This document shows, in pieces, positions 1 through 64,000 of a DNA stretch of 64,000 nt. Under the pieces are notes generated by a model. It did no database searches. It worked only from the letters and a program-made list of their open reading frames with translations, and was not told where the DNA came from. The stretch's first letter is position 1, and the number at the start of each line of letters is the position of its first letter. Position numbers and translations under genes: made by a program. Source of the DNA: Phycisphaerae bacterium (GTDB lineage Bacteria > Planctomycetota > Phycisphaerae > Sedimentisphaerales > Anaerobacaceae); the NCBI GenBank assembly GCA_016782865.1, contig JADHXR010000010.1:1-64000 (forward strand), given 5' to 3'.

Positions 1-513
1 AAGGCATACAAAATGGGTATTAAGACGAGGGACAATCGTCTCTTATGGTCAGCCAACGAAATCAGACTACTCCAAAGACTCTACCGAGATGAGAATGCAC
101 AAAGCATAGCCGATAAACTTGGACGGACTGTTGGGGCGGCAACAGCCAAAGCGTACAGAATGGGGCTTACGGAAGGACCCCGCGTTTGGTCGAAGGGGGA
201 ACTGGATCTGCTGAAGAGGCTATATCCAAGCAAGACGGCAGCGCAAACAGCCGAGCAAATCGGAAGATCGGTGCGGGCGACACGATGTAGAATACACAAG
301 TTGGGACTCGAGAAAAGACTCAGATATGATGAGCGTCACCGAGTTGTTAATGGAGTGAGAGAGAAGCTATGCGGCAAGTGCAGAGAATGGAAAGGTGAGA
401 GTCAGTTTTACAGAAACCGTCGCAGCAAAGACGGATTAGCGGCATGGTGCAGCAAATGTTTGAGCACAGTTCGTAAGAAGCGGGCTGCTGGCTGTGAAAA
501 GCTGAGACAATGA
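1..513 (+). CDS. HTH-repeat and zinc-ribbon protein, 5' end outside window
   Basis: A DNA-binding-type protein of unknown target. Two helix-turn-helix modules, each beginning WS.xE...L..LY and ending in a KAYRMGL-like helix, are followed by one zinc-ribbon module (CGKC, then W..E..F, a DGL turn and CSKC). A Met codon lies at 13, but the frame is open to base 1 and reads KAYKMGI, the same helix end as KAYRMGL in the next module. The gene therefore almost certainly begins upstream and has at least one more HTH copy. Its stop overlaps the start of the next gene (ATGA at 510-513), so the two are co-translated. The tandem HTH plus CxxC layout is common in phage and mobile-element proteins; the function is not known. 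Confidence 0.7.
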   Translation, partial: KAYKMGIKTRDNRLLWSANEIRLLQRLYRDENAQSIADKLGRTVGAATAKAYRMGLTEGPRVWSKGELDLLKRLYPSKTAAQTAEQIGRSVRATRCRIHKLGLEKRLRYDERHRVVNGVREKLCGKCREWKGESQFYRNRRSKDGLAAWCSKCLSTVRKKRAAGCEKLRQ

Positions 514-1088
514 GAAACTACTTCAGATACAAGGATAGTCACCGCACCGTTAATGGCGTGAAACAGAAACGCTGTACCATTTGTGAGAAGTGGAAAACAG
601 AAAGTGACTTCAACACGGATCGTGCCCGAAAAGATGGATTGAGGAGTCGGTGCAAAGACTGCAATAGCGAGTATGAACGCAAACTCAAGAGGAATAGGCG
701 TAAGGGCGATGCCAGGGAGTATTTGAGATTTGAGCAACGCCATCGGACAGTTCGTGGCGTCAAGCAGAAGCTGTGCAGTCGCTGCAAAGAATGGAAAGAC
801 GAGAGTCATTTTCCCAGAAACAGCAGATTGCGAGATGGGCTATGCTCGTACTGCAAAGAATGTGCCCGCAAGCGTTACGAGCGGATGAAGAAACCTGGGG
901 GAAGAAGATACCTCAAATATGAAGACCGTCATCGGGTTGTTGATGGAGTCAAGCAGAAGTTTTGCCGCAAGTGCAAACGATGGAAAGACGAGACTGCATT
1001 CTACAAGAACAGGTCGGCAAAAGACGGGTTGAAGGACTGGTGCAAGAAATGCTCATACACGCCTACCGGCAAGTCTCGCAAGAAGTAG
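510..1088 (+). CDS. Three-repeat zinc-ribbon protein
   Basis: 192 residues made almost entirely of three copies of one module: an aromatic/charged lead (Y..RHRTV.GVKQK), CxxC, W..E..F, an arginine-rich turn ending in DGL, and CxxC. The same module closes the preceding gene, so four copies lie in a row across the gene boundary. Each copy could bind one zinc ion, and the strong Lys/Arg content suggests nucleic-acid binding. Similar CxxC...DGL...CxxC modules accompany phage HNH nucleases, but no His-Asn-His catalytic core is visible here. ATGA overlap with the upstream gene. Function unknown. Confidence 0.65.
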   Translation: MRNYFRYKDSHRTVNGVKQKRCTICEKWKTESDFNTDRARKDGLRSRCKDCNSEYERKLKRNRRKGDAREYLRFEQRHRTVRGVKQKLCSRCKEWKDESHFPRNSRLRDGLCSYCKECARKRYERMKKPGGRRYLKYEDRHRVVDGVKQKFCRKCKRWKDETAFYKNRSAKDGLKDWCKKCSYTPTGKSRKK

Positions 1089-1114
1089 CGGCCAAAGCGA
1101 TCTATGAGGTACTA

Positions 1115-1855
1115 ATGCCCCTTAAGCCATTTGACCGGCCGAAAACCAAGAGAGGACGGCTCAAGACTCTAGGAGAACATCTTAAGGCTTTCTGGCAGCC
1201 GATTTACACGTGGATACTAACGATAGGTACTATCTTGGGAGTAGGTATCGGTATGCTTACATGCGAGGAGAAAGTGCCTGATCGGGTATCTCCTAACGGG
1301 TCCCCAGAGAGCCAAGTGAAGACCTTAATCAGACAACTCTCCCTTGATCCGAATACGCACCGGACTCCCATCTATGGCAGAACCAGATCGCGAGTGGATA
1401 AGCGAACAGAATACCTGATTAAAGAGAAAATTGACCGATGGCTATTCATATCGACCGGCAAAATGAAGATCACTCGTCACGATGGGAGTACCTTTGCTCC
1501 TGGCGATGTTGTGTATTCAGGATCGGTAGTTGACGTATTCTGGAAGGGACTTATCGAACCATTTCTTGAAGAAGATATCCAAGAAGTATTTGATGAGGTT
1601 GGTGCGGAATGTCGCGACAATGATATCGATGCTTCGATACCTCTCGAAGAAGCAGCTAACCTTCTCAGAGGAAGGGTATGGCGTGTCTATAACAGAATGG
1701 CATATGTAGATCAAAGGCTTCGTACAAGGAGAAGCAAAGAGAAACCACCGCTGCGAGACGTGCAGCAAAAGGCCGATCACATGGTTAAATTCATCGACGG
1801 ACAGTTGGAAGCAGCAAAAGCCTTATATTCGAGAGATGCTTTGGAGCAGGAATAG
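1115..1855 (+). CDS. Hypothetical single-pass membrane protein
   Basis: About 246 residues. The ATG at 1115 is chosen because GAGGT lies just upstream; the frame is open further 5' but that part is a shadow of the zinc-ribbon gene. A basic N-terminus is followed by one hydrophobic segment near residues 28-48 (WQPIYTWILTIGTILGVGIG), then a soluble charged domain with an acidic patch and a lysine/arginine-rich C-terminus. This looks like a type II or N-in anchored protein. I do not recognise the family. It sits in the phage-like left module. Confidence 0.5.
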   Translation: MPLKPFDRPKTKRGRLKTLGEHLKAFWQPIYTWILTIGTILGVGIGMLTCEEKVPDRVSPNGSPESQVKTLIRQLSLDPNTHRTPIYGRTRSRVDKRTEYLIKEKIDRWLFISTGKMKITRHDGSTFAPGDVVYSGSVVDVFWKGLIEPFLEEDIQEVFDEVGAECRDNDIDASIPLEEAANLLRGRVWRVYNRMAYVDQRLRTRRSKEKPPLRDVQQKADHMVKFIDGQLEAAKALYSRDALEQE

Positions 1856-2158
1856 CCAATCAGTCCAGGGGACCCTCTAAATCGCTACGCGATCAAAGGC
1901 CCCCTGATCTTCTCATTGTCCGATCTATGTTGAGCTGTGCCGGATTCGCTGAAAGTGAACGGTATGCCGTTTTGACATCGCCGGGGACGAAGCGGCAATA
2001 GTAGAAACAGATCGGTTCGAGTGGGCCTTGATAATTGAGGGGTTGTGAGTTTGTGGACTTGCAGCCCTCTTTTTGTGTATGGGCTTTTTGTTGAATTGAG
2101 GCGGGCGGGTGTTAGAATGGTGCGGTAACGCCAGCGAGCATGTATTTCGAATGAAAGT
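1856..2158 (+). promoter_or_regulatory. Intergenic region with hairpins and a sigma-70-type promoter
   Basis: A hairpin-forming stretch (1868-1906, AGGGG...CCCCT with an inner ATCGC-TAC-GCGAT) follows the membrane protein gene. A weak terminator-like hairpin AGCCC (2063-2067) / GGGCT (2081-2085) runs into five T residues. After it, TTGAAT (2091-2096), 16 bases and TAGAAT (2113-2118) make a good sigma-70-type promoter for the SEC-C gene downstream. No gene is seen in this gap. Confidence 0.45.
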
Positions 2159-2173
2159 GTGGACAAAAGAGTG

Positions 2174-2827
2174 ATGGAGATTCCCAAAAAGACTCCTGCA
2201 AAAATCACCGAGCAAATCGTAAATGTCTGCGAAGGAATTAGGGCAGGTCAGAAGCCGTATTACGTTCCCGTCAAGCCTGATCCCAATTGTATAGAAAAGG
2301 AGTGCGTCTTTAACGCAAAAGAGAAAGTGCAAAAGGAAGGTGGTCAACTCCAGTTTGGCTGGGCAATCTATGAATGGCCGAATGTGTGGATCGAGGCTGA
2401 GTATCATGCCAATTGGATTTCACCGCAGAACGATGAACTGGGCATTACGCCAAAACAAGGAGATATCACAGAAATACTATTTCTTCCAGATAACACGCAA
2501 GAATATGACTACAGTCGTGACTATTACAAAGTCGATAATCGCCGGTTCCCTCTGTCGGATGATCCCAATGTCCCCAAATTGATAAGAGCATTCGAGCAGC
2601 TCTTTGACTTTGAAGAAACATATTCACCCGGTCGAGTATTGATGCTTGAAGGCGCTGACCATGAGGAGTACGAAAGACTCAAGCGGAAAGCAGCCTCAAT
2701 ATACCATCAAGTCAAGACTCCATCCCAAATGCTCCGGGACAGAAGCAAACCGAAGCCAAAGCTAAATGCCTCTTGTCCCTGTGGCAGTGGCAGGAAATAC
2801 AAGAAGTGCTGTGGAAAGATAGGCTGA
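2174..2827 (+). CDS. SEC-C motif protein
   Basis: About 217 residues with a C-terminal SEC-C zinc motif, CPCGSGRKYKKCC (CxCx8CC), as found at the end of SecA and of many unrelated proteins, where it binds zinc. The N-terminal 190 residues are acidic and contain several Tyr/Trp-rich strands; I do not recognise them. The start is uncertain: ATG 2174, or an in-frame GTG at 2159 without a convincing ribosome site. First gene after the promoter at 2091-2118 and apparently leader of a run with the two genes below. Confidence 0.6.
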   Translation: MEIPKKTPAKITEQIVNVCEGIRAGQKPYYVPVKPDPNCIEKECVFNAKEKVQKEGGQLQFGWAIYEWPNVWIEAEYHANWISPQNDELGITPKQGDITEILFLPDNTQEYDYSRDYYKVDNRRFPLSDDPNVPKLIRAFEQLFDFEETYSPGRVLMLEGADHEEYERLKRKAASIYHQVKTPSQMLRDRSKPKPKLNASCPCGSGRKYKKCCGKIG

Positions 2828-2841
2828 CGTTGATGTAAGGA

Positions 2842-3582
2842 ATGGCGGAAATGGTAAATGAGTTCAAACTGTATCTTGCTGACGTTTCGAATCGGATAAA
2901 TGAACTCATCGTTGGTCATCTTCCGGCGACGAAGGATACATTCTGCAAGCATATCGCGAAAGTACTACGAGAAGCGGAAGGGTACAGACAATATCTGCGG
3001 GATGAATGGCAGAAGGCAAGAGAGGCAGGACTAACACAACACGACGACAAGAAGGACAAGAAAGAATGGTTTTGGTGGACTGCCTATCTGAATGACTTGC
3101 TGGGTGTCTACTATTCTGCCCATGATGAAAGCCTGGGTGCCCACTTCTACATTGAGGGAAAACCGAAGGCCGACCCACTTCGCTATCTGCACAGCATGAT
3201 CTGGGCTTGTGGCCGGCAGAAGCCTGAAGGGCTTGAAGAGATAGATTATCAATATGTTTTGCTTGCCATCATTCACGATGCGCAGACCTGGCAGGGACGC
3301 GGACCCATATATTTTAATCAACTTGAAGGAAAGGGTTTGTCTGATAGGCTTTGCGTGGCAGCCTGGCACCGTTTAGATGGATACAAGGCTCCACGCGACT
3401 ATAAGACCGTTCAGCAGACTATCGCCAGTGCGATGCGTGTGGTAACGGCACATCTTGAGCAGGGAAAACCTCCGAAAGATAGAGACGTTGCAAGCAAACC
3501 TCAAGTCGAAGTGAGAACGGACAAATTGGATGACACCGTCCAGCGGATGGAGACAGCGGCAGTACAAGAATCCACGGAGTGA
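2842..3582 (+). CDS. Hypothetical protein
   Basis: 246 residues, largely alpha-helical by composition, with a Trp-rich centre (EWFWWTAYLNDLLG) and a charged, disordered-looking C-terminal 40 residues. An AAGGA lies directly before ATG 2842; it is better spaced for the in-frame ATG at 2851, so the true start may be three codons later. No family recognised. It lies 14 bases after the SEC-C gene and its stop overlaps the next start, so it belongs to the same transcription unit of the integrated element. Confidence 0.5.
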   Translation: MAEMVNEFKLYLADVSNRINELIVGHLPATKDTFCKHIAKVLREAEGYRQYLRDEWQKAREAGLTQHDDKKDKKEWFWWTAYLNDLLGVYYSAHDESLGAHFYIEGKPKADPLRYLHSMIWACGRQKPEGLEEIDYQYVLLAIIHDAQTWQGRGPIYFNQLEGKGLSDRLCVAAWHRLDGYKAPRDYKTVQQTIASAMRVVTAHLEQGKPPKDRDVASKPQVEVRTDKLDDTVQRMETAAVQESTE

Positions 3583-3773
3583 ATATCTACCGGGCAATGA
3601 CCTCCAGAGAAATCGCAGAGGCACTCGTGTTCAGCTACCCACAATTCATGCGATACAAGAAACTGCTCAAAGACAAACAACTGCTCTTCTACGACGGCTC
3701 CTGCGGGGATTACACCAAAATCAAGGAAGCATGGGAAAAGGAAAATAATAAGCAATGGGGGCACTCGCTGTGA
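3579..3773 (+). CDS. Small HTH-like protein
   Basis: 64 residues starting at GTG 3579, which overlaps the upstream stop as GTGA. TSREIAEAL...PQFMRYKKLLKDK reads like a short helix-turn-helix (an IAE-type first helix and a YKKLL recognition helix). It could be a small regulator or an accessory subunit of the replication protein encoded next. An in-frame ATG at 3597 is an alternative start. Family not identified. Confidence 0.4.
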   Translation: MNIYRAMTSREIAEALVFSYPQFMRYKKLLKDKQLLFYDGSCGDYTKIKEAWEKENNKQWGHSL

Positions 3774-4699
3774 GTAAGGACGTCCAATTCGCTAAACTCG
3801 ATGATGATTTCGCCTACATCAAGGACGGCACTACCCTCATCCAACGGATGATCCTGTCAATTTGTAGCTACTTCCCCGATGGAATGCAATACGACAACCC
3901 AGCCCCCGGTAAAATATTCCAAGTAACACCAGACCGCATCTGCCACCTCGTGGGTGACCTGAGAAAAAAAGGCTTCACCATAGAACTGTGCCACCAAAGC
4001 AAAGTGCGCAAAATCTACCTGAATCCAGACCACCCCACCTTGGCCAAAATAGCCGACTACCACGAAACCCTCAAGGAGTTACATCGTTCAAAACAACGAA
4101 GTGAAGACGGGTCACTACGTTCAAAACAACTGAGTAAGAAGTGCTTACATTGTTATTTCCACCGTAGTACTACGTTCAAAGTAACGATGTCTATAAAGGA
4201 AATAAGGAATAAAGACAATAGAGGCGCTGAAGCGACTGAGGGAGAGAGCAATAATTCCTTGAAGGCAAAACCTTCGACCCTTGGGAGCAAGCAGTCCGTA
4301 ACGAATTATTCGCCGTCGGCGGCGTTTGAAGATTTCTGGTCGCGGGTGAAGTTCAGCAAGGGCGACAGATTCCGGTCGTGGGAAATGTGGCAGCGGCTGC
4401 GAATCGAGGAGCTTGGTCTGCCTGAGAGGGTGAAGGCGTCTCTGGCGAAGGCACTTCCCGAGTGGCAGCAGAGAGAACCAAAGTACAGGACTCGTGTTGC
4501 CCACTGGCTGGCCGAGGGTCCGTGGGAGTCGGACAACGACGAGGCGGTCCAAGCTCCCGCCATCAGGAAGTTCGACGGCCCAGGCCCGACCAAGGAATTC
4601 TATCAGGAGAGGCTCGACCGACTCCTGCTCATTCCCGAGGATAAACGAACGGCCAAGGACCGGGAAGACATTCAACGATTGCAGGAGGCTTGCCAATGA
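3755..4699 (+). CDS. Phage-type replication initiation protein (lambda O-like layout)
   Basis: About 310 residues. The N-terminal third looks like a winged-helix DNA-binding domain, the middle is a low-complexity Ser/Lys/Thr linker and the C-terminal third is a separate helical domain (FEDFWSRVKF onward). It lies directly before a DnaB-type helicase gene, the order seen in lambdoid O/P and many phage replication modules. The linker-coding DNA holds three iteron-like repeats and an A-rich stretch (separate entry). Start: ATG 3755, or GTG 3770, which overlaps the previous stop as GTGA, the same coupling used one gene upstream. I infer origin binding and helicase recruitment; no enzymatic motif is present. 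Confidence 0.5.
   Translation: MGALAVSKDVQFAKLDDDFAYIKDGTTLIQRMILSICSYFPDGMQYDNPAPGKIFQVTPDRICHLVGDLRKKGFTIELCHQSKVRKIYLNPDHPTLAKIADYHETLKELHRSKQRSEDGSLRSKQLSKKCLHCYFHRSTTFKVTMSIKEIRNKDNRGAEATEGESNNSLKAKPSTLGSKQSVTNYSPSAAFEDFWSRVKFSKGDRFRSWEMWQRLRIEELGLPERVKASLAKALPEWQQREPKYRTRVAHWLAEGPWESDNDEAVQAPAIRKFDGPGPTKEFYQERLDRLLLIPEDKRTAKDREDIQRLQEACQ
4085..4222 (+). other. Candidate replication origin inside the initiator gene
   Basis: Three copies of a 16-base repeat, CGTTCAAAACAACGAA (4085-4100), CGTTCAAAACAACTGA (4118-4133) and CGTTCAAAGTAACGAT (4173-4188). Each is built around CGTT-N6-AACG half-sites, imperfect in the second copy. They are followed by a purine/A-rich stretch at about 4189-4222. 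Repeats followed by an A/T-rich unwinding region inside the linker of the initiator gene is the lambda ori arrangement. The repeats are seen; origin function is inferred. Confidence 0.45.
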
Positions 4700-5769
4700 T
4701 AGCCGAGATGATACGCCAAGACGACATCTATTCGCAGGAAGCTGAGGCGAGCGTGCTGGGCAGTCTGCTTCTAAGCGACTCGGCCAAAGTGGGAGAAGTA
4801 ATTGCGTCTCTGGACGCCGAGGACTTCTGGCTGCCCGAGAACCAGAAGTTCTACACTGCACTGCGCGACGTCTACCTGTCTACATTGGGTCTGGATGTAG
4901 TGGTTTTGCGGGAGCGGCTCAAGCGTGGTGAGGACTTCAATGACGTTGGGGGTGCCGATGCTTATTTGGATGAGGTAAGCGGGTCGGTCTGCCACGAAGT
5001 GAATCTGGACTATTACCTGGCCATTGTGCGAAGCAAAGCCAGTAACAGGCGGATGATTCAGGCGGTCGAGTCCATGAACGATGTCGCAACGGGTTGTGAC
5101 GAGCCGGATGAGAAGATTGCGACGGTTCAGCGATTAGCCCTTGAATTGACGCCTCTGGTGAAGTCGCAGCAGGTCTACAGCGTCGCCGAGGAGGCGGAGG
5201 GTGTGCTGGAAGAGGTCTTCAGCGACAGGACGGGCATTGAGACCGGATTCACCGTCCTTGACTGGTATCTGGGTGGATTGCGTCCTGGCAACTTCATAGT
5301 TATCGGTTCGAGGCCCAGCCACGGCAAGACCGCTTTCGGTGTGGATGTGGCGTTGAACCTGGCGAGAGATGGCAAGTCGGTCCTAATCTACAGCCTCGAA
5401 ATGACGAAGCAGGAGTTGATTGAACGGATGATTGCCAGCATAGCGAGGGTAGACCTTCACCTGGTCAAGCAGAAGTGCTATACCGAGCAGCAGGCTCGTG
5501 AGATGGCCGATGCCGTGGGCCTGTTGCAGGAACACAAGCCTGTACTCGGCAACCTTCGCGAGAGCGGCAGCATCGAGCAGGACGCCGACGTGGTCATCCT
5601 GCTGCACAGGCCCGACAAGTATCACGAGTCCGACTGCGACTACACACCCACCAATACCGGGGTCTTTCAAATCGGCAAGAGTCGCAACGGGCCTTGCGGG
5701 GAGTTTGAGCTGTCGTTCATCAAGAAGTATGCTTCGTTCTCGAATATCTCGAAGGCGACGGAAACTTGA
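4696..5769 (+). CDS. DnaB-type replicative helicase with internal deletion
   Basis: Replicative DNA helicase of the RecA-fold DnaB family. Start ATG 4696, with AGGAGG seven bases upstream. The N-terminal primase-binding domain (QEAEASVLGSLLL onward), the Walker A loop (GSRPSHGKTAF, about residue 205) and the SLEM motif (about 233) are present, as are LRESGSIEQDADVVILLHR and the C-terminal arginine-finger region. Between SLEM and LRESG there are only about 50 residues where DnaB proteins have about 140. The missing part should hold Walker B (DYLQLM-like) and the SQLNR-like motif. The junction lies near 5530-5555 and is in frame. At about 357 residues it is roughly 90 short, so it is probably inactive as a motor. 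Confidence 0.75.
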   Translation: MIAEMIRQDDIYSQEAEASVLGSLLLSDSAKVGEVIASLDAEDFWLPENQKFYTALRDVYLSTLGLDVVVLRERLKRGEDFNDVGGADAYLDEVSGSVCHEVNLDYYLAIVRSKASNRRMIQAVESMNDVATGCDEPDEKIATVQRLALELTPLVKSQQVYSVAEEAEGVLEEVFSDRTGIETGFTVLDWYLGGLRPGNFIVIGSRPSHGKTAFGVDVALNLARDGKSVLIYSLEMTKQELIERMIASIARVDLHLVKQKCYTEQQAREMADAVGLLQEHKPVLGNLRESGSIEQDADVVILLHRPDKYHESDCDYTPTNTGVFQIGKSRNGPCGEFELSFIKKYASFSNISKATET

Positions 5770-6239
5770 GGAACAGGGACATATACCGAGGCAAAAGCAG
5801 GGACAAAGGTAAATGACACGTAGACAAATGAAAGAATGTAGTTTGAGAGTCCAGAAACGCACTAAAACCAAAGACAGTATATCTGTGGCAGGCCTTGCAA
5901 CGGACTCTCGGGCCAGTCACAGAGACGGGGTGATTGCAGCCGTCTTCGACTTCCATCAGGGCAGCAACCAGGGCAGTCATCGAGCCAGCCGGCGGCGGTC
6001 AGACTCGGGTCGGTCGAAGAGGACCTGGGCAGGCGCGAGGCCATTATCGACAAGAAACAGAGCCATTACATACGGAGAATGTCGCCACGTATAGACAGCT
6101 TGAGCTTAGCTGGAGGGCGATGCGCGCCGGCGACACCAATCGAGCAGCCTTGGGGTGCGCCGACGCCGGAAGAGGTTCCTGTGCCGGTTGCCGCTGACTC
6201 AGATGAAAGTTTGTAAAACCGTAGGTACGTACGCACGAT
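5770..6239 (+). pseudogene. Gap holding a coding remnant (about 5866-6216)
   Basis: No intact gene follows the helicase, but a frame open from 5866 to the TAA at 6214-6216 has coding character in its second half. Around 6001 it reads RLGSVEEDLGRREAIIDKK and it ends in a proline-rich PWGAPTPEEVPVPV tail. The only in-frame ATG (6079) is internal to this stretch, so this looks like the 3' end of a deleted gene. The 5' part is compositionally ambiguous. Family unknown. Confidence 0.35.
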
Positions 6240-6265
6240 TTGGTCTGACAAAAATATCAGACCAA
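6240..6265. promoter_or_regulatory. Inverted repeat, candidate operator
   Basis: A perfect 9-bp inverted repeat, TTGGTCTGA (6240-6248) and TCAGACCAA (6257-6265), separated by 8 bases. It lies 14 bases upstream of a strong -35 box. No T-run follows in either direction, so an operator for a dimeric repressor fits better than a terminator. Confidence 0.45.
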
Positions 6266-6278
6266 CGAAATTATTATC

Positions 6279-6307
6279 TTGACAGGTTTTAGGAACTATG
6301 CGAGAAT
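6279..6307 (+). promoter_or_regulatory. Sigma-70-type promoter for the integrase remnant
   Basis: TTGACA (6279-6284, perfect -35), a 17-base spacer and GAGAAT (6302-6307, four of six -10 bases). It drives rightwards to the integrase arm fragment at 6447. The operator-like palindrome lies just upstream. Confidence 0.45.
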
Positions 6308-6352
6308 AAAGACGCATGAAATTAGTAAAGAACATCTCGTTTGAATCAAAAA

Positions 6353-6422
6353 TGCCCCCGGAGTTCCATCTCGGTAACGAATGGACAGGTTGTCTTTACT
6401 TCCTGTATGCCCTCCGGGGGCA
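6353..6422. repeat. Long-range 11-bp inverted repeat in the integrase leader
   Basis: TGCCCCCGGAG (6353-6363) is exactly complementary to CTCCGGGGGCA (6412-6422), with 48 bases between. The hairpin would form in the leader about 25 bases before the integrase ATG and could affect its translation; it could also be part of a recombination site. Function is inferred only. Confidence 0.4.
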
Positions 6423-6446
6423 CCTTTACGAAAGCGAGGTGTTATC

Positions 6447-6650
6447 ATGCGCGTCTACAAAACAGCAACCACCAAGCGTATACCGTCCGAAGCGAGATAC
6501 AGCACTCGCGACGATGGCCGGTACGTCACAGCCGTGATTAACGGCAAGAAGGTGACCGGCAAAGTAACCAAGAGCGGTACCGTTAGGATTGAGCCCCCGT
6601 ACTACAGCTTGAAGTTCAGGGACAATCGAGATGATAAACAGAATCGCTGA
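6447..6650 (+). pseudogene. N-terminal arm-domain fragment of a tyrosine recombinase
   Basis: 67 residues from ATG 6447, with AGGT upstream. The sequence (MRVYKTATTKRIPSEARY... then YYSLKFRDNRDD) resembles the arm-type DNA-binding N-terminus that opens integrases of planctomycetes, where it leads via a YRD.DG-type turn into the core-binding domain. Here the frame ends after that turn and the integrase resumes in another frame at 6631. I read the two as halves of one gene separated by a deletion and frameshift. A separate small excisionase-like gene is a less likely alternative. Confidence 0.5.
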
Positions 6651-7458
6651 TGCCTGTAGGTTCTACGAGTGGTCCGACATCACGGCAAATGCACTCGAAC
6701 AATATCTCAGCGGCATGGACCGTAAGAGCAGGACGTACAACAACTACATCGTGGCATTCAAGGGCTTCTGCAAATGGGCTGTAAAGAACAAATATGCCCA
6801 TACGAACCCTGTGGATGAGTGCGACCTAATCGGAAGCGGCGAGGACGAACAGGAACGCCGGGCACTCAGTCCTGAAGAGCTAAGGCTGTTGCTGGAGACT
6901 ACACGACAGGCGCCCACACGCTTCGGACTGACAGGCACCGAACGGTGCATACTGTACGTCTTGGCCGTGGAGCTCGGTCTGAGGAAGCGGGAGCTTATAA
7001 ACCTTCGAGTTAGTTCTTTCAATCTGGACAAAGGCACGGTTACTGTTGAGCGGGAAGTGGCCAAGAACAGGCACAGGGCAACACTTCCAGTGAAACAGCA
7101 GAGAGTCAGTCAGCTCAGAGAGTTTCTCAGCAACAAGCTCCCCAATGTCAAACTCTTCCCGCTGAACGCCGATTCATTCAGGGCAGCCGATATGATTCAA
7201 GCAGATCTCAAGGATGCAAATATTCCGATTGAGACTGATCAAGGTGTTTGTGTGTTCCATTGTCTCAGGAACTCGTACTCGACCAACTTGGCACAGACAG
7301 GCTGTTCGTGGTTCGAGCATAAGGTGATGATGAGGCACTCTCTCAAGGCAGATGTCACCGCTGGCTATACCGAAGTCAGCCTCGAACGAAAGAAAGCGAT
7401 TGTCGAGCAACTGCCAGACTTTGAATGGCCGATACAGGCCCTGAAAGCGGTCGGATAA
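6631..7458 (+). pseudogene. Tyrosine recombinase/integrase, catalytic fragment
   Basis: 275 residues. The C-terminal catalytic domain is intact by eye: Arg in GLRKRELINLR, the HxxR box HCLRNSYST, the second-His region MMRHS and the nucleophile in AGYTEVS. The core-binding domain begins abruptly (NRIADACRFYEW...NPVDEC), missing its first helices, and overlaps the arm fragment by 20 bases in a different frame. Typical integrases of this type run 360-400 residues. The gene closes the phage-like element and converges with the lipoprotein gene. No tRNA is visible at this end. Confidence 0.75.
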
Positions 7459-7550
7459 ATTTACCTCTCATTTACCTTTTGGCTTTACAATGGCGAACCA
7501 TCACGAACAGCAGCGAAATCTAAACCGCAGCGACGTCACCAAAACGGCGT

Positions 7551-8882
7551 TTATTGCTCAGGAACATCCATTACAATACGAATGCCGCAGTCATCGTATC
7601 TGTGGTCCGGCGTGTGCCAGTTGCGATGTCCTGACCGGCAACTCGCACGAGTATGGCCCCAGGAGCCCCCGCGAAGGATACGATACACCAACTTCCCCTG
7701 GGCGCCGACCGTCGTCGTCAGGCCCGATCCCAATCCGCCGGCGCCGTCGGATGGGCCTTTCGGATCAACCTGCTCGGCCGAATTAGGATCGTATGGGCCA
7801 TACCAATCCTCGCACCATTCCGCTACGTTGCCGGCCATATCATGCAGGCCCCAGGCATTAGGCAATCGCGTTCCAACTTCATGGGTGGCAGCCTTACTGT
7901 TTGTAATGGCCCACGCATACCGGTCATCAAAATCATCGCCCCAATAGTACGCTGTGGCAGTTCCCGCGCGACAGGCGTACTCCCATTCGGCCTCGGTCGC
8001 AAGGCGGTATCGTCCACCGTCTAAGCTTGACAGGTCTCGGCAGAATCTCTCCGCATCTCTCCACGACACTGTTTCAACCGGGCGTAGCGGGCCTTTGAAT
8101 CTCGAAGGATTCGTGCCAATGATTTTTTCATATTGCTGCTGAGTCACTTCATACACGCTCATATAGAAAGGCTTGCTTATCCGGACCATGTGTGTCGGAC
8201 CTGCATCAGAATCTTTGTCCTTTTCGTCAGAGGGGTCATCCATGATGAATTTTCCGGCTGGAATCAGGGCAAATTTCATTGTCATGCCATTGGTGAAATC
8301 GACGGTTCTGATCGTAGCGTTGACCTGCACAATTTCCTCTTCGCGCTGCTCTTGCTGTTCCTGGTCCTGTTCGGACCTGACCGCGGTGACGACAGCTCCC
8401 TCCTCCGCCGCGACATCGATCGGGTCGAGAGTTCTGGTCACATCTGCGATCCGCTCGCTTCTATCATCTATTTCCTCGCGCAGCCCCTGGTCCTGTCCGG
8501 GTATGACTTGGATAACAACATCTCTTTCCTTTTCCGCTGGGCTCGGTACGCTTGGCGCATTCGGCTCGTCTTCGGGTTGGACAAAAGTATATTGCTGATC
8601 AGTGCCGTCAACCGGAATCCTAATTAGCTTGTCACTCTTTTTCTCGGGGCCGTCCGGCCAGCGCACCATCAGCCCGTTTGCCTCCAAGTACCCTCCGGCA
8701 AGAGTTTTCTCGTCAAGATCGTACCACAGGATCTTTGGACAGGGTCCCCAGAGTTCACCGCTCTGGGTGTACAGTGTTCCCCCGGGCGGATCTGACATGT
8801 AGGTCACCTTGAGCTGCTGCTTTTGCGCGCAGCCAACCACAAACAATGGCATGAGAACCGCGATCACAATGCCGTGTTTCAT
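7551..8882 (-). CDS. SUMF1/formylglycine-generating-enzyme-like lipoprotein
   Basis: About 443 residues. Start ATG 8882, preceded by GGAAGG. A signal peptide ends in a lipobox (LFVVGCAQK, Cys about residue 18), so the protein is membrane-anchored. A PEGA-like segment (SDPPGGTLY) and a Glu/Gln-rich low-complexity linker precede a full FGE-sulfatase domain: GMTMKFALIPAGKF, YEVTQQQYE, RLATEAEWEYACRAGT, WGLHDMAGNVAEWCEDWY and RILRGGSW. True FGE makes formylglycine in sulfatases. Many planctomycete paralogues have other or unknown roles, and no sulfatase gene lies nearby, so the exact reaction is open. Confidence 0.8.
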   Translation of the reverse strand: MKHGIVIAVLMPLFVVGCAQKQQLKVTYMSDPPGGTLYTQSGELWGPCPKILWYDLDEKTLAGGYLEANGLMVRWPDGPEKKSDKLIRIPVDGTDQQYTFVQPEDEPNAPSVPSPAEKERDVVIQVIPGQDQGLREEIDDRSERIADVTRTLDPIDVAAEEGAVVTAVRSEQDQEQQEQREEEIVQVNATIRTVDFTNGMTMKFALIPAGKFIMDDPSDEKDKDSDAGPTHMVRISKPFYMSVYEVTQQQYEKIIGTNPSRFKGPLRPVETVSWRDAERFCRDLSSLDGGRYRLATEAEWEYACRAGTATAYYWGDDFDDRYAWAITNSKAATHEVGTRLPNAWGLHDMAGNVAEWCEDWYGPYDPNSAEQVDPKGPSDGAGGLGSGLTTTVGAQGKLVYRILRGGSWGHTRASCRSGHRNWHTPDHRYDDCGIRIVMDVPEQ

Positions 8883-9381
8883 TTTGTTGCCTTCCACTCA
8901 ATAGCCGAATCAACATATTGCGCAGTCTCTGTGACTGCAAACACTATTCTCTAAAATATTATCGGCATCTAACCAGTGTCTGCTTTAGGGCCATAAGGTC
9001 GACCAATTGAAGATCCGACGTACAGCGAATATGTCTCTGTTGAGATTTTGTGCTGTGGGGGCGTGCAAATGACCAGAGGTCTGGACAATGTTGGGAACCC
9101 CTGGTAGTATTGATAGGTTCTGTCGGAAGACTCCGTCGTCGGCCCGAGAGCGAGCGGTTTTTCGCCTGGCGAAGACGGCGAAGCAGGCGATATTCGTTTT
9201 ATCGTCGATGCAGCCGGATGCAGTCAGGCGGAAAATGAGCCGCTCGAAGCCAGATCGAGTTTTCCGACAGAGCCTAGTGCTCGACAGAGTTAATTGTGTG
9301 CTATTGGCGTTTATATGGGAAATGTCGCGATGGTTCATGTAATCGAACGATTTCAAATTCCTGAGCAGGAGGAGGTTCATT
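8883..9381. repeat. Intergenic region with a 155-bp imperfect palindrome
   Basis: Between the divergent lipoprotein and HzsA-related genes. TTCTGTCGGAAGACTC (9118-9133) pairs with GAGTTTTCCGACAGAG (9257-9272) at 14 of 16 positions. Inside it CGAGCGG and CGCCTG pair with CAGGCG and CCGCTCG near 9220-9246. The layout fits a MITE-like repeat or a structured RNA. No convincing gene is seen. AGGAGGAGG at 9367-9375 is the ribosome site of the next gene. Confidence 0.45.
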
Positions 9382-11685
9382 ATGCGGAATTGTGCAACGA
9401 TTTTGATTGCGGTTTCGATACTTACGCTGTCTAACGCCACGACTGCCGTTGCGATCGGTCCGAATGAGTTGGGCTTCGACGAGATAGTTTTTGTCAAACG
9501 AAAACCGTATTCTTCCGATCATTATTACACGGACATAAACAACGGCACCAGCGCCGACAGGTTTCTTGCCGACAACGGTATTTACGTCTATGACCTGCGC
9601 AAACAACAGGAGCGGGCCGTTCTGACAGCGGCTGACCTGCCCGGCGGCAAAGGTTTCATTGGCAAAATCAGCCTGTCTTTCGACGCCCGAAAAGTCATCT
9701 TCGATTTTCGGCGGGATCCCGGCTCGGGTTTTCGCATCTGGCAAGTCAACATTGACGGCACCGGCCTGGGCCAGATATCTTTCCCGCCGGCGGATGAGGC
9801 CCGGAAAGTGGCACGCTGGGGTAAGAAGTGGCACACCGACGATATCCATCCGTGTTATCTGCCGGACGGCAAGATTATTTTCTCGTCCACCCGCTGCGAA
9901 CACACCATCCTCTGCGGCGGCTCGGCGGCCCTGGTGGCGCCCATTCTCCACCGCATGAATGCCGACGGCCGAAACATCGAGCAGTTGACGGCAAGTCCGG
10001 TCAGTGAATTCTGCCCCGTTGTTCTGGATGACGGCCGGGTTATGTATCACCGCTGGGAGTATATCGACAAGGGTGCCCGCGTCTGCAAGACTATCTGGTC
10101 CATGAATCCCGACGGAACCAGGCCCCAGGAGCTCTACGGCGTCACCGACGATACGACGACGGTTTACATGTACCCTCAAGCGATTCCCGGCGATGACGAT
10201 CGGCTGGTCTGCGTGGGTACGTGCCACTTCCCCCAGGGTGGGTGCCTGGGGGCGATTATGCTGATTGATTTGCGCAGAGGTCTCCCCAGACGCGGTCCGG
10301 ATCCTGATGAAGCGGGCTACGTGCAATGGGACGATACCTATGCCGTGACGAACATGACCCCGCACGTGTTTATCGAACGCCGAACCGAACCAGGGTGGCA
10401 TTTTCTGACCGAAGGCGGCAAGTATGTGCATGACCGCCAAGGACAGAGCGGCCATCTCTACACCCATCCGTATCCGGTCGGTGAGGACAGGTTTCTGGTC
10501 TCATACAAAGTAGATACTGCCGATCACTATAAGAATGTCGCCAATGCTTACGCATTGTATCTTATCGATATGAAGGGAGGTCATCGTCTTGTTCACAAAG
10601 ATGATGAGCTTTCCTGCTGGCATCCGACGCCGCTGGTAGCTCGCAGAGTTCCGCCGAAGATATTTTCCCCCCGGGATCCGGCATATGCGGCGAGCGACCA
10701 AGCCTTGTGTATCCTCAACAACGTCTATCAGGGGATGGATGGTGTTGAGCCGGGCGAGGTGAAGTGGCTTAGGATCAACGAAGCGATACCGCGTTACTGG
10801 GATACGGGCAGGAGGTGGGGTTCGGCGACCAGCAGTTCCGCCTGGAAGGCCGCCCTGTGGCCAAGGGTGCAGTGGGGTGTTGTGCCGGTCGAAGAAGACG
10901 GCTCTGCCTACTTCAAGGTGCCGGCGAATCGCAACATCTTCTTCCAGGCCTTGGACGAAAACTTCAGGGAACTCCAGCGTGAGAGGACGTATGTGAATTA
11001 TAAGCCCGGCGAAATTCGTTCATGCGTGGGCTGTCACGGGCGAACCAACCGTGCCGTGCATCCGAAGAGCACTCAGACACGTATCGCAATGACTCGGCCG
11101 CCGAGCACGCCGCAGTCGCAACCATGCGATCTTGTTGAGAACGGCGAAAACAACCATGCCCGGCAGGTGATCCATTACCCAACGGACATTCAACCTATCT
11201 TTAACGCCAAATGCGTCTCGTGTCACGGCAACGACAATCCTGACGGGGGCTTGAAGCTGACCGACGATGTCACGGTCTATTACAATACATCGTACGAGGA
11301 ACTCGCCAGGAAGCAATTGGCCGGTCCCATTATCTCAGAATTCACGACATTTCTTCGGGGTGATCAGGGCAATTATAGCGGCGCCACTCTCGCCCCCAAG
11401 AGCCTGGGCTGCTACAAGAGCACCATGTTCAAGATGTTGACCGATTCGGCTCATCCGAAAAACGCCCAGGACGACCACAGTCGGATGCTGACTGAAACCG
11501 AGTTGATGATTCTAAGCCGGTGGGTGGATTCCAACTACCAGTTTTACGGTGGCTACTACGGTCGGCACCATTCGGCCTGGATAAACGCAGATCCCCAAAA
11601 TCCTTCTTACAAGCCGGCGGATTTTCGGCGTAGACCGAGGTTTGAGGAAGCAATTGGCATGTTTGCGCCGAATTGGCATCGATAG
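9382..11685 (+). CDS. HzsA-related propeller and cytochrome c protein
   Basis: 767 residues with a Sec signal peptide (MRNCATILIAVSILTLSNAT) and a strong AGGAGGAGG ribosome site. The first 450 residues contain TolB/WD-like propeller strands (LPDGKIIFSSTR, DDGRVMYHRW, MNPDGTRPQE). The C-terminal part has two haem c sites: CVGCH (about residue 548) and CVSCH (about 611), with extra His residues as possible distal ligands. This layout matches the large planctomycete family related to hydrazine synthase subunit alpha. Nothing else here suggests anammox, so it is probably a periplasmic redox or carbohydrate-linked protein of unknown substrate. The porin gene follows after 8 bases. Confidence 0.75.
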   Translation: MRNCATILIAVSILTLSNATTAVAIGPNELGFDEIVFVKRKPYSSDHYYTDINNGTSADRFLADNGIYVYDLRKQQERAVLTAADLPGGKGFIGKISLSFDARKVIFDFRRDPGSGFRIWQVNIDGTGLGQISFPPADEARKVARWGKKWHTDDIHPCYLPDGKIIFSSTRCEHTILCGGSAALVAPILHRMNADGRNIEQLTASPVSEFCPVVLDDGRVMYHRWEYIDKGARVCKTIWSMNPDGTRPQELYGVTDDTTTVYMYPQAIPGDDDRLVCVGTCHFPQGGCLGAIMLIDLRRGLPRRGPDPDEAGYVQWDDTYAVTNMTPHVFIERRTEPGWHFLTEGGKYVHDRQGQSGHLYTHPYPVGEDRFLVSYKVDTADHYKNVANAYALYLIDMKGGHRLVHKDDELSCWHPTPLVARRVPPKIFSPRDPAYAASDQALCILNNVYQGMDGVEPGEVKWLRINEAIPRYWDTGRRWGSATSSSAWKAALWPRVQWGVVPVEEDGSAYFKVPANRNIFFQALDENFRELQRERTYVNYKPGEIRSCVGCHGRTNRAVHPKSTQTRIAMTRPPSTPQSQPCDLVENGENNHARQVIHYPTDIQPIFNAKCVSCHGNDNPDGGLKLTDDVTVYYNTSYEELARKQLAGPIISEFTTFLRGDQGNYSGATLAPKSLGCYKSTMFKMLTDSAHPKNAQDDHSRMLTETELMILSRWVDSNYQFYGGYYGRHHSAWINADPQNPSYKPADFRRRPRFEEAIGMFAPNWHR

Positions 11686-11693
11686 ATCGAGTT

Positions 11694-13109
11694 ATGAAGA
11701 AACGAAATTGTCTGGTTACGGTAGTGTTGCTCTTGGTGGCCGGTGCACTTGTTGGGTCCGTACGCGGGCAGGCCGATATGCTTGCGCGGCCCGAGTATCA
11801 GAATCTCAGATACGACGAGAACTTCAGTTATCTGGGCGGTGAGCCGGGGACGTATAAGACTGATACGTGGGATCCTCTCAAGTGGATCGATCTCGGGGAC
11901 GACTGGCGTTTGACGTTGGGGGGGCAGACGAGGCTGCGATTCGAATCGGAGCAGAACAAGGCATTCGGCAGCGTCGAGCCAACACAGGACGCATTCCTGC
12001 TGCACCGCTCTTTGATCCACGGGGATTTGAAGCACGATGACTGGCTGCGCTTCTTCCTGCAGGGCAAATTCGCACACGTGGACGACCGGGACAGGGCTGC
12101 CGGGCTGGCAGGGATGGAGGACCATGCCGATATTCACCAGGCGTTTGCCGACCTGACCACCCTGATCATGGACAAGAGGGTGACCTTCAGGCTCGGTCGC
12201 CAGGAGCTGCAGTACGGTGTTCAGCGGCTGATATCCCCTCTGGACTGGGGCAACACCCGGCGAACGTTCGACGGGGCGAAAGTTCTCACCGAGTCCGAGA
12301 AATGGCATCTGGATGCGTTTGCGGTTCGCCCCGTGCTGGGCGACAGGCTGAATCTCGACGACGAGGATGAGAACGTCGATTTTTACGGATTCTACAGCAC
12401 GTACAAAGGGTCGAAATCGCTGGCCGCGGACTTCTATTGTCTGGTGCTCAAGAACAATAATATTCTGGCTAACTCAAACGGTACCATGGGCAGGCGAACG
12501 CTCTACACGCCCGGGACACGGCTGTGGGGAACGTGCGGTAACTGGGATTACGAGACAGAGCTTGCCGCGCAGTTCGGAACGTTTGCCGGCGACCGCGTGC
12601 GTGCGTGGATGGGGACCGCCGGAGCCGGATATACGTTCGGCGACTGCGAGTGGCAGCCGCGGTTCGGCTTGCTCTACGATTACGCGAGCGGCGACGCCGA
12701 TCCGACGGACGGCACACACGAGACATTCAACCAGCACTTCCCGTTGGGCCACGCCTGGCTTGGCTATCTCGACGTCGTGGGCCGCAGCAACATTCACGCA
12801 ATCAAGGCCCAGGTGAAGGTCAATCCCTGCAAGAAGATCACCGCCTGGGCCGACTTCCACATGTTCTACGCCGATCAGGACGAAGATGCCCTGTATTCGG
12901 CAGGTGGCGTGGCGACGAGGCGGTCACTGGCCGGGACCGGCTCGCAATCAATCGGGCACGAGTTGGACCTGGCGGCGAAGGTCGTGCTGGACGTCCACAG
13001 CGCAGTGCTCTTTGGGTACTCGTATATGTGGACCGGCGAGTTCATCGACCGCACAGGCGACGACGACAACCCGAGCCTGGTATACGCTCAGATCGAATAC
13101 AAGTTTTGA
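11694..13109 (+). CDS. Alginate-export-type outer membrane porin
   Basis: About 471 residues from ATG 11694, eight bases after the previous stop. Signal peptide (CLVTVVLLLVAGALVGSVRG), then alternating amphipathic strands typical of an 18-stranded AlgE-like barrel, with conserved WRLTLGGQTRLRFE, RLGRQEL and DGAK turns, and a terminal aromatic (EYKF) as in outer-membrane barrels. The family exports or admits anionic polysaccharides or small organic molecules. Coupled to the HzsA-related gene. A TTG at 11673 is an unlikely earlier start. Confidence 0.75.
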   Translation: MKKRNCLVTVVLLLVAGALVGSVRGQADMLARPEYQNLRYDENFSYLGGEPGTYKTDTWDPLKWIDLGDDWRLTLGGQTRLRFESEQNKAFGSVEPTQDAFLLHRSLIHGDLKHDDWLRFFLQGKFAHVDDRDRAAGLAGMEDHADIHQAFADLTTLIMDKRVTFRLGRQELQYGVQRLISPLDWGNTRRTFDGAKVLTESEKWHLDAFAVRPVLGDRLNLDDEDENVDFYGFYSTYKGSKSLAADFYCLVLKNNNILANSNGTMGRRTLYTPGTRLWGTCGNWDYETELAAQFGTFAGDRVRAWMGTAGAGYTFGDCEWQPRFGLLYDYASGDADPTDGTHETFNQHFPLGHAWLGYLDVVGRSNIHAIKAQVKVNPCKKITAWADFHMFYADQDEDALYSAGGVATRRSLAGTGSQSIGHELDLAAKVVLDVHSAVLFGYSYMWTGEFIDRTGDDDNPSLVYAQIEYKF

Positions 13110-13128
13110 TTGTTGCCAAGCGACGGCA

Positions 13129-13917
13129 TTACAGAAGCGATCTGTAGGCGTAACCTGTCAGCATAAATTCGAAGTCGTCGAGCTCTTCGTCCGGAGCGGG
13201 TGTTCTGTAGAAGCTGAAACTCGCGGGATTATACAGAGCCTGCTCGTTCCATTTGATCAGGCCTTCGCCGAACCATCTCTGCATTCCCACGTGTCCATCG
13301 GCCCATCCCAGAGTGCTGGTGTTTCTACTGTGCCAGATGGCAAACGGGTCAACCCACTGTCTCGACTTGGGATACATGACCCAGGAACCATTATTGTATC
13401 CTCGTTTGTCCAGCTCCGCCAGAAAGACGTATTTGGTGGCGGGATTTTTTATGTCCGAATATTTTATGCACGGCATAATCTCCCATGCGCCGCTTTGACT
13501 GACTCCGTTCATACCGCCGGCAACCGAATAGGTGCGATAGGCGTATTGGTGGTGGGGGTTGTTCGGCCGTCTGTCGGAGGGGCAGTGGTAGGCTTGCACC
13601 TTTTTCACATAGGGCCACAGCAGACCCTCCTTTATGTACTTCTTCTTTTCCTCTGTGCTGGCAGTTTGGGCGCCTGAGGGCATGACGACCCAGGCCTCGC
13701 CGCCGGGTCCCGGCGTATGGCCGCTGACCAGTTTGTCGTCGTTCTCATCCTTGTACATGATCCACGCTATCGTCAGTTGCCTTACGTTGCTGCGACAATT
13801 AATACTGCGGGCCTGCTCCTTGACCGCCTTGAGTGCGGGCATGAGAATGGACATCAGTATGGCGATGATCGCGATAACCACCAGCAGCTCAATTAGCGTG
13901 AAGGCTCTTCTTTTCAT
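13129..13917 (-). CDS. Prepilin-type N-terminal methylation protein, copy 1
   Basis: 262 residues from ATG 13917 (GAAAGGAAGG upstream). N-terminal [18 protein letters not shown] is a type IV prepilin/pseudopilin cleavage and methylation motif (cleavage before F, Glu5 present), followed by a globular domain with Cys pairs. It carries an H-x10-DG box ([13 protein letters not shown]), a variant of the H-x9-DG signature of planctomycete prepilin-like proteins. These form or decorate a type II/IV-like pseudopilus; substrate unknown. It is a tandem paralogue of the gene at 14113-14904, and converges with the porin gene 19 bases away. Confidence 0.8.
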
Positions 13918-14112
13918 TGTTGCCCTTCCTTTCAGCAAGAAACAAGTCGGGGAAACACCGACGCGAAGACTCACCGAAACCGGCGCTGCCCATTGACACG
14001 CACCCGGCTACATTGCCGGACGCCACCTCTGAACAGTCTATCAGGTCTGTATTGGAAATGCAAGCTTCTGTGCCGAGTTAACTCGTCTCTGATACTCACG
14101 TTCAGGCAGAGC

Positions 14113-14904
14113 CTATAGAAGCGATCTGTAGGCGTAACCTCTCAGCATAAATTCAAAGTCGTCAAGCTCTTCGTCCGGAGCGGGCGTTCTGTAGAAGCTG
14201 AAAGACGCGGGATTGTGCAGGGCCTGCAGGTTCCATTCGATCAGGCCTTTGCCGAACCATCGCTGCATTCCCACGTGTCCGTCGGCCCATCCCAGGGTGG
14301 TGGTATTTCTGCTGTGCCAGATGGCAAACGGGTCAACCCACTGTCTCGACTTGGGATTCATGACCCAGGAATTCATATTGTATCCCCGTCTGTCCAGCTC
14401 CGCCAGGAAGACGTACTTGGTGGAGGGATTCTTTATGTCCGAATATCTCAGGCACGGGATGATCTCCCATCCGCCGGTCGGATTCACTCCGTTCAAGCCG
14501 CCGGCAATCGAATAGGTGCGATAGGCGTACATGTGGTGGGGGTGGTTCGGTCGCTTGTCGGAGGGACAGTGGTAGGCCTCTACCTTCTTGATGAAGGGCC
14601 AAAGCAGACCTTGCTTTATATACTCCTTCTTTTCCTCAACGCTGGCGTTTCCCATGGCCGGCGGCATCGTTACCCAGGTGGGCGTGCCGCCCGGTCCCGG
14701 CGTATTGGCGTTGACCAGCTTGCCGTCGTTCTCATCCTTGTACATGATCCACGCCAACGTCAGTTGCCTTACGTTGCTGCGACAACTAATACTGCGGGCC
14801 TGCTCCTTGACCGCGTTGAGTGCGGGCATGAGGATAGCCATCAGTATGGCGATGATCGCGATGACTACGAGTAGCTCGATTAGCGTGAATGCTCTTCTTT
14901 TCAT
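14113..14904 (-). CDS. Prepilin-type N-terminal methylation protein, copy 2
   Basis: 263 residues, with the same architecture as the gene downstream on this strand: [14 protein letters not shown] prepilin leader, Glu5, an [14 protein letters not shown] helix, the YHCPSDKRP box and the same H-x10-DG motif ([13 protein letters not shown]). Most positions are identical to copy 1, with differences concentrated around residues 70-90 and the surface loops. The upstream DNA is also duplicated, so each copy probably has its own promoter. Confidence 0.8.
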
Positions 14905-15065
14905 TTTTGCCCTTCCTTTCAGAAGAAAATGTGTAAGGCATACGCCGACGGCAAGATCGACCGAAACCAGCGCCGCCCATTGATATCTACCCGGCTACAT
15001 TGCCGGACGCCACCTACGAACAGTCTATCAGGTCTGTCTTGGAAATGCAAGCTTTCAGCCGATTC

Positions 15066-15533
15066 GGCAAGATTTTTTTGCCGTCCGGCGGGGGGAACCG
15101 GTTCCAAGCGGTGCCACAATCGATTATTGTGCATTGAGGGGCCGGCCTTTGGGTCCTTCGTTGCGCGCTTTGCGCCGCGGGCTTCGCCGTTGTCGGACTT
15201 ACTTGCCGCCGTCGCCGCTATCGACAGTGGTGATCTTGCTGGTGGTCTCATCGATCTGCACCTGCGTCTTGGTGTCTTCAGTGACATACCAAGCCTGGCC
15301 CTCTCCGGTGATATAGATATGGCCTGTCTTCTAATGGAATATCAAATCTGTCTCAAAAACTCAAGATTTCCAACTTCATTGTGAAAATATTGCAGCCACA
15401 ATAACAGCAAAAACACGAAGAAAAACCAAGCAACCGGACGACTCGACATCATCCCCAGCACATGTGTCGCACTTCGCGTGTTAATCCGCAGGGAGAAATA
15501 AGTAAGGTCCCCGAATTTAGACGGGGTTGTCTG
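15066..15533 (-). pseudogene. Gap with a 3' gene fragment (15199-15330)
   Basis: On the minus strand, 15330 to the TAA at 15199-15201 reads GHIYITGEGQAWYVTEDTK and continues to a SGDGGK end. This has coding character but no start codon, and is cut off by a TAG at 15331-15333. It looks like the last 40 or so codons of a lost gene. The remainder of the gap is A/T-rich and shows no gene. A short REP-like end lies at about 15500-15520. Confidence 0.35.
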
Positions 15534-16625
15534 TCATTGCCGGACTTCAGATGACCCAATTGGGAACAAAAAAAGCATCCTCTTCATTATCTTCCTCCAG
15601 ACTCTACTTGACTTCTCAACATGATGGGGTATGGCGTTGACGATATGTCTTCGGAGCTTGCCATAAAGCTGCAATTCGGCCTTGCTCAAGTCTTCCGACA
15701 ATGCGTATTCATACAAGTCCAGCTTAACAGCACTGTCATTCAAACACACCAGACGGTCATTGTAATACAAATGCGGTTTTGACTTGGACTTGTCAATCAT
15801 TCGGTCTCTGATACTATTCTCAATTTCAATGTCTCGGAGCAAATCACTGTAGCATGCTTGCGCCAGCATATGAAACTTCGTAGGTGCTGCTGGCCAATTG
15901 AACCTCTTGCCGGCGTTAGGCATAACGATGTCGGCATCCACATGTCTATCATCTGTGCGCCGATGTATCTTGATTCTTGGCAAGCCCAATGGCCCAGCAC
16001 ATAATCCTATTGCCGAGGCGCTCACAAATGCCATGTTGCAGACTCTCAGTGAGACATATGAAGGTATGAACTTGAAGATCTGGTCATTTATGCCGGTGGC
16101 CCTCAAACATTTCTGGGATTGCTTACAGGACGAAAACCACAGTATGCGATCATGCATAGCAATCCTGTCTTGTATATGGAATTTGGGCTGAATCTGTGTC
16201 GGAGATTTGTCCCATACTTGGGCTGCAAGCCACAAACCAACTCGAACTTTGTCAAACCAATCAAGCAGTATCTCGGCACACTGCATGTTTATCGTTCTCT
16301 TTTCCAATAGTCCAAGAAAGGCTTGCTTTGCTTTTCCTTCGAGTTCAGCGAATCTATTGTTACATATTTCGCATGCAGGGAAGACAAACTGATCAAATGC
16401 CACTTGCTTCATAGAATAGGCGCGCTTCTCAAAGTCCCAGACAGGCAGATTCATTGGACGCTTAGGATCTCCTGTGTATTCAATGAGCCACCGGGGGAGT
16501 ATGTGTTCCTTGTTCTTCGATACAGGATTCTCTCCACAAAAGACACATTGCTTAATAACTGAGGGGTCATACACTTTATCAGTCAGATTGTCATACTGCT
16601 CAATTAGCTTCCCAAGTTCTTCCAT
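15534..16625 (-). CDS. HNH-type endonuclease-like protein
   Basis: 363 residues. AGGGGA precedes ATG 16625. An HNH/zinc core is visible near the N-terminus: CVFCG (about residue 28), KEHILPRWL (about 40) with the catalytic-type His, then CEICNNRFAELEG (about 86), the usual C..C-H-C..CN..F arrangement. The remaining 270 residues are not recognised. Similar stand-alone HNH proteins occur in mobile cargo and anti-phage islands. It is flanked by the REP-like ends listed separately. Confidence 0.65.
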   Translation of the reverse strand: MEELGKLIEQYDNLTDKVYDPSVIKQCVFCGENPVSKNKEHILPRWLIEYTGDPKRPMNLPVWDFEKRAYSMKQVAFDQFVFPACEICNNRFAELEGKAKQAFLGLLEKRTINMQCAEILLDWFDKVRVGLWLAAQVWDKSPTQIQPKFHIQDRIAMHDRILWFSSCKQSQKCLRATGINDQIFKFIPSYVSLRVCNMAFVSASAIGLCAGPLGLPRIKIHRRTDDRHVDADIVMPNAGKRFNWPAAPTKFHMLAQACYSDLLRDIEIENSIRDRMIDKSKSKPHLYYNDRLVCLNDSAVKLDLYEYALSEDLSKAELQLYGKLRRHIVNAIPHHVEKSSRVWRKIMKRMLFLFPIGSSEVRQ

Positions 16626-16787
16626 TCCCCTAGCTACCTCTATCGATTACTCTGATTGTAAAGATCTTTTCACAGTGAGCACGTGGTTGTCTCGTATAGT
16701 AATTCGGGGCCACCATACTTAATTCCAGCCGATGTCTGTGTCCCAAAGCTCCGCAGTAATTCAGGGCTCCCGCCGTCCTTGGTTTGT

Positions 16788-17228
16788 CTAGTTTGTCGAC
16801 CCCGGCAGACTCACGAACATTTTCCAAGCACCGACAGCGTATACGGCACAGGTGAACAGATCCGCAACAATATCAAGGAAAAACCAAGTCGATACTCGGT
16901 CCGAGACTCTGTAGAGGCAGCTTGTGCGAAACTTCTCGTCTGCATTGCCCCAATAAATATACCAGTGAATCCACTTATTGATAAGCGCCAGTGCGAGTTG
17001 TGCGATGACGCCAGCAACAAACAAACGGACAATGTCCGCCCTCATCTCGCTTGAGACCCCTTTGAAGATTCCGGATCTCTCGCTAATGAGCAGGACACAA
17101 CCACCGACGCCAAACGCAACAAGCCAGTTGCGCACGGCCGCGCAATAACGCCAATACTGCTCAAAGTAGTCCACTTCATCTGACTTTTTCCGGGTATCTG
17201 GCGATTTCCGCTGGTCTTCCTCGCTCAT
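16788..17228 (-). CDS. Small multi-pass membrane protein
   Basis: About 146 residues from ATG 17228 (GGAGTG upstream); an earlier ATG at 17240 lacks a site. A charged cytoplasmic N-terminus is followed by three or four hydrophobic segments, including NWLVAFGVGGCVLLI, LFVAGVIAQLALALI and FFLDIVADLFTCAVYAVG. Family not recognised. It lies between the two direct REP-like copies (16702 and 17432), so it may be cargo of the same unit as the HNH gene. Confidence 0.5.
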   Translation of the reverse strand: MSEEDQRKSPDTRKKSDEVDYFEQYWRYCAAVRNWLVAFGVGGCVLLISERSGIFKGVSSEMRADIVRLFVAGVIAQLALALINKWIHWYIYWGNADEKFRTSCLYRVSDRVSTWFFLDIVADLFTCAVYAVGAWKMFVSLPGSTN

Positions 17229-17845
17229 CGTTTTGGTCACTCCACTTGTATATTCTGTAGTTTTACCAACTAGTGTTTTTGTTTCCTGCCGTTATCCTCC
17301 ATAAAGGTAGCGAATCTTTCTAAATCTACTCCCAGCCAACGGTGTGAACCTTTCGACTTCCATAATATACCACTTGGTTTTACGCGGATCTTTCCAACAA
17401 TCCCACTTTTTTGCGGTTATATATCTGTATATTTGGGGACACCGTACTTAATTCCAGTCGATGTCTGCGTTGCTCGCGTTCTCGGCCTTGGTTGTTTGCT
17501 TAGCAATAGGTGTCGAGTATCTGCGCCAGTTGATCTTATCGGCCGAACACTGGTGTGGGATAAGCAGAAATTGACGGGTTTATTTGAGGGGCAAGGGAAA
17601 GAAATGTCTTTTTTGACAGGATTAACGGGATATTATTAATCACAATTGATTATTGACTATTGATAAATGATTGTTCCTCTGCCTTCTTTGGCTCTATGTG
17701 GCTATTTTGCCTTTGTCCTTTCTACTTCTCTCCAATTCAAACCCAAACAAAGCCAATCCTACAGGCTTGCATGGTCATTCGCGCGCTGGTAATATCTTAT
17801 GGTGCTCGGTTAACTCTGATCTGTAGGAAATTGAAAGGAATTGCT
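17229..17845. other. Gap without a gene
   Basis: About 600 bases with one REP-like copy (17432-17470) and A/T-rich sequence with repeated ATTGATTATTGA words near 17640-17670. The frame upstream of the heparinase start is open but not convincing. GAAAGGAA at 17833-17840 is the ribosome site of the next gene. Confidence 0.4.
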
Positions 17846-19795
17846 ATGACCACGCGAACCACAGGACGACCGCCACTACCGGCTGCCGCTACTCTTTTGT
17901 TCCTCGGGGTTTGTGTTATGTTCTTCCAAGGCCCGGTGCTGACGGGCGCAGAGGTTGACGAAAACCGTACCGAGCAATTCGCAGCCTTACTCTCAGAGAA
18001 GCCGGCCGGTTTTGGCTTGCCCATCAGTGATCGCCGAGCTTGGAAGAAACTTCTCAAGAACGATTCGTTCAGCAAGAGAATCCAGGACGCGGCCGAACTG
18101 CTGGGAAGGCCTATTGCCGATCAGCCGGATGATCTGTATCTCGATTTCTCCCGCACCGGGAATCGAACTCGCTGGCAGAGAGTCGCCGGCCTGCGTCGCA
18201 CAAGAGTCCATACTCTTGTTCTGGCCGAGTGCCTCGAAAACAAGGGGCGTTTTGTGCCGGCGTTCGAAGAAACCGTCCGAGTGCTCTGCTCCGAGCGCAC
18301 CTGGGTGATGCCGGCCCACGATAGGCAACTGACGAATTTCCACGGCAAGGTCGTCGACATCGATCTCGGCTCGGCCAGCCTCGCATGGTCGCTGGCCACC
18401 GCCGATTACCTGCTGGGCGACAAGCTGAGTCCCGAGATTCGCCGTCTCATCCGTGACAATCTCGATAAGCGCATCTTCCAGCCTTACCGGGACATGGCGT
18501 CAGGCAAGCGCGAGAAGAACTGGTGGATGACCACGACCAACAATTGGAACGCCGTCTGTCTTGCCGGCGTGACAGGCTCGGCGCTGGCTGTCACCGATTC
18601 GGCAGATTCTCGTGCTTTCTTCGTTGCCGCCGCAGAACACTACTCCAGGAACTTTCTCGAAGGATTCACCGACGACGGCTACTGCTCCGAAGGTCTCGGC
18701 TATTGGAACTACGGTTTTGGCTACTTTGTCATGCTCAGTGAGATGATTCACCAGGCGACCGACGGCAGAGTAGACTTGCTGGAGAATGAGAAAGCAAAAC
18801 AGGCCGCCAACTTCGGTTCGGAAATCGAAATCGCCAACAGCATCTACCCCGCCTTTGCCGACTGCTCCATACGCGCCAAACCCAGTTCTTCGTTGATGTA
18901 CTATATAAGTCGTCACCTCAGCCTGGGCCTGCGTTCCTGGGAAAAGATCGATCCCGTCTCCGCCGGCGGCTCACTCTACGAGAGCATGATGTATTCCTTT
19001 CCAAATTCAGCTTCCAGAGCACGCGCGGCTGGCAGCGATTCGACAGGCCCCGGCATACGGTCCTGGTTCGATCAGGCGGGTGTTCTGATCTGCAGGCCGG
19101 CTTCGAATTCGTCTTGCCGCCTGGCGGTTGCCCTCAAGGGGGGCCACAATAACGAGCATCATAACCACAATGACGTTGGCTCGTTCGTTGTCGTGCTGGG
19201 CGCCGAACCGCTGCTTCTCGATCCGGGCGGCGAGGTATATACGGCCCGCACATTCAGCAGCCGTCGATATGACAGCAATGTTTTGAACTCCTTTGGTCAC
19301 CCCGTCCCCCTCGTGGCCGGCAAGTTGCAGCGGACCGGCAGACAGGCTGCCGGCAAAGTGGTTCGCAGTGACTTTACCGATACGACCGACACTCTGATTC
19401 TTGACATCTCGTCTGCCTATGATGTGCCTCAACTCAAGAAGCTCGAACGGACGTTTGTCTATTCCCGCTCGGGCGCCGGTTCGTTGACCGTCACCGACGA
19501 AGTGACTTTCTCGCGGGAGTGTGAGTTCGGCACGGCTCTGGTCACGTTTGACAAGTGGCGAAAACTCTCTTCTTCGTCGCTTATGATTCACGATCAGCAG
19601 GAATCTTTGCGCGTGGAGATTGCAGTTAGCGGCGCCGGTTTCGAGATCAAGCCTGAGACTATACAGGAGGACCTCAGCGGTAGCCGACTGCCGACTCGAC
19701 TGGGTATTAACCTGAGCGGGCCGGTGACTCATGCAGTTATTTCCCTTACCATTGTCCCTGATGTGACGCAACCGCGACGCGCAGGCGGGCGGTAA
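17846..19795 (+). CDS. Secreted heparinase II/III-family polysaccharide lyase
   Basis: About 649 residues from ATG 17846; the longer open frame upstream lacks a ribosome site. Signal peptide near residues 12-35 (AAATLLFLGVCVMFFQGP). An (alpha/alpha) toroid region follows, with WWMTTTNNWNAVC and DDGYCSEGLGYWNYGFGY. The heparinase II/III beta domain carries the diagnostic GGHNNEHHNHNDVGSF, LLLDPGGEVYT and NSFGHPVP. The family cleaves uronic-acid polysaccharides (heparin, alginate, ulvan-like) by beta-elimination. The oxidoreductase gene follows after 38 bases. The substrate cannot be told from sequence. Confidence 0.8.
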   Translation: MTTRTTGRPPLPAAATLLFLGVCVMFFQGPVLTGAEVDENRTEQFAALLSEKPAGFGLPISDRRAWKKLLKNDSFSKRIQDAAELLGRPIADQPDDLYLDFSRTGNRTRWQRVAGLRRTRVHTLVLAECLENKGRFVPAFEETVRVLCSERTWVMPAHDRQLTNFHGKVVDIDLGSASLAWSLATADYLLGDKLSPEIRRLIRDNLDKRIFQPYRDMASGKREKNWWMTTTNNWNAVCLAGVTGSALAVTDSADSRAFFVAAAEHYSRNFLEGFTDDGYCSEGLGYWNYGFGYFVMLSEMIHQATDGRVDLLENEKAKQAANFGSEIEIANSIYPAFADCSIRAKPSSSLMYYISRHLSLGLRSWEKIDPVSAGGSLYESMMYSFPNSASRARAAGSDSTGPGIRSWFDQAGVLICRPASNSSCRLAVALKGGHNNEHHNHNDVGSFVVVLGAEPLLLDPGGEVYTARTFSSRRYDSNVLNSFGHPVPLVAGKLQRTGRQAAGKVVRSDFTDTTDTLILDISSAYDVPQLKKLERTFVYSRSGAGSLTVTDEVTFSRECEFGTALVTFDKWRKLSSSSLMIHDQQESLRVEIAVSGAGFEIKPETIQEDLSGSRLPTRLGINLSGPVTHAVISLTIVPDVTQPRRAGGR

Positions 19796-19833
19796 TTTGT
19801 CTGGAAGTTATTTTGCTAAAGCAGGAGAAGAAA

Positions 19834-21183
19834 ATGAAATCGATAAATCGAAGAGGATTTCTGAAAGGTTCCATAGGCGCGGCGACGACCCTTACGGCCT
19901 TGTCTCACGACAGAAGTTCGGCCGCGCCGAACAAGGTGATTCTGGGGATAATGGGCGTTGGCGGCCGGGGACGCGCGCTTTTGACGAGCCTTGTAAAACG
20001 GTCCGATGTCGAGATCAAGTATATCTGTGATGCCGACACGAGGGCCTATGGACCGGCGGCGGAGATCATTGTCGACGGTCATGATTATAAGCCGACGTTC
20101 GTGCAGGATTTTCGAAAGATGCTGGAGGACCCCGAAGTCGATGCGATTGTTATAGCGACATCCGATCGCTGGCATGCGCTGGCAACGATAATGGCCTGTC
20201 AGGCGGGCAAGGACGTTTACGTGGAAAAGCCGCTCTCGCTGAGCATCTGGGACGGCAGGAAGATGGTCGAGGCGGCCCGCAAATATGGCAGAGTCGTCCA
20301 GGTCGGCAATCAAAGCCGCAGTGCGCCGTATACCGAGAAGGCGGCCGAGTATATCCGAAGCGGCAAGCTGGGCGACGTGCATCTGGCGCGGGTGTTCCTC
20401 ATGCAGCAATCACCTCCCATTCAGGTGGCAGGCGCCCAGCCGGTTCCCGAAGGCTTGGATTATGATTTGTGGTGCGGCCCATCGCCCATGATGCCTTATC
20501 GTCCGGGCCGGTGGTTCTGGCGGCTGTGGGATTATTATGTCGGCTACATCATGGCCGACATGATTCATCAGATTGACCTCGCGCGCTATGTGATCGACAA
20601 GAAGTATCCCGATACTGTGTGTAATGCCGGCGGGGTGTACCATTTCGATGACGGCAGGCAGCAGCCTGATACGCAGTTTACGACGTTCGAGTTCGGCAAG
20701 CTTTCGATGCTTTTCGAAGCCTCCCTGTGGTCGCCTTACATGCACCGAATCGTTCATTTGCCCGCAGAGACCGAGTTTCCCGACTGGCCTTTCTCGGCGA
20801 CAAAGGTGGAGATATGCGGGACCAAAGGATTCATGTGTCTTGGCAGGCACGGGGGCGGCTGGCAGGTTTTCGAAGGAGACAATAGAGTTCGCCAAAGCAA
20901 GGCGGTTGTCTCGGAGCCCGCGCGTCTCAAGTTCGGCAGCATAGTTGACGCCCACTTCGAGGATTTCATCAATTGCATCCGTACCAGAGAGAGGCCCAGA
21001 GCGGATGTCGAGCAGGCGCACCATTCAATGGTGTTATGTCATCTGGCTAACATCTCCTATCGAGTTGGAAACCGCAAGCTCAGATTCGACGGTGAAACGG
21101 AGACTTTTGTCAATGACGCCGAGGCGAACAAATACCTCAAGGCCAACTACCGGCAGCCCTGGATTGTGCCGGAGAAGGTGTGA
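19834..21183 (+). CDS. Tat-exported Gfo/Idh/MocA-family oxidoreductase
   Basis: About 449 residues from ATG 19834 (AGGAGAAG upstream). A twin-arginine signal (NRRGFLKGSIGAAT) precedes a Rossmann domain (GIMGVGGRGRALL), the family EKPLS motif (DVYVEKPLSLS) and a C-terminal dehydrogenase domain with HQIDLARY. These NAD(P)-dependent enzymes act on sugars or inositols. Tat-exported forms with tightly bound cofactor, including glycosidase types, are common in planctomycetes. Pairing with the heparinase-like gene suggests work on a released (uronic) sugar in the periplasm. No regulator is adjacent. Confidence 0.8.
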   Translation: MKSINRRGFLKGSIGAATTLTALSHDRSSAAPNKVILGIMGVGGRGRALLTSLVKRSDVEIKYICDADTRAYGPAAEIIVDGHDYKPTFVQDFRKMLEDPEVDAIVIATSDRWHALATIMACQAGKDVYVEKPLSLSIWDGRKMVEAARKYGRVVQVGNQSRSAPYTEKAAEYIRSGKLGDVHLARVFLMQQSPPIQVAGAQPVPEGLDYDLWCGPSPMMPYRPGRWFWRLWDYYVGYIMADMIHQIDLARYVIDKKYPDTVCNAGGVYHFDDGRQQPDTQFTTFEFGKLSMLFEASLWSPYMHRIVHLPAETEFPDWPFSATKVEICGTKGFMCLGRHGGGWQVFEGDNRVRQSKAVVSEPARLKFGSIVDAHFEDFINCIRTRERPRADVEQAHHSMVLCHLANISYRVGNRKLRFDGETETFVNDAEANKYLKANYRQPWIVPEKV

Positions 21184-21209
21184 ATGCCGGGTAAGCCCGG
21201 TGGGCTGGA

Positions 21210-21629
21210 TTATGCCGATTCAGCGGCAGTTTGCGCGGCACTGTGCTCGGATTGCTGAAGGATGCACTTTATGATATCAGATCTGCTGATGACTCCGACA
21301 ACTTTGCCGTCGGATGTGACCGGGACTCTGCGGATGGAATTGTCTCTGAGGCAGTAGCAGACATCGAGCAGGCGTTCGTTCTCTTCGAAGTGAATAGCCG
21401 GTTGTGTCATGAAGTCATTTGCTGTCCGGTCTTTTTCGTCGTCGAAAGTGTGGAACAATCTCAGGACATCCTGTTCGGAAAGAATTCCAATCAGGGTCAT
21501 ATCGTCTTCCACGACTGGGATGCCGGTAACGTTGTTGTCTGCCATCAGCTTTATGGCTTCAATGATAGGCGTGTCTCTTCCTATGCAGATCACGTTCTTT
21601 GTCATTACTTCTTTTGCCTTAAGCATCAT
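21210..21629 (-). CDS. Two-CBS-domain protein
   Basis: About 139 residues. Start ATG 21629 or 21626 after AAGGAACC. Two CBS repeats: KEVMTKNVICIGRDTPIIEA...GIPVVEDDMTLIGILSEQD and NDFMTQPAIHFEENERLLDV...RRVPVTSDGKVVGVISRSD. Such stand-alone pairs bind adenine nucleotides and act as energy-status sensors, usually on an unknown partner. Converges with the oxidoreductase gene. Confidence 0.8.
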   Translation of the reverse strand: MMLKAKEVMTKNVICIGRDTPIIEAIKLMADNNVTGIPVVEDDMTLIGILSEQDVLRLFHTFDDEKDRTANDFMTQPAIHFEENERLLDVCYCLRDNSIRRVPVTSDGKVVGVISRSDIIKCILQQSEHSAAQTAAESA

Positions 21630-22770
21630 AAGGTTCCTTTCGAACCTGTCCATCTGATTGGCCGGACGTGGTTTTCAAACTGTGGTTCAATCCTTCCGTC
21701 TGCTTGATTGTAAGTTTCACAAACTCGATTACACGTTCGTAAAGCACAGGAACGAGACAGTTAATTCTTTGTACGACACCTGGCTCTACAGCGAGTACCG
21801 GACATATCCTTTCCGGCACGACCGCGAGCCTCTCCAGACTCGAAATGACGGACATACAAAAAATCGCCAGACCTTTGCTTTCTATGGTGAATATCGGCAA
21901 AGCCCGGCATGACTTTAGGAAATTCCCTCCCCCGAGCCGTGAATTGGCTTGGACTGGCTTTGTTCTTTTGGCGCCTATAGAGGCACGCATTTCCATAATC
22001 CCTGTTTTCACAAGAGGTTGCGTTCATTTGGCCTTTTTGGAAGTCGGCTTTGTTTTGCGCAACTGACTCATAGCCACGAAGACACCAAGGCACTAACTTA
22101 CACTTCGACATTGGGTATTCCTTGTTCGATACTCGATATTCGGACGGTCTCCGGCTCCTGATTCCCCGCTATCCAGATCGCCCACCCCCCCGTTATGCTG
22201 GTTTGCTGTTCGCCTGTCTCATCCGTTCCGATCAAAAGCCGGGCCATTAAATGAGTGACTGAAGATGGAATCGCCTTCGGCGATGCTCAAAACCTATTCA
22301 AACACCCCCAGCCGAAAGCCTGCCCCGTTCGACAAGCTCAGGGCAGGCTCTGAGCGTAGTCGGACGGGCCAGATTCTCGACAAAACAGGGATTTGTTGGC
22401 CACGGAGAAAACGGAGAAAAGAGCAATAATCAACAATTTAGACGGGATTAGCGCCGATTAAGGCGGTTTTTTGTGGCCACAGAGGGCGCAGAGAACGCAG
22501 AGAAGAACAACAATCAATATCAAAGATCCCGATCCCTCGGGAGTCAATAGTCAACAATCAATTACAAGGGCCGGATCTTGGCCCGATACCCTTGTTGCGG
22601 ACCGGGACGACGGGTACAATATGACAGAGCAACTTTGAGCGAGCGACCAGAGGCCAAATGAGGACGCCAGTTATTGGAGTGCCAGATGAATTTGCGAGAA
22701 AATGTACTGGACACCTTTCTATTGGCAAGAGGATTATTCGGCACTCGTGAACCATATTGAGGTGATTATC
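21630..22770. repeat. Repeat-rich gap left of the mobile nuclease-transposase gene
   Basis: No gene is supported here. The gap holds dispersed repeat words: GCCTGCCCCGTTCGACAAGC (from 22319) continuing into CTCAGGGCAGGCTCTGAGC; two GGCCACGGAG/GGCCACAGAG pieces (22399 and 22474); AGAAGAACAACAATCAATAT (22501); and GATCCCGATCCCTCGGGA (from 22525). Several return inverted on the far side of the gene at 25850-25998. GAGGTG at 22759-22764 is the ribosome site of the next gene. Confidence 0.5.
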
Positions 22771-25515
22771 ATGGATCGAATTACGTCCGATCTGATCGCA
22801 GCCTGCTCCCGGTGTCAGCGCAAGGCATATTTGCTGTTTCGAGGAAAAGTAAAGGGGGTTCAACATGAGTACGAGTCCATCTTGGAAGAGCGTACGGCGA
22901 CCAATCGCTTACGCTACATTTCCACACTTCCAAATGGCCAGGTCTATCCGCACTTGAGAAAGCATATCGGCGTCAGATTCCCACGCAAGAACAGTCCATT
23001 TTGTACCATTTCTGTTGACGATCTTGCTGCAACGTGTGATGCACTTCTCAAGCCCAAGAGGGAATCCGCAAAATCACACACGCGACTGGAGCCTCATGTT
23101 GTGGTCGGCACTCACGGCGTCACCGACGATCAAAAGCTACGGCTAGCATTCGCGGGTTATGTTGTCGGGCAGACAACCAGGTATCGACCGTCGATTGGAC
23201 TAATCGTGCCCCTTACCGAAAGTCCGAAGCAGATCAGATTGGAGCCGCTATACTCGAAAGTCCGCCCGATCATCAACGATCTGCGAGAACTGATTACAAA
23301 GCCCGCATCCGAACCTCCCCCATTATGCCTAAACAAGCACTGTCAGTTATGTCAGTTTTGCGACCATTGCACCAAAGAAGCTGAGCAAAACGACAGCTTG
23401 AGTTTGCTGGAAAGAATAACACCCAAACTAATCCGAAAGTATCAGAAAAAGGGTATCTTTACGATTACGCAGCTTTCCTACCTGTATAAACCAAGACGCC
23501 GCAAGAAAAAGACAACTAGTTCACCGCTATTGTTCAAGGTCGAATTGCAGGCCCTGGCCATACGCACCAACAAGATATACTTGCATGAGGCTCCCACCCT
23601 ATTGAAACAGCCCATTGAGTTGTTTCTGGATGTAGAAGGAATTCCACATCAAGGTTTTGACTATCTGATTGGGCTTGTTGCTCGAAATGGCAATGACGTT
23701 TCTTCTCACTCCTTTTGGGCTGACTCACTTGAGGAGGAGGCAAAGATCTTTGCGGCGTGCCTCCAAAAAGCCGCCGAGTATGGAGATGCACCGATCTACC
23801 ATTATGGCAGCTACGAGCCAAGGGCGTTTCAGCGGGCATCGAAGAAGCATGGAATCGATTGCGGAGCATTGACCAACAGGATGGTTAATGTCAACTCCTT
23901 TGTGTTCGGAAAAGTCTACTTCCCAACAAGATCCAATAGGTTGAAGGATCTGGGGGCATGCGTTGGGGCATCATGGTCCGCACCTGAACCTTCGGGTCTC
24001 CAAAGCCTGGTCTGGAGACATCGCTGGGAAGAAACAGGAAAGAAGAAGTTCAAGAACTTGCTTCTGTCTTATAACCGGGAGGACTGCCATGCGGTTCGGC
24101 TACTCACTGTGGATCTACAGAATATTACTGAGGCAGCTGCATCAAGATCGGATGTGGATTTTGCAGACCGCCCCAAGGAGAACTGCACAGAGCTGGGCCA
24201 GGAGATTCATCGGATATTTGACAACATCCTTAACTCCGCCCATTTCGAATATCGTAATCGACGGATAATTTTCCAGTCAAAAGACGAGAATTCAATATCT
24301 GAGCCAAAAAAGCGTGGTGCTCAAGAAGGTCACAAAGCACACCTGCGAGCCCCTCCTGTCAAAGCTGCCAAGACCGTCCATGTACGCCGTCTAACAAAAT
24401 GTCCTCGACACAAAGGGCAGCCTCTTGATCCTACCGACACTCTTTCAGAACATATTGCTATCGATCTAGTGTTCACAAGGAGTGGATGTAGAAAGACCAC
24501 AGTGAAATACTCGGGAAAAAGAGCGTACTGTCCGATCTGTCATTACGACCATGCCCCATCGCGAATAAGGAAACTTGGAGGGCGATTATTCAGTCATAAA
24601 TTCCAGGCGTGGGCTGCATATCAACGGGTGGCGCTGCGCCTCCCATATCGCGTTATCTCTCAAGTCACAGAGGAGTTGTTCTCGGAACATATCTCTAAGG
24701 GCGTCATAATCAAGTTCATGCGATACCTTGCAGGTTACTACTCCCATACGGAGACCCTCCTTCTAAGGCTAATATTGACAAGCCCATTTATTCACGCAGA
24801 TGAGACGAAGATAAGCATCCGAGGGAAACAGCACTACGTATGGGTCCTTACAAATGGAACACACGTTGCGTTTCAACTTACCGAAACACGGGAGACAACG
24901 CTCCTTCAACAGACCCTGCACGACTATGAGGGAGTACTGATTTCCGACTTCTATCCTGGGTATGATTCATTTCCGTGTAGGCAACAGAAATGCCTTAGTC
25001 ACCTCATTGGGGATCTTAATGACGACTTGTGGAAGAATCCCTTTGATCTGCAATATGAGTCGTTCCTCGCCGCAGTGCGCGATCTACTCGTTTCAATATT
25101 CAAAGATATTGAAAGATACGGCTTGAAGACTAGGTTTCTTAAGAAGCATATGAAGGCTGTGGATCGATTCTATAAGCTGAATATCGACGACGTTCAACAC
25201 AAATGTGAAATCGTTCAGAAGTACCAGAAGCGGTTTGCCCGTTACAGAGAGTCACTCTTCCGATTCTTGATCGAGGACGGAATTCCCTGGAATAACAACA
25301 CGGCTGAGAGGGCTCTACGTCACCTCGCTATACAGAGGAAGATCTCAGGTTCATTTTCTAAGAGGGGAGCCACCGACTATCTGAAATTGCTTGGAATTGC
25401 CCAGACCTGTCGATTTCAGGAAAAGTCATTCCTTAAGTTCCTACTCTCTGAAGAACGTGACGTTGACAAATACAAGGAACGAAAACGGCGTGTAACCAAG
25501 CCAGGTCATAGCTGA
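22771..25515 (+). CDS. RecB/TM0106-like nuclease + RNase H-like nuclease + IS66 transposase fusion
   Basis: 914 residues from ATG 22771. Residues 1-205: Cas4/RecB-like TM0106 region, opening with CSRCQRKAYLLFRGK and closing with a Cys cluster (NKHCQLCQFCDHC) of the Fe-S type. Residues about 225-245: the KGIFTITQLSYLYKPRR linker typical of TM0106 proteins. Residues about 280-450: DEDD RNase H-like fold with FLDVEG (Asp287, Glu289) and YNREDC (Asp438). Residues about 520-900: IS66-type zinc finger (CPIC) and DDE transposase, with Asp677 in HADET, Asp726 in SDFYPGYD and Glu846 in NNTAERALR. All three active sites look intact, with no stop or frameshift. The gene stands alone among repeats; no IS66 orfA/orfB partners or clear terminal repeats were found. 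Confidence 0.8.
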   Translation: MDRITSDLIAACSRCQRKAYLLFRGKVKGVQHEYESILEERTATNRLRYISTLPNGQVYPHLRKHIGVRFPRKNSPFCTISVDDLAATCDALLKPKRESAKSHTRLEPHVVVGTHGVTDDQKLRLAFAGYVVGQTTRYRPSIGLIVPLTESPKQIRLEPLYSKVRPIINDLRELITKPASEPPPLCLNKHCQLCQFCDHCTKEAEQNDSLSLLERITPKLIRKYQKKGIFTITQLSYLYKPRRRKKKTTSSPLLFKVELQALAIRTNKIYLHEAPTLLKQPIELFLDVEGIPHQGFDYLIGLVARNGNDVSSHSFWADSLEEEAKIFAACLQKAAEYGDAPIYHYGSYEPRAFQRASKKHGIDCGALTNRMVNVNSFVFGKVYFPTRSNRLKDLGACVGASWSAPEPSGLQSLVWRHRWEETGKKKFKNLLLSYNREDCHAVRLLTVDLQNITEAAASRSDVDFADRPKENCTELGQEIHRIFDNILNSAHFEYRNRRIIFQSKDENSISEPKKRGAQEGHKAHLRAPPVKAAKTVHVRRLTKCPRHKGQPLDPTDTLSEHIAIDLVFTRSGCRKTTVKYSGKRAYCPICHYDHAPSRIRKLGGRLFSHKFQAWAAYQRVALRLPYRVISQVTEELFSEHISKGVIIKFMRYLAGYYSHTETLLLRLILTSPFIHADETKISIRGKQHYVWVLTNGTHVAFQLTETRETTLLQQTLHDYEGVLISDFYPGYDSFPCRQQKCLSHLIGDLNDDLWKNPFDLQYESFLAAVRDLLVSIFKDIERYGLKTRFLKKHMKAVDRFYKLNIDDVQHKCEIVQKYQKRFARYRESLFRFLIEDGIPWNNNTAERALRHLAIQRKISGSFSKRGATDYLKLLGIAQTCRFQEKSFLKFLLSEERDVDKYKERKRRVTKPGHS

Positions 25516-26156
25516 ATTTGGCCTGTTCCCTAAGCTGGTTCCTGCAAGAAAGTATGTGGGGATTGAAGCCGCTGAAGCGGGGGAGGTGTACGGTACAATT
25601 TTTGAGGATGGTGGCCGGCGCACAGGCTACATCTTCTGTTGAAGAAGTCCCATCGTGACGATCGAGATTGCCGCGCGATTCTTTCTCGGTGCGCCGGGAC
25701 TCCAATGACAAAAGAGGCATCTGCAATGCTAACTCGTAAGAGCTTGAAAGTTATTCCAGATAATCATCAGGCCACCTTGCTAAGTTGTTTGGTAGTTGCA
25801 TGTTGTGTTAATAGTATGGTCGCGAGAATCCACGTTAATCTGTGGCCCGTGCAATTGATTATTGATTATTGTCCCTGCTTTCGCAGGGATGACAATACTA
25901 TTGATTCCCGATGGATCGGGATCTTCGATATTGTTCTTCTTCCCGTTCGGCTTCGCTCAGAGCCTGCCCTGAGCTTGTCGAACGGGGCAGGCTTTGTGGT
26001 GAATAGAAAACCGCGTTAACCAGTGTTAATCCGTGTCTAATTCAGTTGGCTACCGAGGGGTCGGGATCTTCGATGTTGATTCGTGGTTCTTCCCATTCGG
26101 CGATGCTCAGGATGGACCTGGCTTGGAATGGTGCAGACAATGAATCCGGCCGTTGG
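25516..26156. repeat. Repeat-rich gap right of the mobile gene
   Basis: No gene supported. CAATTGATTATTGATTATTG (25852), GTCCCTGCTTTCGCAGGGAT (25871), GATGGATCGGGATCTTCGAT (25910) and CTCAGAGCCTGCCCTGAGC (25958) followed by TTGTCGAACGGGGCAGGC repeat the left-flank words in inverse order. A further degenerate copy lies at 26058-26110 (GGTCGGGATCTTCGATGTTG and ATTCGGCGATGCTCAGG). The repeats bracket the fusion gene as an imperfect inverted pair about 3.6 kb apart. Confidence 0.5.
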
Positions 26157-26915
26157 TCAGGAGACTGTTTCTGACAGTTGAAGCTGTTTCTCGGCGAGGT
26201 GCTTTATTGCCATCGCGAATCTTTCCGGAGTGCCGATGTCTATCAAGCGGCCCTGGGTGACAAAACCATAACAGCTCTGTTTGACTATCTTTGGGAAAAG
26301 CTCATTTTCCAGTGAGAAGCTGGTGTCGTCGGGGATAAGCGACAAGAGTTCCTTTTGGAAAAGGTAAATCCCTGCGTTGACGTAGCGGCTTTGGCATCGC
26401 TGGTTCCTTTCCTCGAAGCCTACAATTCTCTGTGAGCCGTCCAGCGATACCAGACCACAGTCGCCCGTGTTTTGGGTATCGAGAACGACCATTGACATTA
26501 ATGCGTGCCGGGCCGAATGGAAATCGTAAAATGCGCGCAGGTCCACCGAACAAAACGAGTCGCCGTTGGCTACCAAGAAGGTATCGCTTCGTATGAACTT
26601 CGCCGCGTTCTTGATAGCGCCTGCGGTTCCGAGCGGCTTGTGCTCCTCGGAAATGACGAACTGGCGCGAACTTCTGGGGCTGCTATAGTAATCACGGATG
26701 ATTTGAGACATGTATCCGGCGCACAGGATGAAACGCCTGAAGCCGAATTCGCAGAAAGAATCTATAAGGATATCGAGAAAGGGCCTGTCGTTTATCTCGG
26801 CCATTGGCTTGGGGCGATCGTCGACGACCCTGCGCAGGCGACTTCCGGTGCCGCCGCACAGTATGACCACGTCAATGTCACTGAGTTTGTTCTTAATAGG
26901 AGTCCTGGTGTGCAT
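26157..26915 (-). CDS. hddC: HddC-like sugar-1-phosphate nucleotidylyltransferase
   Basis: 252 residues. The GT-A-like nucleotidyltransferase signature VILCGGTGSRLRRVVDDRPK is at residues 17-36, followed by FILCAGYM, EEHKPLGTAGAI, the metal-binding VANGDS and RLIDIGTPERF. The short length and close match to HddC, together with the adjacent kinase, suggest GTP + heptose-1-phosphate to GDP-D-glycero-D-manno-heptose in the cytosol. A glucose- or mannose-1-phosphate substrate cannot be excluded. It overlaps the kinase stop by 23 bases and is the last gene of the long minus-strand locus. Confidence 0.75.
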   Translation of the reverse strand: MHTRTPIKNKLSDIDVVILCGGTGSRLRRVVDDRPKPMAEINDRPFLDILIDSFCEFGFRRFILCAGYMSQIIRDYYSSPRSSRQFVISEEHKPLGTAGAIKNAAKFIRSDTFLVANGDSFCSVDLRAFYDFHSARHALMSMVVLDTQNTGDCGLVSLDGSQRIVGFEERNQRCQSRYVNAGIYLFQKELLSLIPDDTSFSLENELFPKIVKQSCYGFVTQGRLIDIGTPERFAMAIKHLAEKQLQLSETVS

Positions 26916-27891
26916 ATACGATGATCTGGCTGCCTAATGTTTCGAAATTAAAAGGGACATGCAATAAATTGTTTAGTGCCTTACCGACGTGCCGCTGCTT
27001 CCTGGGCGGCACAAACAAGAGCATAAACCCGCCGCCGCCGGCGCCGCACAACTTTCCCCCGATTGCCCCGGCGTTTAGTGCAACCTCGTACATGCTGTCG
27101 ACCGCATCGGTGGAAACCCGGCTCGACAGACTTCGCTTGAGCCTCCAGGACTCATAGAGAAGCTTGCCGAAACCTTCTATGTTCTCATTGGGGTTGTTCA
27201 GAATGTTGACCGCTTCGTCCACCATTTCCCTCATGTTTCTCAGTTCGGCGCTCTTCGAAGCGGTATTGCGAATCTGTTCGGTGGCAATTTCTGACGCGGT
27301 TCTGGAGAATCCGGTGAAGAATAACATCAGATGATTCTGCAGTTCCGTTATCCTCCGCTGGTTCAAGGTGACCGGCTGGACAAAGAAATTTTCCTTGCCG
27401 TTAAACTCTATCCTGTTGAGCCCGCCAAAGGAAGCGGCGACCTGGTCCTGAGAGCCTACGGACTCGCCAACTACGTCCTGTTCGACGTAGATAGCATTCG
27501 AAGCGAGACGGCGTTTGCCGACCATCCGGCCTGCCAGCGCATAGAGGGCGTTCAAAAAGCCGATGGTGAATGCGGAACTGGAGCCAATCCCGGAGCGTGC
27601 AGGCAGGTCGCTCGTGTGCACCATCTCAATGCCCTGTTCTATCCGCATGAATTTGAGACATTCTCGCACGGCAGGGTGCTTTATCTCGTTAATGTCGCAT
27701 TTTTCCTCTCGCAGACTGTATCTTATGCGATATTTATAGCCGAAGAACGGCGGCAGAAACCGGCAGCTAATATAGCAATACTTGTCGATGGTCGTGTTCA
27801 GCACCGCTCCGCCGTTTTCTCTGTACCAGGCGGGATAATCCGTCCCCCCCCCGAAAAACGAGATACGAAATGGTGTTCGGCTGATAATCAT
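26893..27891 (-). CDS. hddA: HddA-like GHMP heptose kinase
   Basis: 332 residues. GHMP kinase motifs: RTPFRISFFGGGTDYPAWY at the N-terminus, the ATP loop ARSGIGSSSAFTIG (about residue 103) and the C-terminal GAIGGKLCGAGGGGFMLLF. This matches D-glycero-D-manno-heptose 7-phosphate kinases that form the 1,7-bisphosphate. A partner phosphatase (GmhB) and isomerase (GmhA) are not in the window and may be encoded elsewhere. It is separated from the DegT-fold gene by 188 bases, the widest gap in the locus. Confidence 0.8.
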   Translation of the reverse strand: MIISRTPFRISFFGGGTDYPAWYRENGGAVLNTTIDKYCYISCRFLPPFFGYKYRIRYSLREEKCDINEIKHPAVRECLKFMRIEQGIEMVHTSDLPARSGIGSSSAFTIGFLNALYALAGRMVGKRRLASNAIYVEQDVVGESVGSQDQVAASFGGLNRIEFNGKENFFVQPVTLNQRRITELQNHLMLFFTGFSRTASEIATEQIRNTASKSAELRNMREMVDEAVNILNNPNENIEGFGKLLYESWRLKRSLSSRVSTDAVDSMYEVALNAGAIGGKLCGAGGGGFMLLFVPPRKQRHVGKALNNLLHVPFNFETLGSQIIVYAHQDSY

Positions 27892-27968
27892 CGACTATCC
27901 CTGGCTAATTTGTCTTCGACAGACCTTTACTGTCGTATTCTGGCAATTGTGCAAATTCTGTGCCTGTG

Positions 27969-27999
27969 GCCAAAAAACACTGTTTCTGCGTGTTTTGGG
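27969..27999 (-). terminator. Hairpin in the 188-base gap before hddA
   Basis: On the minus strand CCAAAACAC, a 9-base loop and GTGTTTTTTGG form a hairpin with a U-rich 3' arm. It could be a weak terminator or attenuator that lowers hddA/hddC expression relative to the upstream genes. The stem is A/T-rich, so confidence is low. Confidence 0.3.
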
Positions 28000-28079
28000 G
28001 CTCCGGCTGACAAATGTGTAAGAATTTCAGACAACTGCGGCGTGACGGCGCTGCGCCGGCCCCATGCTTGATTCGTCTG

Positions 28080-29279
28080 TCATGTGTTCTCTGATAGGAA
28101 TTCCTCGACGGTGTCAAGGACGTGGTCGCACTCCTGCTTGCCGAGGTCCTGGTGCACCCCAATGTGAATGCCGTGATTGCCGATATATTCGGAATTTGGG
28201 AAATCCCCAATCTTGTGGCCTAAGAAACTAAAGCCCGGGCACTGAGTCGGCATGGAAGAGAACAGGTTTCTCGTGTCTATTCCATTTTTTTCCAGATGCC
28301 CTGCAAGTGTGTTCCGCGTGAATTGTGCTTTGTCCTGAACAACGATGGGAAGTGCATGCGGACCTATTTCTTCGTAGGATTCCTTTCTTATAGTCGCCAG
28401 GCAGGGCTCGAATTTCCCGAATTTCTCCATGAGATAGTACAGATTCTCTCTTCTCCTGCAAAGAATATCGTCGTATTCGTCGATATTCCCAATACCGATC
28501 GCGGCTTCCATCTCATTCATCTTGGTCGAGAAGCCGACCCTTTCGAACAGAAATCTGATGTCGGCACTGTCGGCATGCTTGAATCTTTTTGCACAATATG
28601 CGGAGGCTGTGTTGAGCACGCAGCTCTCACATTTACATGCTCTTCCGTGACTTCTCAACGACCTCAACACTTCGGCAAAGTCCGGCTTATTTGTGGTGAC
28701 AATTCCGCCTTCGATGGTGGTAATAATGTGCGCGACATAAAGGCTGAACGCCGCCATGTCACCTAATGTCCCTATGTTCCTGCCTTTATAAACCGCCCCG
28801 TGGGCTTCGGCCGCATCTTCGATTACATAGAGATTGTTCTTTTGGGCGATGTCATCTATGGCATCCATATCCGCGGGCTTGCCCATCAGGTGTACAGGGA
28901 TAATCGCCCTGGTTCTTTCGGTAATAACATTTTCTATCTGCGAGGGATCTATGTTGAGGCTCTTGTTGTCAACATCGACGAAAACGGGGACAAATCCCGC
29001 CTGCAAGATTGCATTGCCCGTCGCGACAAAGGATAGCGCTGGGACTATGATCTCGTCCCCTCGTTCGGCACCAAAGTCATACAGCACGGCCAGCGCCAGA
29101 GCAACGGCGTCGGTGCCGCTGCTGACTGCAACCGCTTGCGTCGCACCCACAACGCCGGCGAATTTCTTCTCGAATTCTCTCACATACTTGCCGCTTGACA
29201 GCCTGTTCGAAGCAAGAATATCGGCTATTAGATTCTTGCTTTTCTCCGTTACGGAGATTGTTCCAAAGGGGATTCTCAT
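28080..29279 (-). CDS. DegT-fold PLP enzyme with His for Lys: likely sugar 3-dehydratase
   Basis: 399 residues of the DegT/DnrJ/EryC1/StrS fold. SSGTDA (PLP phosphate), EDAAEAHG and RLSSGKYVREFE are present. At the position of the Schiff-base Lys the sequence is FSLYVAHIITTIEGG: His184 replaces Lys. This swap defines the ColD and RfbH/E1 3-dehydratases, which deoxygenate C3 of GDP- or CDP-4-keto-6-deoxyhexoses. Four Cys follow (C215, C217, C220, C229) ahead of a KRF, resembling the Fe-S region of E1, but the first E1 ligand position (EDNC) is EDAA here. A GDP-sugar substrate is likely given the neighbours. ATGA overlap with the epimerase gene. Confidence 0.8.
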   Translation of the reverse strand: MRIPFGTISVTEKSKNLIADILASNRLSSGKYVREFEKKFAGVVGATQAVAVSSGTDAVALALAVLYDFGAERGDEIIVPALSFVATGNAILQAGFVPVFVDVDNKSLNIDPSQIENVITERTRAIIPVHLMGKPADMDAIDDIAQKNNLYVIEDAAEAHGAVYKGRNIGTLGDMAAFSLYVAHIITTIEGGIVTTNKPDFAEVLRSLRSHGRACKCESCVLNTASAYCAKRFKHADSADIRFLFERVGFSTKMNEMEAAIGIGNIDEYDDILCRRRENLYYLMEKFGKFEPCLATIRKESYEEIGPHALPIVVQDKAQFTRNTLAGHLEKNGIDTRNLFSSMPTQCPGFSFLGHKIGDFPNSEYIGNHGIHIGVHQDLGKQECDHVLDTVEEFLSENT

Positions 29280-29785
29280 TTTCCTTGCTCGTCTCTTTCA
29301 GACAATATTGGATTTTCTATCGGCCACCAGATGTTGAGCCGCGGATCGTTCCATTTGTAAGTGAATTGTTTCGAACGATCATAATAAGTGGATTGCTTGT
29401 AGTGGAAAGTAGCTTCGTCACTCAGAACCAGATAGGCGTTGCCGTATTTGGGAGGTACCAATACCTGCATTCTGCTCGCCTCCGACAGGATGAAGGACTG
29501 CCACCTGCCGAAATCCTTCGACTCGGTATCACAATTTACGACCACGAAGTATAACTTGCCATGCAAACAGCAAAGCAATTTGTGCGTCACGTTGTCGCCG
29601 TGGATACCGCGAAGAACATTTCTGGTGGATATGGAAATATCGTCTTGCACGAATTTCACGTCAATTCCGTTCTCCGCGTACAACCGGTGATTGTACGTCT
29701 CGACAAATTGACCCCTGTGGTCCTCGAAAACATGCGGTTTTATCACGAACACGCCTTCCAACTCCGTCTTGGAAACTTCTATCAT
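29276..29785 (-). CDS. RmlC-like sugar epimerase
   Basis: 169 residues of the RmlC cupin family. It has VLRGIHGD with the catalytic-type His, VHEDHRG-like FEDHRGQFVETY, the second-Tyr region YKQSTYYDRS and the C-terminal WNDPRLNIWWP. The usual GFAHGF box is changed to KYGNAYLV (His to Asn). In Campylobacter heptose pathways RmlC-like proteins epimerise GDP-4-keto-6-deoxyheptose at C3 and/or C5. I infer a similar role because of hddA/hddC and the GMD-like gene in this operon. Overlaps the 3-dehydratase-like gene by four bases. Confidence 0.7.
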   Translation of the reverse strand: MIEVSKTELEGVFVIKPHVFEDHRGQFVETYNHRLYAENGIDVKFVQDDISISTRNVLRGIHGDNVTHKLLCCLHGKLYFVVVNCDTESKDFGRWQSFILSEASRMQVLVPPKYGNAYLVLSDEATFHYKQSTYYDRSKQFTYKWNDPRLNIWWPIENPILSERDEQGK

Positions 29786-29806
29786 TTTGCGTCCTTTGTG
29801 CTGATG

Positions 29807-31108
29807 CTAGAAATTAAGATTTCTTTCGCGTAAGATAGCCTGAAGCTCGCTGTAATTGCCAATAATCCTCTCACTGCTCATGCTATTGCCCCAGGGTGTC
29901 GTTTCTTCGTATTCGAACCACATGTGCGGCTGTTCCTCCTCGTCAAATCGAGCGTAGAGGTTGCGGTAATCATGCCAGTCGGGGCTGACGTTCCTGATGC
30001 CGTAAGACTTGGGGTTCGTTGCGATGTCCGAGCCCGGCAGGGGGCAGAAAAGATTGAGCAGCACGCTGGAGGGCTCAGACTCTTCGATGAATTCCAGAGT
30101 GCGACCGACAATGTCTTGGGGCTCGCCCGGCAAGCCGAAAATAAGATGCAGCCTTGCCCCTATTCCATATTTTCTAAGTGCTTTGATGTATTGCTTCGCT
30201 TCTTCGAGCTTGATCTTCTTGTTGATGAGCTTCAGGGTCTCGGGCCAGACGCTCTCGATTCCAATGCCTATGTCGGTGCACCCGGCCTCGGCGGCGAGTT
30301 TCACCATATCGGCCGAGATGCCGTTAGCACGGGACTGGCCCCGCCATTTCACTTGCGTGCGTCCGATCGCTTCCAGGAACGGCCTGGCGATTCTTTCGTT
30401 GGTAGGAATAGCGTTGTCGTCTTTCAGCGCCAACGCTTTGACGTTGTAGTCTTTCTTGAGGTATTCGATCTCCTGCTCTATCAGCTCCGGTGTCCTGAAC
30501 CTGGTCGGGCCGAAGTTCACATTCGCACAGAAACTGCACCTAAACGGGCACCCCCGCGAGAACAGGACACTTGTCCCGGGCAGGTCCATATTCTCGCCGG
30601 CCAGAAGTCCGGTTTCAACTATCGCAGGCAGAGGTATGTACTTTCGGTCGGGACAGGGGTACCTGTTTATATCGACAGGTTCAGAGCTCTGATAAACGGG
30701 TTTCAACTCCGCGTTGAGGATATCTTTGACGATTTCAACGACGGTCTCGTCTCCTTCTCCAAGAACGATCGAGTCGAACTGCTTTGCGCTGTCCTCCTGG
30801 AAGAGATTGACGTGCACACCGCCGGCTACATGGACCGTTTTGGGATAGATCGAGCAAAGCAAATCCTTGACCTCGCATACATTGCGATACTCCTGACTCA
30901 TCAGCGTATAAAAGTAGACGTCCCTCTCAGGAAGATAGTATCTGGCGTTTTCCCTTGATATGCCGCGTAAGTCTATCACAGACAAGTCCAGCCTATCCCC
31001 GAATTTCTCTTCGAGTATGGTCAGAAGATAAAGCGAAGTCAGCGGCTGACTTCTAAATGGCTTGAAGTTTCCAGCATCCGGGGGTAGCACGAAACCTATA
31101 TGTAACAT
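29807..31108 (-). CDS. Cobalamin-type radical SAM protein 1
   Basis: 433 residues. An N-terminal Rossmann-like B12-binding-type domain (about 1-140; VHVAGGVHVN, VLGEGDETV) is followed by a radical SAM barrel with the [4Fe-4S] motif CPFRCSFC (Cys187, 191, 194) and GIGIESVWPETLKL. The family performs methyl transfers and other radical chemistry on unactivated carbons. In a sugar operon, C-methylation or C-epimerisation of a nucleotide sugar or glycan is plausible, but the reaction cannot be assigned. 18 bases after the next radical SAM gene. Confidence 0.7.
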   Translation of the reverse strand: MLHIGFVLPPDAGNFKPFRSQPLTSLYLLTILEEKFGDRLDLSVIDLRGISRENARYYLPERDVYFYTLMSQEYRNVCEVKDLLCSIYPKTVHVAGGVHVNLFQEDSAKQFDSIVLGEGDETVVEIVKDILNAELKPVYQSSEPVDINRYPCPDRKYIPLPAIVETGLLAGENMDLPGTSVLFSRGCPFRCSFCANVNFGPTRFRTPELIEQEIEYLKKDYNVKALALKDDNAIPTNERIARPFLEAIGRTQVKWRGQSRANGISADMVKLAAEAGCTDIGIGIESVWPETLKLINKKIKLEEAKQYIKALRKYGIGARLHLIFGLPGEPQDIVGRTLEFIEESEPSSVLLNLFCPLPGSDIATNPKSYGIRNVSPDWHDYRNLYARFDEEEQPHMWFEYEETTPWGNSMSSERIIGNYSELQAILRERNLNF

Positions 31109-31126
31109 TCTTGGTATCTCTTGCTC

Positions 31127-32455
31127 TCACTTCGCGTGGACTGCGTCATATTGCTCGTAGGCCTGATCCTGGTACCTTATGAGGTCCTCGTTCGAGACTT
31201 CGGACAGATTTATCGCCACGCTGTCGTAATAATTTAGGTCTTCCATTTGCTCGAATGACGTTGGGTCCACCAGACCTTTTCTGGTGGCAATGTCATAAAC
31301 TCTTGTGCCGGGATAAGGAGCCAGGATCATAAACTTAGATTGGTCGGCGTCAAGCTCCAATGCGAATTCCATTGTCTCTTTGATAGTCTCGTGCGTATCC
31401 CCTGGCAAGCCGATAATGTAGCTGGCGATTACTGGGAGATTCGCCCGCTTCATGGCGCTTACAGCGTCTCTAAACTGCTCTTTGGTCTCTCTCTTTCCGA
31501 TATTCTTGAGTATTTGTTCGTTTCCGCTCTCGACCCCGATAGCGGCAAAGGCACACCCCGAGTCCCTCAGTGCTTCGATGAGCTCATCGGAGAAAGCGTC
31601 CGCCCTTATCTGCACGGTATAGCTTATGTCCAGATCTTCTTCGATTATGCGATTGCAGATTGCCATAGCTCTCTTCTTGTCGGCCGCAAACGTATCATCC
31701 CAGAACATCAAGTTTTGTACCCCCAGGACGTTGACGATGTGCCTGATCTCGTCCATCACGTTTTCCGTGGATCTTAGCCGGAGCTTGCGTCTCCAGGTCA
31801 CTCGCGAGGCGCAGAAAGTGCAATCATAGGGGCACCCTCTTCCGGAAAAGATCGCCAAATGTCTGCCCTTGAAGTACACCGGATCGACATAATCGTCCAG
31901 GTTCATCAGGTCCCACGCTGGAAAAGGCATTTCGTCGAGATTCTTTACGAAAGGACGCATGCCGTTGATTTTTGTTCCGGTGCCGTCCCGGTAGATCAGG
32001 TTTTCCACACTTGAAGGGCCGCGTCCGGCCTCCAGAGTATCGAGAAGTTCCAGGAGGGCCTCTTCGCCCTCGCCAATTATCCCATAGGAAATGCCGTCAA
32101 ACAGAGCGGTCTGAGGCGAGCCCGTTACGTGTGGGCCGCCTACAATAATAGTAACCGCCGGATCTAATCTCTTTACCTCCTGCGCCATTCTCACAACGGC
32201 GGGGAACCTTGGCGTGAGAGTCGTTATGCAAACGTATTTGGGGCATGCCGCCAATACGATTTCAGCCATATCAGTGACCGAAGAAATTTGAGTCGTCTCA
32301 AAATCCACCAGGACGCAGTCGTAGTCTCCCCGTTCACGGACAAAAGACGCCAGAAGGGCGATATTCAGGGGGCAGCGGATTACTCCCTGCTTCTTCCACT
32401 GACCTGACTTTTGCAGATTGGGCGGTCGAACAAATACCACCTTTGCGCTATTCAT
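31127..32455 (-). CDS. Cobalamin-type radical SAM protein 2
   Basis: 442 residues. N-terminal B12-binding-type domain (IIVGGPHVTGS, GIIGEGEEALLELL), MPFPAWDLM linker, radical SAM motif CPYDCTFC (Cys208, 212, 215), then FAAIGVESGNEQIL and YIIGLPGDT. The whole architecture is that of the BchE-like/class B group. It differs from its two paralogues here throughout, so the three probably act on different positions or substrates. Four bases separate it from SDR protein 1. Confidence 0.7.
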   Translation of the reverse strand: MNSAKVVFVRPPNLQKSGQWKKQGVIRCPLNIALLASFVRERGDYDCVLVDFETTQISSVTDMAEIVLAACPKYVCITTLTPRFPAVVRMAQEVKRLDPAVTIIVGGPHVTGSPQTALFDGISYGIIGEGEEALLELLDTLEAGRGPSSVENLIYRDGTGTKINGMRPFVKNLDEMPFPAWDLMNLDDYVDPVYFKGRHLAIFSGRGCPYDCTFCASRVTWRRKLRLRSTENVMDEIRHIVNVLGVQNLMFWDDTFAADKKRAMAICNRIIEEDLDISYTVQIRADAFSDELIEALRDSGCAFAAIGVESGNEQILKNIGKRETKEQFRDAVSAMKRANLPVIASYIIGLPGDTHETIKETMEFALELDADQSKFMILAPYPGTRVYDIATRKGLVDPTSFEQMEDLNYYDSVAINLSEVSNEDLIRYQDQAYEQYDAVHAK

Positions 32456-32459
32456 AGAA

Positions 32460-33473
32460 TCAATCCTCTGACATTATGCTGTATCTCTTGAGCAGCTTCG
32501 ACTTATTCGCTGCATACCACTTGATCGTCTTTTCAATGCCGGCATCGAAACTTACCTTCGGCGACCATCCAAGCGTGGACTTAGCCTTTTCTATGCTCGT
32601 GACCCTGTACTTTTCACCCTGGGGCTTGCTCGTGTCCCATTCTATGCCTATCCTGCGATCCAGTATTTTCCCAGCGTGCCTGACGACAGTCTCGGCGACG
32701 GTCTTGATAGTCAGCGGTTCGCCACTGCCGGCGTTCAATGGTTCAGTGACGTTCCTGCGGACCATCAGTATCATAAGATCGGCCACGTCGTCGGCGTAAA
32801 CAAAATCTCTCACAGCCGAGCCGTCCCCCCAGACTGTCAGTGGATTCTCACCGCCGACAACGCGCTGTATGAGGGCCGGTATGATCAATGCCGAGGTGCT
32901 GTTGAAGTTGTCATAGGGGCCGAATGTGTTGCCCGGTCGTATCGTCAGAAAACCTTCGGTATCGTATTGAAGCTTGTAGGCTTCTATTTGCATCTCTCCG
33001 ACAAGTTTCGAGATACCGCCGAATCTGTCCGAAGGATGCGGGAGCCCGGCAAAGGCGTTTTTCTCCTCGAAAACTCTGGCAGGGGGGTAAATGCAGATGC
33101 TGCTCGTATACAAGAACCGTTTCACGTGAGCCTCGCGTGCGGCCTCCATTATCTGAATGTTCATCAGGATGTTTTTGAGCAGGAATGTTGACGCCTTTGT
33201 CTTTGCAACACCTATGCCGCCCTTGATGCCGGCAAGATGAAACACTATGTCGATGTCCTTTAGAACTTCTTTGCAGACTTCTCTCTCGCAAATATCACCT
33301 CTTACAAATTCTATCTCTTCGTCAAAAGGAGAGTTTTCATCGAGGCTCACCACCCTGACATTCGCCCCCAGTTCCTGCAATTTCTTTACAAGGGGAATGC
33401 CTATAAGCCCTGTGCCCCCGGTTACCAGGATATTGTTCTTGGCGAGATCTTCTTGTGTTTCAGATTTCTTCAT
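32460..33473 (-). CDS. SDR sugar epimerase/dehydratase-like protein 1, YxxxK Tyr missing
   Basis: 337 residues of the extended SDR family. The Rossmann motif NILVTGGTGLIGIPL, FHLAGIKGG, the YTSSICIYPP Ser position and RPGNTFGPYDNF substrate loop are all present. Where the catalytic YxxxK is expected the protein has GGISK (G152, K156), so the Tyr proton donor is absent; Phe151 is one position off. NAD binding looks intact. It may rely on another residue, act as a non-catalytic subunit, or have changed chemistry. Embedded in the operon between two radical SAM genes. Confidence 0.7.
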   Translation of the reverse strand: MKKSETQEDLAKNNILVTGGTGLIGIPLVKKLQELGANVRVVSLDENSPFDEEIEFVRGDICEREVCKEVLKDIDIVFHLAGIKGGIGVAKTKASTFLLKNILMNIQIMEAAREAHVKRFLYTSSICIYPPARVFEEKNAFAGLPHPSDRFGGISKLVGEMQIEAYKLQYDTEGFLTIRPGNTFGPYDNFNSTSALIIPALIQRVVGGENPLTVWGDGSAVRDFVYADDVADLMILMVRRNVTEPLNAGSGEPLTIKTVAETVVRHAGKILDRRIGIEWDTSKPQGEKYRVTSIEKAKSTLGWSPKVSFDAGIEKTIKWYAANKSKLLKRYSIMSED

Positions 33474-33498
33474 TCAAAAGTTCCAAAATTGGCGGCAC

Positions 33499-34917
33499 TC
33501 AAATCACAGCGGCTCGGCAGTTGTCCGGCACTTCTCCAAATACTCTCTGTATGTACTCTTCTATATTCTTCTTTGGATTCAGTTCGTACCCCTTCTTCTG
33601 AAGCTCGCGACGTTTCTCTATCTTCAAGTCATCGCTTTCCATAACTCCGGGGTACTGTTTCCCATAATCATCCCAGTTGTTAGAGAGTATTCTCAATCCA
33701 TGCTCGTGCCTGACGGCCATGTCTCTCAACGCCGTTTTCGGAAATGGGACCGCAATCGGAAAAGTGATCGAATACAAATCCAACTCTTGAGCCAGTTCTA
33801 TATTCTTGTTCACTGTCTCGGCCGTCTCCCCGGGAAGGCCGATTATGAAGCTGCCCACACATATGAGCCTGGCTTCCTTCGCCCACTGGATCGCGTTCTT
33901 GATCTGGTCTATCGTGATTCGCTTCTTGATGGCCTTGAGTATCTTCTCGTCACCGCTTTCGAGACCGAAGAAGACGTAGTAACAGCCGGCTTTTCTCATT
34001 AACCTGAAGAGTTCGGGAGAAACGTTATTCACTCTTGTGCTGCAGGACCAGGTCACCTTCTTATTGAGTCCTCTCTCGATCATTTGCTCGAAAAGTTCGT
34101 TGCACCACTTAAGGTCAAACATAAAAGTCTCATCCACAAAACATATGGACTCGCAGCCGAAATCTTCTATGTTTCGTTCGATCTCGCTTAGAACCGACTG
34201 CACAGAGCGGGACCTTCTTCGTTGCCCGAAGGCGCGAACGCAGAAGACGCAGGAATATGGACACCCTCTGCTGGTTGTCATGGGCAGTTCCAGGTTCGTT
34301 CGATGCGGATAGCACCCCTGGTAATCGGTCAGGTCAAAATCCTCCCATGCCGGGAAGGGCAGATCGTCGAGGCGCTCGATTGCCTGACGTGAGAATTCCT
34401 TCTTGTCTCTCGTCACCACTCCGGCGACATCTGAAAGCGGTGTTCCCCGGTCAATACTATCGAGGATCTTGGGCAAAAGCAGTTCTGCCTCTCCACAAAC
34501 GGCGAAATCAAAGTCCTCAAACTCTTCCAGGGTCTCCTTTGGCGTCACCGTTGCGTGGACCCCACCCACACATACCGTAAGGGCCGGAAAGCGTTTCTTG
34601 ATTTCCTTTGCAATGAACGCTGCCGATTTGATCTGGACGGTGTATGCGGTGAACCCAACCAGCTTCGGATTAACCTCACCTATGTGTTCGAGCAGATCCT
34701 CGACGGTAAAGTGCGAGACGCCCATATCGATGAACTTAGCCCTTAATCCGTGTTGCCTGGCTACTGCGATGAGATAGCCCATGCCGAGAGGGGGGGATTC
34801 CTGATTCGGGATCTTCTTATCGACCCTGATTGTAAGTCTCTTCTTGCGGTCCTGCTCGACATCCAGACTGGGGTGCACCAGTAGAATATCGACGTTTTGT
34901 TTCCTGGCGATTTCCAT
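33499..34917 (-). CDS. Cobalamin-type radical SAM protein 3
   Basis: 472 residues from ATG 34917 (GGTGAG upstream); longer starts at 34941 or 34974 would run into the upstream gene. B12-binding-type N-terminus (TVCVGGVHATVTP, CGEAELLLP), DLPFPAWEDF linker, radical SAM motif CPYSCVFC (Cys219, 223, 226), FFGLESGDEKIL and FIIGLPGET. The last 60 residues are Lys/Glu-rich and not shared with the paralogues. Reaction unknown; a methylation or radical rearrangement of the pathway sugar is the best guess. Confidence 0.7.
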   Translation of the reverse strand: MEIARKQNVDILLVHPSLDVEQDRKKRLTIRVDKKIPNQESPPLGMGYLIAVARQHGLRAKFIDMGVSHFTVEDLLEHIGEVNPKLVGFTAYTVQIKSAAFIAKEIKKRFPALTVCVGGVHATVTPKETLEEFEDFDFAVCGEAELLLPKILDSIDRGTPLSDVAGVVTRDKKEFSRQAIERLDDLPFPAWEDFDLTDYQGCYPHRTNLELPMTTSRGCPYSCVFCVRAFGQRRRSRSVQSVLSEIERNIEDFGCESICFVDETFMFDLKWCNELFEQMIERGLNKKVTWSCSTRVNNVSPELFRLMRKAGCYYVFFGLESGDEKILKAIKKRITIDQIKNAIQWAKEARLICVGSFIIGLPGETAETVNKNIELAQELDLYSITFPIAVPFPKTALRDMAVRHEHGLRILSNNWDDYGKQYPGVMESDDLKIEKRRELQKKGYELNPKKNIEEYIQRVFGEVPDNCRAAVI

Positions 34918-34937
34918 ATCTTTCTCACCTGTTATTG

Positions 34938-35912
34938 TCATAAACTGATTTCCACTTCTTGCCGTCGATACCACTCGACGGTGTCTCTCAATCCTTCCTC
35001 CAGGGACATTTCATGCTCAAAACCGAGCAGCGTTCTTGCTTTCGACGTGTCAACCATCCTGAACGGTATTGCAGTCGGCTTGGACGCATCGAATACGACC
35101 TCGGCATCCGCATAGTCAGCGGCTCTGAGAATCAATCGAACGATTTGGCCGATAGTGACGACCTCACCATAACCGATATTGACCGGATCGCACTCGGCGT
35201 ATTTTTCCAGCATGAGCAGGCAACCCCGCGCAAGGTCCTGCACGTGAAGAAAATCTCGCACTTCATCGCCGGTCCCCCAAACTTCATACGGGCTGATCCG
35301 CTCGACGGCCTTCAAAATAAGCGCCGGTATGACATGGGCCCTTACCGGATCAAAATTATCAAATCGCCCGTATACCGCGGTTGGGCGTACGATTGCTATT
35401 TTCATGTCAGATTTCGACACAACATATTCCGCCAGGCGTTCCAGATAGCGTCTCATCCAACCGTAACCGAAATAACTTCGATGAGTCGGACCCGACCAGA
35501 ATTCCTCTTCCTTGATCGGATAATCCGCAACCGGATAACCCGTACTGCTGCTGAAGAGCAAAACCCGCTTCACCTCCGAGGCCCACGCGGCCTCCAATAT
35601 TCGCGAGGTAAGGATCAAATTAGCTGCGATAGCCGACATCGATTCAAGTGCCGTGACGCCGGCTCCGGTAACCACTCCTGCGGCATGAAACACAAAATCA
35701 ACGTCGCGAGTTGCCAGCAGGCAATCGTCAGGCTGCGCAAGGTCAGCCTCTACCGTCTCAATAGAGTTGTCCTCGATGAGCAGAGGGCGATTGTGAATAG
35801 GTACGCGAATTCTGGCTCCGTGCTTGAGCAACTCCTGGACAATGTGCGTTCCGACAAAGCCAGTCCCGCCGGTGACCAATACTTTCTTGTCTTTATAGAA
35901 TGGTTCGCTCAT
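34938..35912 (-). CDS. SDR protein 2, GDP-fucose-synthase-like with YxxxR
   Basis: 324 residues. Extended SDR with VLVTGGTGFVGTHI, FVFHAAGVV, FSSSTGYP and RPTAVYGRFDNF. The catalytic pair reads YGWMR (Tyr150 kept, Lys154 to Arg). GDP-fucose-synthase-like SDRs in GDP-heptose pathways reduce the C4 keto group. Arg might partly replace Lys, but activity should be altered. The gene begins directly at the stop of the 77-residue open frame, in the same reading frame. Confidence 0.7.
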   Translation of the reverse strand: MSEPFYKDKKVLVTGGTGFVGTHIVQELLKHGARIRVPIHNRPLLIEDNSIETVEADLAQPDDCLLATRDVDFVFHAAGVVTGAGVTALESMSAIAANLILTSRILEAAWASEVKRVLLFSSSTGYPVADYPIKEEEFWSGPTHRSYFGYGWMRRYLERLAEYVVSKSDMKIAIVRPTAVYGRFDNFDPVRAHVIPALILKAVERISPYEVWGTGDEVRDFLHVQDLARGCLLMLEKYAECDPVNIGYGEVVTIGQIVRLILRAADYADAEVVFDASKPTAIPFRMVDTSKARTLLGFEHEMSLEEGLRDTVEWYRRQEVEISL

Positions 35913-36146
35913 TCAATATATATGCCAGTAAGCGGAGACCTGCTCACCTGTGATGATGCTGGTGTGGAACCTGATGTTCAAGAAATCCTTTGCGGCCAGA
36001 TTGAGTGCATAATCAAGAACACTCAGAGCCTCTGTCCAGATAGGTGATGCGGTTTGGCCGTCGGCGTGTTGCGACTGCGCATTACGCTCCAGCAGCATTT
36101 GCGTGACATTGCGTTTCAGATTCTCAATCTTACCCTGATAGTCCAC
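35913..36146 (-). CDS. 77-residue protein in frame with SDR protein 2
   Basis: Starts with a 17-base overlap into the transketolase subunit gene and stops (TGA 35913-35915) immediately before the ATG of SDR protein 2 in the same frame. The tight packing and the sequence (helix-rich N-terminus, then FLNIRFHTSIITGEQVSAYW) favour a real product. It may be an independent small protein or the N-terminal extension of SDR protein 2 cut off by one stop codon. No family recognised. Confidence 0.45.
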   Translation of the reverse strand: MDYQGKIENLKRNVTQMLLERNAQSQHADGQTASPIWTEALSVLDYALNLAAKDFLNIRFHTSIITGEQVSAYWHIY

Positions 36147-37020
36147 AGCACACTCCGTCGAGCTTTTTCTGTATTGTCTTGTGCAACGATTCTACATCGA
36201 GACCTATCTCTTTTCTGGTGCCGGGCAACGTTCCATACCGGTCGCAAAATCTATCAGGCATGCCGTGAAAAGATACGGACAATTCGGGGACTTCGCAGAC
36301 AGCCTCATACAAACCGAACGCATCGTGAATAACCAGAATGTTCGTATGCTTGAATGATGCAATTGTCTCGGCGTCTATGGGTTTGATTGTATGAAAATAG
36401 ACAAGATTCACGTCCAGCTCTTTGCACGCTTCAAGAACGTTTCCGAGGATGGGTCCGGCGGTCATCACGGTAAGATTCGAATCACGATCCTGCAATACCG
36501 CTGCTTTGCCGAATTCAATGTCGGGAACGTCGATATTATGGGGATGGTCGGACAACCTGAAGTATGTAGCGTTTCCATTGTCATACTGGCTGCGAATCAG
36601 AACATCGACTTCTTTGTTGGAACCAGGCTGAATAACCTCCATGCCGGGCAGCAACCGCAATATGGCAAGATCGGTGTAAGAATGGTGCGTAGCTCCATCC
36701 CATGCATAATCGAACGACGCGCCACAGGATGCTATGTTGCCGCCGAACTGATTGTAACACATATCGAGTTTTATCTGTTCGTAACTCCTCTCCGTGACAA
36801 AAGGAGCAATGGTATGAACGAATGGGGAAAACCCCTGCGAGCTTAGTCCGGCCCCGACACTTATCAGCGTATTCTCGCAGATTCCCATGTTATAGAATCT
36901 GTCCGGATACTTCTCTTTGAACTCGCCGAAGAGATAAACGCTGACATCTCCCAATATCATGACGATATTGTCATCGTCAGCCGCCAAATCCATAACGGTA
37001 TTCTTAAATTGCTTTCTCAT
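36130..37020 (-). CDS. Split transketolase, C-terminal subunit
   Basis: About 296 residues from the in-frame ATG 37020, overlapping the N-subunit stop by 17 bases. It carries the pyrimidine-binding and C-terminal domains of transketolase: the catalytic-type Glu in MGICENTLISVGAGLSSQG, HTIAPFVTERSYEQIK, and the C-terminal Rossmann-like region (NLTVMTAGPILGNVLEA, YFHTIKPIDAETI). Two-gene transketolases in sugar loci transfer two-carbon units. Some related TPP enzymes add a two-carbon branch to a keto-sugar nucleotide, which would fit the 3-dehydratase-like gene nearby. Central pentose-phosphate use is less likely in this setting. Confidence 0.8.
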   Translation of the reverse strand: MRKQFKNTVMDLAADDDNIVMILGDVSVYLFGEFKEKYPDRFYNMGICENTLISVGAGLSSQGFSPFVHTIAPFVTERSYEQIKLDMCYNQFGGNIASCGASFDYAWDGATHHSYTDLAILRLLPGMEVIQPGSNKEVDVLIRSQYDNGNATYFRLSDHPHNIDVPDIEFGKAAVLQDRDSNLTVMTAGPILGNVLEACKELDVNLVYFHTIKPIDAETIASFKHTNILVIHDAFGLYEAVCEVPELSVSFHGMPDRFCDRYGTLPGTRKEIGLDVESLHKTIQKKLDGVCCGLSG

Positions 37021-37786
37021 CCAATTCCCCAATCAACTTCTCGAACTCCGACTCAGTCGGCGATTTCCTGTGCCACTGGTACTGATTATCAATCAGAGTC
37101 TGACATCCATAGCCCTTCTTCGTGTGAGCTACGATAGCCTTCACCATGTCGCCGTTCTTGCTGATCTCACTTGTCAGGCCAATCAAATCGTGGCCGTCGG
37201 CTTCGGTGACTTTGCAGCCGAATGCCTTGAATCGCTCGGCAGGATTGTGTATCTGCAGGCCTCTTGAGTGAGACATGTTATTGTCATAGATAATGGTAAG
37301 GTTGTTGAGTTTCAGATTGGTTGCGACCATCGTTGCTTCCCAAACCGATCCTTCGTTTGACTCTCCGTCGCCGATAAGAGCGTATACTCTCCGTGAATTC
37401 TTCCTGATCTTGAACGCCAGCGCCATACCCACGGCAAGGCCAATTCCGTGGCCCAGAGAGCCGGTTGAAGCCTCGATGCCCGGCACCTTGAGCCTGTCGG
37501 CGTGACATCCGAAATCACTCGCAAAGGAGCCATACGAATATACGCTTTGCATGTCAAAATACCCGAAGTGAGCCATGACCGTGTAGTGGGCAAGTGACGC
37601 GTGTCCTTTGCTGAGAATGAAAATATCTCTTTCGTCCCAGGATGGATTCTCAGGGTCATGCCTGATCGTGCTGTAAACGGCATACAAAATCTCCACCACG
37701 GAAAAACACGTCGGTATATGTCCGTGCCCGCTTTCCCTGGAGATGCTGAGTATGGACTTTCTGATGTCTTTGCAGTTCGGTATCAT
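37004..37786 (-). CDS. Split transketolase, N-terminal TPP-binding subunit
   Basis: 260 residues. Shows the TPP/Mg motif GDGESNEGSVWEA (about residue 137), SKGHASLAHYTVMAHFG (active-site His), GHGHIPTCFSVVEIL and ASTGSLGHGIGLAVGMALA. It pairs with the C-terminal subunit encoded next; together they make about one standard transketolase (roughly 550 residues, shorter than the one-piece enzyme, as is normal for split forms). ATGA overlap with the TylF-type gene upstream. Confidence 0.85.
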   Translation of the reverse strand: MIPNCKDIRKSILSISRESGHGHIPTCFSVVEILYAVYSTIRHDPENPSWDERDIFILSKGHASLAHYTVMAHFGYFDMQSVYSYGSFASDFGCHADRLKVPGIEASTGSLGHGIGLAVGMALAFKIRKNSRRVYALIGDGESNEGSVWEATMVATNLKLNNLTIIYDNNMSHSRGLQIHNPAERFKAFGCKVTEADGHDLIGLTSEISKNGDMVKAIVAHTKKGYGCQTLIDNQYQWHRKSPTESEFEKLIGELDEKAI

Positions 37787-38541
37787 TCTATCTCTATATA
37801 TGAAATTCTGGAGGTCATTGGGAATCGCTGGATCCTTACGTGATTCAATTCGAAGACTTCTTTGAGGGCAAGCGTCTCACCCGGGAATATGTCGTCTGAC
37901 AGCTCATCGAACACCAGTATGCTGCCCTTACACAAATGAGGTTTAATCGTTTCCAACGCGACCTTTGTCGGCGTGTAAATGTCAAAATCAAAGATGGCAA
38001 GTGAAACGATCGTTTCAGGATTACTCTTGAAATACTCGGGGATGGTTTCAACGGCATCGCCTTTGACCAGTTCATACTTCTTCAAATGCGAAATGGGATT
38101 TAACGCCTCTTGTATGGCTAATATTTCGTCGAGATAATTCTCGTAACCCGGCACTACCGAAAACGACCCATCCTTGCATTTGCACCGGTTGCCATCCTTT
38201 TCGCTCATGCCTTTGAAACCCTCGAACGTATCGAAGCCGACAATCTTCCTGTGTCGATTGAAAGGTTCGAAGATGCCCCTTAGAGCCGACATGACAGACA
38301 ATGTTTGCCCCCATCTAACCCCGAACTCTGCGATGATTCCATGCGTATGGACGATTTTTCGGTACATCTCATAGAAGAAGAGCAGCCTTGACAAGTTCTT
38401 TGATGTCAAGAACAGCCCGAGGTTTGCCAGAACCTCATCATCAGGCAGGGGGCAGGAGTTGAAAAGCGACATCAGCTCGGCGAAAGAGCCCTTCTCGCCG
38501 GAACTTGACAGGACAATTGCATCGTGTTGTAGTGTTTTCAT
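37783..38541 (-). CDS. TylF/macrocin-O-methyltransferase-like enzyme
   Basis: About 252 residues from ATG 38541, which overlaps the stop of SDR protein 3 as ATGA; longer starts lie inside that gene. Class I SAM fold: motif I IIAEFGVRWGQTLSVMSAL, IVGFDTFEGFKGMSE, AIFDFDIYTPTKVALE and GSILVFDELSDDIFPGE with metal-binding-type acids. The family O-methylates sugars in a metal-dependent way. A role in methylating the glycan or nucleotide sugar is likely; acceptor unknown. Confidence 0.75.
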   Translation of the reverse strand: MKTLQHDAIVLSSSGEKGSFAELMSLFNSCPLPDDEVLANLGLFLTSKNLSRLLFFYEMYRKIVHTHGIIAEFGVRWGQTLSVMSALRGIFEPFNRHRKIVGFDTFEGFKGMSEKDGNRCKCKDGSFSVVPGYENYLDEILAIQEALNPISHLKKYELVKGDAVETIPEYFKSNPETIVSLAIFDFDIYTPTKVALETIKPHLCKGSILVFDELSDDIFPGETLALKEVFELNHVRIQRFPMTSRISYIEIE

Positions 38542-39515
38542 TTTCGCCACCAATTTCTGTTTTCGATCCACCACTCGGTTGTTTCCTTGATTCCGTCCTC
38601 GACTGTATAGCCGGGCTTCCATCCGAGCAATTCCCGGGCTTTCGTGCAGTTGAGACTTCTGAACTTCAGGGTGGACGGCTTGTCCGTCCGGTATTCTATC
38701 TTTGACGGCTCGTGCCGGGCATGTTTCAAAGCCCAGCTTACGACGCCCCCCACCGTGGTCTGAACCGCAGAACCTACGTTGAAAGTGTCAAATTTTACTT
38801 TGTCGTTATCCAGCATTGCCACGATAGCCCCGGCAAAATCGTCTGAATATATGACATCTCGGACAATATCCGGACTCCCCCAAACTTCAAAGGGGTCCTT
38901 CCTTTCGACCGCTTTCCTTATGATAGCTGGAATAAAATGCGACGTTTTCGGGTCAAACTTGTCAAACGGCCCAAAAATGTTTGCTGCACGAGCGATCACA
39001 ATTTCCATGTCGCAAGTTTCGTGCCAGAACCGGCACAGTTTCTCGATAAACCGGACGACCCAACCCATCCCATAATGAGCCTTACAGGGATCCCTGTTCA
39101 GGTCGAGGTCATCCTCACTTAATTGCTTTGCACTTTCGTGGTACAAAGACGCCGAGCTGATATATACGACCCTTTTGACATTCTCAAAGCCGAACGCCTC
39201 CAGCATCTGCGCATTCATAATCACATTGTCGTTAATCTGACTCCAGGGTTTTGATTCCAGTATTGCAGCGCCGCCGGTGTTGGCGGCGCCCATTACAGCG
39301 CAATCGCAACCTGCCGCCAGTTGCCGGCAAGCTTCGCGGGATCGCAAGTCACCCTGCACATACTCAACCTGTTCGTGCTCGATGAACGGCGTGGTCTTGT
39401 GATGAACCGCACGTATGCGCACCTTTGGATACCTTTCGAGCAGGTGCGTAATAATAGCCGAGCCGGCAAGACCGGTCGCTCCGGCCAAAAAGACGGTCTT
39501 GTTGTTGAGATCCAT
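38538..39515 (-). CDS. SDR protein 3, YxxxK lost (MxxxV)
   Basis: 325 residues of the extended SDR type, closest in layout to SDR protein 2 of this operon. VFLAGATGLAGSAI, YISSASLY and RAANIFGPFDKFDP are present. At the catalytic pair the aligned residues are Met150 and Val154 (YGMGWVVRFIEKL), so both Tyr and Lys are gone, although Tyr148 lies nearby. NAD(P) binding is plausible and standard SDR catalysis is not. It may be a structural partner of another SDR here. Three bases after the GMD-like gene. Confidence 0.7.
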   Translation of the reverse strand: MDLNNKTVFLAGATGLAGSAIITHLLERYPKVRIRAVHHKTTPFIEHEQVEYVQGDLRSREACRQLAAGCDCAVMGAANTGGAAILESKPWSQINDNVIMNAQMLEAFGFENVKRVVYISSASLYHESAKQLSEDDLDLNRDPCKAHYGMGWVVRFIEKLCRFWHETCDMEIVIARAANIFGPFDKFDPKTSHFIPAIIRKAVERKDPFEVWGSPDIVRDVIYSDDFAGAIVAMLDNDKVKFDTFNVGSAVQTTVGGVVSWALKHARHEPSKIEYRTDKPSTLKFRSLNCTKARELLGWKPGYTVEDGIKETTEWWIENRNWWRK

Positions 39516-39518
39516 TTG

Positions 39519-40520
39519 CTAAACCTTCTCCAGACAGCGAGGAGATTTGCACAGTAGCTTTCGCCAGTATTCCAACGTGTCGGCCAACGTCTTCTCAAAC
39601 GGTATTTCAGGTTTCCATCCTGTAGCCTTGTAGAACTTATCAACACAAGGCACCTGCAGTGTTACGTCCGACGGACGCAGCCGGGCGGGATCGACTTGAA
39701 CCTCTATGCCCTTCAATGTTGACATCGCCAGCAGTTTGTCGAGCATCTGGCCGATCGTCATCGTTTCAGTCCCGCCGACATTGTAGACTTCCCCCGGTTG
39801 GCATTTTTCCGCTATCAACCAGTAAGCTCGCACGGCATCTCTGACGTCGGAGAACGTCCTGACGCTGTCGAGGTTTCCGACTTTGACAATCGGATCGGCC
39901 AAGGCCGCTTCAGCGGATGCTATCTGCTTGGCGAAATTAGAGACGACGAAGACTTCACCCCGGCGCGGGCCCGTATGCGTGAACATTCGCGTTCGTATGG
40001 TTTTGATTTTCCATGAAAGCCAGTACTGGAGGGCCAGCATGTCCTCTCCGACCTTGCTCACCGCATACGGTGAAGCGGGCCGCAGTGGATTGTCCTCTTT
40101 GATCGGGATTTCATCGGCCCTTACCTGTCCGTATACTTCCGATGAGCTGCATATATGTATTACGGGGTCGTATCCCTCAGATTGTTTCAACTGCTTGACC
40201 ACCTCGAGCAAATTGCACGTGCCGACAATATTGGTCTCGAGCGTGTCAATCGGAGCGATAAAGCTGAAATCGACGTACGATTGAGCGGCCAGGTGGAAGA
40301 TGATATCCGGTTTGTGCTCAGCGAGTATGCTCCTGAGCGAAGGAAAGTCCCGGAGGTTCCCCTGATGCAGAGTGACTGTGTCCAGGATTGCTTCGATGTT
40401 CTCCTTTGGAGACCGCCATCGAACCAGGCCGCAAACATCGACTCGGGGATGATTATCGAGTATGTACTCAGCCAGATGGCTTCCCACAAAACCTGTTATA
40501 CCTGTGATTAGTGCTTTCAT
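39519..40520 (-). CDS. gmd: GDP-mannose 4,6-dehydratase-like enzyme
   Basis: About 333 residues from ATG 40520 (AGAGAAG upstream). An intact extended SDR: ALITGITGFVGSHLAEYIL, DIIFHLAAQSYVDFSF, CSSSEVYGQV with the GMD-type Ser/Glu, PYAVSKVGEDMLALQYW with intact YxxxK, and VRTFSDVRD. Product is a GDP-4-keto-6-deoxy sugar, from mannose or, given hddA/hddC, possibly from heptose. It is the first sugar enzyme after the glycosyltransferase genes and the only one of four SDRs with a full catalytic set. It is somewhat shorter than E. coli Gmd. Confidence 0.8.
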   Translation of the reverse strand: MKALITGITGFVGSHLAEYILDNHPRVDVCGLVRWRSPKENIEAILDTVTLHQGNLRDFPSLRSILAEHKPDIIFHLAAQSYVDFSFIAPIDTLETNIVGTCNLLEVVKQLKQSEGYDPVIHICSSSEVYGQVRADEIPIKEDNPLRPASPYAVSKVGEDMLALQYWLSWKIKTIRTRMFTHTGPRRGEVFVVSNFAKQIASAEAALADPIVKVGNLDSVRTFSDVRDAVRAYWLIAEKCQPGEVYNVGGTETMTIGQMLDKLLAMSTLKGIEVQVDPARLRPSDVTLQVPCVDKFYKATGWKPEIPFEKTLADTLEYWRKLLCKSPRCLEKV

Positions 40521-40546
40521 ATTTACTTCTCTTTTCAAATGGAGAA

Positions 40547-43500
40547 CTACGGTGTACCGGTTCTGATTTCGTTGCTGCGGTTTCGGCACCATTTGTGCCA
40601 CATTTTTCGATAGGCGGTTTCCACACTAACGGCGTAAGCCTTGGCGTCACACAGTGTGCTGTTGGCCATCCGTATGCGCATCGAAGCGCGGATCTTGGCG
40701 AGGGCTCGGGTGTTCTGCGAAAGGGCGGTTGCTTTTGCGATGTATTCAGCCGGCGTCGGGCATGCAAAGAACTCCAGGCCGATACGGCTAAGTATGCTCA
40801 GGCCCACCCTTGAAAGGAAATAACTGTTGTAGTCGCCATAAAGCGAGATTACGGGAACGCCCATCCACATGGCTTCCAGCGAAGTCATCGTGCCGGTATA
40901 AGGGTATGTGTCTAATGCGATGTCGACCTGGTTGTACAGTTGCAGATGTTCGACGGAAGATTTCCAGCCGCAAGTTCCCACCCTGTTGCGGTCGATCCCC
41001 AATTGCTCAAAGCGACCGCAGTAATAGTCTCTGACAGTCTGGTCGTAACCGCCTCTGAACTTCATCAGAAGACGCGAATTTTCGCTGGCCTTGAGGATTT
41101 GAGCCCAGAGCACCATAACATGGTCGTTGATCTTGCAACTGTTGTTGAACGAAGCAAAAGTGATATAACCGTTCTTGATTGCGGGCAGAGGCCCGACGGG
41201 CGGGGCGAATTCAGGAGGCTTGTAACAGATCTGTCCTCCGGGCAAATAGACGGATTCTTCGGTGTAGAATTTCTGAGACTCCTGTGAGTCCAGGATTCTA
41301 TCGGTCAGGCGATAGTCGATCTGCGGCATCCCCATCGTGCTTATCCCGCCGTAATCCACCTGAATTGGGGCGGCCTTGTGCGCCAGGACACCGAGCCGGT
41401 TGTCGACTGTGTGTCCGCCAATGTCCACCAGGATATCGATTTGATCGTCTGCGATCATCTCGGCGACGACTTGGTCGCCGAGACCGCGAATGTGTCGGTA
41501 GCGATCGAACTTGCCCTTGAGTCGCTCGGTAACCTCATCGGGCAGACCGACGTTGCCGTAACCGTAAGATTCAACGGCCTGGCGATTGGAGCCATCCAGG
41601 AACGCCTCGAAGTTATAAGCTACCGAGTGCTTGCGAAAATCGGGTGAGATGTAGCCGACCTTCAGCCTGCGGTCTGGATCGGGGCTGTTGCCGTGACAGA
41701 CCCGCGCCAGACTCGCAGGCGCATGGATCTGTGCCCATTTCTTGTGCTCATCGAGGAGCATCAGAGGATTAACGTCCGGCAGGAAACTCAAATTCCACAG
41801 GAGCTGGGAGTGAATCAGCGGATCAGCGGGTGCGATTTCCACAGCCTTTCGGAACAGTTCGATGCCCTTCTGCTTGTCGCCGATTCGCATAAGATCCGTC
41901 GCATAGCCGGCGCAGATGCTGGCGTTCTCCGGATCAGCCTCCATTGCTTTTTCTCGATACCGCATAGCTTCGGACATTCGTCCCGTGAACATACAGATCC
42001 GGCCCAATTCATGGTACACGAGCGCGTGTGGTTGTCGTTTCAGCACTTCCTTGAACCATATTTCCGAGTTGTGGAAATCTTTGACGCAAAAGAACATCAG
42101 CGCGAGCATGAACATGACATCCGTCCGGCACGTGCCATTGGCTATCATTTGCCGGACGGTTGCGATGTTTTGAATGCTCAGAAGTTTCACCGCCTCGTCG
42201 ATGCGTCCCGCTTTGACGGCGGCATTGGTCCCGACAAGGAACTGCGGCATGTTATCTGCGGATAGATTGATTCGAGGTGCGCCGTCTTTTCCAACGGTGA
42301 ATTGCAAATCATCGTTTGTACGGGACTTTTCCCCCAGCGCTTCGGCGGCCTGGTTTCGGCACCATTTATGCCACATTTCTCGATAGGCGGTTTCCACACT
42401 TCGTGCAAAGACCTTCGCGTCACATAAGGTGCTGGCGGTCATGCGCTGACGCATCGAGAATCGCACATCCACGAGGGCCTCTAAATCCTGCGCCAATGCA
42501 CCGGCTTTGGCAACATATTCTTGAGGCCCCGAAGCGGCCAAATGCTCCAGGCCAATGCGGGTCAGCATGCTCAATCCCCACCGCGATACGTAGTTCTCGC
42601 CGAGAAGTGACACCGCTGGCACTCCCATCCACAGGCCTTCCAAAGTCGTCATGCAGCCGTTGTACGGATAGGTATCCAGGGCGATATCCACGCGGTTGAA
42701 GAGCTGCAAGTATTCGACGGATGGTTTCTGGCCGTGTATCTCGATCCTGTCAGGGGATATTCCGAGCTGCTCGAACTGATTATAGTAAGAATCCCGCAGG
42801 CCCTTGTCGGCGCCAGCCCTCGATTTGAGCAGCAGTTGTGATTTGTCATTGGCTTTGAGGATTTCCGCCCAAAGTGACATCATCTCGGGGTTGATCTTGG
42901 AGCAGTTGTTGAATACGCCGAAAGTTATATAACCATTGACCAGTGCCGGCAGAGGCCCGACAGGCGGGGCAAAGTCGGGCGGGCTGTAGCAGATGAGCCC
43001 CCCGGGCAGATAAACCAGCTCTTCGACGTAGAACTCCTGCGACTCGGGTCTATCAAGGATGCGGTCCGTGAGGCGATAGTCGATCTGTTCCATGCCGCAG
43101 GTGTTGATACCACCGTAATCGACAGCAATAGGAGCGGGTTTGTGTGCTATTACAAGCAAGCGATGGTCGGGCGTGTGGCCGCCGACAGGTACCAGAATAT
43201 CTATCTTGTCCCGTTCTATCATGCTCGCAACCGTTCGGTCGTCCAAGCCGCGAATTTTCCGGTAGTGGTCGAACTGACTGCTGAGTCTTTCGGTCATGCT
43301 GTCTGGGCAGGCCACGTTGCCGTATCCATAGACTTCCACGGCATCGTGATTGCGTCCGCTCAAGAACGCCTCAAAATTGTACGCTACCGGATGAATGCGA
43401 AAGTCGGGCGATATGTAGCCGATCCTGAGCCGGCGGTCCGGATCGGGGACATTTTCATGGGATTTTCTGGCCAGACTTCTCGGGGCATGAACCTGTGCCC

Positions 43501-44059
43501 ACCGCTTGTGCTCTTCAAATAGATTTGACGTATCGAGTTCGGGCATGTGATGCAGGCGAAACAACAACGCTGAATGAATGTTCGGGTCGTCCCGGGCCGT
43601 TTCCACGGCCTTTCGCAGCATCTCGATGCCCTGTTCTTTGCGACCTACGAACATCAGCGAGCAACCAAGATCGTGATATAGCGATGCTTCGTCGGGACAT
43701 AGTTCCAGGGCTTTTTCTCTGTTTCGTATGGCCTCGGAAAGTCGCCCTGAGAAATGACAGATATGCCCCAGATTGATATACGCCAGAGGATTTGGCTCGT
43801 GGTCCAGCACCCTTCTGTAATAATGCTCGGCCTTGCCCAGCTCTCGTGTAGCATGGAATATATTGGCCATCAAGAACATTAAGTCTGTCCGTGACGGATC
43901 GGCATCTATCACCTTGTCCGCGTTATCAATCACTTGTTCGTCGAGCAGTGTTGTCGCTTGTTCGGTGTGCCCGGCTTCGGCAGCAGCCTTGGCTTCGGTA
44001 AGGATCTGCAACAAGCTCTCTTCGGTGAGTGCTGACCTGGAGGTTGTGGACTGTTGCAT
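40547..44059 (-). CDS. Double TPR-GT41 (OGT/SPINDLY-type) glycosyltransferase A
   Basis: 1170 residues, two complete modules end to end. Each has TPR helices (about 1-190 and 585-780) and a GT41 domain (about 205-565 and 790-1150). The catalytic-type His is in DFRIHPVAY (about 223) and DFRKHSVAY; the Lys equivalent to XcOGT Lys388 is in GQKPSVEY and GWKSSVEH. The acceptor/donor loop reads VDYGG rather than the usual YLGYP, and the nucleotide-binding loop reads NGCMTTLEGLW/TGTMTSLEAMW. The joint (INLSADNMPQF) resembles the N-terminus of the single-module genes, so A probably arose by fusion. GGAGGA precedes the ATG, which follows the stop of B directly. Likely cytosolic flagellin O-glycosyltransferase. 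Confidence 0.8.
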   Translation of the reverse strand: MQQSTTSRSALTEESLLQILTEAKAAAEAGHTEQATTLLDEQVIDNADKVIDADPSRTDLMFLMANIFHATRELGKAEHYYRRVLDHEPNPLAYINLGHICHFSGRLSEAIRNREKALELCPDEASLYHDLGCSLMFVGRKEQGIEMLRKAVETARDDPNIHSALLFRLHHMPELDTSNLFEEHKRWAQVHAPRSLARKSHENVPDPDRRLRIGYISPDFRIHPVAYNFEAFLSGRNHDAVEVYGYGNVACPDSMTERLSSQFDHYRKIRGLDDRTVASMIERDKIDILVPVGGHTPDHRLLVIAHKPAPIAVDYGGINTCGMEQIDYRLTDRILDRPESQEFYVEELVYLPGGLICYSPPDFAPPVGPLPALVNGYITFGVFNNCSKINPEMMSLWAEILKANDKSQLLLKSRAGADKGLRDSYYNQFEQLGISPDRIEIHGQKPSVEYLQLFNRVDIALDTYPYNGCMTTLEGLWMGVPAVSLLGENYVSRWGLSMLTRIGLEHLAASGPQEYVAKAGALAQDLEALVDVRFSMRQRMTASTLCDAKVFARSVETAYREMWHKWCRNQAAEALGEKSRTNDDLQFTVGKDGAPRINLSADNMPQFLVGTNAAVKAGRIDEAVKLLSIQNIATVRQMIANGTCRTDVMFMLALMFFCVKDFHNSEIWFKEVLKRQPHALVYHELGRICMFTGRMSEAMRYREKAMEADPENASICAGYATDLMRIGDKQKGIELFRKAVEIAPADPLIHSQLLWNLSFLPDVNPLMLLDEHKKWAQIHAPASLARVCHGNSPDPDRRLKVGYISPDFRKHSVAYNFEAFLDGSNRQAVESYGYGNVGLPDEVTERLKGKFDRYRHIRGLGDQVVAEMIADDQIDILVDIGGHTVDNRLGVLAHKAAPIQVDYGGISTMGMPQIDYRLTDRILDSQESQKFYTEESVYLPGGQICYKPPEFAPPVGPLPAIKNGYITFASFNNSCKINDHVMVLWAQILKASENSRLLMKFRGGYDQTVRDYYCGRFEQLGIDRNRVGTCGWKSSVEHLQLYNQVDIALDTYPYTGTMTSLEAMWMGVPVISLYGDYNSYFLSRVGLSILSRIGLEFFACPTPAEYIAKATALSQNTRALAKIRASMRIRMANSTLCDAKAYAVSVETAYRKMWHKWCRNRSNEIRTGTP

Positions 44060-47000
44060 CTATCTGTCCTCCGGGGGATTGAGCTTAGGCTGAGCGGACG
44101 CCGAAGCGTGGAGTGGCTCGCTGTCGATGGATCCGCACACATCTGCAACTCCGCAGCTCACACACCACTGGTGCCACATCTTCCGGTATACATCTTCGAG
44201 GCTTCGAGTGAAACCTTTCTTGTCGCACAAGGGACTATTGAACATCATGGATCGCAGAGACGTGCGGATCTTCGCAAGGTTTTCGATTTCACCGGAAAAA
44301 GCAACGGCTTTGGCAACGTATTCGTCAGGTGTGAAAGCAGCAAAATCACCCAGGCCTACCCGGCTCAGGATGCTCAGCCCGACGCGCGAAGCATGAGCTT
44401 TGCCCACCAATGAGATTGTCGGTACGCCCATCCACATTGCTTCGCAGGTTGTTGTCGTTCCGTTGTAGGGGTGTGTATCCAACGCGATGTCCATCCGGCC
44501 GTATAGTTTAAAGTGCTCAATGGTGGGTTTGCGGCCGCAGATTGCAACTCTCTGCCGGGCGATTCCCAGGTTTTCGAACTGACGGAAGTAATACTCTCTC
44601 ACTACAGCGTCGTCTCCGCCGCCGAATTTCAGCAGAAGGCGTGATTTCTCCGCTGTCTTGAGGATCTTTGCCCAAAGCTCCATGATGCTTGGCTGTATCT
44701 TGCAGTTATTGTTGAATGATCCGAAAGTGAAGCAGCCTTCCTTGACGGCAGGAAGTGACGTTACCGGCGGGGCAAAGCCCGGGGGGGCATAGCACAGAAA
44801 TCCCTGGGGCAGGAAGACGAGCTTCTCGGTGTGGAATTTCTGCGCTTCGGGAAGATCGGCCAGTTCGTCGGTCAGACGATAATCGAGTTGACTCATTCCA
44901 GTAGTATCGGGAAACCCCAGGTAGGTCACCTGGATGGGAGCGGGCTTGCGTGCCAAAACTCCGAGCCGATTGCCTGACGTATGGCCTGCAAGGTCCACCA
45001 GGATGTCTATCTTGTCCTGCTCGATCAAGCGGACGATCTTTTTGTCATGTAGCCCGCAGATATTTCTGTAATGGCCAAACTTGCGTTTGAGCTGTTCGGT
45101 GACCTGGTCAGGGCAAGCGATGTCACCGTACCCGTATACATCCACGACTTCTCTGTTGTGTCCGTCGAGAATTGACTCGAAGAAGTATGCGACCGAGTGC
45201 CCGCAGAAATCGGGGGAGATATAGCCAATTCTGAGCTGGCGATCGGGATCGGCGACATTGTCGTGGGAGACCCTGGCCAGATCGGCCGGTGCATGAATTC
45301 GAGCCCATCGTTTATGCTCTTTGAACAGCATGTCTTGATCGAGTTCGGGCAATTGGTGCAGGTGCCAGAGGAACTTAGAGTGGTTCACCTTGTCTGGTGA
45401 CGTTTCGACCGCCTTTCGCAAAAGATCAATGCCTTTCTGCGTCTGTCCCATCCGTATGAGGTACTCGGCAAGAGTGGTCCAGAGTTCCGGGCTGTCGGGA
45501 GACATCTCAATGGCTTGTTCCTGATAGCTGACGGCCTGTGAGAGCCGCCCCGTGTCGCGACAAATATTCGCCAGCTCAAAAAGCACTAGAGCGTGCCGAC
45601 GGTGTTTCAAGACCTCTCTATAAAACTGCTCAGCCCTCTCGACCTTCCCGATCTTGGCGAAAAGCGCCGCGAGCATGAACAACGCATCCGTCCTGCTCGG
45701 ATCGTCAATGGCCATTTGCTGGACGGTTCTAACCGCTTGATCGTCGAGAAGGGCGGCCGCCTCAGAGACCTTCCCTACCTTAACTGCATCGCCTGCCTTG
45801 AGAAGAAATGAGGGCAAGCCTGCCTTTGAAACATCGAATTGCAGAGGGCTGTTTCTGGAGATGAAGAATTCCAGGACACCATTCTGCGCCTGCTTTGAAT
45901 CGGGACCCGCAGTATCTGCACGCTGAGTTCTGCACCATCTGTGCCACATTTTTCGGTAGGCAGCTTCCACCTTGTTGCCGAACGCGCCTGCGTCGCACAA
46001 CGTGCTGACGGCAATCCGTTGCCGTAGAGAAGCTCGAATCTTTGCCAGAGCATGCAGGTTGCCGTCAATTGTCGAAGCCCTGGCGAGATATTCCGCAGGC
46101 GTCGAGGCGATAAAGGGCTTCATGCCCAGGTTGGTCAGTATGCTCAGCCCAACACGGGACATGTGATGTTCGCCGAAAAGCGAGATTACAGGTACACCCA
46201 TCCACAGGGCGTCGCAGGTGGTTGTGCCGCCGTTATACGGATAGGTGTCCAGCATGATATCTACTTCCCCGTAAGCCTTGAGATACTCGGCGACGGATCT
46301 GTGGCCGCGAACGTCCACCCTCTCCGGCGCTATCGCCAGTTGCTCGAACTGGCTGAGGTAATGCTCTCTGATCTGCCGGTCCTGCCCGCCCTTGAACATG
46401 AGAAGAAGCTTGGAATTCTCACTGTTTTCAAGGACTTTCGCCCAGAGAGATAAAATAAACGGATTGATTTTGCGATTGTTGCCGAACATCCCAAAGGTGG
46501 TGCAGCCGTTTTGAATCGCGGGAAGAGGCGTTATCGACGGGGCACAATCAGGCGGCCTGTAACAGAGAAATCCATCGGGCAAACAAACCAGCTCCTCGGT
46601 GTGGAACCGCTGCGATTCGGGCGGGCTGTTGAGCTCGTCGGTCAGAAAATAGTCTATTTGCTCGGCCCCCGTAGTCTCGAAATATCCCAGATACGTGACT
46701 TGGACAGGTGCAGGCTTGTATGACAGGACGGTCAGGCGATTATCATTCGTGTGCCCGCCAAGATCAACCAGAATATCTATCTGGTCCTGCTCTATCAGAC
46801 GACACACTTGCCTGTCGTCAAGTCCGCAGATATCTCTGTATCGGTCGAATTTCTCGCCAAGCCGTTTGGTGATTTCGTCCGGGACCAGTACATTTCCATA
46901 TCCGTAGACTTCGAGGGCCTTTCTATTGCATCGGTCCAGAAGCGGCTCAAAGAAATATGCCACCGGATGCGCACGAAAATCGGCGGAGATGTAGCCAACT

Positions 47001-47893
47001 TTGAGTCTTCGGTCAGGGTCGGGGGTATTGCCGTGGGAAGTCCTGGCCCTGCTCTGCGGTGCATGGAGCCGGCCCCATCGTTTGTGTTCTTCGAAGAGTG
47101 TCCGTGGATTAAGATCGGGTTGATAATGGAGATTGGCCAGAAGGCTCGAATGAACATTGGCCTTCTCGGGAGCTTGCTCGACAGCTTTTCGTGCCCAGCC
47201 AATGCCTTCGGGCACTTTGCCCAACGATATCTGGAGTGTTCCAAGATTGGCCATGTACTCACCGTGATGCGGGGCCAGCTCTACGGCATTCTTCTGATAC
47301 TCGGCCGCCTCCGACAGGCGCCCTGCGCTGCGACAGATATGTGCGAGCCTGGCGTTGACCAAAGCGTCAGGCTCGTGTTCCAGTATTCCCTCGTACCACT
47401 CTTCGGCCTTGCCGTATTGGCGGGCCTGGAAAAGCACCTCGGCTATTCGAGACATAGCTTCTGTTCGGGAGAGGCAATGTTCGGTTGTCTTTGAGGAATT
47501 CGTTACCACCAGGGCCTCGGTTAGCGACCCCTTCTTGATCTCTGTCTCAGGTCGCGAATCAAGTGCTTTTCTGGCCTCTTCGAGGGCGTCATCCGTTCGC
47601 CCGAGGCTGACCAGAGATAAAAGTATGTGCTCGAGCAGTTCGTCACAGGCTGGTTGCGAAAGCCGGGCCTTTTGCAGACACCGAAGAGCTGCTTGGTAGT
47701 TGTGAATCCATAAATACATTTCCCCGAGGGTTTTATGAGTACGCTCGCTGTTGTGGCCCTGTGAAATGGCTTGTTCGTAGAGCGCTATGGCCTCTCCAAT
47801 TTGTCCGGCTTCGAATGCGGCTTTGGCCTTTGAGACAAACGCAGGCGGTTCGCGTTTCGAGCAAGTTGTCTCACAAACTGGAGTTTGCTCCAT
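44060..47893 (-). CDS. Double TPR-GT41 glycosyltransferase B
   Basis: About 1277 residues; ATG 47893 is best spaced from GGGGA, with 47899 and a GTG at 47911 as alternatives. An extra N-terminal TPR block (about 1-150) precedes two TPR-GT41 modules. Both keep the His (DFRAHPVAY, DFCGHSVAY). The Lys site is Arg in module 1 (GHRSVAEY) and Lys in module 2 (GRKPTIEH). Unlike the other modules here, B has the canonical loops VTYLGYFETTG/VTYLGFPDTTG and NGGTTTCDALW/NGTTTTCEAMW. So B may use a standard donor and the others a different one. The start overlaps the stop of C. Confidence 0.8.
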   Translation of the reverse strand: MEQTPVCETTCSKREPPAFVSKAKAAFEAGQIGEAIALYEQAISQGHNSERTHKTLGEMYLWIHNYQAALRCLQKARLSQPACDELLEHILLSLVSLGRTDDALEEARKALDSRPETEIKKGSLTEALVVTNSSKTTEHCLSRTEAMSRIAEVLFQARQYGKAEEWYEGILEHEPDALVNARLAHICRSAGRLSEAAEYQKNAVELAPHHGEYMANLGTLQISLGKVPEGIGWARKAVEQAPEKANVHSSLLANLHYQPDLNPRTLFEEHKRWGRLHAPQSRARTSHGNTPDPDRRLKVGYISADFRAHPVAYFFEPLLDRCNRKALEVYGYGNVLVPDEITKRLGEKFDRYRDICGLDDRQVCRLIEQDQIDILVDLGGHTNDNRLTVLSYKPAPVQVTYLGYFETTGAEQIDYFLTDELNSPPESQRFHTEELVCLPDGFLCYRPPDCAPSITPLPAIQNGCTTFGMFGNNRKINPFILSLWAKVLENSENSKLLLMFKGGQDRQIREHYLSQFEQLAIAPERVDVRGHRSVAEYLKAYGEVDIMLDTYPYNGGTTTCDALWMGVPVISLFGEHHMSRVGLSILTNLGMKPFIASTPAEYLARASTIDGNLHALAKIRASLRQRIAVSTLCDAGAFGNKVEAAYRKMWHRWCRTQRADTAGPDSKQAQNGVLEFFISRNSPLQFDVSKAGLPSFLLKAGDAVKVGKVSEAAALLDDQAVRTVQQMAIDDPSRTDALFMLAALFAKIGKVERAEQFYREVLKHRRHALVLFELANICRDTGRLSQAVSYQEQAIEMSPDSPELWTTLAEYLIRMGQTQKGIDLLRKAVETSPDKVNHSKFLWHLHQLPELDQDMLFKEHKRWARIHAPADLARVSHDNVADPDRQLRIGYISPDFCGHSVAYFFESILDGHNREVVDVYGYGDIACPDQVTEQLKRKFGHYRNICGLHDKKIVRLIEQDKIDILVDLAGHTSGNRLGVLARKPAPIQVTYLGFPDTTGMSQLDYRLTDELADLPEAQKFHTEKLVFLPQGFLCYAPPGFAPPVTSLPAVKEGCFTFGSFNNNCKIQPSIMELWAKILKTAEKSRLLLKFGGGDDAVVREYYFRQFENLGIARQRVAICGRKPTIEHFKLYGRMDIALDTHPYNGTTTTCEAMWMGVPTISLVGKAHASRVGLSILSRVGLGDFAAFTPDEYVAKAVAFSGEIENLAKIRTSLRSMMFNSPLCDKKGFTRSLEDVYRKMWHQWCVSCGVADVCGSIDSEPLHASASAQPKLNPPEDR

Positions 47894-49721
47894 GCACATT
47901 TTCCCCGGCACAGTCGTACGCTGCGTTGGATAATACTAAAGAACAAGCAGACAAGTCAGGATCGAGCTTGTCCGCGACGATGTCGCGAGTTCGACACCAG
48001 CGGCGCCACATGTTTCGAAAAGCTGCTTCCATCTCACGCGCGAACCGGTTCGCGTCACAAATGGTGCTGGCAACCATTCGCTGGCGCATCGAAGCGTGAA
48101 TCTTTTCGAGCCCATCAAGATTCCGTGCGAGTGCAGTGGCCTTGGTGACGAATTCCTTCGGCGCCGAAGCGGCAAAAAACTCCAGGCCCACGCGGCTGAG
48201 GATGCTCAGTCCGCTTCTGGAGAGGGAGTTACCATCGCCGAGAAGCGAAACCGTGGGGACCCCCATCCACAGGCCTTCCAAGGTCGTCATGCAACCATTG
48301 AACGGATAGGTATCCAGAGCGATGTCGACCTGGCTGTACAACCGCATGTGCTCTATCGGGTGTTTCAAACCGTGGATTTGAATTCTCTTTGGATCGACTC
48401 CGAGCTGTTCGAACCGGGTCAGATAATAATCTCGCATCGTCCGGTCGCCGCCTTCTTTGAACTTCATAAGAAACGCCGAACCATCGTTGGCCTTCAAGAC
48501 TTGGGCCCACAGTGCCAGGATATGCGGATTGATCTTGAGGTTATTGCTAAACGACCCGAAGGTAACATAGCCGTTTTGTTTCGCGGCCGCCGGCTCCAGC
48601 GGCGGGGCAAAATCGGGCGGCTTGTAACAGTAAACTCCACCCGGCAAGCAGACTGATTCTTCGGCATAGAATCTCCGCAAGTCGGGCACATCGAGCATAT
48701 CATCGGTGATTCTATAATCGATCTGCTCCATCCCGGTTGTGTTGACGCCGCCGTAGTCGATTTGCACAGGAGCAGGTTTGCGGGCCAGAGCAAGAAGACG
48801 ATTGCCGCCGATATGCCCGCCGATTTCCACAAGGATATCTATCTTGTCCCGTTCGATGAGAGCCGCCAGGTCTGCATCGCTCATCGTGAAAACATTTCGA
48901 TATTTGTCGAACTTGTGTTGCAGGTATTCAGTGAAGCTATCCGGCCTGGCAACATTGCCGTACCCGTAAACTTCCACCACGTCTCTGTCGTGCGCCTCCA
49001 CGAGAGGCGCGAAGTTGTAGACTGTCGCGTGCATCCGAAAGTCAGGTGACAGATACCCAACTCGAAGTCTGCGCTCGGGCTCGGGCGTGTTTGTGTGGTT
49101 AGTTTTGGCCCGGCTCAGAGGGGCATGAGCCAGACCCCAGCGCCTGTGCTCTTCGAAAAGTCCTTGTTGGTCGAGGTCGGGCAAGAAGTGCATGTGGAAC
49201 AAAAGTTTAGAGTGGGCATCGACATTGCTCGGCTCTTCTTCAACAATTCTGCACAGAAGCTCCACGCCGTCACGGGTTCTGCCCTCCCTTATCGCATCCA
49301 GGGCAAGACTAGTCTGGAAAAGAGTGTTCTTCGGCTCGGCTTGGAGTGCTTTCTCTGCAAATTCGTTGGCCTCTGATATACGGTCAGTAGAGCGACAGAT
49401 GCGTCCCAGCTTGTAGAATACGTGGGCGTTGGGTTCAATCTGCAAGACTTTTCGGTACCACTCTTCGGCCTTGTGGGCCAATCCGATCTTGCCGAACATC
49501 AATCCGAGCATGAACATTATGTCAGTTCGAGATGGATTATCCTCAAACATTTCATTGAGAGCTTCGATAGCCTGATCATTTAGCAGATGTTTCGCCTCTT
49601 CAATGCGCCCGCTTTCTATCGCGACTTTCGCGTCGATTAGAAATTGCGGCAGATCGTCGGCAGATACTACGAGTTGCCGGCTTCCGTGTCTCGAATTGTC
49701 TGGCTTGAAGGTAAGAGCCAT
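47871..49721 (-). CDS. TPR-GT41 glycosyltransferase C
   Basis: 616 residues, one module: N-terminal segment LPQFLIDAKVAIESGR, about four TPRs (to about 230), then GT41 with DFRMHATVY (His kept), GGHIGGNRLL, IDYGGVNTTGMEQIDY, GLKHPIEH (Lys kept) and NGCMTTLEGLWMGVP. The DYGG/CMTT loops group it with A, D and E. Five bases after D, so translation is coupled. GGAGG upstream of the ATG lies inside the end of D. Confidence 0.8.
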   Translation of the reverse strand: MALTFKPDNSRHGSRQLVVSADDLPQFLIDAKVAIESGRIEEAKHLLNDQAIEALNEMFEDNPSRTDIMFMLGLMFGKIGLAHKAEEWYRKVLQIEPNAHVFYKLGRICRSTDRISEANEFAEKALQAEPKNTLFQTSLALDAIREGRTRDGVELLCRIVEEEPSNVDAHSKLLFHMHFLPDLDQQGLFEEHRRWGLAHAPLSRAKTNHTNTPEPERRLRVGYLSPDFRMHATVYNFAPLVEAHDRDVVEVYGYGNVARPDSFTEYLQHKFDKYRNVFTMSDADLAALIERDKIDILVEIGGHIGGNRLLALARKPAPVQIDYGGVNTTGMEQIDYRITDDMLDVPDLRRFYAEESVCLPGGVYCYKPPDFAPPLEPAAAKQNGYVTFGSFSNNLKINPHILALWAQVLKANDGSAFLMKFKEGGDRTMRDYYLTRFEQLGVDPKRIQIHGLKHPIEHMRLYSQVDIALDTYPFNGCMTTLEGLWMGVPTVSLLGDGNSLSRSGLSILSRVGLEFFAASAPKEFVTKATALARNLDGLEKIHASMRQRMVASTICDANRFAREMEAAFRNMWRRWCRTRDIVADKLDPDLSACSLVLSNAAYDCAGENVHGANSSL

Positions 49722-49726
49722 GCCCC

Positions 49727-51667
49727 CTAAATTTCCTCCGGACTGCCGGGTGTGGCCTCAGTCACACCGTGTGCATGAGACTCCATACTACCGGCACAAA
49801 CTTCCGTACCGGCGTCTGATTCCTCATTTGGCACATCCGCCCCTTGGCTTCGACACCAGCGGTGCCACATCTTTCGATAAGCCTGCTCCAGGTCACGGGC
49901 GAAGACCTTGGCATCCCGCAGTGTGCTGCACGCCATCCGCTGTCTCATTGATGCTCGAATCTTTGCGAGTGAGGGCAGGTTGTTTGCCAGCGCAGTCGCT
50001 TTGGCAACATATTCGCGGGCAGTGGAGGCTGCAAAGAACTCCATACCAACCCGGCTGAGTATGCTCAGGCCCATCCGGGAGAGAAAGCCGTGTTTGCCTA
50101 CCAGCGAAATAGCCGGAACTCCCATCCACAAGCCTTCCAACATTGTCATCGCGCCATTTACCGGATAGGTGTCTAATACGATGTCTACCTCACCATACAG
50201 TTGCAGATGCTCAACGGGGAGTTTCCAGTTGTGGATTTCCACCCTCTCTCGGCTAACTCCAAGCCGCTCGAACATGTTGAAGTAATACTCGCTCAGCAAT
50301 TCGTCATTGCCCCCTCCGATTTTCATAAGAAAACGGGAGTTTTCGTTGGCCCTCAGGACCGCAGCCCAGATGGACACGATGTACGCATTGGTTTTCAGGG
50401 TGCCGTTGAACGAGCCAAACGTTACGTAACCCTTCCGCTCAGCGGGCAGGCCCGCCACAGGCGGCGCAAAATCGGGAGGCTTGAAACAATAAAGCCCTCC
50501 CGGCAAATAAACCAATTCTTCCACGAAGAATTCCTGCGAGTGTGGCGGAGTGAGCAGACTGTCGGTCAAACGATAGTCGATCTGCTCCATTCCTGACGTG
50601 TTGATTCCTCCGCAATCGACCTGAATCGGTGCAGGTTTGTATGCCATAGCTACGAGGCGATTGTTGCCCACGTGTCCGCCGATTCCCACCAGGATGTCTA
50701 TCTTGTCTTTTTCTATCAGATCGACAAGGGCCTGGTCAGCCATTCCATAAATGTGTTGGTAGCAGTCAAACTTCTGCTTGAGCTGTTCTGTAACCTCATC
50801 CGGTTTGGCGACATTGCCATATCCATAAACTTCTACTACTTCTCTATCGTGGCCATCCAGGAATTGGTTGAAGGTGTTTGCCGTAGGATGCAGACGAAAA
50901 TCAGGGCAGAGATAGCCGACCCGAAGCCTGCGGTCAGGGTCGGGCTCGTTCTCATGCGATGTCCTGGCCATGTGCGGAGGAGCTTGCATCTGTCCCCAGC
51001 GCAGATGCTCTTCAAGGAGCATATGCGGATCATTGTCCGGCAGATAATGCAAGTACCACAAGAGGTTGGAGTGCACCGCTGAATTTGTGGGATTCTTCTC
51101 CAAAGTTCGCCGCAGCAGTCCAATGCCTTCCTCGGTTTTGCCAAGCACCATCATATCGACTGCAAGGTTGCTCCAGATTCCGATGTTCTCGGGCTCTAAT
51201 TCCATAGCCTTCATACGGTACTCCACAACCTTGGAGTACCGTCCCACAGTCTGGTATATGTTTGCTATTTCGTTGGCTATCAGGGCATTTTGCTGATGCT
51301 CCAATATTCCCTCATACCATTTCAAGGCATCCTTCAATTGTCCGACTTTTTGCGATATGACTCCGAGCATCAGGTAAATCACATCAGCGCATGAGGGATT
51401 CTCCGCTGCCACCGCACAGGCTTTTTCGATGTTATTGCTGTTGATGAGTTCGCTGGCCTGAGAAATGTGCCCCGCGTTGACCGCGGCGTTGGCCTCTACC
51501 AGAAACTCCGGGAGAGCGTGCCTCGGGATGTCTAACCGCATGTGGCCATCCTTCGAGGTAAGGCATTGCGACAAAAGGGTTATTCCGGGACTATCCCCCC
51601 CATCGACAGATCGGTTGGCCTTGGTCTTGTGCGCTTCTGCGCCCCGGAGTGTTTCGCTTTGGCCCAT
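49727..51667 (-). CDS. TPR-GT41 glycosyltransferase D
   Basis: 646 residues. N-terminal 40 residues are charged and unique, then LPEFLVEANAAVNAGH, several TPRs and a GT41 domain with DFRLHPTAN (His kept), VDCGGINTSGMEQIDY, NWKLPVEH (Lys kept) and NGAMTMLEGLWMGVP. First gene of the long co-directional run A-D plus sugar genes, and preceded by a sigma-28-like element at 51775-51804. GGGAAG lies before the ATG. Confidence 0.8.
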   Translation of the reverse strand: MGQSETLRGAEAHKTKANRSVDGGDSPGITLLSQCLTSKDGHMRLDIPRHALPEFLVEANAAVNAGHISQASELINSNNIEKACAVAAENPSCADVIYLMLGVISQKVGQLKDALKWYEGILEHQQNALIANEIANIYQTVGRYSKVVEYRMKAMELEPENIGIWSNLAVDMMVLGKTEEGIGLLRRTLEKNPTNSAVHSNLLWYLHYLPDNDPHMLLEEHLRWGQMQAPPHMARTSHENEPDPDRRLRVGYLCPDFRLHPTANTFNQFLDGHDREVVEVYGYGNVAKPDEVTEQLKQKFDCYQHIYGMADQALVDLIEKDKIDILVGIGGHVGNNRLVAMAYKPAPIQVDCGGINTSGMEQIDYRLTDSLLTPPHSQEFFVEELVYLPGGLYCFKPPDFAPPVAGLPAERKGYVTFGSFNGTLKTNAYIVSIWAAVLRANENSRFLMKIGGGNDELLSEYYFNMFERLGVSRERVEIHNWKLPVEHLQLYGEVDIVLDTYPVNGAMTMLEGLWMGVPAISLVGKHGFLSRMGLSILSRVGMEFFAASTAREYVAKATALANNLPSLAKIRASMRQRMACSTLRDAKVFARDLEQAYRKMWHRWCRSQGADVPNEESDAGTEVCAGSMESHAHGVTEATPGSPEEI

Positions 51668-51774
51668 CTATACACTTCCCACCCGTATCCATGTCCGCCA
51701 AGCTGCATACTAAAACAACTCGGATTGGCAGTTTTCCCAGAAAAATAGCACTAAATTTGGCTCTACTCTGAGGA

Positions 51775-51804
51775 TTATCGGCCAGAGTGCTTCTTTGAGG
51801 CCAG
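51775..51804 (-). promoter_or_regulatory. Sigma-28-like promoter upstream of gene D
   Basis: Minus strand: CTGGCCTCAAA, 11 bases, then GCCGATAA (complement at 51775-51782), a perfect sigma-28 -10 box. The -35 part does not match TAAAGTTT, but the same CTGGCCTCAAA-N11-GCCGATAA arrangement stands before gene E, so it is conserved. An A-run lies upstream as a possible UP element. Confidence 0.55.
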
Positions 51805-51871
51805 TTTTTTTGGAATACAGCTTTGCTTGTCCCAGGGCGAGTTCGGGTTGGAAATGCAAACGCGGGCTTTC

Positions 51872-53659
51872 TCAGGCAGTAACCCTCGCGGTCTGTTTCT
51901 CGCACCATCGGTGCCACATTTTTCGATATGCCGCTTCTATCTCGTCTGTAAGCCGTTTTGGTTTGCACAAGTCACTGTCGAGCATTGTTTGCCGTAGTGA
52001 GGCGCGAATCTTCTCAAGATTGTCCAGTTCTCTGGAAAAAGCTATTGCCTTGCCGACATACTCGTCGGCCGTTGAGGCGGCAAAGATCTCCAAACCTACG
52101 CGGCTGAGGATGCTCAGCCCCGAACGGGAGAAAGCCATGCTTTCACCGACAAGTGAGATTGTCGGCACACCCATCCAAAGTCCTTCCAAGGTCGTCATGC
52201 AGCCGCTGAATGGACATGTATCCAACATGATGTCCACTTCGTTGTATAGGTCCATATGTACAAAGTGCGAACTAAACATGTCATAGAACTCTACCCGCTC
52301 TCGGCAAATCCCGAGTCTTTCGAGTTCACCACGGTAATATTCTTGCAGGCCGGGGTCGTTGCCCCCGAAGAACTTCAGCACAAGACGTGAGTTGGCATCA
52401 GCATTCAGAATCCTGGCCCAAAGCTCCATGGTAAAGGGATTGATCTTGACGCTATTGTTGAACGAAGCATAAGTGGGATAGCTATTGCGTTTGGCTGGAA
52501 GAGGGCCAACCAACGGACTGCTTCGAGGCGGCCTGTAAGAATAAATACCGCCCGGCAGACAAGCCGACTCTTCAACATAGAATTTCTCCATGTCAACGGG
52601 TGTCATCAGCCGGTCTGTCAGGCGATAATCTATTTGTTGCATTCCGGATGTATCGACGCCGCCGTAGTCGACCTGAACCGGAGCAGGCTTAAGGCCCAGG
52701 ACCGTGAGGCAATTGTCGCGGCAGTGTCCGCCAATCTCAATGAGGATGTCGATTTGGTCCTTTTCAACCAATTCGGCGGCCTGCCCAATGCTCATGCGGT
52801 GTATATTTCTGTAATGGTCAAATTTCTCCTTGAGGCGTTTCGTGACTTTATCGGGCTTGGCGATGTTGCCGTACCCGTAGACCTCGAACCGGCCGCGATC
52901 GTGCCCGTCCAGGAATGGCTCAAAAGACTTTGAAACAACATTATCGCGAAAATCAGGCGAGATGTACCCGATCCGCAACCTGCGGTCCGGATCGGGGTCG
53001 TTGTTGTAAGAACTCTTTGCCATACTCATCGGAAGGTAGGTTCGGCCCCATTTTTCGTACTCTTCGAAGAACATCTCCGGCGTTGATCCGGGTACGTAAT
53101 GCAGTTGCCACAATAGCACCGAGCCGGCGGCATTATCATCAGCAGGCGCCATTTCCACCCTCTTTCGCAATAGCTCCAGACCCTCGTCTCTTCGGCCCGT
53201 TAGTACGAGGCTCATGGCATAGTTCAGCCAGTACGCCTTGTTCTCGGGATCCGTTTCAACTGCCTTCTTCCTGTATTTGGCTGCTTCGGAAATACGCCTT
53301 TGGGCTACACAGATATCGGCTATCGCGTTGTACACAAAAGCATGCGGCTCACGCTCGACTATCTTCAGGTACCACTGTTCGGCTTCCGCAAGTTGGTCGG
53401 TGTCAAAAAACAACTTTGCCACTGCGAGTAATACCACAGTTCGGCAGCCATCTCTTTCAAGCTTCTCGTGGAAAGCCTCGACGCTGTCTTTGTTGAGGAT
53501 ATTGGTCGCTTCTTCAATTTCTCCCATTTTAACCGCATCGTTGGCGTCGAGGATAAACTGCGGCAGCTCTCCATCGACGATGTCAATCTGCAGATTGCCG
53601 TCTTCCAGCACCAAGGTGCCAAGTCGCCAGTTGTCCGGATTTATGCCTGCTGAGTCCAT
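51872..53659 (-). CDS. TPR-GT41-like protein E with lost catalytic residues
   Basis: About 595 residues from ATG 53659 (AGGAG eight bases upstream); a GTG at 53704 is a weaker start. TPR region (about 20-215) and a GT41 fold with GGHCRDNCL, VDYGGVDTSGMQQIDY and SGCMTTLEGLWMGVP. The catalytic His is replaced by Asn (DFRDNVVSKSF, about residue 240), and the Lys position by Ser (DMFSSHFVHM, about 463). All six other modules keep His and five keep Lys. E is therefore probably a non-catalytic partner, for example a flagellin-binding or scaffold subunit, unless it uses another mechanism. It has its own sigma-28-like promoter. Confidence 0.8.
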   Translation of the reverse strand: MDSAGINPDNWRLGTLVLEDGNLQIDIVDGELPQFILDANDAVKMGEIEEATNILNKDSVEAFHEKLERDGCRTVVLLAVAKLFFDTDQLAEAEQWYLKIVEREPHAFVYNAIADICVAQRRISEAAKYRKKAVETDPENKAYWLNYAMSLVLTGRRDEGLELLRKRVEMAPADDNAAGSVLLWQLHYVPGSTPEMFFEEYEKWGRTYLPMSMAKSSYNNDPDPDRRLRIGYISPDFRDNVVSKSFEPFLDGHDRGRFEVYGYGNIAKPDKVTKRLKEKFDHYRNIHRMSIGQAAELVEKDQIDILIEIGGHCRDNCLTVLGLKPAPVQVDYGGVDTSGMQQIDYRLTDRLMTPVDMEKFYVEESACLPGGIYSYRPPRSSPLVGPLPAKRNSYPTYASFNNSVKINPFTMELWARILNADANSRLVLKFFGGNDPGLQEYYRGELERLGICRERVEFYDMFSSHFVHMDLYNEVDIMLDTCPFSGCMTTLEGLWMGVPTISLVGESMAFSRSGLSILSRVGLEIFAASTADEYVGKAIAFSRELDNLEKIRASLRQTMLDSDLCKPKRLTDEIEAAYRKMWHRWCEKQTARVTA

Positions 53660-53770
53660 CTGAACTGCTCCTAACAAAGAGGGCAATGTGGTGTATACCC
53701 CCACAAACTACCTCAGCCATAGGCCAATTCTAATAAGGAAGGCCTTCGATTCGAGTTTTCTCAACTGATG

Positions 53771-53800
53771 TTATCGGCGAAAAGAGCGGTTTGAGGCCAG
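53771..53800 (-). promoter_or_regulatory. Sigma-28-like promoter upstream of gene E
   Basis: Minus strand: CTGGCCTCAAA, 11 bases, GCCGATAA (complement at 53771-53778). Same arrangement and same flanking A-run as the element upstream of D. The -10 box is identical to that of the flagellin promoter; the -35 is weak. Confidence 0.55.
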
Positions 53801-53903
53801 TTTTTTGCGGTGTGGTCCGACTTACGGGCCTGCTGCAGGTGGATAAATGCATGATAACGTGAATAAAAGCCGGAATCGATGCGGCTCTGGCGGCACGCGA
53901 TAA

Positions 53904-54263
53904 TTAGTCGGCGATTGCTTTCCAGCCTTGATTTAACTCTTCCAGAAGCGCAATCACCTGGCGAATCATTTCCGGGTCGTTCTTGCTATTCGCCTGTGAG
54001 AGGCGTTCATTCATGAAGAAGTAGAGCTTGCGAAGGTTTCCGGCTACTTCGCCGCCGGCGTTCATGTCCAAAACAGCGTTGAGTTCGGTTATTATGTCCA
54101 GGGCCTTGCTGATGTAGTTGCCCTTGGCCTCGTAGTTCTTGGCTTCGGCCTCTTTTATTGCCAACTTCAGGAATCTGACTGCGCCCTCGTAAAGCATGAC
54201 AATAAGCCGGCCCTTGCTCTGTGTGGTGACCGCGGTGTCCTGATATGCTCGGATTCCGTTCAT
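53904..54263 (-). CDS. fliS: Flagellar export chaperone FliS
   Basis: 119 residues, the usual FliS length. AYQDTAVTTQSKGRLIVMLY at the N-terminus, then KLAIKEAEAKNYEAKGNYIS and a helical bundle ending NQGWKAIAD match FliS, which binds the C-terminal D0 region of flagellin in the cytosol and prevents premature polymerisation. Encoded right after flagellin, as is common. No FliD is present in the window. Confidence 0.9.
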   Translation of the reverse strand: MNGIRAYQDTAVTTQSKGRLIVMLYEGAVRFLKLAIKEAEAKNYEAKGNYISKALDIITELNAVLDMNAGGEVAGNLRKLYFFMNERLSQANSKNDPEMIRQVIALLEELNQGWKAIAD

Positions 54264-54324
54264 GGCATTGCTCCGTTATAGCCTCTTTGGTATTGCAGGA
54301 TGTGTCTTCAGGTGCTTAACTCTT

Positions 54325-54365
54325 GGGGGAGATGACTGAGGGCAAATCCCACGGTCACCTCCCCC
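54325..54365 (-). terminator. Strong hairpin after the flagellin gene
   Basis: GGGGGAGATGAC (54325-54336) and GTCACCTCCCCC (54354-54365) form a 12-bp stem with one G-U pair in the minus-strand RNA, and a GGG/CCC pair inside the loop. No T-run follows. It may stabilise the fliC mRNA or reduce read-through into fliS, giving the high flagellin-to-chaperone ratio. Confidence 0.5.
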
Positions 54366-54397
54366 TAAGGTGTCTGCTCAATGTTCGAGTGCTACTG

Positions 54398-55723
54398 TTA
54401 CCTCAGCAGCGTCAGTGCCATCTGGGGCATCGCGTTGGCCTGGGCCAGCATGCTCACGCCTGCCTGCGCCAGCACCTGGTTCCTGGTGAGTGTTGCCATT
54501 TCCGTGGCAACGTCAACATCTGAGATTCGAGATTCTGCTGCTCCCAGGTTTTCTGTTTGAATGTTCAGAATCGCAACCGTACTCTCAAGACGGTTCATCT
54601 TGTAACCGAATGCTGCGCGGGCTGTGTCCTTGCTGTTGATAGCGTTGGTAATGGTCGTCAGGGCGGCCGTGGCCGCGGCAGTGGTCAGAATGTTAAGGCC
54701 CGCTTTGGTGACGCCGGCCTGCATGTTGTCGGTCACCGAGAGAGAACCAGCGATGTTTTCAGCGATGGTTATTTCAAAGCCGCCGGTAACAGATCCGCAG
54801 GAGGCTCCACTTGCTATGCCGCTCATAGCCATCGAGTAGCTGTCGGCATTGGAGTCTCTGGACTTGAGTTGCAGCACGTACTTGGAACTCGTTGTGTCGA
54901 GATACGAAAAGGCTGCCGTGTACCGCAGGTCGTTGCCGCTGGCATCCCAGCCCAGGGCATTCGACGCACTGTTAATGTTTGAGACAAGGCTGGCGAGCGA
55001 GAACGTCGTGGCCGCTGAACTGACAACGGTCAGTGCTACCACAATGTCGCTCTCATTGTTCTCGGTGGTGCCGGAGTCCTCGAACCCGATAGTCAGCGTT
55101 GTTGTCAGGGCGCCTCCGCACCCCTGGGTGATGGTCAGCCATGTGTCGCTGCTGGCATCCACACCGTTGGCCGTGGCTGAATAGGCCTGCCATCCACCAT
55201 TGCCTGTATCTATATTGAGGCCGGCCTTGGTCATGTTGACCTGGGCGATGTCGATTGTCGTGGCTGTCCCAACGTGAATCGACAGGGCGTTGGTGGCTGT
55301 TGGTGCCGTGTTGAGCAGCGTGACGCCGTTGAACGTCGTGGCGTCTGCGATACGCTCGATCTCGTCGGCCATCTCTGAGAACTCATTGTCCATAATTATT
55401 CTCTGGGCCGCGGAGTAAGAGCCGGTGGCGGCCTGTTCTGCCAGCTCTTGCATGCGAATCAGGTTCTCATCCATGACGGCCATGGCGCCTTCCATCGTCT
55501 GCACCAAGCTGATGCCGTCCTGGGCGTTACGGGCACCCTGTTGCAGCACCGCGATGTCCGCACGGATCAGTTCGCGAAATGCCAAACCGGCGGCGTCATC
55601 TTTGCCACTGTTGATGCGCTGGCCTGATGAGAGTCTCTCGACAGACTTGGCCAGATTGTCGTACGCCATCCCCAGGTGCCTGGCAGCGTTTTGTGCCATA
55701 ACATTGTTCTTAATTGATAACAT
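54398..55723 (-). CDS. fliC: Flagellin
   Basis: 441 residues. Conserved D0/D1 N-terminus (QNAARHLGMAYDNLAKSVER, SSGQRINSGKDDAAGLAF) and C-terminus (ESRISDVDVATEMATLTRNQ, then a region ending MALTLLR) surround a Ser/Thr/Ala/Gly-rich central domain at about 145-345. This domain contains two related KAGLNI segments and many exposed Ser/Thr, likely sites for the O-glycosylation encoded downstream. Transcribed from the sigma-28 promoter at 55877-55903, with an approximately 150-base leader. It is the only flagellin gene in the window. Confidence 0.92.
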   Translation of the reverse strand: MLSIKNNVMAQNAARHLGMAYDNLAKSVERLSSGQRINSGKDDAAGLAFRELIRADIAVLQQGARNAQDGISLVQTMEGAMAVMDENLIRMQELAEQAATGSYSAAQRIIMDNEFSEMADEIERIADATTFNGVTLLNTAPTATNALSIHVGTATTIDIAQVNMTKAGLNIDTGNGGWQAYSATANGVDASSDTWLTITQGCGGALTTTLTIGFEDSGTTENNESDIVVALTVVSSAATTFSLASLVSNINSASNALGWDASGNDLRYTAAFSYLDTTSSKYVLQLKSRDSNADSYSMAMSGIASGASCGSVTGGFEITIAENIAGSLSVTDNMQAGVTKAGLNILTTAAATAALTTITNAINSKDTARAAFGYKMNRLESTVAILNIQTENLGAAESRISDVDVATEMATLTRNQVLAQAGVSMLAQANAMPQMALTLLR

Positions 55724-55876
55724 ATTCTTGACTCCTTAAGAAAGTACCAGACAATTTTATTTTGGCCCTGTCAAAAGCCCGCGAATCCTTAATCAGAACG
55801 TGCGACGAGCACGACGAGCACGCAGCAATAGTTAATTCCTGGTCTTGCCTATTCTGGTCTTGCCTATTAATGTCAC

Positions 55877-55903
55877 TTATCGGCGAGAATTGCGAGGACT
55901 TTA
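55877..55903 (-). promoter_or_regulatory. Sigma-28 (FliA) promoter of flagellin
   Basis: Minus strand: TAAAGTCC (complement 55896-55903), 11 bases, GCCGATAA (complement 55877-55884). This matches the TAAAGTTT-N11-GCCGATAA consensus at 14 of 16 positions with exact spacing. Confidence 0.85.
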
Positions 55904-55990
55904 GAACTTTCTTTGTTGCCTGGGGCCGTAAAGTAGTCGGGCCTGTAATATTGCCGCTCCAGGTGCTGATATAGTTGCTGAGCGAACGGC

Positions 55991-56077
55991 GACGTCCAAA
56001 AAAATAAAAAAAGATTTCAGAACGTCACATAATGTGTACGAAATGTATTTGTGGGCGGACCATTTGGGAGCCCATGT
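55991..56077. repeat. 87-bp direct repeat, copy 1
   Basis: From GACGTCCAAAAAAATA to GGGAGCCCATGT, matching 58441-58527 at 78 of 87 positions without gaps. Both copies can form TGGGC-N13-GCCCA on the minus strand. Copy 1 lies just past the 3' end of flgE. Confidence 0.8.
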
Positions 56078-56080
56078 CTA

Positions 56081-57763
56081 CTATCTGATGATGTTGTTCA
56101 ACTCTTGCAGAAGGTCGTTGGCCACCCTGATGGTCCTGGCGCTGGCCTGGAATCCGTTCTGGGCCTGAATCATGTTGACAAATTCGGTTGCTACCTCAGC
56201 GTTGGATTTTTCCAGCGCCCCGCCGTGAATGGAACCTACACCTCCGGTAAGGGCCTGTGTAGCAATTGGCTCTCCGGAGTTCGCCGAGGAACTGTAATAG
56301 TTGCCGCCTATGCTCTCCAATGCCGCCGGATTCTGGAAAAGCGCTATCTGTATTGTAGCGATGCCTTTATTGATGCCGTTCGAGAATGAGCCGATAAGGG
56401 TGCCCTCCTTGTCGACAGAGACCGTTGCGAGTCTGCCGGTTTCGTAACCGTCCTGTCCTCTTGCTACGGCGGTGGAATTACCTGCAAACTGAGTCAACCC
56501 GTCAAGCTGACTGACAGTACCCATGTTCACTGCGACGGTCTGTGGATTCGATGCATCACGCGCGAATGTCACTACAAACTGGGCGGTATCACCAATGGTG
56601 GCGTTCACGCCTGAGTAGGAACCGTCGGAGGCAGCGAATTCTATGCCTCTTATTCGTCGATTGTCGAACGTCACGTTGCTGACATCGCCGGTGACGGAGG
56701 TGAGCACCATGTCCCATTGGTTGGCGGTGTTAGTTTTGGTGAACGCAGCCGAGAGCACGTGCTTGCCTCCTTGGGAGTCATATATGGTGGAATTGATGTG
56801 CTTGACCGCATCTCCGCCGACAGTCGAGACCTCGAAGTACGGCGGCATCGTCAGAGTGGCGCTGCCGTTGTCGGCCCACGTCAGCGCGAGGTCCGAAAGA
56901 CTGTAGCCGCTGCTAACATCCGTTATGCGTATTCTACCACCGACCAGAGAAGCAACCTGTTCGGTCGAAGTGAGAACATTGTTCAAATGGTCGAGAACGT
57001 CCTGCAGAGTTGTGGTTCCGGTGACAGTCAGACCCGCGGCGTCGACTAGAGCATTGCCGCTCGGATCGAAACCCGATGCAGTGATCGTTGTGGCAGCGCC
57101 GAATGTTCCGCTGAACTGGTCGAGCTGGTCGAGTTCTGTCGTCGGCACGGCCGTGGTCCCACTGTTGGTTGTATAGACTACACTGGAACTCAGAATGTTT
57201 GTCGCCGGCGTGGCAAGTACCTCATCGGCGCTGAGATTACCTGCCGCGGTAATTTCTGACGTAGCCTTTGCCGCTATAGCTACGTCGTACGGGACTTTAA
57301 TATTGGTGTCGCCGGCGGTCTGGAAGCCGTCACTTTCACCGATGGATCCGATACGCTGCACAAGATAGCCGGTCTTGGGATCTACCAGATACCCGTTTGC
57401 GTCCACAGAAAGCGACCCGTCCCTCGTATAAAGGTCCTGGGAACCGTCACTGACCACGAAATAACCTTGACCCTCGATTGCCAAATCCAGAGGATTGCCG
57501 GTATTCACGATATTGCCCTGTGACATGTTCGGCGCTGTTCCGGCGACTTCGACACCACTGCCAATCTGTTGAGGGTTCGTGCCGCCGACCGTCGCCGTCG
57601 GCTGTGACCCCTTCTTAATTGTCTGATTCAGCAACTCCGAGAAGTTGATGGTCTTGGCTTTGAAGGCGGTTGTATTCACATTAGCAAGGTTGTTACCTGC
57701 AAGATCGAGCATCTTCTGATGGGCCTGCAGCCCACTGATTCCGGCTGATAATGCAAAACTCAT
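56081..57763 (-). CDS. flgE: Flagellar hook protein FlgE
   Basis: 560 residues. Rod/hook N-terminal signature (SAGISGLQAHQKMLDLAGNN and LANVNTTAFKA), the FlgE core (GNPLDLAIEGQGYFVV, YTRDGSLSVDANGYLV), a long Thr/Ser/Gly-rich insert, and the C-terminal NAEVATEFVNMIQAQNGFQA and ASARTIRVANDLLQELN. Polymerises into the hook outside the cell. Longer than E. coli FlgE (about 400), as in many other phyla. A sigma-54-type promoter is about 200 bases upstream. Confidence 0.9.
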   Translation of the reverse strand: MSFALSAGISGLQAHQKMLDLAGNNLANVNTTAFKAKTINFSELLNQTIKKGSQPTATVGGTNPQQIGSGVEVAGTAPNMSQGNIVNTGNPLDLAIEGQGYFVVSDGSQDLYTRDGSLSVDANGYLVDPKTGYLVQRIGSIGESDGFQTAGDTNIKVPYDVAIAAKATSEITAAGNLSADEVLATPATNILSSSVVYTTNSGTTAVPTTELDQLDQFSGTFGAATTITASGFDPSGNALVDAAGLTVTGTTTLQDVLDHLNNVLTSTEQVASLVGGRIRITDVSSGYSLSDLALTWADNGSATLTMPPYFEVSTVGGDAVKHINSTIYDSQGGKHVLSAAFTKTNTANQWDMVLTSVTGDVSNVTFDNRRIRGIEFAASDGSYSGVNATIGDTAQFVVTFARDASNPQTVAVNMGTVSQLDGLTQFAGNSTAVARGQDGYETGRLATVSVDKEGTLIGSFSNGINKGIATIQIALFQNPAALESIGGNYYSSSANSGEPIATQALTGGVGSIHGGALEKSNAEVATEFVNMIQAQNGFQASARTIRVANDLLQELNNIIR

Positions 57764-57962
57764 TTATTGTCTCTCCTTGACTCTCAATTAAGAAAAATCT
57801 TTACCATTTGGAAACCTCACCGGCGATGCACTTACAAGGCCGGCTGACCGGGTCTGTCGCACACTGTTCTGCAAACGATCCGCTCACGGGTGAACGGGCA
57901 GCGCTACGCACATGACTAAGCGGCTGCTTTGTGAAAGAGCTTTTGCTGCTGCTCGATAGAGA

Positions 57963-57977
57963 GCAACTAGCGTGCCA
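57963..57977 (-). promoter_or_regulatory. Sigma-54 promoter of flgE
   Basis: Minus strand TGGCAC-GCTAG-TTGC (complement 57963-57977), an exact match to the -24/-12 consensus TGGCAC-N5-TTGC. Middle-class flagellar genes such as hook genes are often sigma-54 dependent. Confidence 0.75.
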
Positions 57978-58440
57978 CATATGAACCGTTTTCTGATTTC
58001 AACACGTAACATGCTGTTAGTACAGCTTTTATAAAACGTGGAAATCATAGCAAACCCTTGCAGCTCGTCTGTGTCTGTGCCGGCTTGAGTTCGGCAAGGA
58101 CAAATCTTCCAGGCATCCGGAAATTCTTGCCGTTGTCAACTTGCACCGATAGACAATTCTTCTTGACGCAGGGCTGTGCCCCGTTCCCTCGCTACAACGT
58201 GATGCTCTGTCAAGATTGTAATTGCCGGTAGAGCCGTCCAGGTAATGAGTACTGCAATTGCCGGCGTTATCGGTCAGAAGCGGGCGGAGCTTTGGCGCAA
58301 TAAAAAAGCCCTGGCGAAAATGACAGTTCGGGGCCGGGGCTGTCCTCGAAAGGACTTGGGTTATTTCCATTTTCGGCATTCGCGGCGTCAGGCTTGAAAA
58401 AGATCCTTTACTTCGGCGGGACTTTGGTCTTGCGATAGGG

Positions 58441-58527
58441 GACGTCCAAAAAAAAGGAAAAAGATTTCAGAACATCGCATAATTTGTACGAAATCTATAT
58501 GTGGGCGGACTATTTGGGAGCCCATGT
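58441..58527. repeat. 87-bp direct repeat, copy 2
   Basis: Direct copy of 55991-56077 (78 of 87 identical), placed upstream of the TPR-GT9 operon. The two copies bracket flgE and its promoter, 2.45 kb apart. Confidence 0.8.
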
Positions 58528-58690
58528 ACAGAGCCAGTTTTGGCAAGGCTGAAGTTATTATGTGATGTGGCTGGGTCGGCTCAGCTCAAAGAAGGCCGGC
58601 GCATGACAAGAGTGGTGCCCCTGAAGGCGGCAACGACCGGACCGGCACAATTCGGACAGGGCAATTTCGCGTTAAGGAAAGCGTTACCAA

Positions 58691-60484
58691 ATGGCAAGCG
58701 TCGCTGACATGATCCGGGATGCCGTCGACTGCCACCGGGCGGGCGACCTTGATCTTGCCGAAGAGCATTATCGCCGGGTTCTGGGCCGGGAGCCTGAAAA
58801 CCCCGGAATCCTGCATCTGTTGGGTACTCTGGCTCACCACAGAGGCCGGCATGATGTCGCTCTGGATTTGCTCGGCCGGGCGATTGCCGCTGATGACCGC
58901 GTCGCCGAGTTTCACAATACCCTTGGGGCAATACTCCAGGCCATCGGCCGCACAGAGGAATCTTTGAGTGCCTATAGGCAGGCAATTTTGCTAAAGCCTT
59001 ATTTTGCTGAGGCTTACAACAACATAGCCATGGTCTTGCAGAGTCAGGGCAATTGCTCACGAGCGGTGGCCTACTATGAGCGGGCGGTTCAACTTGCTCC
59101 CGATTGTGCTGACATCCATTATAATCTGGGCAATGCCCTGCGATCTGAAGATCGCCTGAGCGAGGCGCTGGACGAGTACCAACAATCGCTGAAACTCAAG
59201 CCTGACTATGCGGAAGCTCACAATAATCTGGGCATAACACTCAGAGAACAGGGGCAATTCGAACAGGCAATAGATAGCTACAGGCAGGCAATCCGGTTAA
59301 ATCCCGGCTGTGCCCTGTTTCACAGTAATCTGGCCAGCGTCCTTCAACATCAGGGCCGGCTCGCAGACGCTATCGCCCACTGCGAGCGGGCGGTCAGTCT
59401 CGAACCGGGCAGTGCCGAGGTTTATTACAACCTGGGCAGCGCCCTGAGGGACGCAGGCCGATGCGATGAGGCTATAGAGCAAAACAATCTGGCGATTTGG
59501 CTGAGGCCCGACTATGCCGACGCGCATTGGAACCAGGCGATTGCCTACCTTTTAAAGGGGAGCTTCCTGGAAGGCTGGAAGGAGTTCGAATGGCGGCGAA
59601 GCACGGACTGGCACATCTCGGCTTATCCCCACAGACACCGGAAACCTCGCTGGAATGGGGAATCATTCGCGGGCAGGAGGCTTCTGGTTCACTGCGAGCA
59701 GGGGGTGGGGGACTGCATTCAGTTCGTTCGATACCTGCCGTTGGTCAAGGCGCTCGGCGGGACGGTGATATTCGAAGCGTGGAGATCGCTGCACGGCCTC
59801 CTGAAGGAATTCGACGGTATTGACAAGTTGGTGGAACTGTCGTTTGAGACCAAGACGCGGGCGCAGTTTGACTGTTGTGCATCCATTATGGATCTGCCGG
59901 GGATTTTCGGGACCGTAGAGGAGACTATTCCTGCCTCGGTGCCGTATATTCACGCTGATCCGGCAAGAGCTGAATACTGGCGTCGGAAGCTTGCCGGGCC
60001 GGATTTCAAGGTTGGAATAGTCTGGGCCGGTTCCGCCATGCATGCGAACGATTACAACCGCTCATGCAGGCTGGAGCATTTTGCACCAATTGGCCGAATC
60101 GAGGGCATTAAGCTATATGGACTGCAAAAAGGCGAACCTGCTCGGCAGGCGGATGAATTGGCCGACGAAGTCGCCCTCGAGAATCTCGCGGAGCATTTTG
60201 CAGACTTCACAGATGCTGCGGCGGCGATAGAGAGCCTGGATATGGTTATCTCGGTTGATACCGCAGTACTCCATCTGGCCGGCGCGATGGGCAAACCCGT
60301 CTGGGCCCTTCTGCCTTTCGCCCCCGACTGGCGATGGATGCTTGGACGCGCCGACAGTCCCTGGTATCCAACCATGAAGCTGTTTCGGCAAGAGGAGTGG
60401 GGCGACTGGAATTCGGTGCTGCGCAATGTGACCGAAGAGCTGCGAGCCCTCGTGGGCAGGCAAAGGTTGGGGGTAAATAGATGA
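58691..60484 (+). CDS. TPR protein with GT9-like glycosyltransferase domain 1
   Basis: 597 residues. Seven to eight canonical TPRs fill residues 1-275 (AEAHNNLGITLREQGQFEQA type). A linker (FLEGWKEFEWRR) is followed by a GT9/ADP-heptosyltransferase-like domain: LLVHCEQGVGDCIQFVRYLP, FKVGIVWAGSAMHANDYNRS, and the donor-site region DMVISVDTAVLHLAGAMGK. The family transfers heptose-like sugars from nucleotide donors. The TPR part probably recruits a protein or glycan acceptor. Its stop overlaps the next start by four bases (ATGA). Confidence 0.75.
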   Translation: MASVADMIRDAVDCHRAGDLDLAEEHYRRVLGREPENPGILHLLGTLAHHRGRHDVALDLLGRAIAADDRVAEFHNTLGAILQAIGRTEESLSAYRQAILLKPYFAEAYNNIAMVLQSQGNCSRAVAYYERAVQLAPDCADIHYNLGNALRSEDRLSEALDEYQQSLKLKPDYAEAHNNLGITLREQGQFEQAIDSYRQAIRLNPGCALFHSNLASVLQHQGRLADAIAHCERAVSLEPGSAEVYYNLGSALRDAGRCDEAIEQNNLAIWLRPDYADAHWNQAIAYLLKGSFLEGWKEFEWRRSTDWHISAYPHRHRKPRWNGESFAGRRLLVHCEQGVGDCIQFVRYLPLVKALGGTVIFEAWRSLHGLLKEFDGIDKLVELSFETKTRAQFDCCASIMDLPGIFGTVEETIPASVPYIHADPARAEYWRRKLAGPDFKVGIVWAGSAMHANDYNRSCRLEHFAPIGRIEGIKLYGLQKGEPARQADELADEVALENLAEHFADFTDAAAAIESLDMVISVDTAVLHLAGAMGKPVWALLPFAPDWRWMLGRADSPWYPTMKLFRQEEWGDWNSVLRNVTEELRALVGRQRLGVNR

Positions 60485-62943
60485 TTCCCGTCATCATACC
60501 AGGTTACAGGAAACCCGAGCAGCTCGATAGATGTATCGCACACCTGAGTGTCCAAACCGTCGAGGTAGAGACATTCGTTCGGGATAACAGCGTTGACAAC
60601 ATCTATTTCACCGCGGCGATAAACGAAGGCATAAGAAAGTATCTCGACAAAGATTGCGAGTTCATCCTTGCGCTAAATCAGGATATGTATCTGGAGCCGA
60701 ATGCGATAGAGGAAATGCTGAAGTTCATGGATTCGCATCCCGAATGCGGGATCGGCACGCCGCTGCAATTGCACAGCGAGAATCCGGATTTTGTGGTATG
60801 CGGAGGTTGTCTGGAGGCCTTTCCTTTCGGAAAACATCAACAGGGCCCCTTGTCGGAGTTTGCGAAAAACGAACCGCTCTTTTGGGGCAACGGCGCCTGT
60901 ATGATGCTCAGAAAGGAAATGATCCGTGAGATCGGGTTGCTGGACAAGAATCTTCTCTTCATCGGCAGCGACAGCGATTATTGCTTTACTGCCAGGTCGC
61001 GGGGTTGGCAGATCTGGAGGATAGCGAATGCAAGAGGGATTCATGAGCATGGAGCCTCCGGAGCCGTCGCTGATCCCGGCATGGACTTGTTGAAAATCAA
61101 TGACATGCTGTATTTCGGAAAGAAATGGCTGACCGGAGAATTGTACAGAGAATTGTCTGCTGAAGGGAAGAACTGTACGCCTGAAGCTGTCGAGACGATC
61201 ATGAATCAATTGGCCGAAGCTCTCGCCCAGCAGCAGGCGCGGTCTCTGAGGCCCGATCATGCCGAGGCGTACAACAACATGGCGATTGCGCTGCACGGGC
61301 AGGGCCGGCATGCGGAGGCACTCGAAAACTGCAATCAAGCGCTCTCGATCATGCCGGGCAATGCCCGGGCGCACCACATAATGGGTTTTGTACTGCACGC
61401 GCAGGGCCGGCATGCGGAGGCGATCGAAAGCTATAGGAGAGCGGTTCAACTGAAGCCTGACCTCGTCGAGGCGCACGACCATCTGGGTGCGGTGTTAAGT
61501 GCGCAGGGTCGGTGCGACGAAGCTGTCGAAAGTTACGAACAGGCGATCCGGCTCGATCCGGATCATGCCGATTCTTACAACAACCTGGCTATCACGCTTG
61601 GAATTCAGGGACGCTTTGACGAGGCTGTCACGAATTATAAGCAGGCCATAAGTCTTGAGCCGGATTTGGCTGATGCCCACTACAACCTGGCCAATATTCT
61701 GCGAGAGCGCGGCCGATGTGCCGAGGCAATCGCAGGGTACAGGCGGGCGATTGGGCTGCGGGCCGACCATGCCGAGGCGTACAACAACTTGAGCAGGGCT
61801 CTAAAGGAGTGCGGCAACTTCACCGAGGCCATCGAGAACTGTGAAAAAGCTATAGCTCTCAAGCCTGATTTTGCCGAGGCGCACAACAATCTTGGGCTCT
61901 TGCTCAGGGCGCAGGGACAACATGCCGAAACCATCGCGAACTTCGAAAAGGCGATACAAATCAAGCCCGGTTACGCCAACGCACACTGGAACTACTCGCT
62001 TGCTCTTCTCTCCTGCGGGAGGTTTGCCGAGGGATGGGAGCAATACAAGTGGAGGCGAAGAGCCGGGCTGGGAGCAATACTCGACTCGCAACGCCACGAT
62101 CCGGCCAGTTGGGATGGTTCGCCGTTCACCGGCAAAAGGCTCTTGATTCGGTATGAGCAGGGGATGGGGGACAATCTGCAATTCGTCCGCTACGCTCCGA
62201 GAGTCAAAGCTCGGGGAGGGACAGTGATATTCGAAACGTTGCGGCCGCTGCTCGGCCTTTTGGAAGGATTTGACGGAATTGATGAGCTTATGGAGGCGGC
62301 TCCTGACGGGGAACCGACCGTCGAATTCGATGTTGATGCGTTTGTCCTGGACCTGCCGGGAATACTTGGCACCACGGTTGAGACGATTCCGGCCGAGGTG
62401 CCGTATCTGTACGCCGGCCGGACAAAGGTCGAGAATTGGCGCGATCGTCTTGCTGGCGATGATTTCAAAGTGGGTATCGTGTGGGCCGGATCACCCAAAC
62501 ACACTGACGATTCTAACCGCTCGTGCAGGTTTGAGCATTTCAAGCCTTTGGCGGAAATCAAGTCTGTGCGGTTGATCGGATTGCAGAGGTGCGATCCGGC
62601 GGCTCAGGCCGAGCAAGTCAGAGGTAAAATGCCATTTGTGAACCTTGGTGATGAGTTTGAGGATTTTACGGACACGGCCGCTGTTATTGAGAATCTGGAT
62701 ATGGTCATTTCGGTGGATACCGCCGTGCTTCACCTAGCCGGAGCGATGGGCAAGAAGGTTTGGGGGCTTCTGCCTTTTGATGCCGACTGGCGCTGGATGC
62801 TGGAGAGGTCCGACAGTCCCTGGTATCCGACGATGAGACTCTTTAGGCAAGTAGCGGCCGGTGACTGGGGTACGGTGTTTAGCTCTGTGGCAGACGAGCT
62901 AAGGCGATGCGTGGGTGCCCGGAGGGTGCAGGTCAATGGCTGA
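60481..62943 (+). CDS. GT2 + TPR + GT9-like glycosyltransferase
   Basis: 820 residues in three parts. 1-235: GT2/rhamnosyltransferase-like domain (IPVIIPGYRKPEQLDRCIAH, ALNQDMYLEPNAIEEML with an NQD in place of DxD, FWGNGACMMLRKEMI, DSDYCFTARSRGW). About 245-520: eight TPRs. About 540-815: GT9-like domain (RLLIRYEQGMGDNLQFVRYA, FKVGIVWAGSPKHTDDSNRS, DMVISVDTAVLHLAGAMGKK). One chain could thus add two different sugars. It sits between two TPR-GT9 genes with overlaps at both ends. Confidence 0.75.
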   Translation: MIPVIIPGYRKPEQLDRCIAHLSVQTVEVETFVRDNSVDNIYFTAAINEGIRKYLDKDCEFILALNQDMYLEPNAIEEMLKFMDSHPECGIGTPLQLHSENPDFVVCGGCLEAFPFGKHQQGPLSEFAKNEPLFWGNGACMMLRKEMIREIGLLDKNLLFIGSDSDYCFTARSRGWQIWRIANARGIHEHGASGAVADPGMDLLKINDMLYFGKKWLTGELYRELSAEGKNCTPEAVETIMNQLAEALAQQQARSLRPDHAEAYNNMAIALHGQGRHAEALENCNQALSIMPGNARAHHIMGFVLHAQGRHAEAIESYRRAVQLKPDLVEAHDHLGAVLSAQGRCDEAVESYEQAIRLDPDHADSYNNLAITLGIQGRFDEAVTNYKQAISLEPDLADAHYNLANILRERGRCAEAIAGYRRAIGLRADHAEAYNNLSRALKECGNFTEAIENCEKAIALKPDFAEAHNNLGLLLRAQGQHAETIANFEKAIQIKPGYANAHWNYSLALLSCGRFAEGWEQYKWRRRAGLGAILDSQRHDPASWDGSPFTGKRLLIRYEQGMGDNLQFVRYAPRVKARGGTVIFETLRPLLGLLEGFDGIDELMEAAPDGEPTVEFDVDAFVLDLPGILGTTVETIPAEVPYLYAGRTKVENWRDRLAGDDFKVGIVWAGSPKHTDDSNRSCRFEHFKPLAEIKSVRLIGLQRCDPAAQAEQVRGKMPFVNLGDEFEDFTDTAAVIENLDMVISVDTAVLHLAGAMGKKVWGLLPFDADWRWMLERSDSPWYPTMRLFRQVAAGDWGTVFSSVADELRRCVGARRVQVNG

Positions 62944-64000
62944 GATATCCGAAGCAATGAGCGCTGCTGTCGGGGACCGGCATACCGAAGCTGTCGAGAA
63001 CTACAGGCAGTTGCTTCGAACGGACCCAAACCACGCTGAAGTATACGTCAACATTGGGATCGCCTTGAAGGCACAGGGACGATTCGACGAGGCCATAGCC
63101 CACTACAAGCAGGCAATATACCTAAAGCCGCAACTCGTCGAGGCACACTACAACCTGGCGAATCTTCTCAAGGAGCAAGAGAGATACGCCGAGGCAATCG
63201 AGAACTATACGCAGGCTGTCAGGCTCAAGCCGGATTTTTTTCAGGCATATTACAATTTGGGCAATGCGCTGCGCAGCGGCAAACGGTTCTCTGAGGCGAT
63301 TGACAATTACAGGCAGGCCGTCCGATTGAAAGGCGACTACACGGCAGCTTACAACAACTTGGCGATGACTCTAAAAGACGTCGGCCGAATTGGCGAGGCG
63401 ATTGAGAATTATAGAGAAGCGATTCGCCTCAAACCCGATTATGCGGAGGCTCACAATAACCTGGGGATCGCCTTCAAGGACCAGGGTCGGTTGGCCGAGG
63501 CGGTCGAAAGCTACAGGCGGGCTGTCAGCCTGAGGCCCCACTATGCTGAGGCTCATAACAACATGGGAATCGCGCTGCATGCCAACGGCGAGCACGACAG
63601 GGCCCTCGAGTGCTTCGAGCAGGCAATTCAACTTGCGCCCGACCACGCTCAGGCACGCTGGAATCGCTCGCTTGTTCTCTTGCTCAAGGGCAGGTTCACG
63701 GAGGGCTGGCAAGAATATCAGTGGCGGCGGAGGATCAACCTGGCAACATCGGCGTATCCGCACACGTTTGACAAACCTCGCTGGGACGGCAAACCTTTTG
63801 CGGGAAAAAGACTCCTCGTGCACTACGAGCAGGGCCTGGGCGATAATCTGCAATTTGTGCGATATCTGCCGATGGTCAAACAACTTGGCGGGACAGTGAT
63901 TTTTGAGACTCCAAGGTCGATGTATGGTCTACTACGGGCTTTTGACGGGATAGATGAACTGGCCGAAGCATCGCCTGGGCGACCACCCGACGTTGAGTGT
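62936..64000 (+). CDS. TPR protein with GT9-like domain 2, 3' end outside window
   Basis: Frame from ATG 62936 (overlapping the previous stop by eight bases) remains open to the window edge, 355 codons. It begins MAEISEAMSAAVGDRHTEAV and has seven TPRs, the FTEGWQEYQWRRR linker, and the start of the GT9-like domain (KRLLVHYEQGLGDNLQFVRY, GGTVIFETPRSMYGLLRAFD). By comparison with its two neighbours about 220 residues are missing beyond the edge. Third member of a tandem set. Confidence 0.75.
   Translation, partial: MAEISEAMSAAVGDRHTEAVENYRQLLRTDPNHAEVYVNIGIALKAQGRFDEAIAHYKQAIYLKPQLVEAHYNLANLLKEQERYAEAIENYTQAVRLKPDFFQAYYNLGNALRSGKRFSEAIDNYRQAVRLKGDYTAAYNNLAMTLKDVGRIGEAIENYREAIRLKPDYAEAHNNLGIAFKDQGRLAEAVESYRRAVSLRPHYAEAHNNMGIALHANGEHDRALECFEQAIQLAPDHAQARWNRSLVLLLKGRFTEGWQEYQWRRRINLATSAYPHTFDKPRWDGKPFAGKRLLVHYEQGLGDNLQFVRYLPMVKQLGGTVIFETPRSMYGLLRAFDGIDELAEASPGRPPDVEC

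Follow-up and report, generated by a model that had tools for sequence, protein, structure and literature searches.

The closest described relatives of the locus considered here are the GDP-heptose pathways of Campylobacter jejuni, which in HS:5 and HS:11 lead to GDP-3,6-dideoxy-heptoses via a PLP-dependent C3-dehydratase (PMC10440746). No transketolase, methyltransferase or radical SAM proteins belong to the published heptose repertoire of this species (PMC10680097). Branching of a keto sugar by a split transketolase, through addition of a hydroxyacetyl group, has been proposed for miharamycin and amipurimycin and never demonstrated, the function of these proteins still pending (PMC12247030).

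The window analyzed here (the whole stretch of DNA, 64,000 nucleotides, from an uncultured planctomycete) contains an operon whose product is very probably an uncommon seven-carbon sugar. On balance we favor a GDP-6-deoxy- (or 3,6-dideoxy-) heptose that bears methyl groups and a two-carbon branch, most likely destined for flagellin. The first-pass annotation had read the core enzymes beside flagellin as a GDP-heptose pathway of the Campylobacter type, and had set the split transketolase, the TylF-type methyltransferase and the three B12-type radical SAM proteins apart from the Campylobacter pathway; both views are borne out, by the nearest structures and by the C. jejuni repertoire, respectively. 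Its view of the 3-dehydratase as foreign to that pathway must be given up, given the C3-dehydratase of HS:5 and HS:11.

The operon and its neighborhood

All the genes previously listed are real, the operon consisting of 14 intact open reading frames on the minus strand that run from 40520 to 26157 in the order of Table 1. Gene spacing ranges from -85 to +25 bases, mostly as overlaps or gaps of 3-25 bases, apart from two wider gaps, of 217 bases between the two transketolase genes and SDR_B and of 188 bases between the E1-like gene and hddA. The operon is placed downstream of genes for flagellin, FliS and TPR/GT41 proteins, the latter being candidate flagellin glycosyltransferases.

Table 1. 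Features of the operon and of the adjoining flagellar genes, in their order on the minus strand.
Feature	Position	Strand	Evidence
FlgE hook protein	56081..57763	-	
Flagellin	54398..55723	-	PF00669/PF00700
FliS homologue	53907..54263	-	
Five TPR proteins with GT41 (SPINDLY/OGT-like) domains	40547..53704	-	PF13844; four checked against Pfam, 40547-44059 by eye
GDP-heptose 4,6-dehydratase homologue	39519..40520	-	canonical YAVSK (YxxxK); CSSSEVYG motif, shared with the C. jejuni enzyme
SDR_A, GDP-fucose-synthase-like extended SDR without Tyr-x3-Lys	38538..39515	-	NCBIfam/PDB; motif G-x-G-W-x2-R
TylF-type methyltransferase, CalS11-like nucleotide-sugar O-methyltransferase	37783..38622	-	phmmer against CalS11, 2.5e-57
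Split transketolase N subunit (TK-N), ThDP-binding	37004..37786	-	PF00456, 3.6e-32; GDGESN...DNN and catalytic His conserved
Split transketolase C subunit (TK-C)	36130..37032	-	PF02779, 4.4e-23; alignment with human transketolase and the genome's own full-length transketolase
SDR_B, GDP-fucose-synthase-like SDR	34938..35912	-	Tyr-x3-Arg at the expected place
RS1, B12-binding radical SAM protein	33499..34974	-	PF02310 and PF04055; CxxxCxxC at residue 238
SDR_C, GDP-fucose-synthase-like SDR	32460..33473	-	Lys retained, Tyr not
RS2, B12-binding radical SAM protein	31127..32455	-	CxxxCxxC at residue 208
RS3, radical SAM protein, weak B12-binding domain	29807..31108	-	CxxxCxxC at residue 187
RmlC-like GDP-4-keto-heptose 3,5-epimerase homologue	29276..29785	-	best PDB 8db5/8dco, C. 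jejuni GDP-4-keto-heptose epimerases, 7.9e-38
PMP-type 3-dehydratase homologue (E1/RfbH-like, DegT)	28080..29279	-	RfbH, 276.6 bits
HddA	26893..27891	-	best PDB 3k85, heptose kinase, 4.8e-41
HddC, heptose 1-phosphate guanylyltransferase homologue	26157..26915	-	best PDB 6jq8/5xhw, 6-deoxy-D-mannoheptose pathway protein

This gene set is no chance juxtaposition, since the complete set recurs in unchanged order in a related locus (L052), at 72-90% identity, and 13 of the 14 genes recur, rearranged, in an Omnitrophota locus (L106). Flagellin, FliS and GT41 genes lie upstream in the relative with all 14 genes in order as well. Parts of the operon are also found on their own, as the modules SDR_A-TylF-TK-SDR_B, dehydratase-TK-RmlC and SDR_C-RmlC-SDR_B, the last of these in 21 of 80 related loci, a count biased by the anchoring of this locus set on RmlC.

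Predicted enzymes and proposed pathway

The closest solved structures for the 4,6-dehydratase, the RmlC-like epimerase, HddA and HddC are all heptose enzymes, so that the GDP-heptose reading is supported. The remaining early enzymes are encoded outside the operon, a gmhB-gmhA pair being located beside hldE on another contig (C133) of the same genome, with the GmhA match scoring under its equivalog cut-off. The substrates, the order of steps, the branching, the roles of the radical SAM and SDR proteins, the acceptor and the product we infer as follows. Sedoheptulose 7-phosphate would be converted into GDP-heptose via GmhA, HddA, GmhB and HddC, and GDP-heptose into GDP-6-deoxy-4-keto-heptose by the 4,6-dehydratase. 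This intermediate would optionally be 3-deoxygenated by the E1-like enzyme and undergo 3/5-epimerization by the RmlC-like one. Next, a two-carbon unit, probably hydroxyacetyl, would be placed on the C4 ketone by the split ThDP transketolase, which would leave a tertiary alcohol at this carbon. The SDRs would then tailor the sugar, the CalS11-like enzyme would O-methylate it, the radical SAM proteins would modify it, and the adjoining TPR/GT41 proteins would finally transfer it onto flagellin. Since 3-O-methylation, the chemistry of CalS11, and 3-deoxygenation are incompatible at C3 of one sugar, the methyl group may be located elsewhere, or two sugars may be made. A branched, methylated product, as envisaged in the first-pass annotation, is thus also what we infer.

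The window transketolase clade is made up of heptose-locus sequences only (support 1.0), and transketolases of heptose loci are scattered over at least three separate places in the tree. When three phylum samples were searched for window-type TK-C (E<=1e-70), with no anchor on heptose genes, it was found in the genome itself and in one other (G253) of 392 genomes, in 3 of 395 and in 6 of 384, and all ten window-type transketolases with enough flanking sequence sit in heptose clusters (RmlC/HddA-type genes). The family recurs with heptose genes in other phyla, and its members may add a further branch of two carbons to the sugar. Carriers of the transketolase genes include the cultured bacteria Desulfospira joergensenii DSM 10085 and Desulfocucumis palustris. 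A YerE-type lyase was considered and rejected, the matches being to transketolase domains and not to a decarboxylase-superfamily ThDP enzyme, and the YerE type being absent.

As to the SDRs, their description as fucose-synthase-like is valid for fold and sequence (the SDR_A model, pLDDT 84, has 1e7s and 1gfs as nearest structures) but doubtful for function, as motif search and family alignments place the catalytic Tyr-x3-Lys at the active-site position in none of the three. The assignment of this loss rests on these two approaches because hhalign alignments of the dehydratase family with SDR_A and with SDR_B had gaps around the catalytic motif. A simple reductase role is therefore not obvious, and a C4-reductase may be encoded away from the operon; the C. 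jejuni heptose reductases possess the canonical motif.

The methyltransferase matches TylF weakly by Pfam (E 0.01) and strongly by its closest structure, CalS11, which ranks first in Foldseek at about 40% identity, with a mean model pLDDT of only 69.5; PF05711 is found in 8 of 8 members of its family at E<=1. The 3-dehydratase homologue scores higher against the E1 profile (3bcx, 241 bits) than against ColD (217 bits), with His184 in the place of the PLP-binding lysine. Its Cys215, Cys217, Cys220 and Cys229 are invariant among close relatives, of which C215 and C217 align with the C-x-C of E1 and C220 and C229 are shifted, and the E1 cysteine preceding the cofactor region is apparently Ala. 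Relatives in two loci (L086, L096) have Lys, as in aminotransferases, so a 3-dehydratase does not accompany the other genes in every locus. RS1 has relatives of 53-58% identity in L100 and L106, RS2 of 68-75% in L055, L066 and L106, and RS3 of 39-40% in L064, L076 and L111, the B12 domain of RS3 scoring 28.3 bits, under the Pfam cut-off of 32.1. None of the three reaches an NCBIfam equivalog cut-off.

Alternative readings

One alternative, which we consider somewhat unlikely, is that the transketolase extends a heptose aldehyde (an oxidized C7, for example) or builds a separate two-carbon-extended piece, instead of branching C4, possibly with two sugars made, a methylated 6-deoxyheptose and a 3,6-dideoxy sugar. 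Aldehydes are the usual acceptors of transketolases, and this reading is also favored by the conflict at C3 between methylation and deoxygenation and by the separate occurrence of the modules. However, no C7 oxidase is recognizable among the operon genes, the dehydratase necessarily yields a 4-keto sugar, and the L052 operon is single and conserved.

Less probable still is a sugar destined for a surface polysaccharide, the adjacency to flagellin being incidental. Related clusters are indeed present in polysaccharide loci, such as what appears by eye to be a glycosyltransferase-rich one in Desulfospira joergensenii (L098/L154), and in records named as CPR bacteria, which shows that this sugar is not confined to flagellar settings. 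Against this, the order flagellin-FliS-GT41-operon is repeated in L151, with an upstream TPR/GT41 block 71-75% identical to that of the window, the operon is flanked by flagellar genes in L152 and L042/L050 too, and GT41 enzymes are soluble protein glycosyltransferases.

That the split transketolase is an ordinary pentose-phosphate enzyme supplying sedoheptulose 7-phosphate to HddA and HddC, with no branched sugar made, appears improbable. In its favor, GDP-heptose is known to derive from sedoheptulose 7-phosphate (PMC10680097), and the window protein retains the transketolase histidines and one phosphate-binding Arg. Against it, split transketolases are missing from the C. jejuni heptose clusters and present in surface-sugar loci devoid of heptose genes. 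The window protein keeps, by alignment, the catalytic His, Glu and Asp residues and the ThDP motif. Of the phosphate-binding residues (R358, S385, H461 and R520, E. coli numbering), it maintains only the Arg equivalent to R358, S385 being replaced by Tyr, H461 by Ser and R520 by Asp (a position that varies between Asp, His and Ala within the clade), which argues against a role with sugar phosphates, whereas the full-length transketolase of the same genome (C148) possesses all four. Besides the latter, the genome already encodes two further split pairs.

A conventional route of the GMD/GMER type, leading from GDP-mannose to a GDP-deoxyhexose and supplemented by accessory genes, suggested by the Pfam match to GDP_Man_Dehyd and by the GDP-fucose-synthase-like matches, is hardly credible and was rejected, and with it the deoxyhexose product of the first-pass annotation, since the dehydratase matches the heptose enzyme at 296 bits versus 135 for GMD, HddA, HddC and RmlC are nearest to heptose enzymes, and HddA relatives (>=40% identity) are found in 62 of the 80 RmlC-anchored, and to that extent biased, loci.

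Significance and comparison with known systems

What is new is the retention of the full 14-gene operon in a relative together with flagellin, FliS and GT41 genes, the presence of 13 of the 14 genes in Omnitrophota, and the link of the transketolase with heptose genes in an unanchored search, together with the altered phosphate site of the transketolase, the CalS11-like character of the methyltransferase and the missing Tyr-x3-Lys of the SDRs. In the open-access literature, we found no paper joining flagellin, radical SAM and transketolase, or GDP-heptose with radical SAM, which is weak evidence of absence, and searches on heptose with transketolase, radical SAM, methyltransferase or O-antigen returned only unrelated papers. 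We tentatively propose, as a possibility somewhat short of even, that an undescribed class of split transketolases lacking the sugar-phosphate pocket places a two-carbon unit on GDP-4-keto-heptoses, resulting in branched nine-carbon nucleotide sugars that are tailored by B12 radical SAM enzymes, in several phyla, and attached to flagellin in planctomycetes. If true, GDP-heptose chemistry, so far mainly that of Campylobacter capsules, would reach planctomycete flagella and many uncultured phyla, and B12 radical SAM enzymes would be acting on nucleotide heptoses. The operon offers a widespread conserved gene set and a defined, enzymatically makeable candidate acceptor, GDP-6-deoxy-4-keto-heptose, making the question of branching by transketolase directly testable.

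With the C. jejuni pathway, the locus shares homologues of HddA, HddC, the 4,6-dehydratase, the C3/C5-epimerase and the C3-dehydratase, with GmhB encoded outside the cluster in both. It differs in the addition of the split transketolase, the CalS11-like methyltransferase and three radical SAM proteins, in a dehydratase that is E1-like and not ColD-like, in SDRs devoid of Tyr-x3-Lys, and in a flagellar versus a capsule locus. With E1 (CDP-4-keto-6-deoxy-D-glucose 3-dehydrase) and ColD, the dehydratase shares the replacement of the PLP lysine by His and a full-length profile match, while its cysteine set is C-x-C-x2-C-x8-C, with only the C-x-C aligned to E1, and its substrate is presumably a GDP-heptose. 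Likewise, the methyltransferase has the fold of CalS11, the TDP-rhamnose 3'-O-methyltransferase of calicheamicin synthesis, in a GDP-heptose context. The combination of a 3-deoxy-4-keto nucleotide sugar with a ThDP enzyme follows the logic of yersiniose A (PMC12247030), where YerE acts on CDP-3,6-dideoxy-4-keto-D-glucose, and a two-carbon branch at C4 would be expected. However, the window system would employ GDP and a heptose, versus CDP and a hexose, and an enzyme of the transketolase superfamily, probably with a ketose donor, versus an AHAS-type decarboxylase using pyruvate. The miharamycin and amipurimycin split transketolases, likened here by description only, share the split gene and the proposed transfer of hydroxyacetyl to a keto sugar; while candidates of that type are all from Streptomyces (PMC12247030), the window type is found in Planctomycetota, Desulfobacterota, Omnitrophota, Bacillota and others, along with GDP-heptose genes.

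Operon layout and flagellar neighbourhood

The gene list and coordinates offered for the operon by the first-pass annotation were correct: 14 intact minus-strand genes fill it, reading downward from 40520, with intergenic gaps of -85 to +25 bases, the exceptions being 217 (before SDR_B) and 188 (before HddA). FlgE, flagellin and FliS genes and a block encoding several TPR/GT41 proteins precede it in the same direction. The closest related locus (L151) presents flagellin, FliS, GT41 and operon in the window's order, the second relative (L152) places the operon beside flagellar rod, ring, hook and hook-associated genes (by similarity and by eye), and a distant planctomycete (L042/L050) possesses HddA, HddC, a transketolase (TK) pair, TylF, B12-type radical SAM and RmlC genes between FlgK/FlgL/FliW and flagellin. 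Other carriers are represented by polysaccharide-like loci (L154) or by records named as CPR bacteria, and therefore the sugar, as a class, is not flagellum-specific. In the 937-aa frame adjoining the operon's end, a nuclease-like gene seems to be fused with, or to read through into, an IS66 transposase.

Positions of the operon and selected features in the window
Feature	Positions	Direction	Remarks
Frame of 937 aa	22702-25515	+	RNase_H_2 (PF13482) domain region and IS66 transposase (PF03050)
Operon	26157-40520	-
SDR_C	32460-33473	-	GDP-fucose-synthase-like
SDR_B	34938-35912	-	GDP-fucose-synthase-like
SDR_A	38538-39515	-	GDP-fucose-synthase-like
FliS	53907-54263	as operon	upstream
Large TPR protein	58691-60484	+	divergent from flagellin block
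Second large TPR protein	60481-62943	+	divergent from flagellin block; N-terminal region glycosyltransferase-2-like

The GDP-heptose core and its distribution

The closest matches are GDP-4-keto-heptose epimerases of Campylobacter jejuni for the RmlC-like protein, heptose kinases for HddA and a protein of the 6-deoxy-D-mannoheptose pathway for HddC, which leaves a GDP-deoxyhexose start unsupported. GmhA and GmhB are absent from the operon; a gmhB-gmhA pair adjoins an HldE-like gene on another contig (C133) of the same genome, and in C. jejuni, too, GmhB (Cj1152) is listed separately from the capsule genes Cj1424-1425 (PMC10680097). GDP-heptose as the starting sugar is thus well supported, by the nearest relatives of the core enzymes and by the genomic gmhB-gmhA pair, and a GDP-heptose operon is established to the extent that sequence can do so. 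A search of open-access literature found no description of this gene combination.

An RmlC alignment run against 84,980 species genomes returned 80 loci, many of them MAGs, with record titles naming Planctomycetota, Omnitrophota, Desulfobacterota-type lineages, Bacillota, Nitrospirota, Chloroflexi, Lentisphaeria, Acidobacteria, CPR groups and others, of which some labels (Thermoplasmata archaeon, for example) may be binning errors. One locus (L052) encodes all 14 genes in identical order (72-90% identity) and another (L106) 13 of them. Across the 80, in counts biased by the RmlC anchor, HddA is present in 62, a TK pair in 39, a TylF/CalS11-like gene in 29, and any match to the B12 radical SAM queries in 43, many at superfamily level only. 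To reduce this bias, a further search used only TK-C and covered three phylum samples centred on the window's genome and two carriers; window-type copies occurred in the window's own genome and one other (G253) of 392, in 3 of 395 and in 6 of 384 genomes. All 10 copies with enough flanking sequence sit with RmlC/HddA-type genes, the contig of a further carrier (G932) being too short for its neighbourhood to count. A protein of ~300-330 aa, which has no Pfam match at 1e-5 and whose EFGCG-like motif hints at a class I SAM methyltransferase, is present in many GDP-heptose loci (L042:4434-5423 and 33 others, e.g., L055:6610-7578 and L074:7075-8055) and absent from the window operon.

Modifying enzymes

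The DegT-family protein possesses His184 at the aminotransferase PLP-lysine position, and the profile of its family scores 241 bits against E1 (3bcx), over the full length, and 217 against ColD. Cys215, 217, 220 and 229 are invariant in the four aligned members; just the first two align with the C-x-C of E1, so that an iron-sulfur cluster is no more than a possibility. Members in other loci possess His without such cysteines (L067, L073) or Lys (L086, L096). A 3-dehydratase-like protein had been considered foreign to the Campylobacter pathway, a view that does not hold, as C. jejuni HS:5 and HS:11 are known to dehydrate a GDP-6-deoxy-4-keto-heptose at C3 (PMC10440746).

Tyr-x3-Lys, present in the operon's 4,6-dehydratase, is absent from the expected place in all three SDRs; in its stead, SDR_A and SDR_B have a conserved G-x-G-W/T-x2-R stretch in common, and the predicted fold of SDR_A still resembles GDP-fucose synthase and GDP-mannose 3,5-epimerase. 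The three radical SAM proteins each possess CxxxCxxC and a B12-binding domain (weak in RS3), none reaching the threshold for a characterised subfamily, and relatives of each recur with heptose genes, each in a different subset of loci. The TylF-type protein shares ~40% identity with the TDP-rhamnose 3'-O-methyltransferase CalS11; given the modest confidence of its predicted model (mean pLDDT 69.5), this assignment leans on the sequence match.

The split transketolase

TKN matches the transketolase N domain and TKC the pyrimidine-binding domain. Set beside human TK and the full-length TK encoded in this genome, they retain the ThDP motif and catalytic residues. At three of the four phosphate-binding positions, the equivalents of S385, H461 and R520 (E. 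coli numbering), the window TK possesses Tyr, Ser and Asp, the R520 position being Asp, His or Ala across its clade; the full-length TK keeps all four phosphate-binding residues. These replacements, along with the full-length TK and two other split pairs in the same genome (contigs C42 and C52), count against a sugar-phosphate role and favour another donor or acceptor. One of these other pairs adjoins ABC-transporter-like and kinase-like genes and is probably catabolic.

When 62 TK pairs are placed in a tree, with a small non-heptose comparison set (15 loci), the window clade holds heptose-locus sequences only (support 1.0), and heptose-locus TKs branch at no fewer than three separate positions, which suggests that they were recruited more than once. 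Split TKs may also act on sugars of other kinds, since two surface-sugar loci of the same phylum (L039, L041) encode TylF-TKN-TKC triads and DegT-family genes with no heptose genes matched. Sugar branching is the best single explanation for the split transketolase in the operon, with the chances of its being correct about evenly balanced. A similar reaction, transfer of hydroxyacetyl to keto sugars, is proposed, as yet unproven, for the split TKs of miharamycin and amipurimycin in a 2025 review, whose candidates are all from Streptomycetes (PMC12247030).
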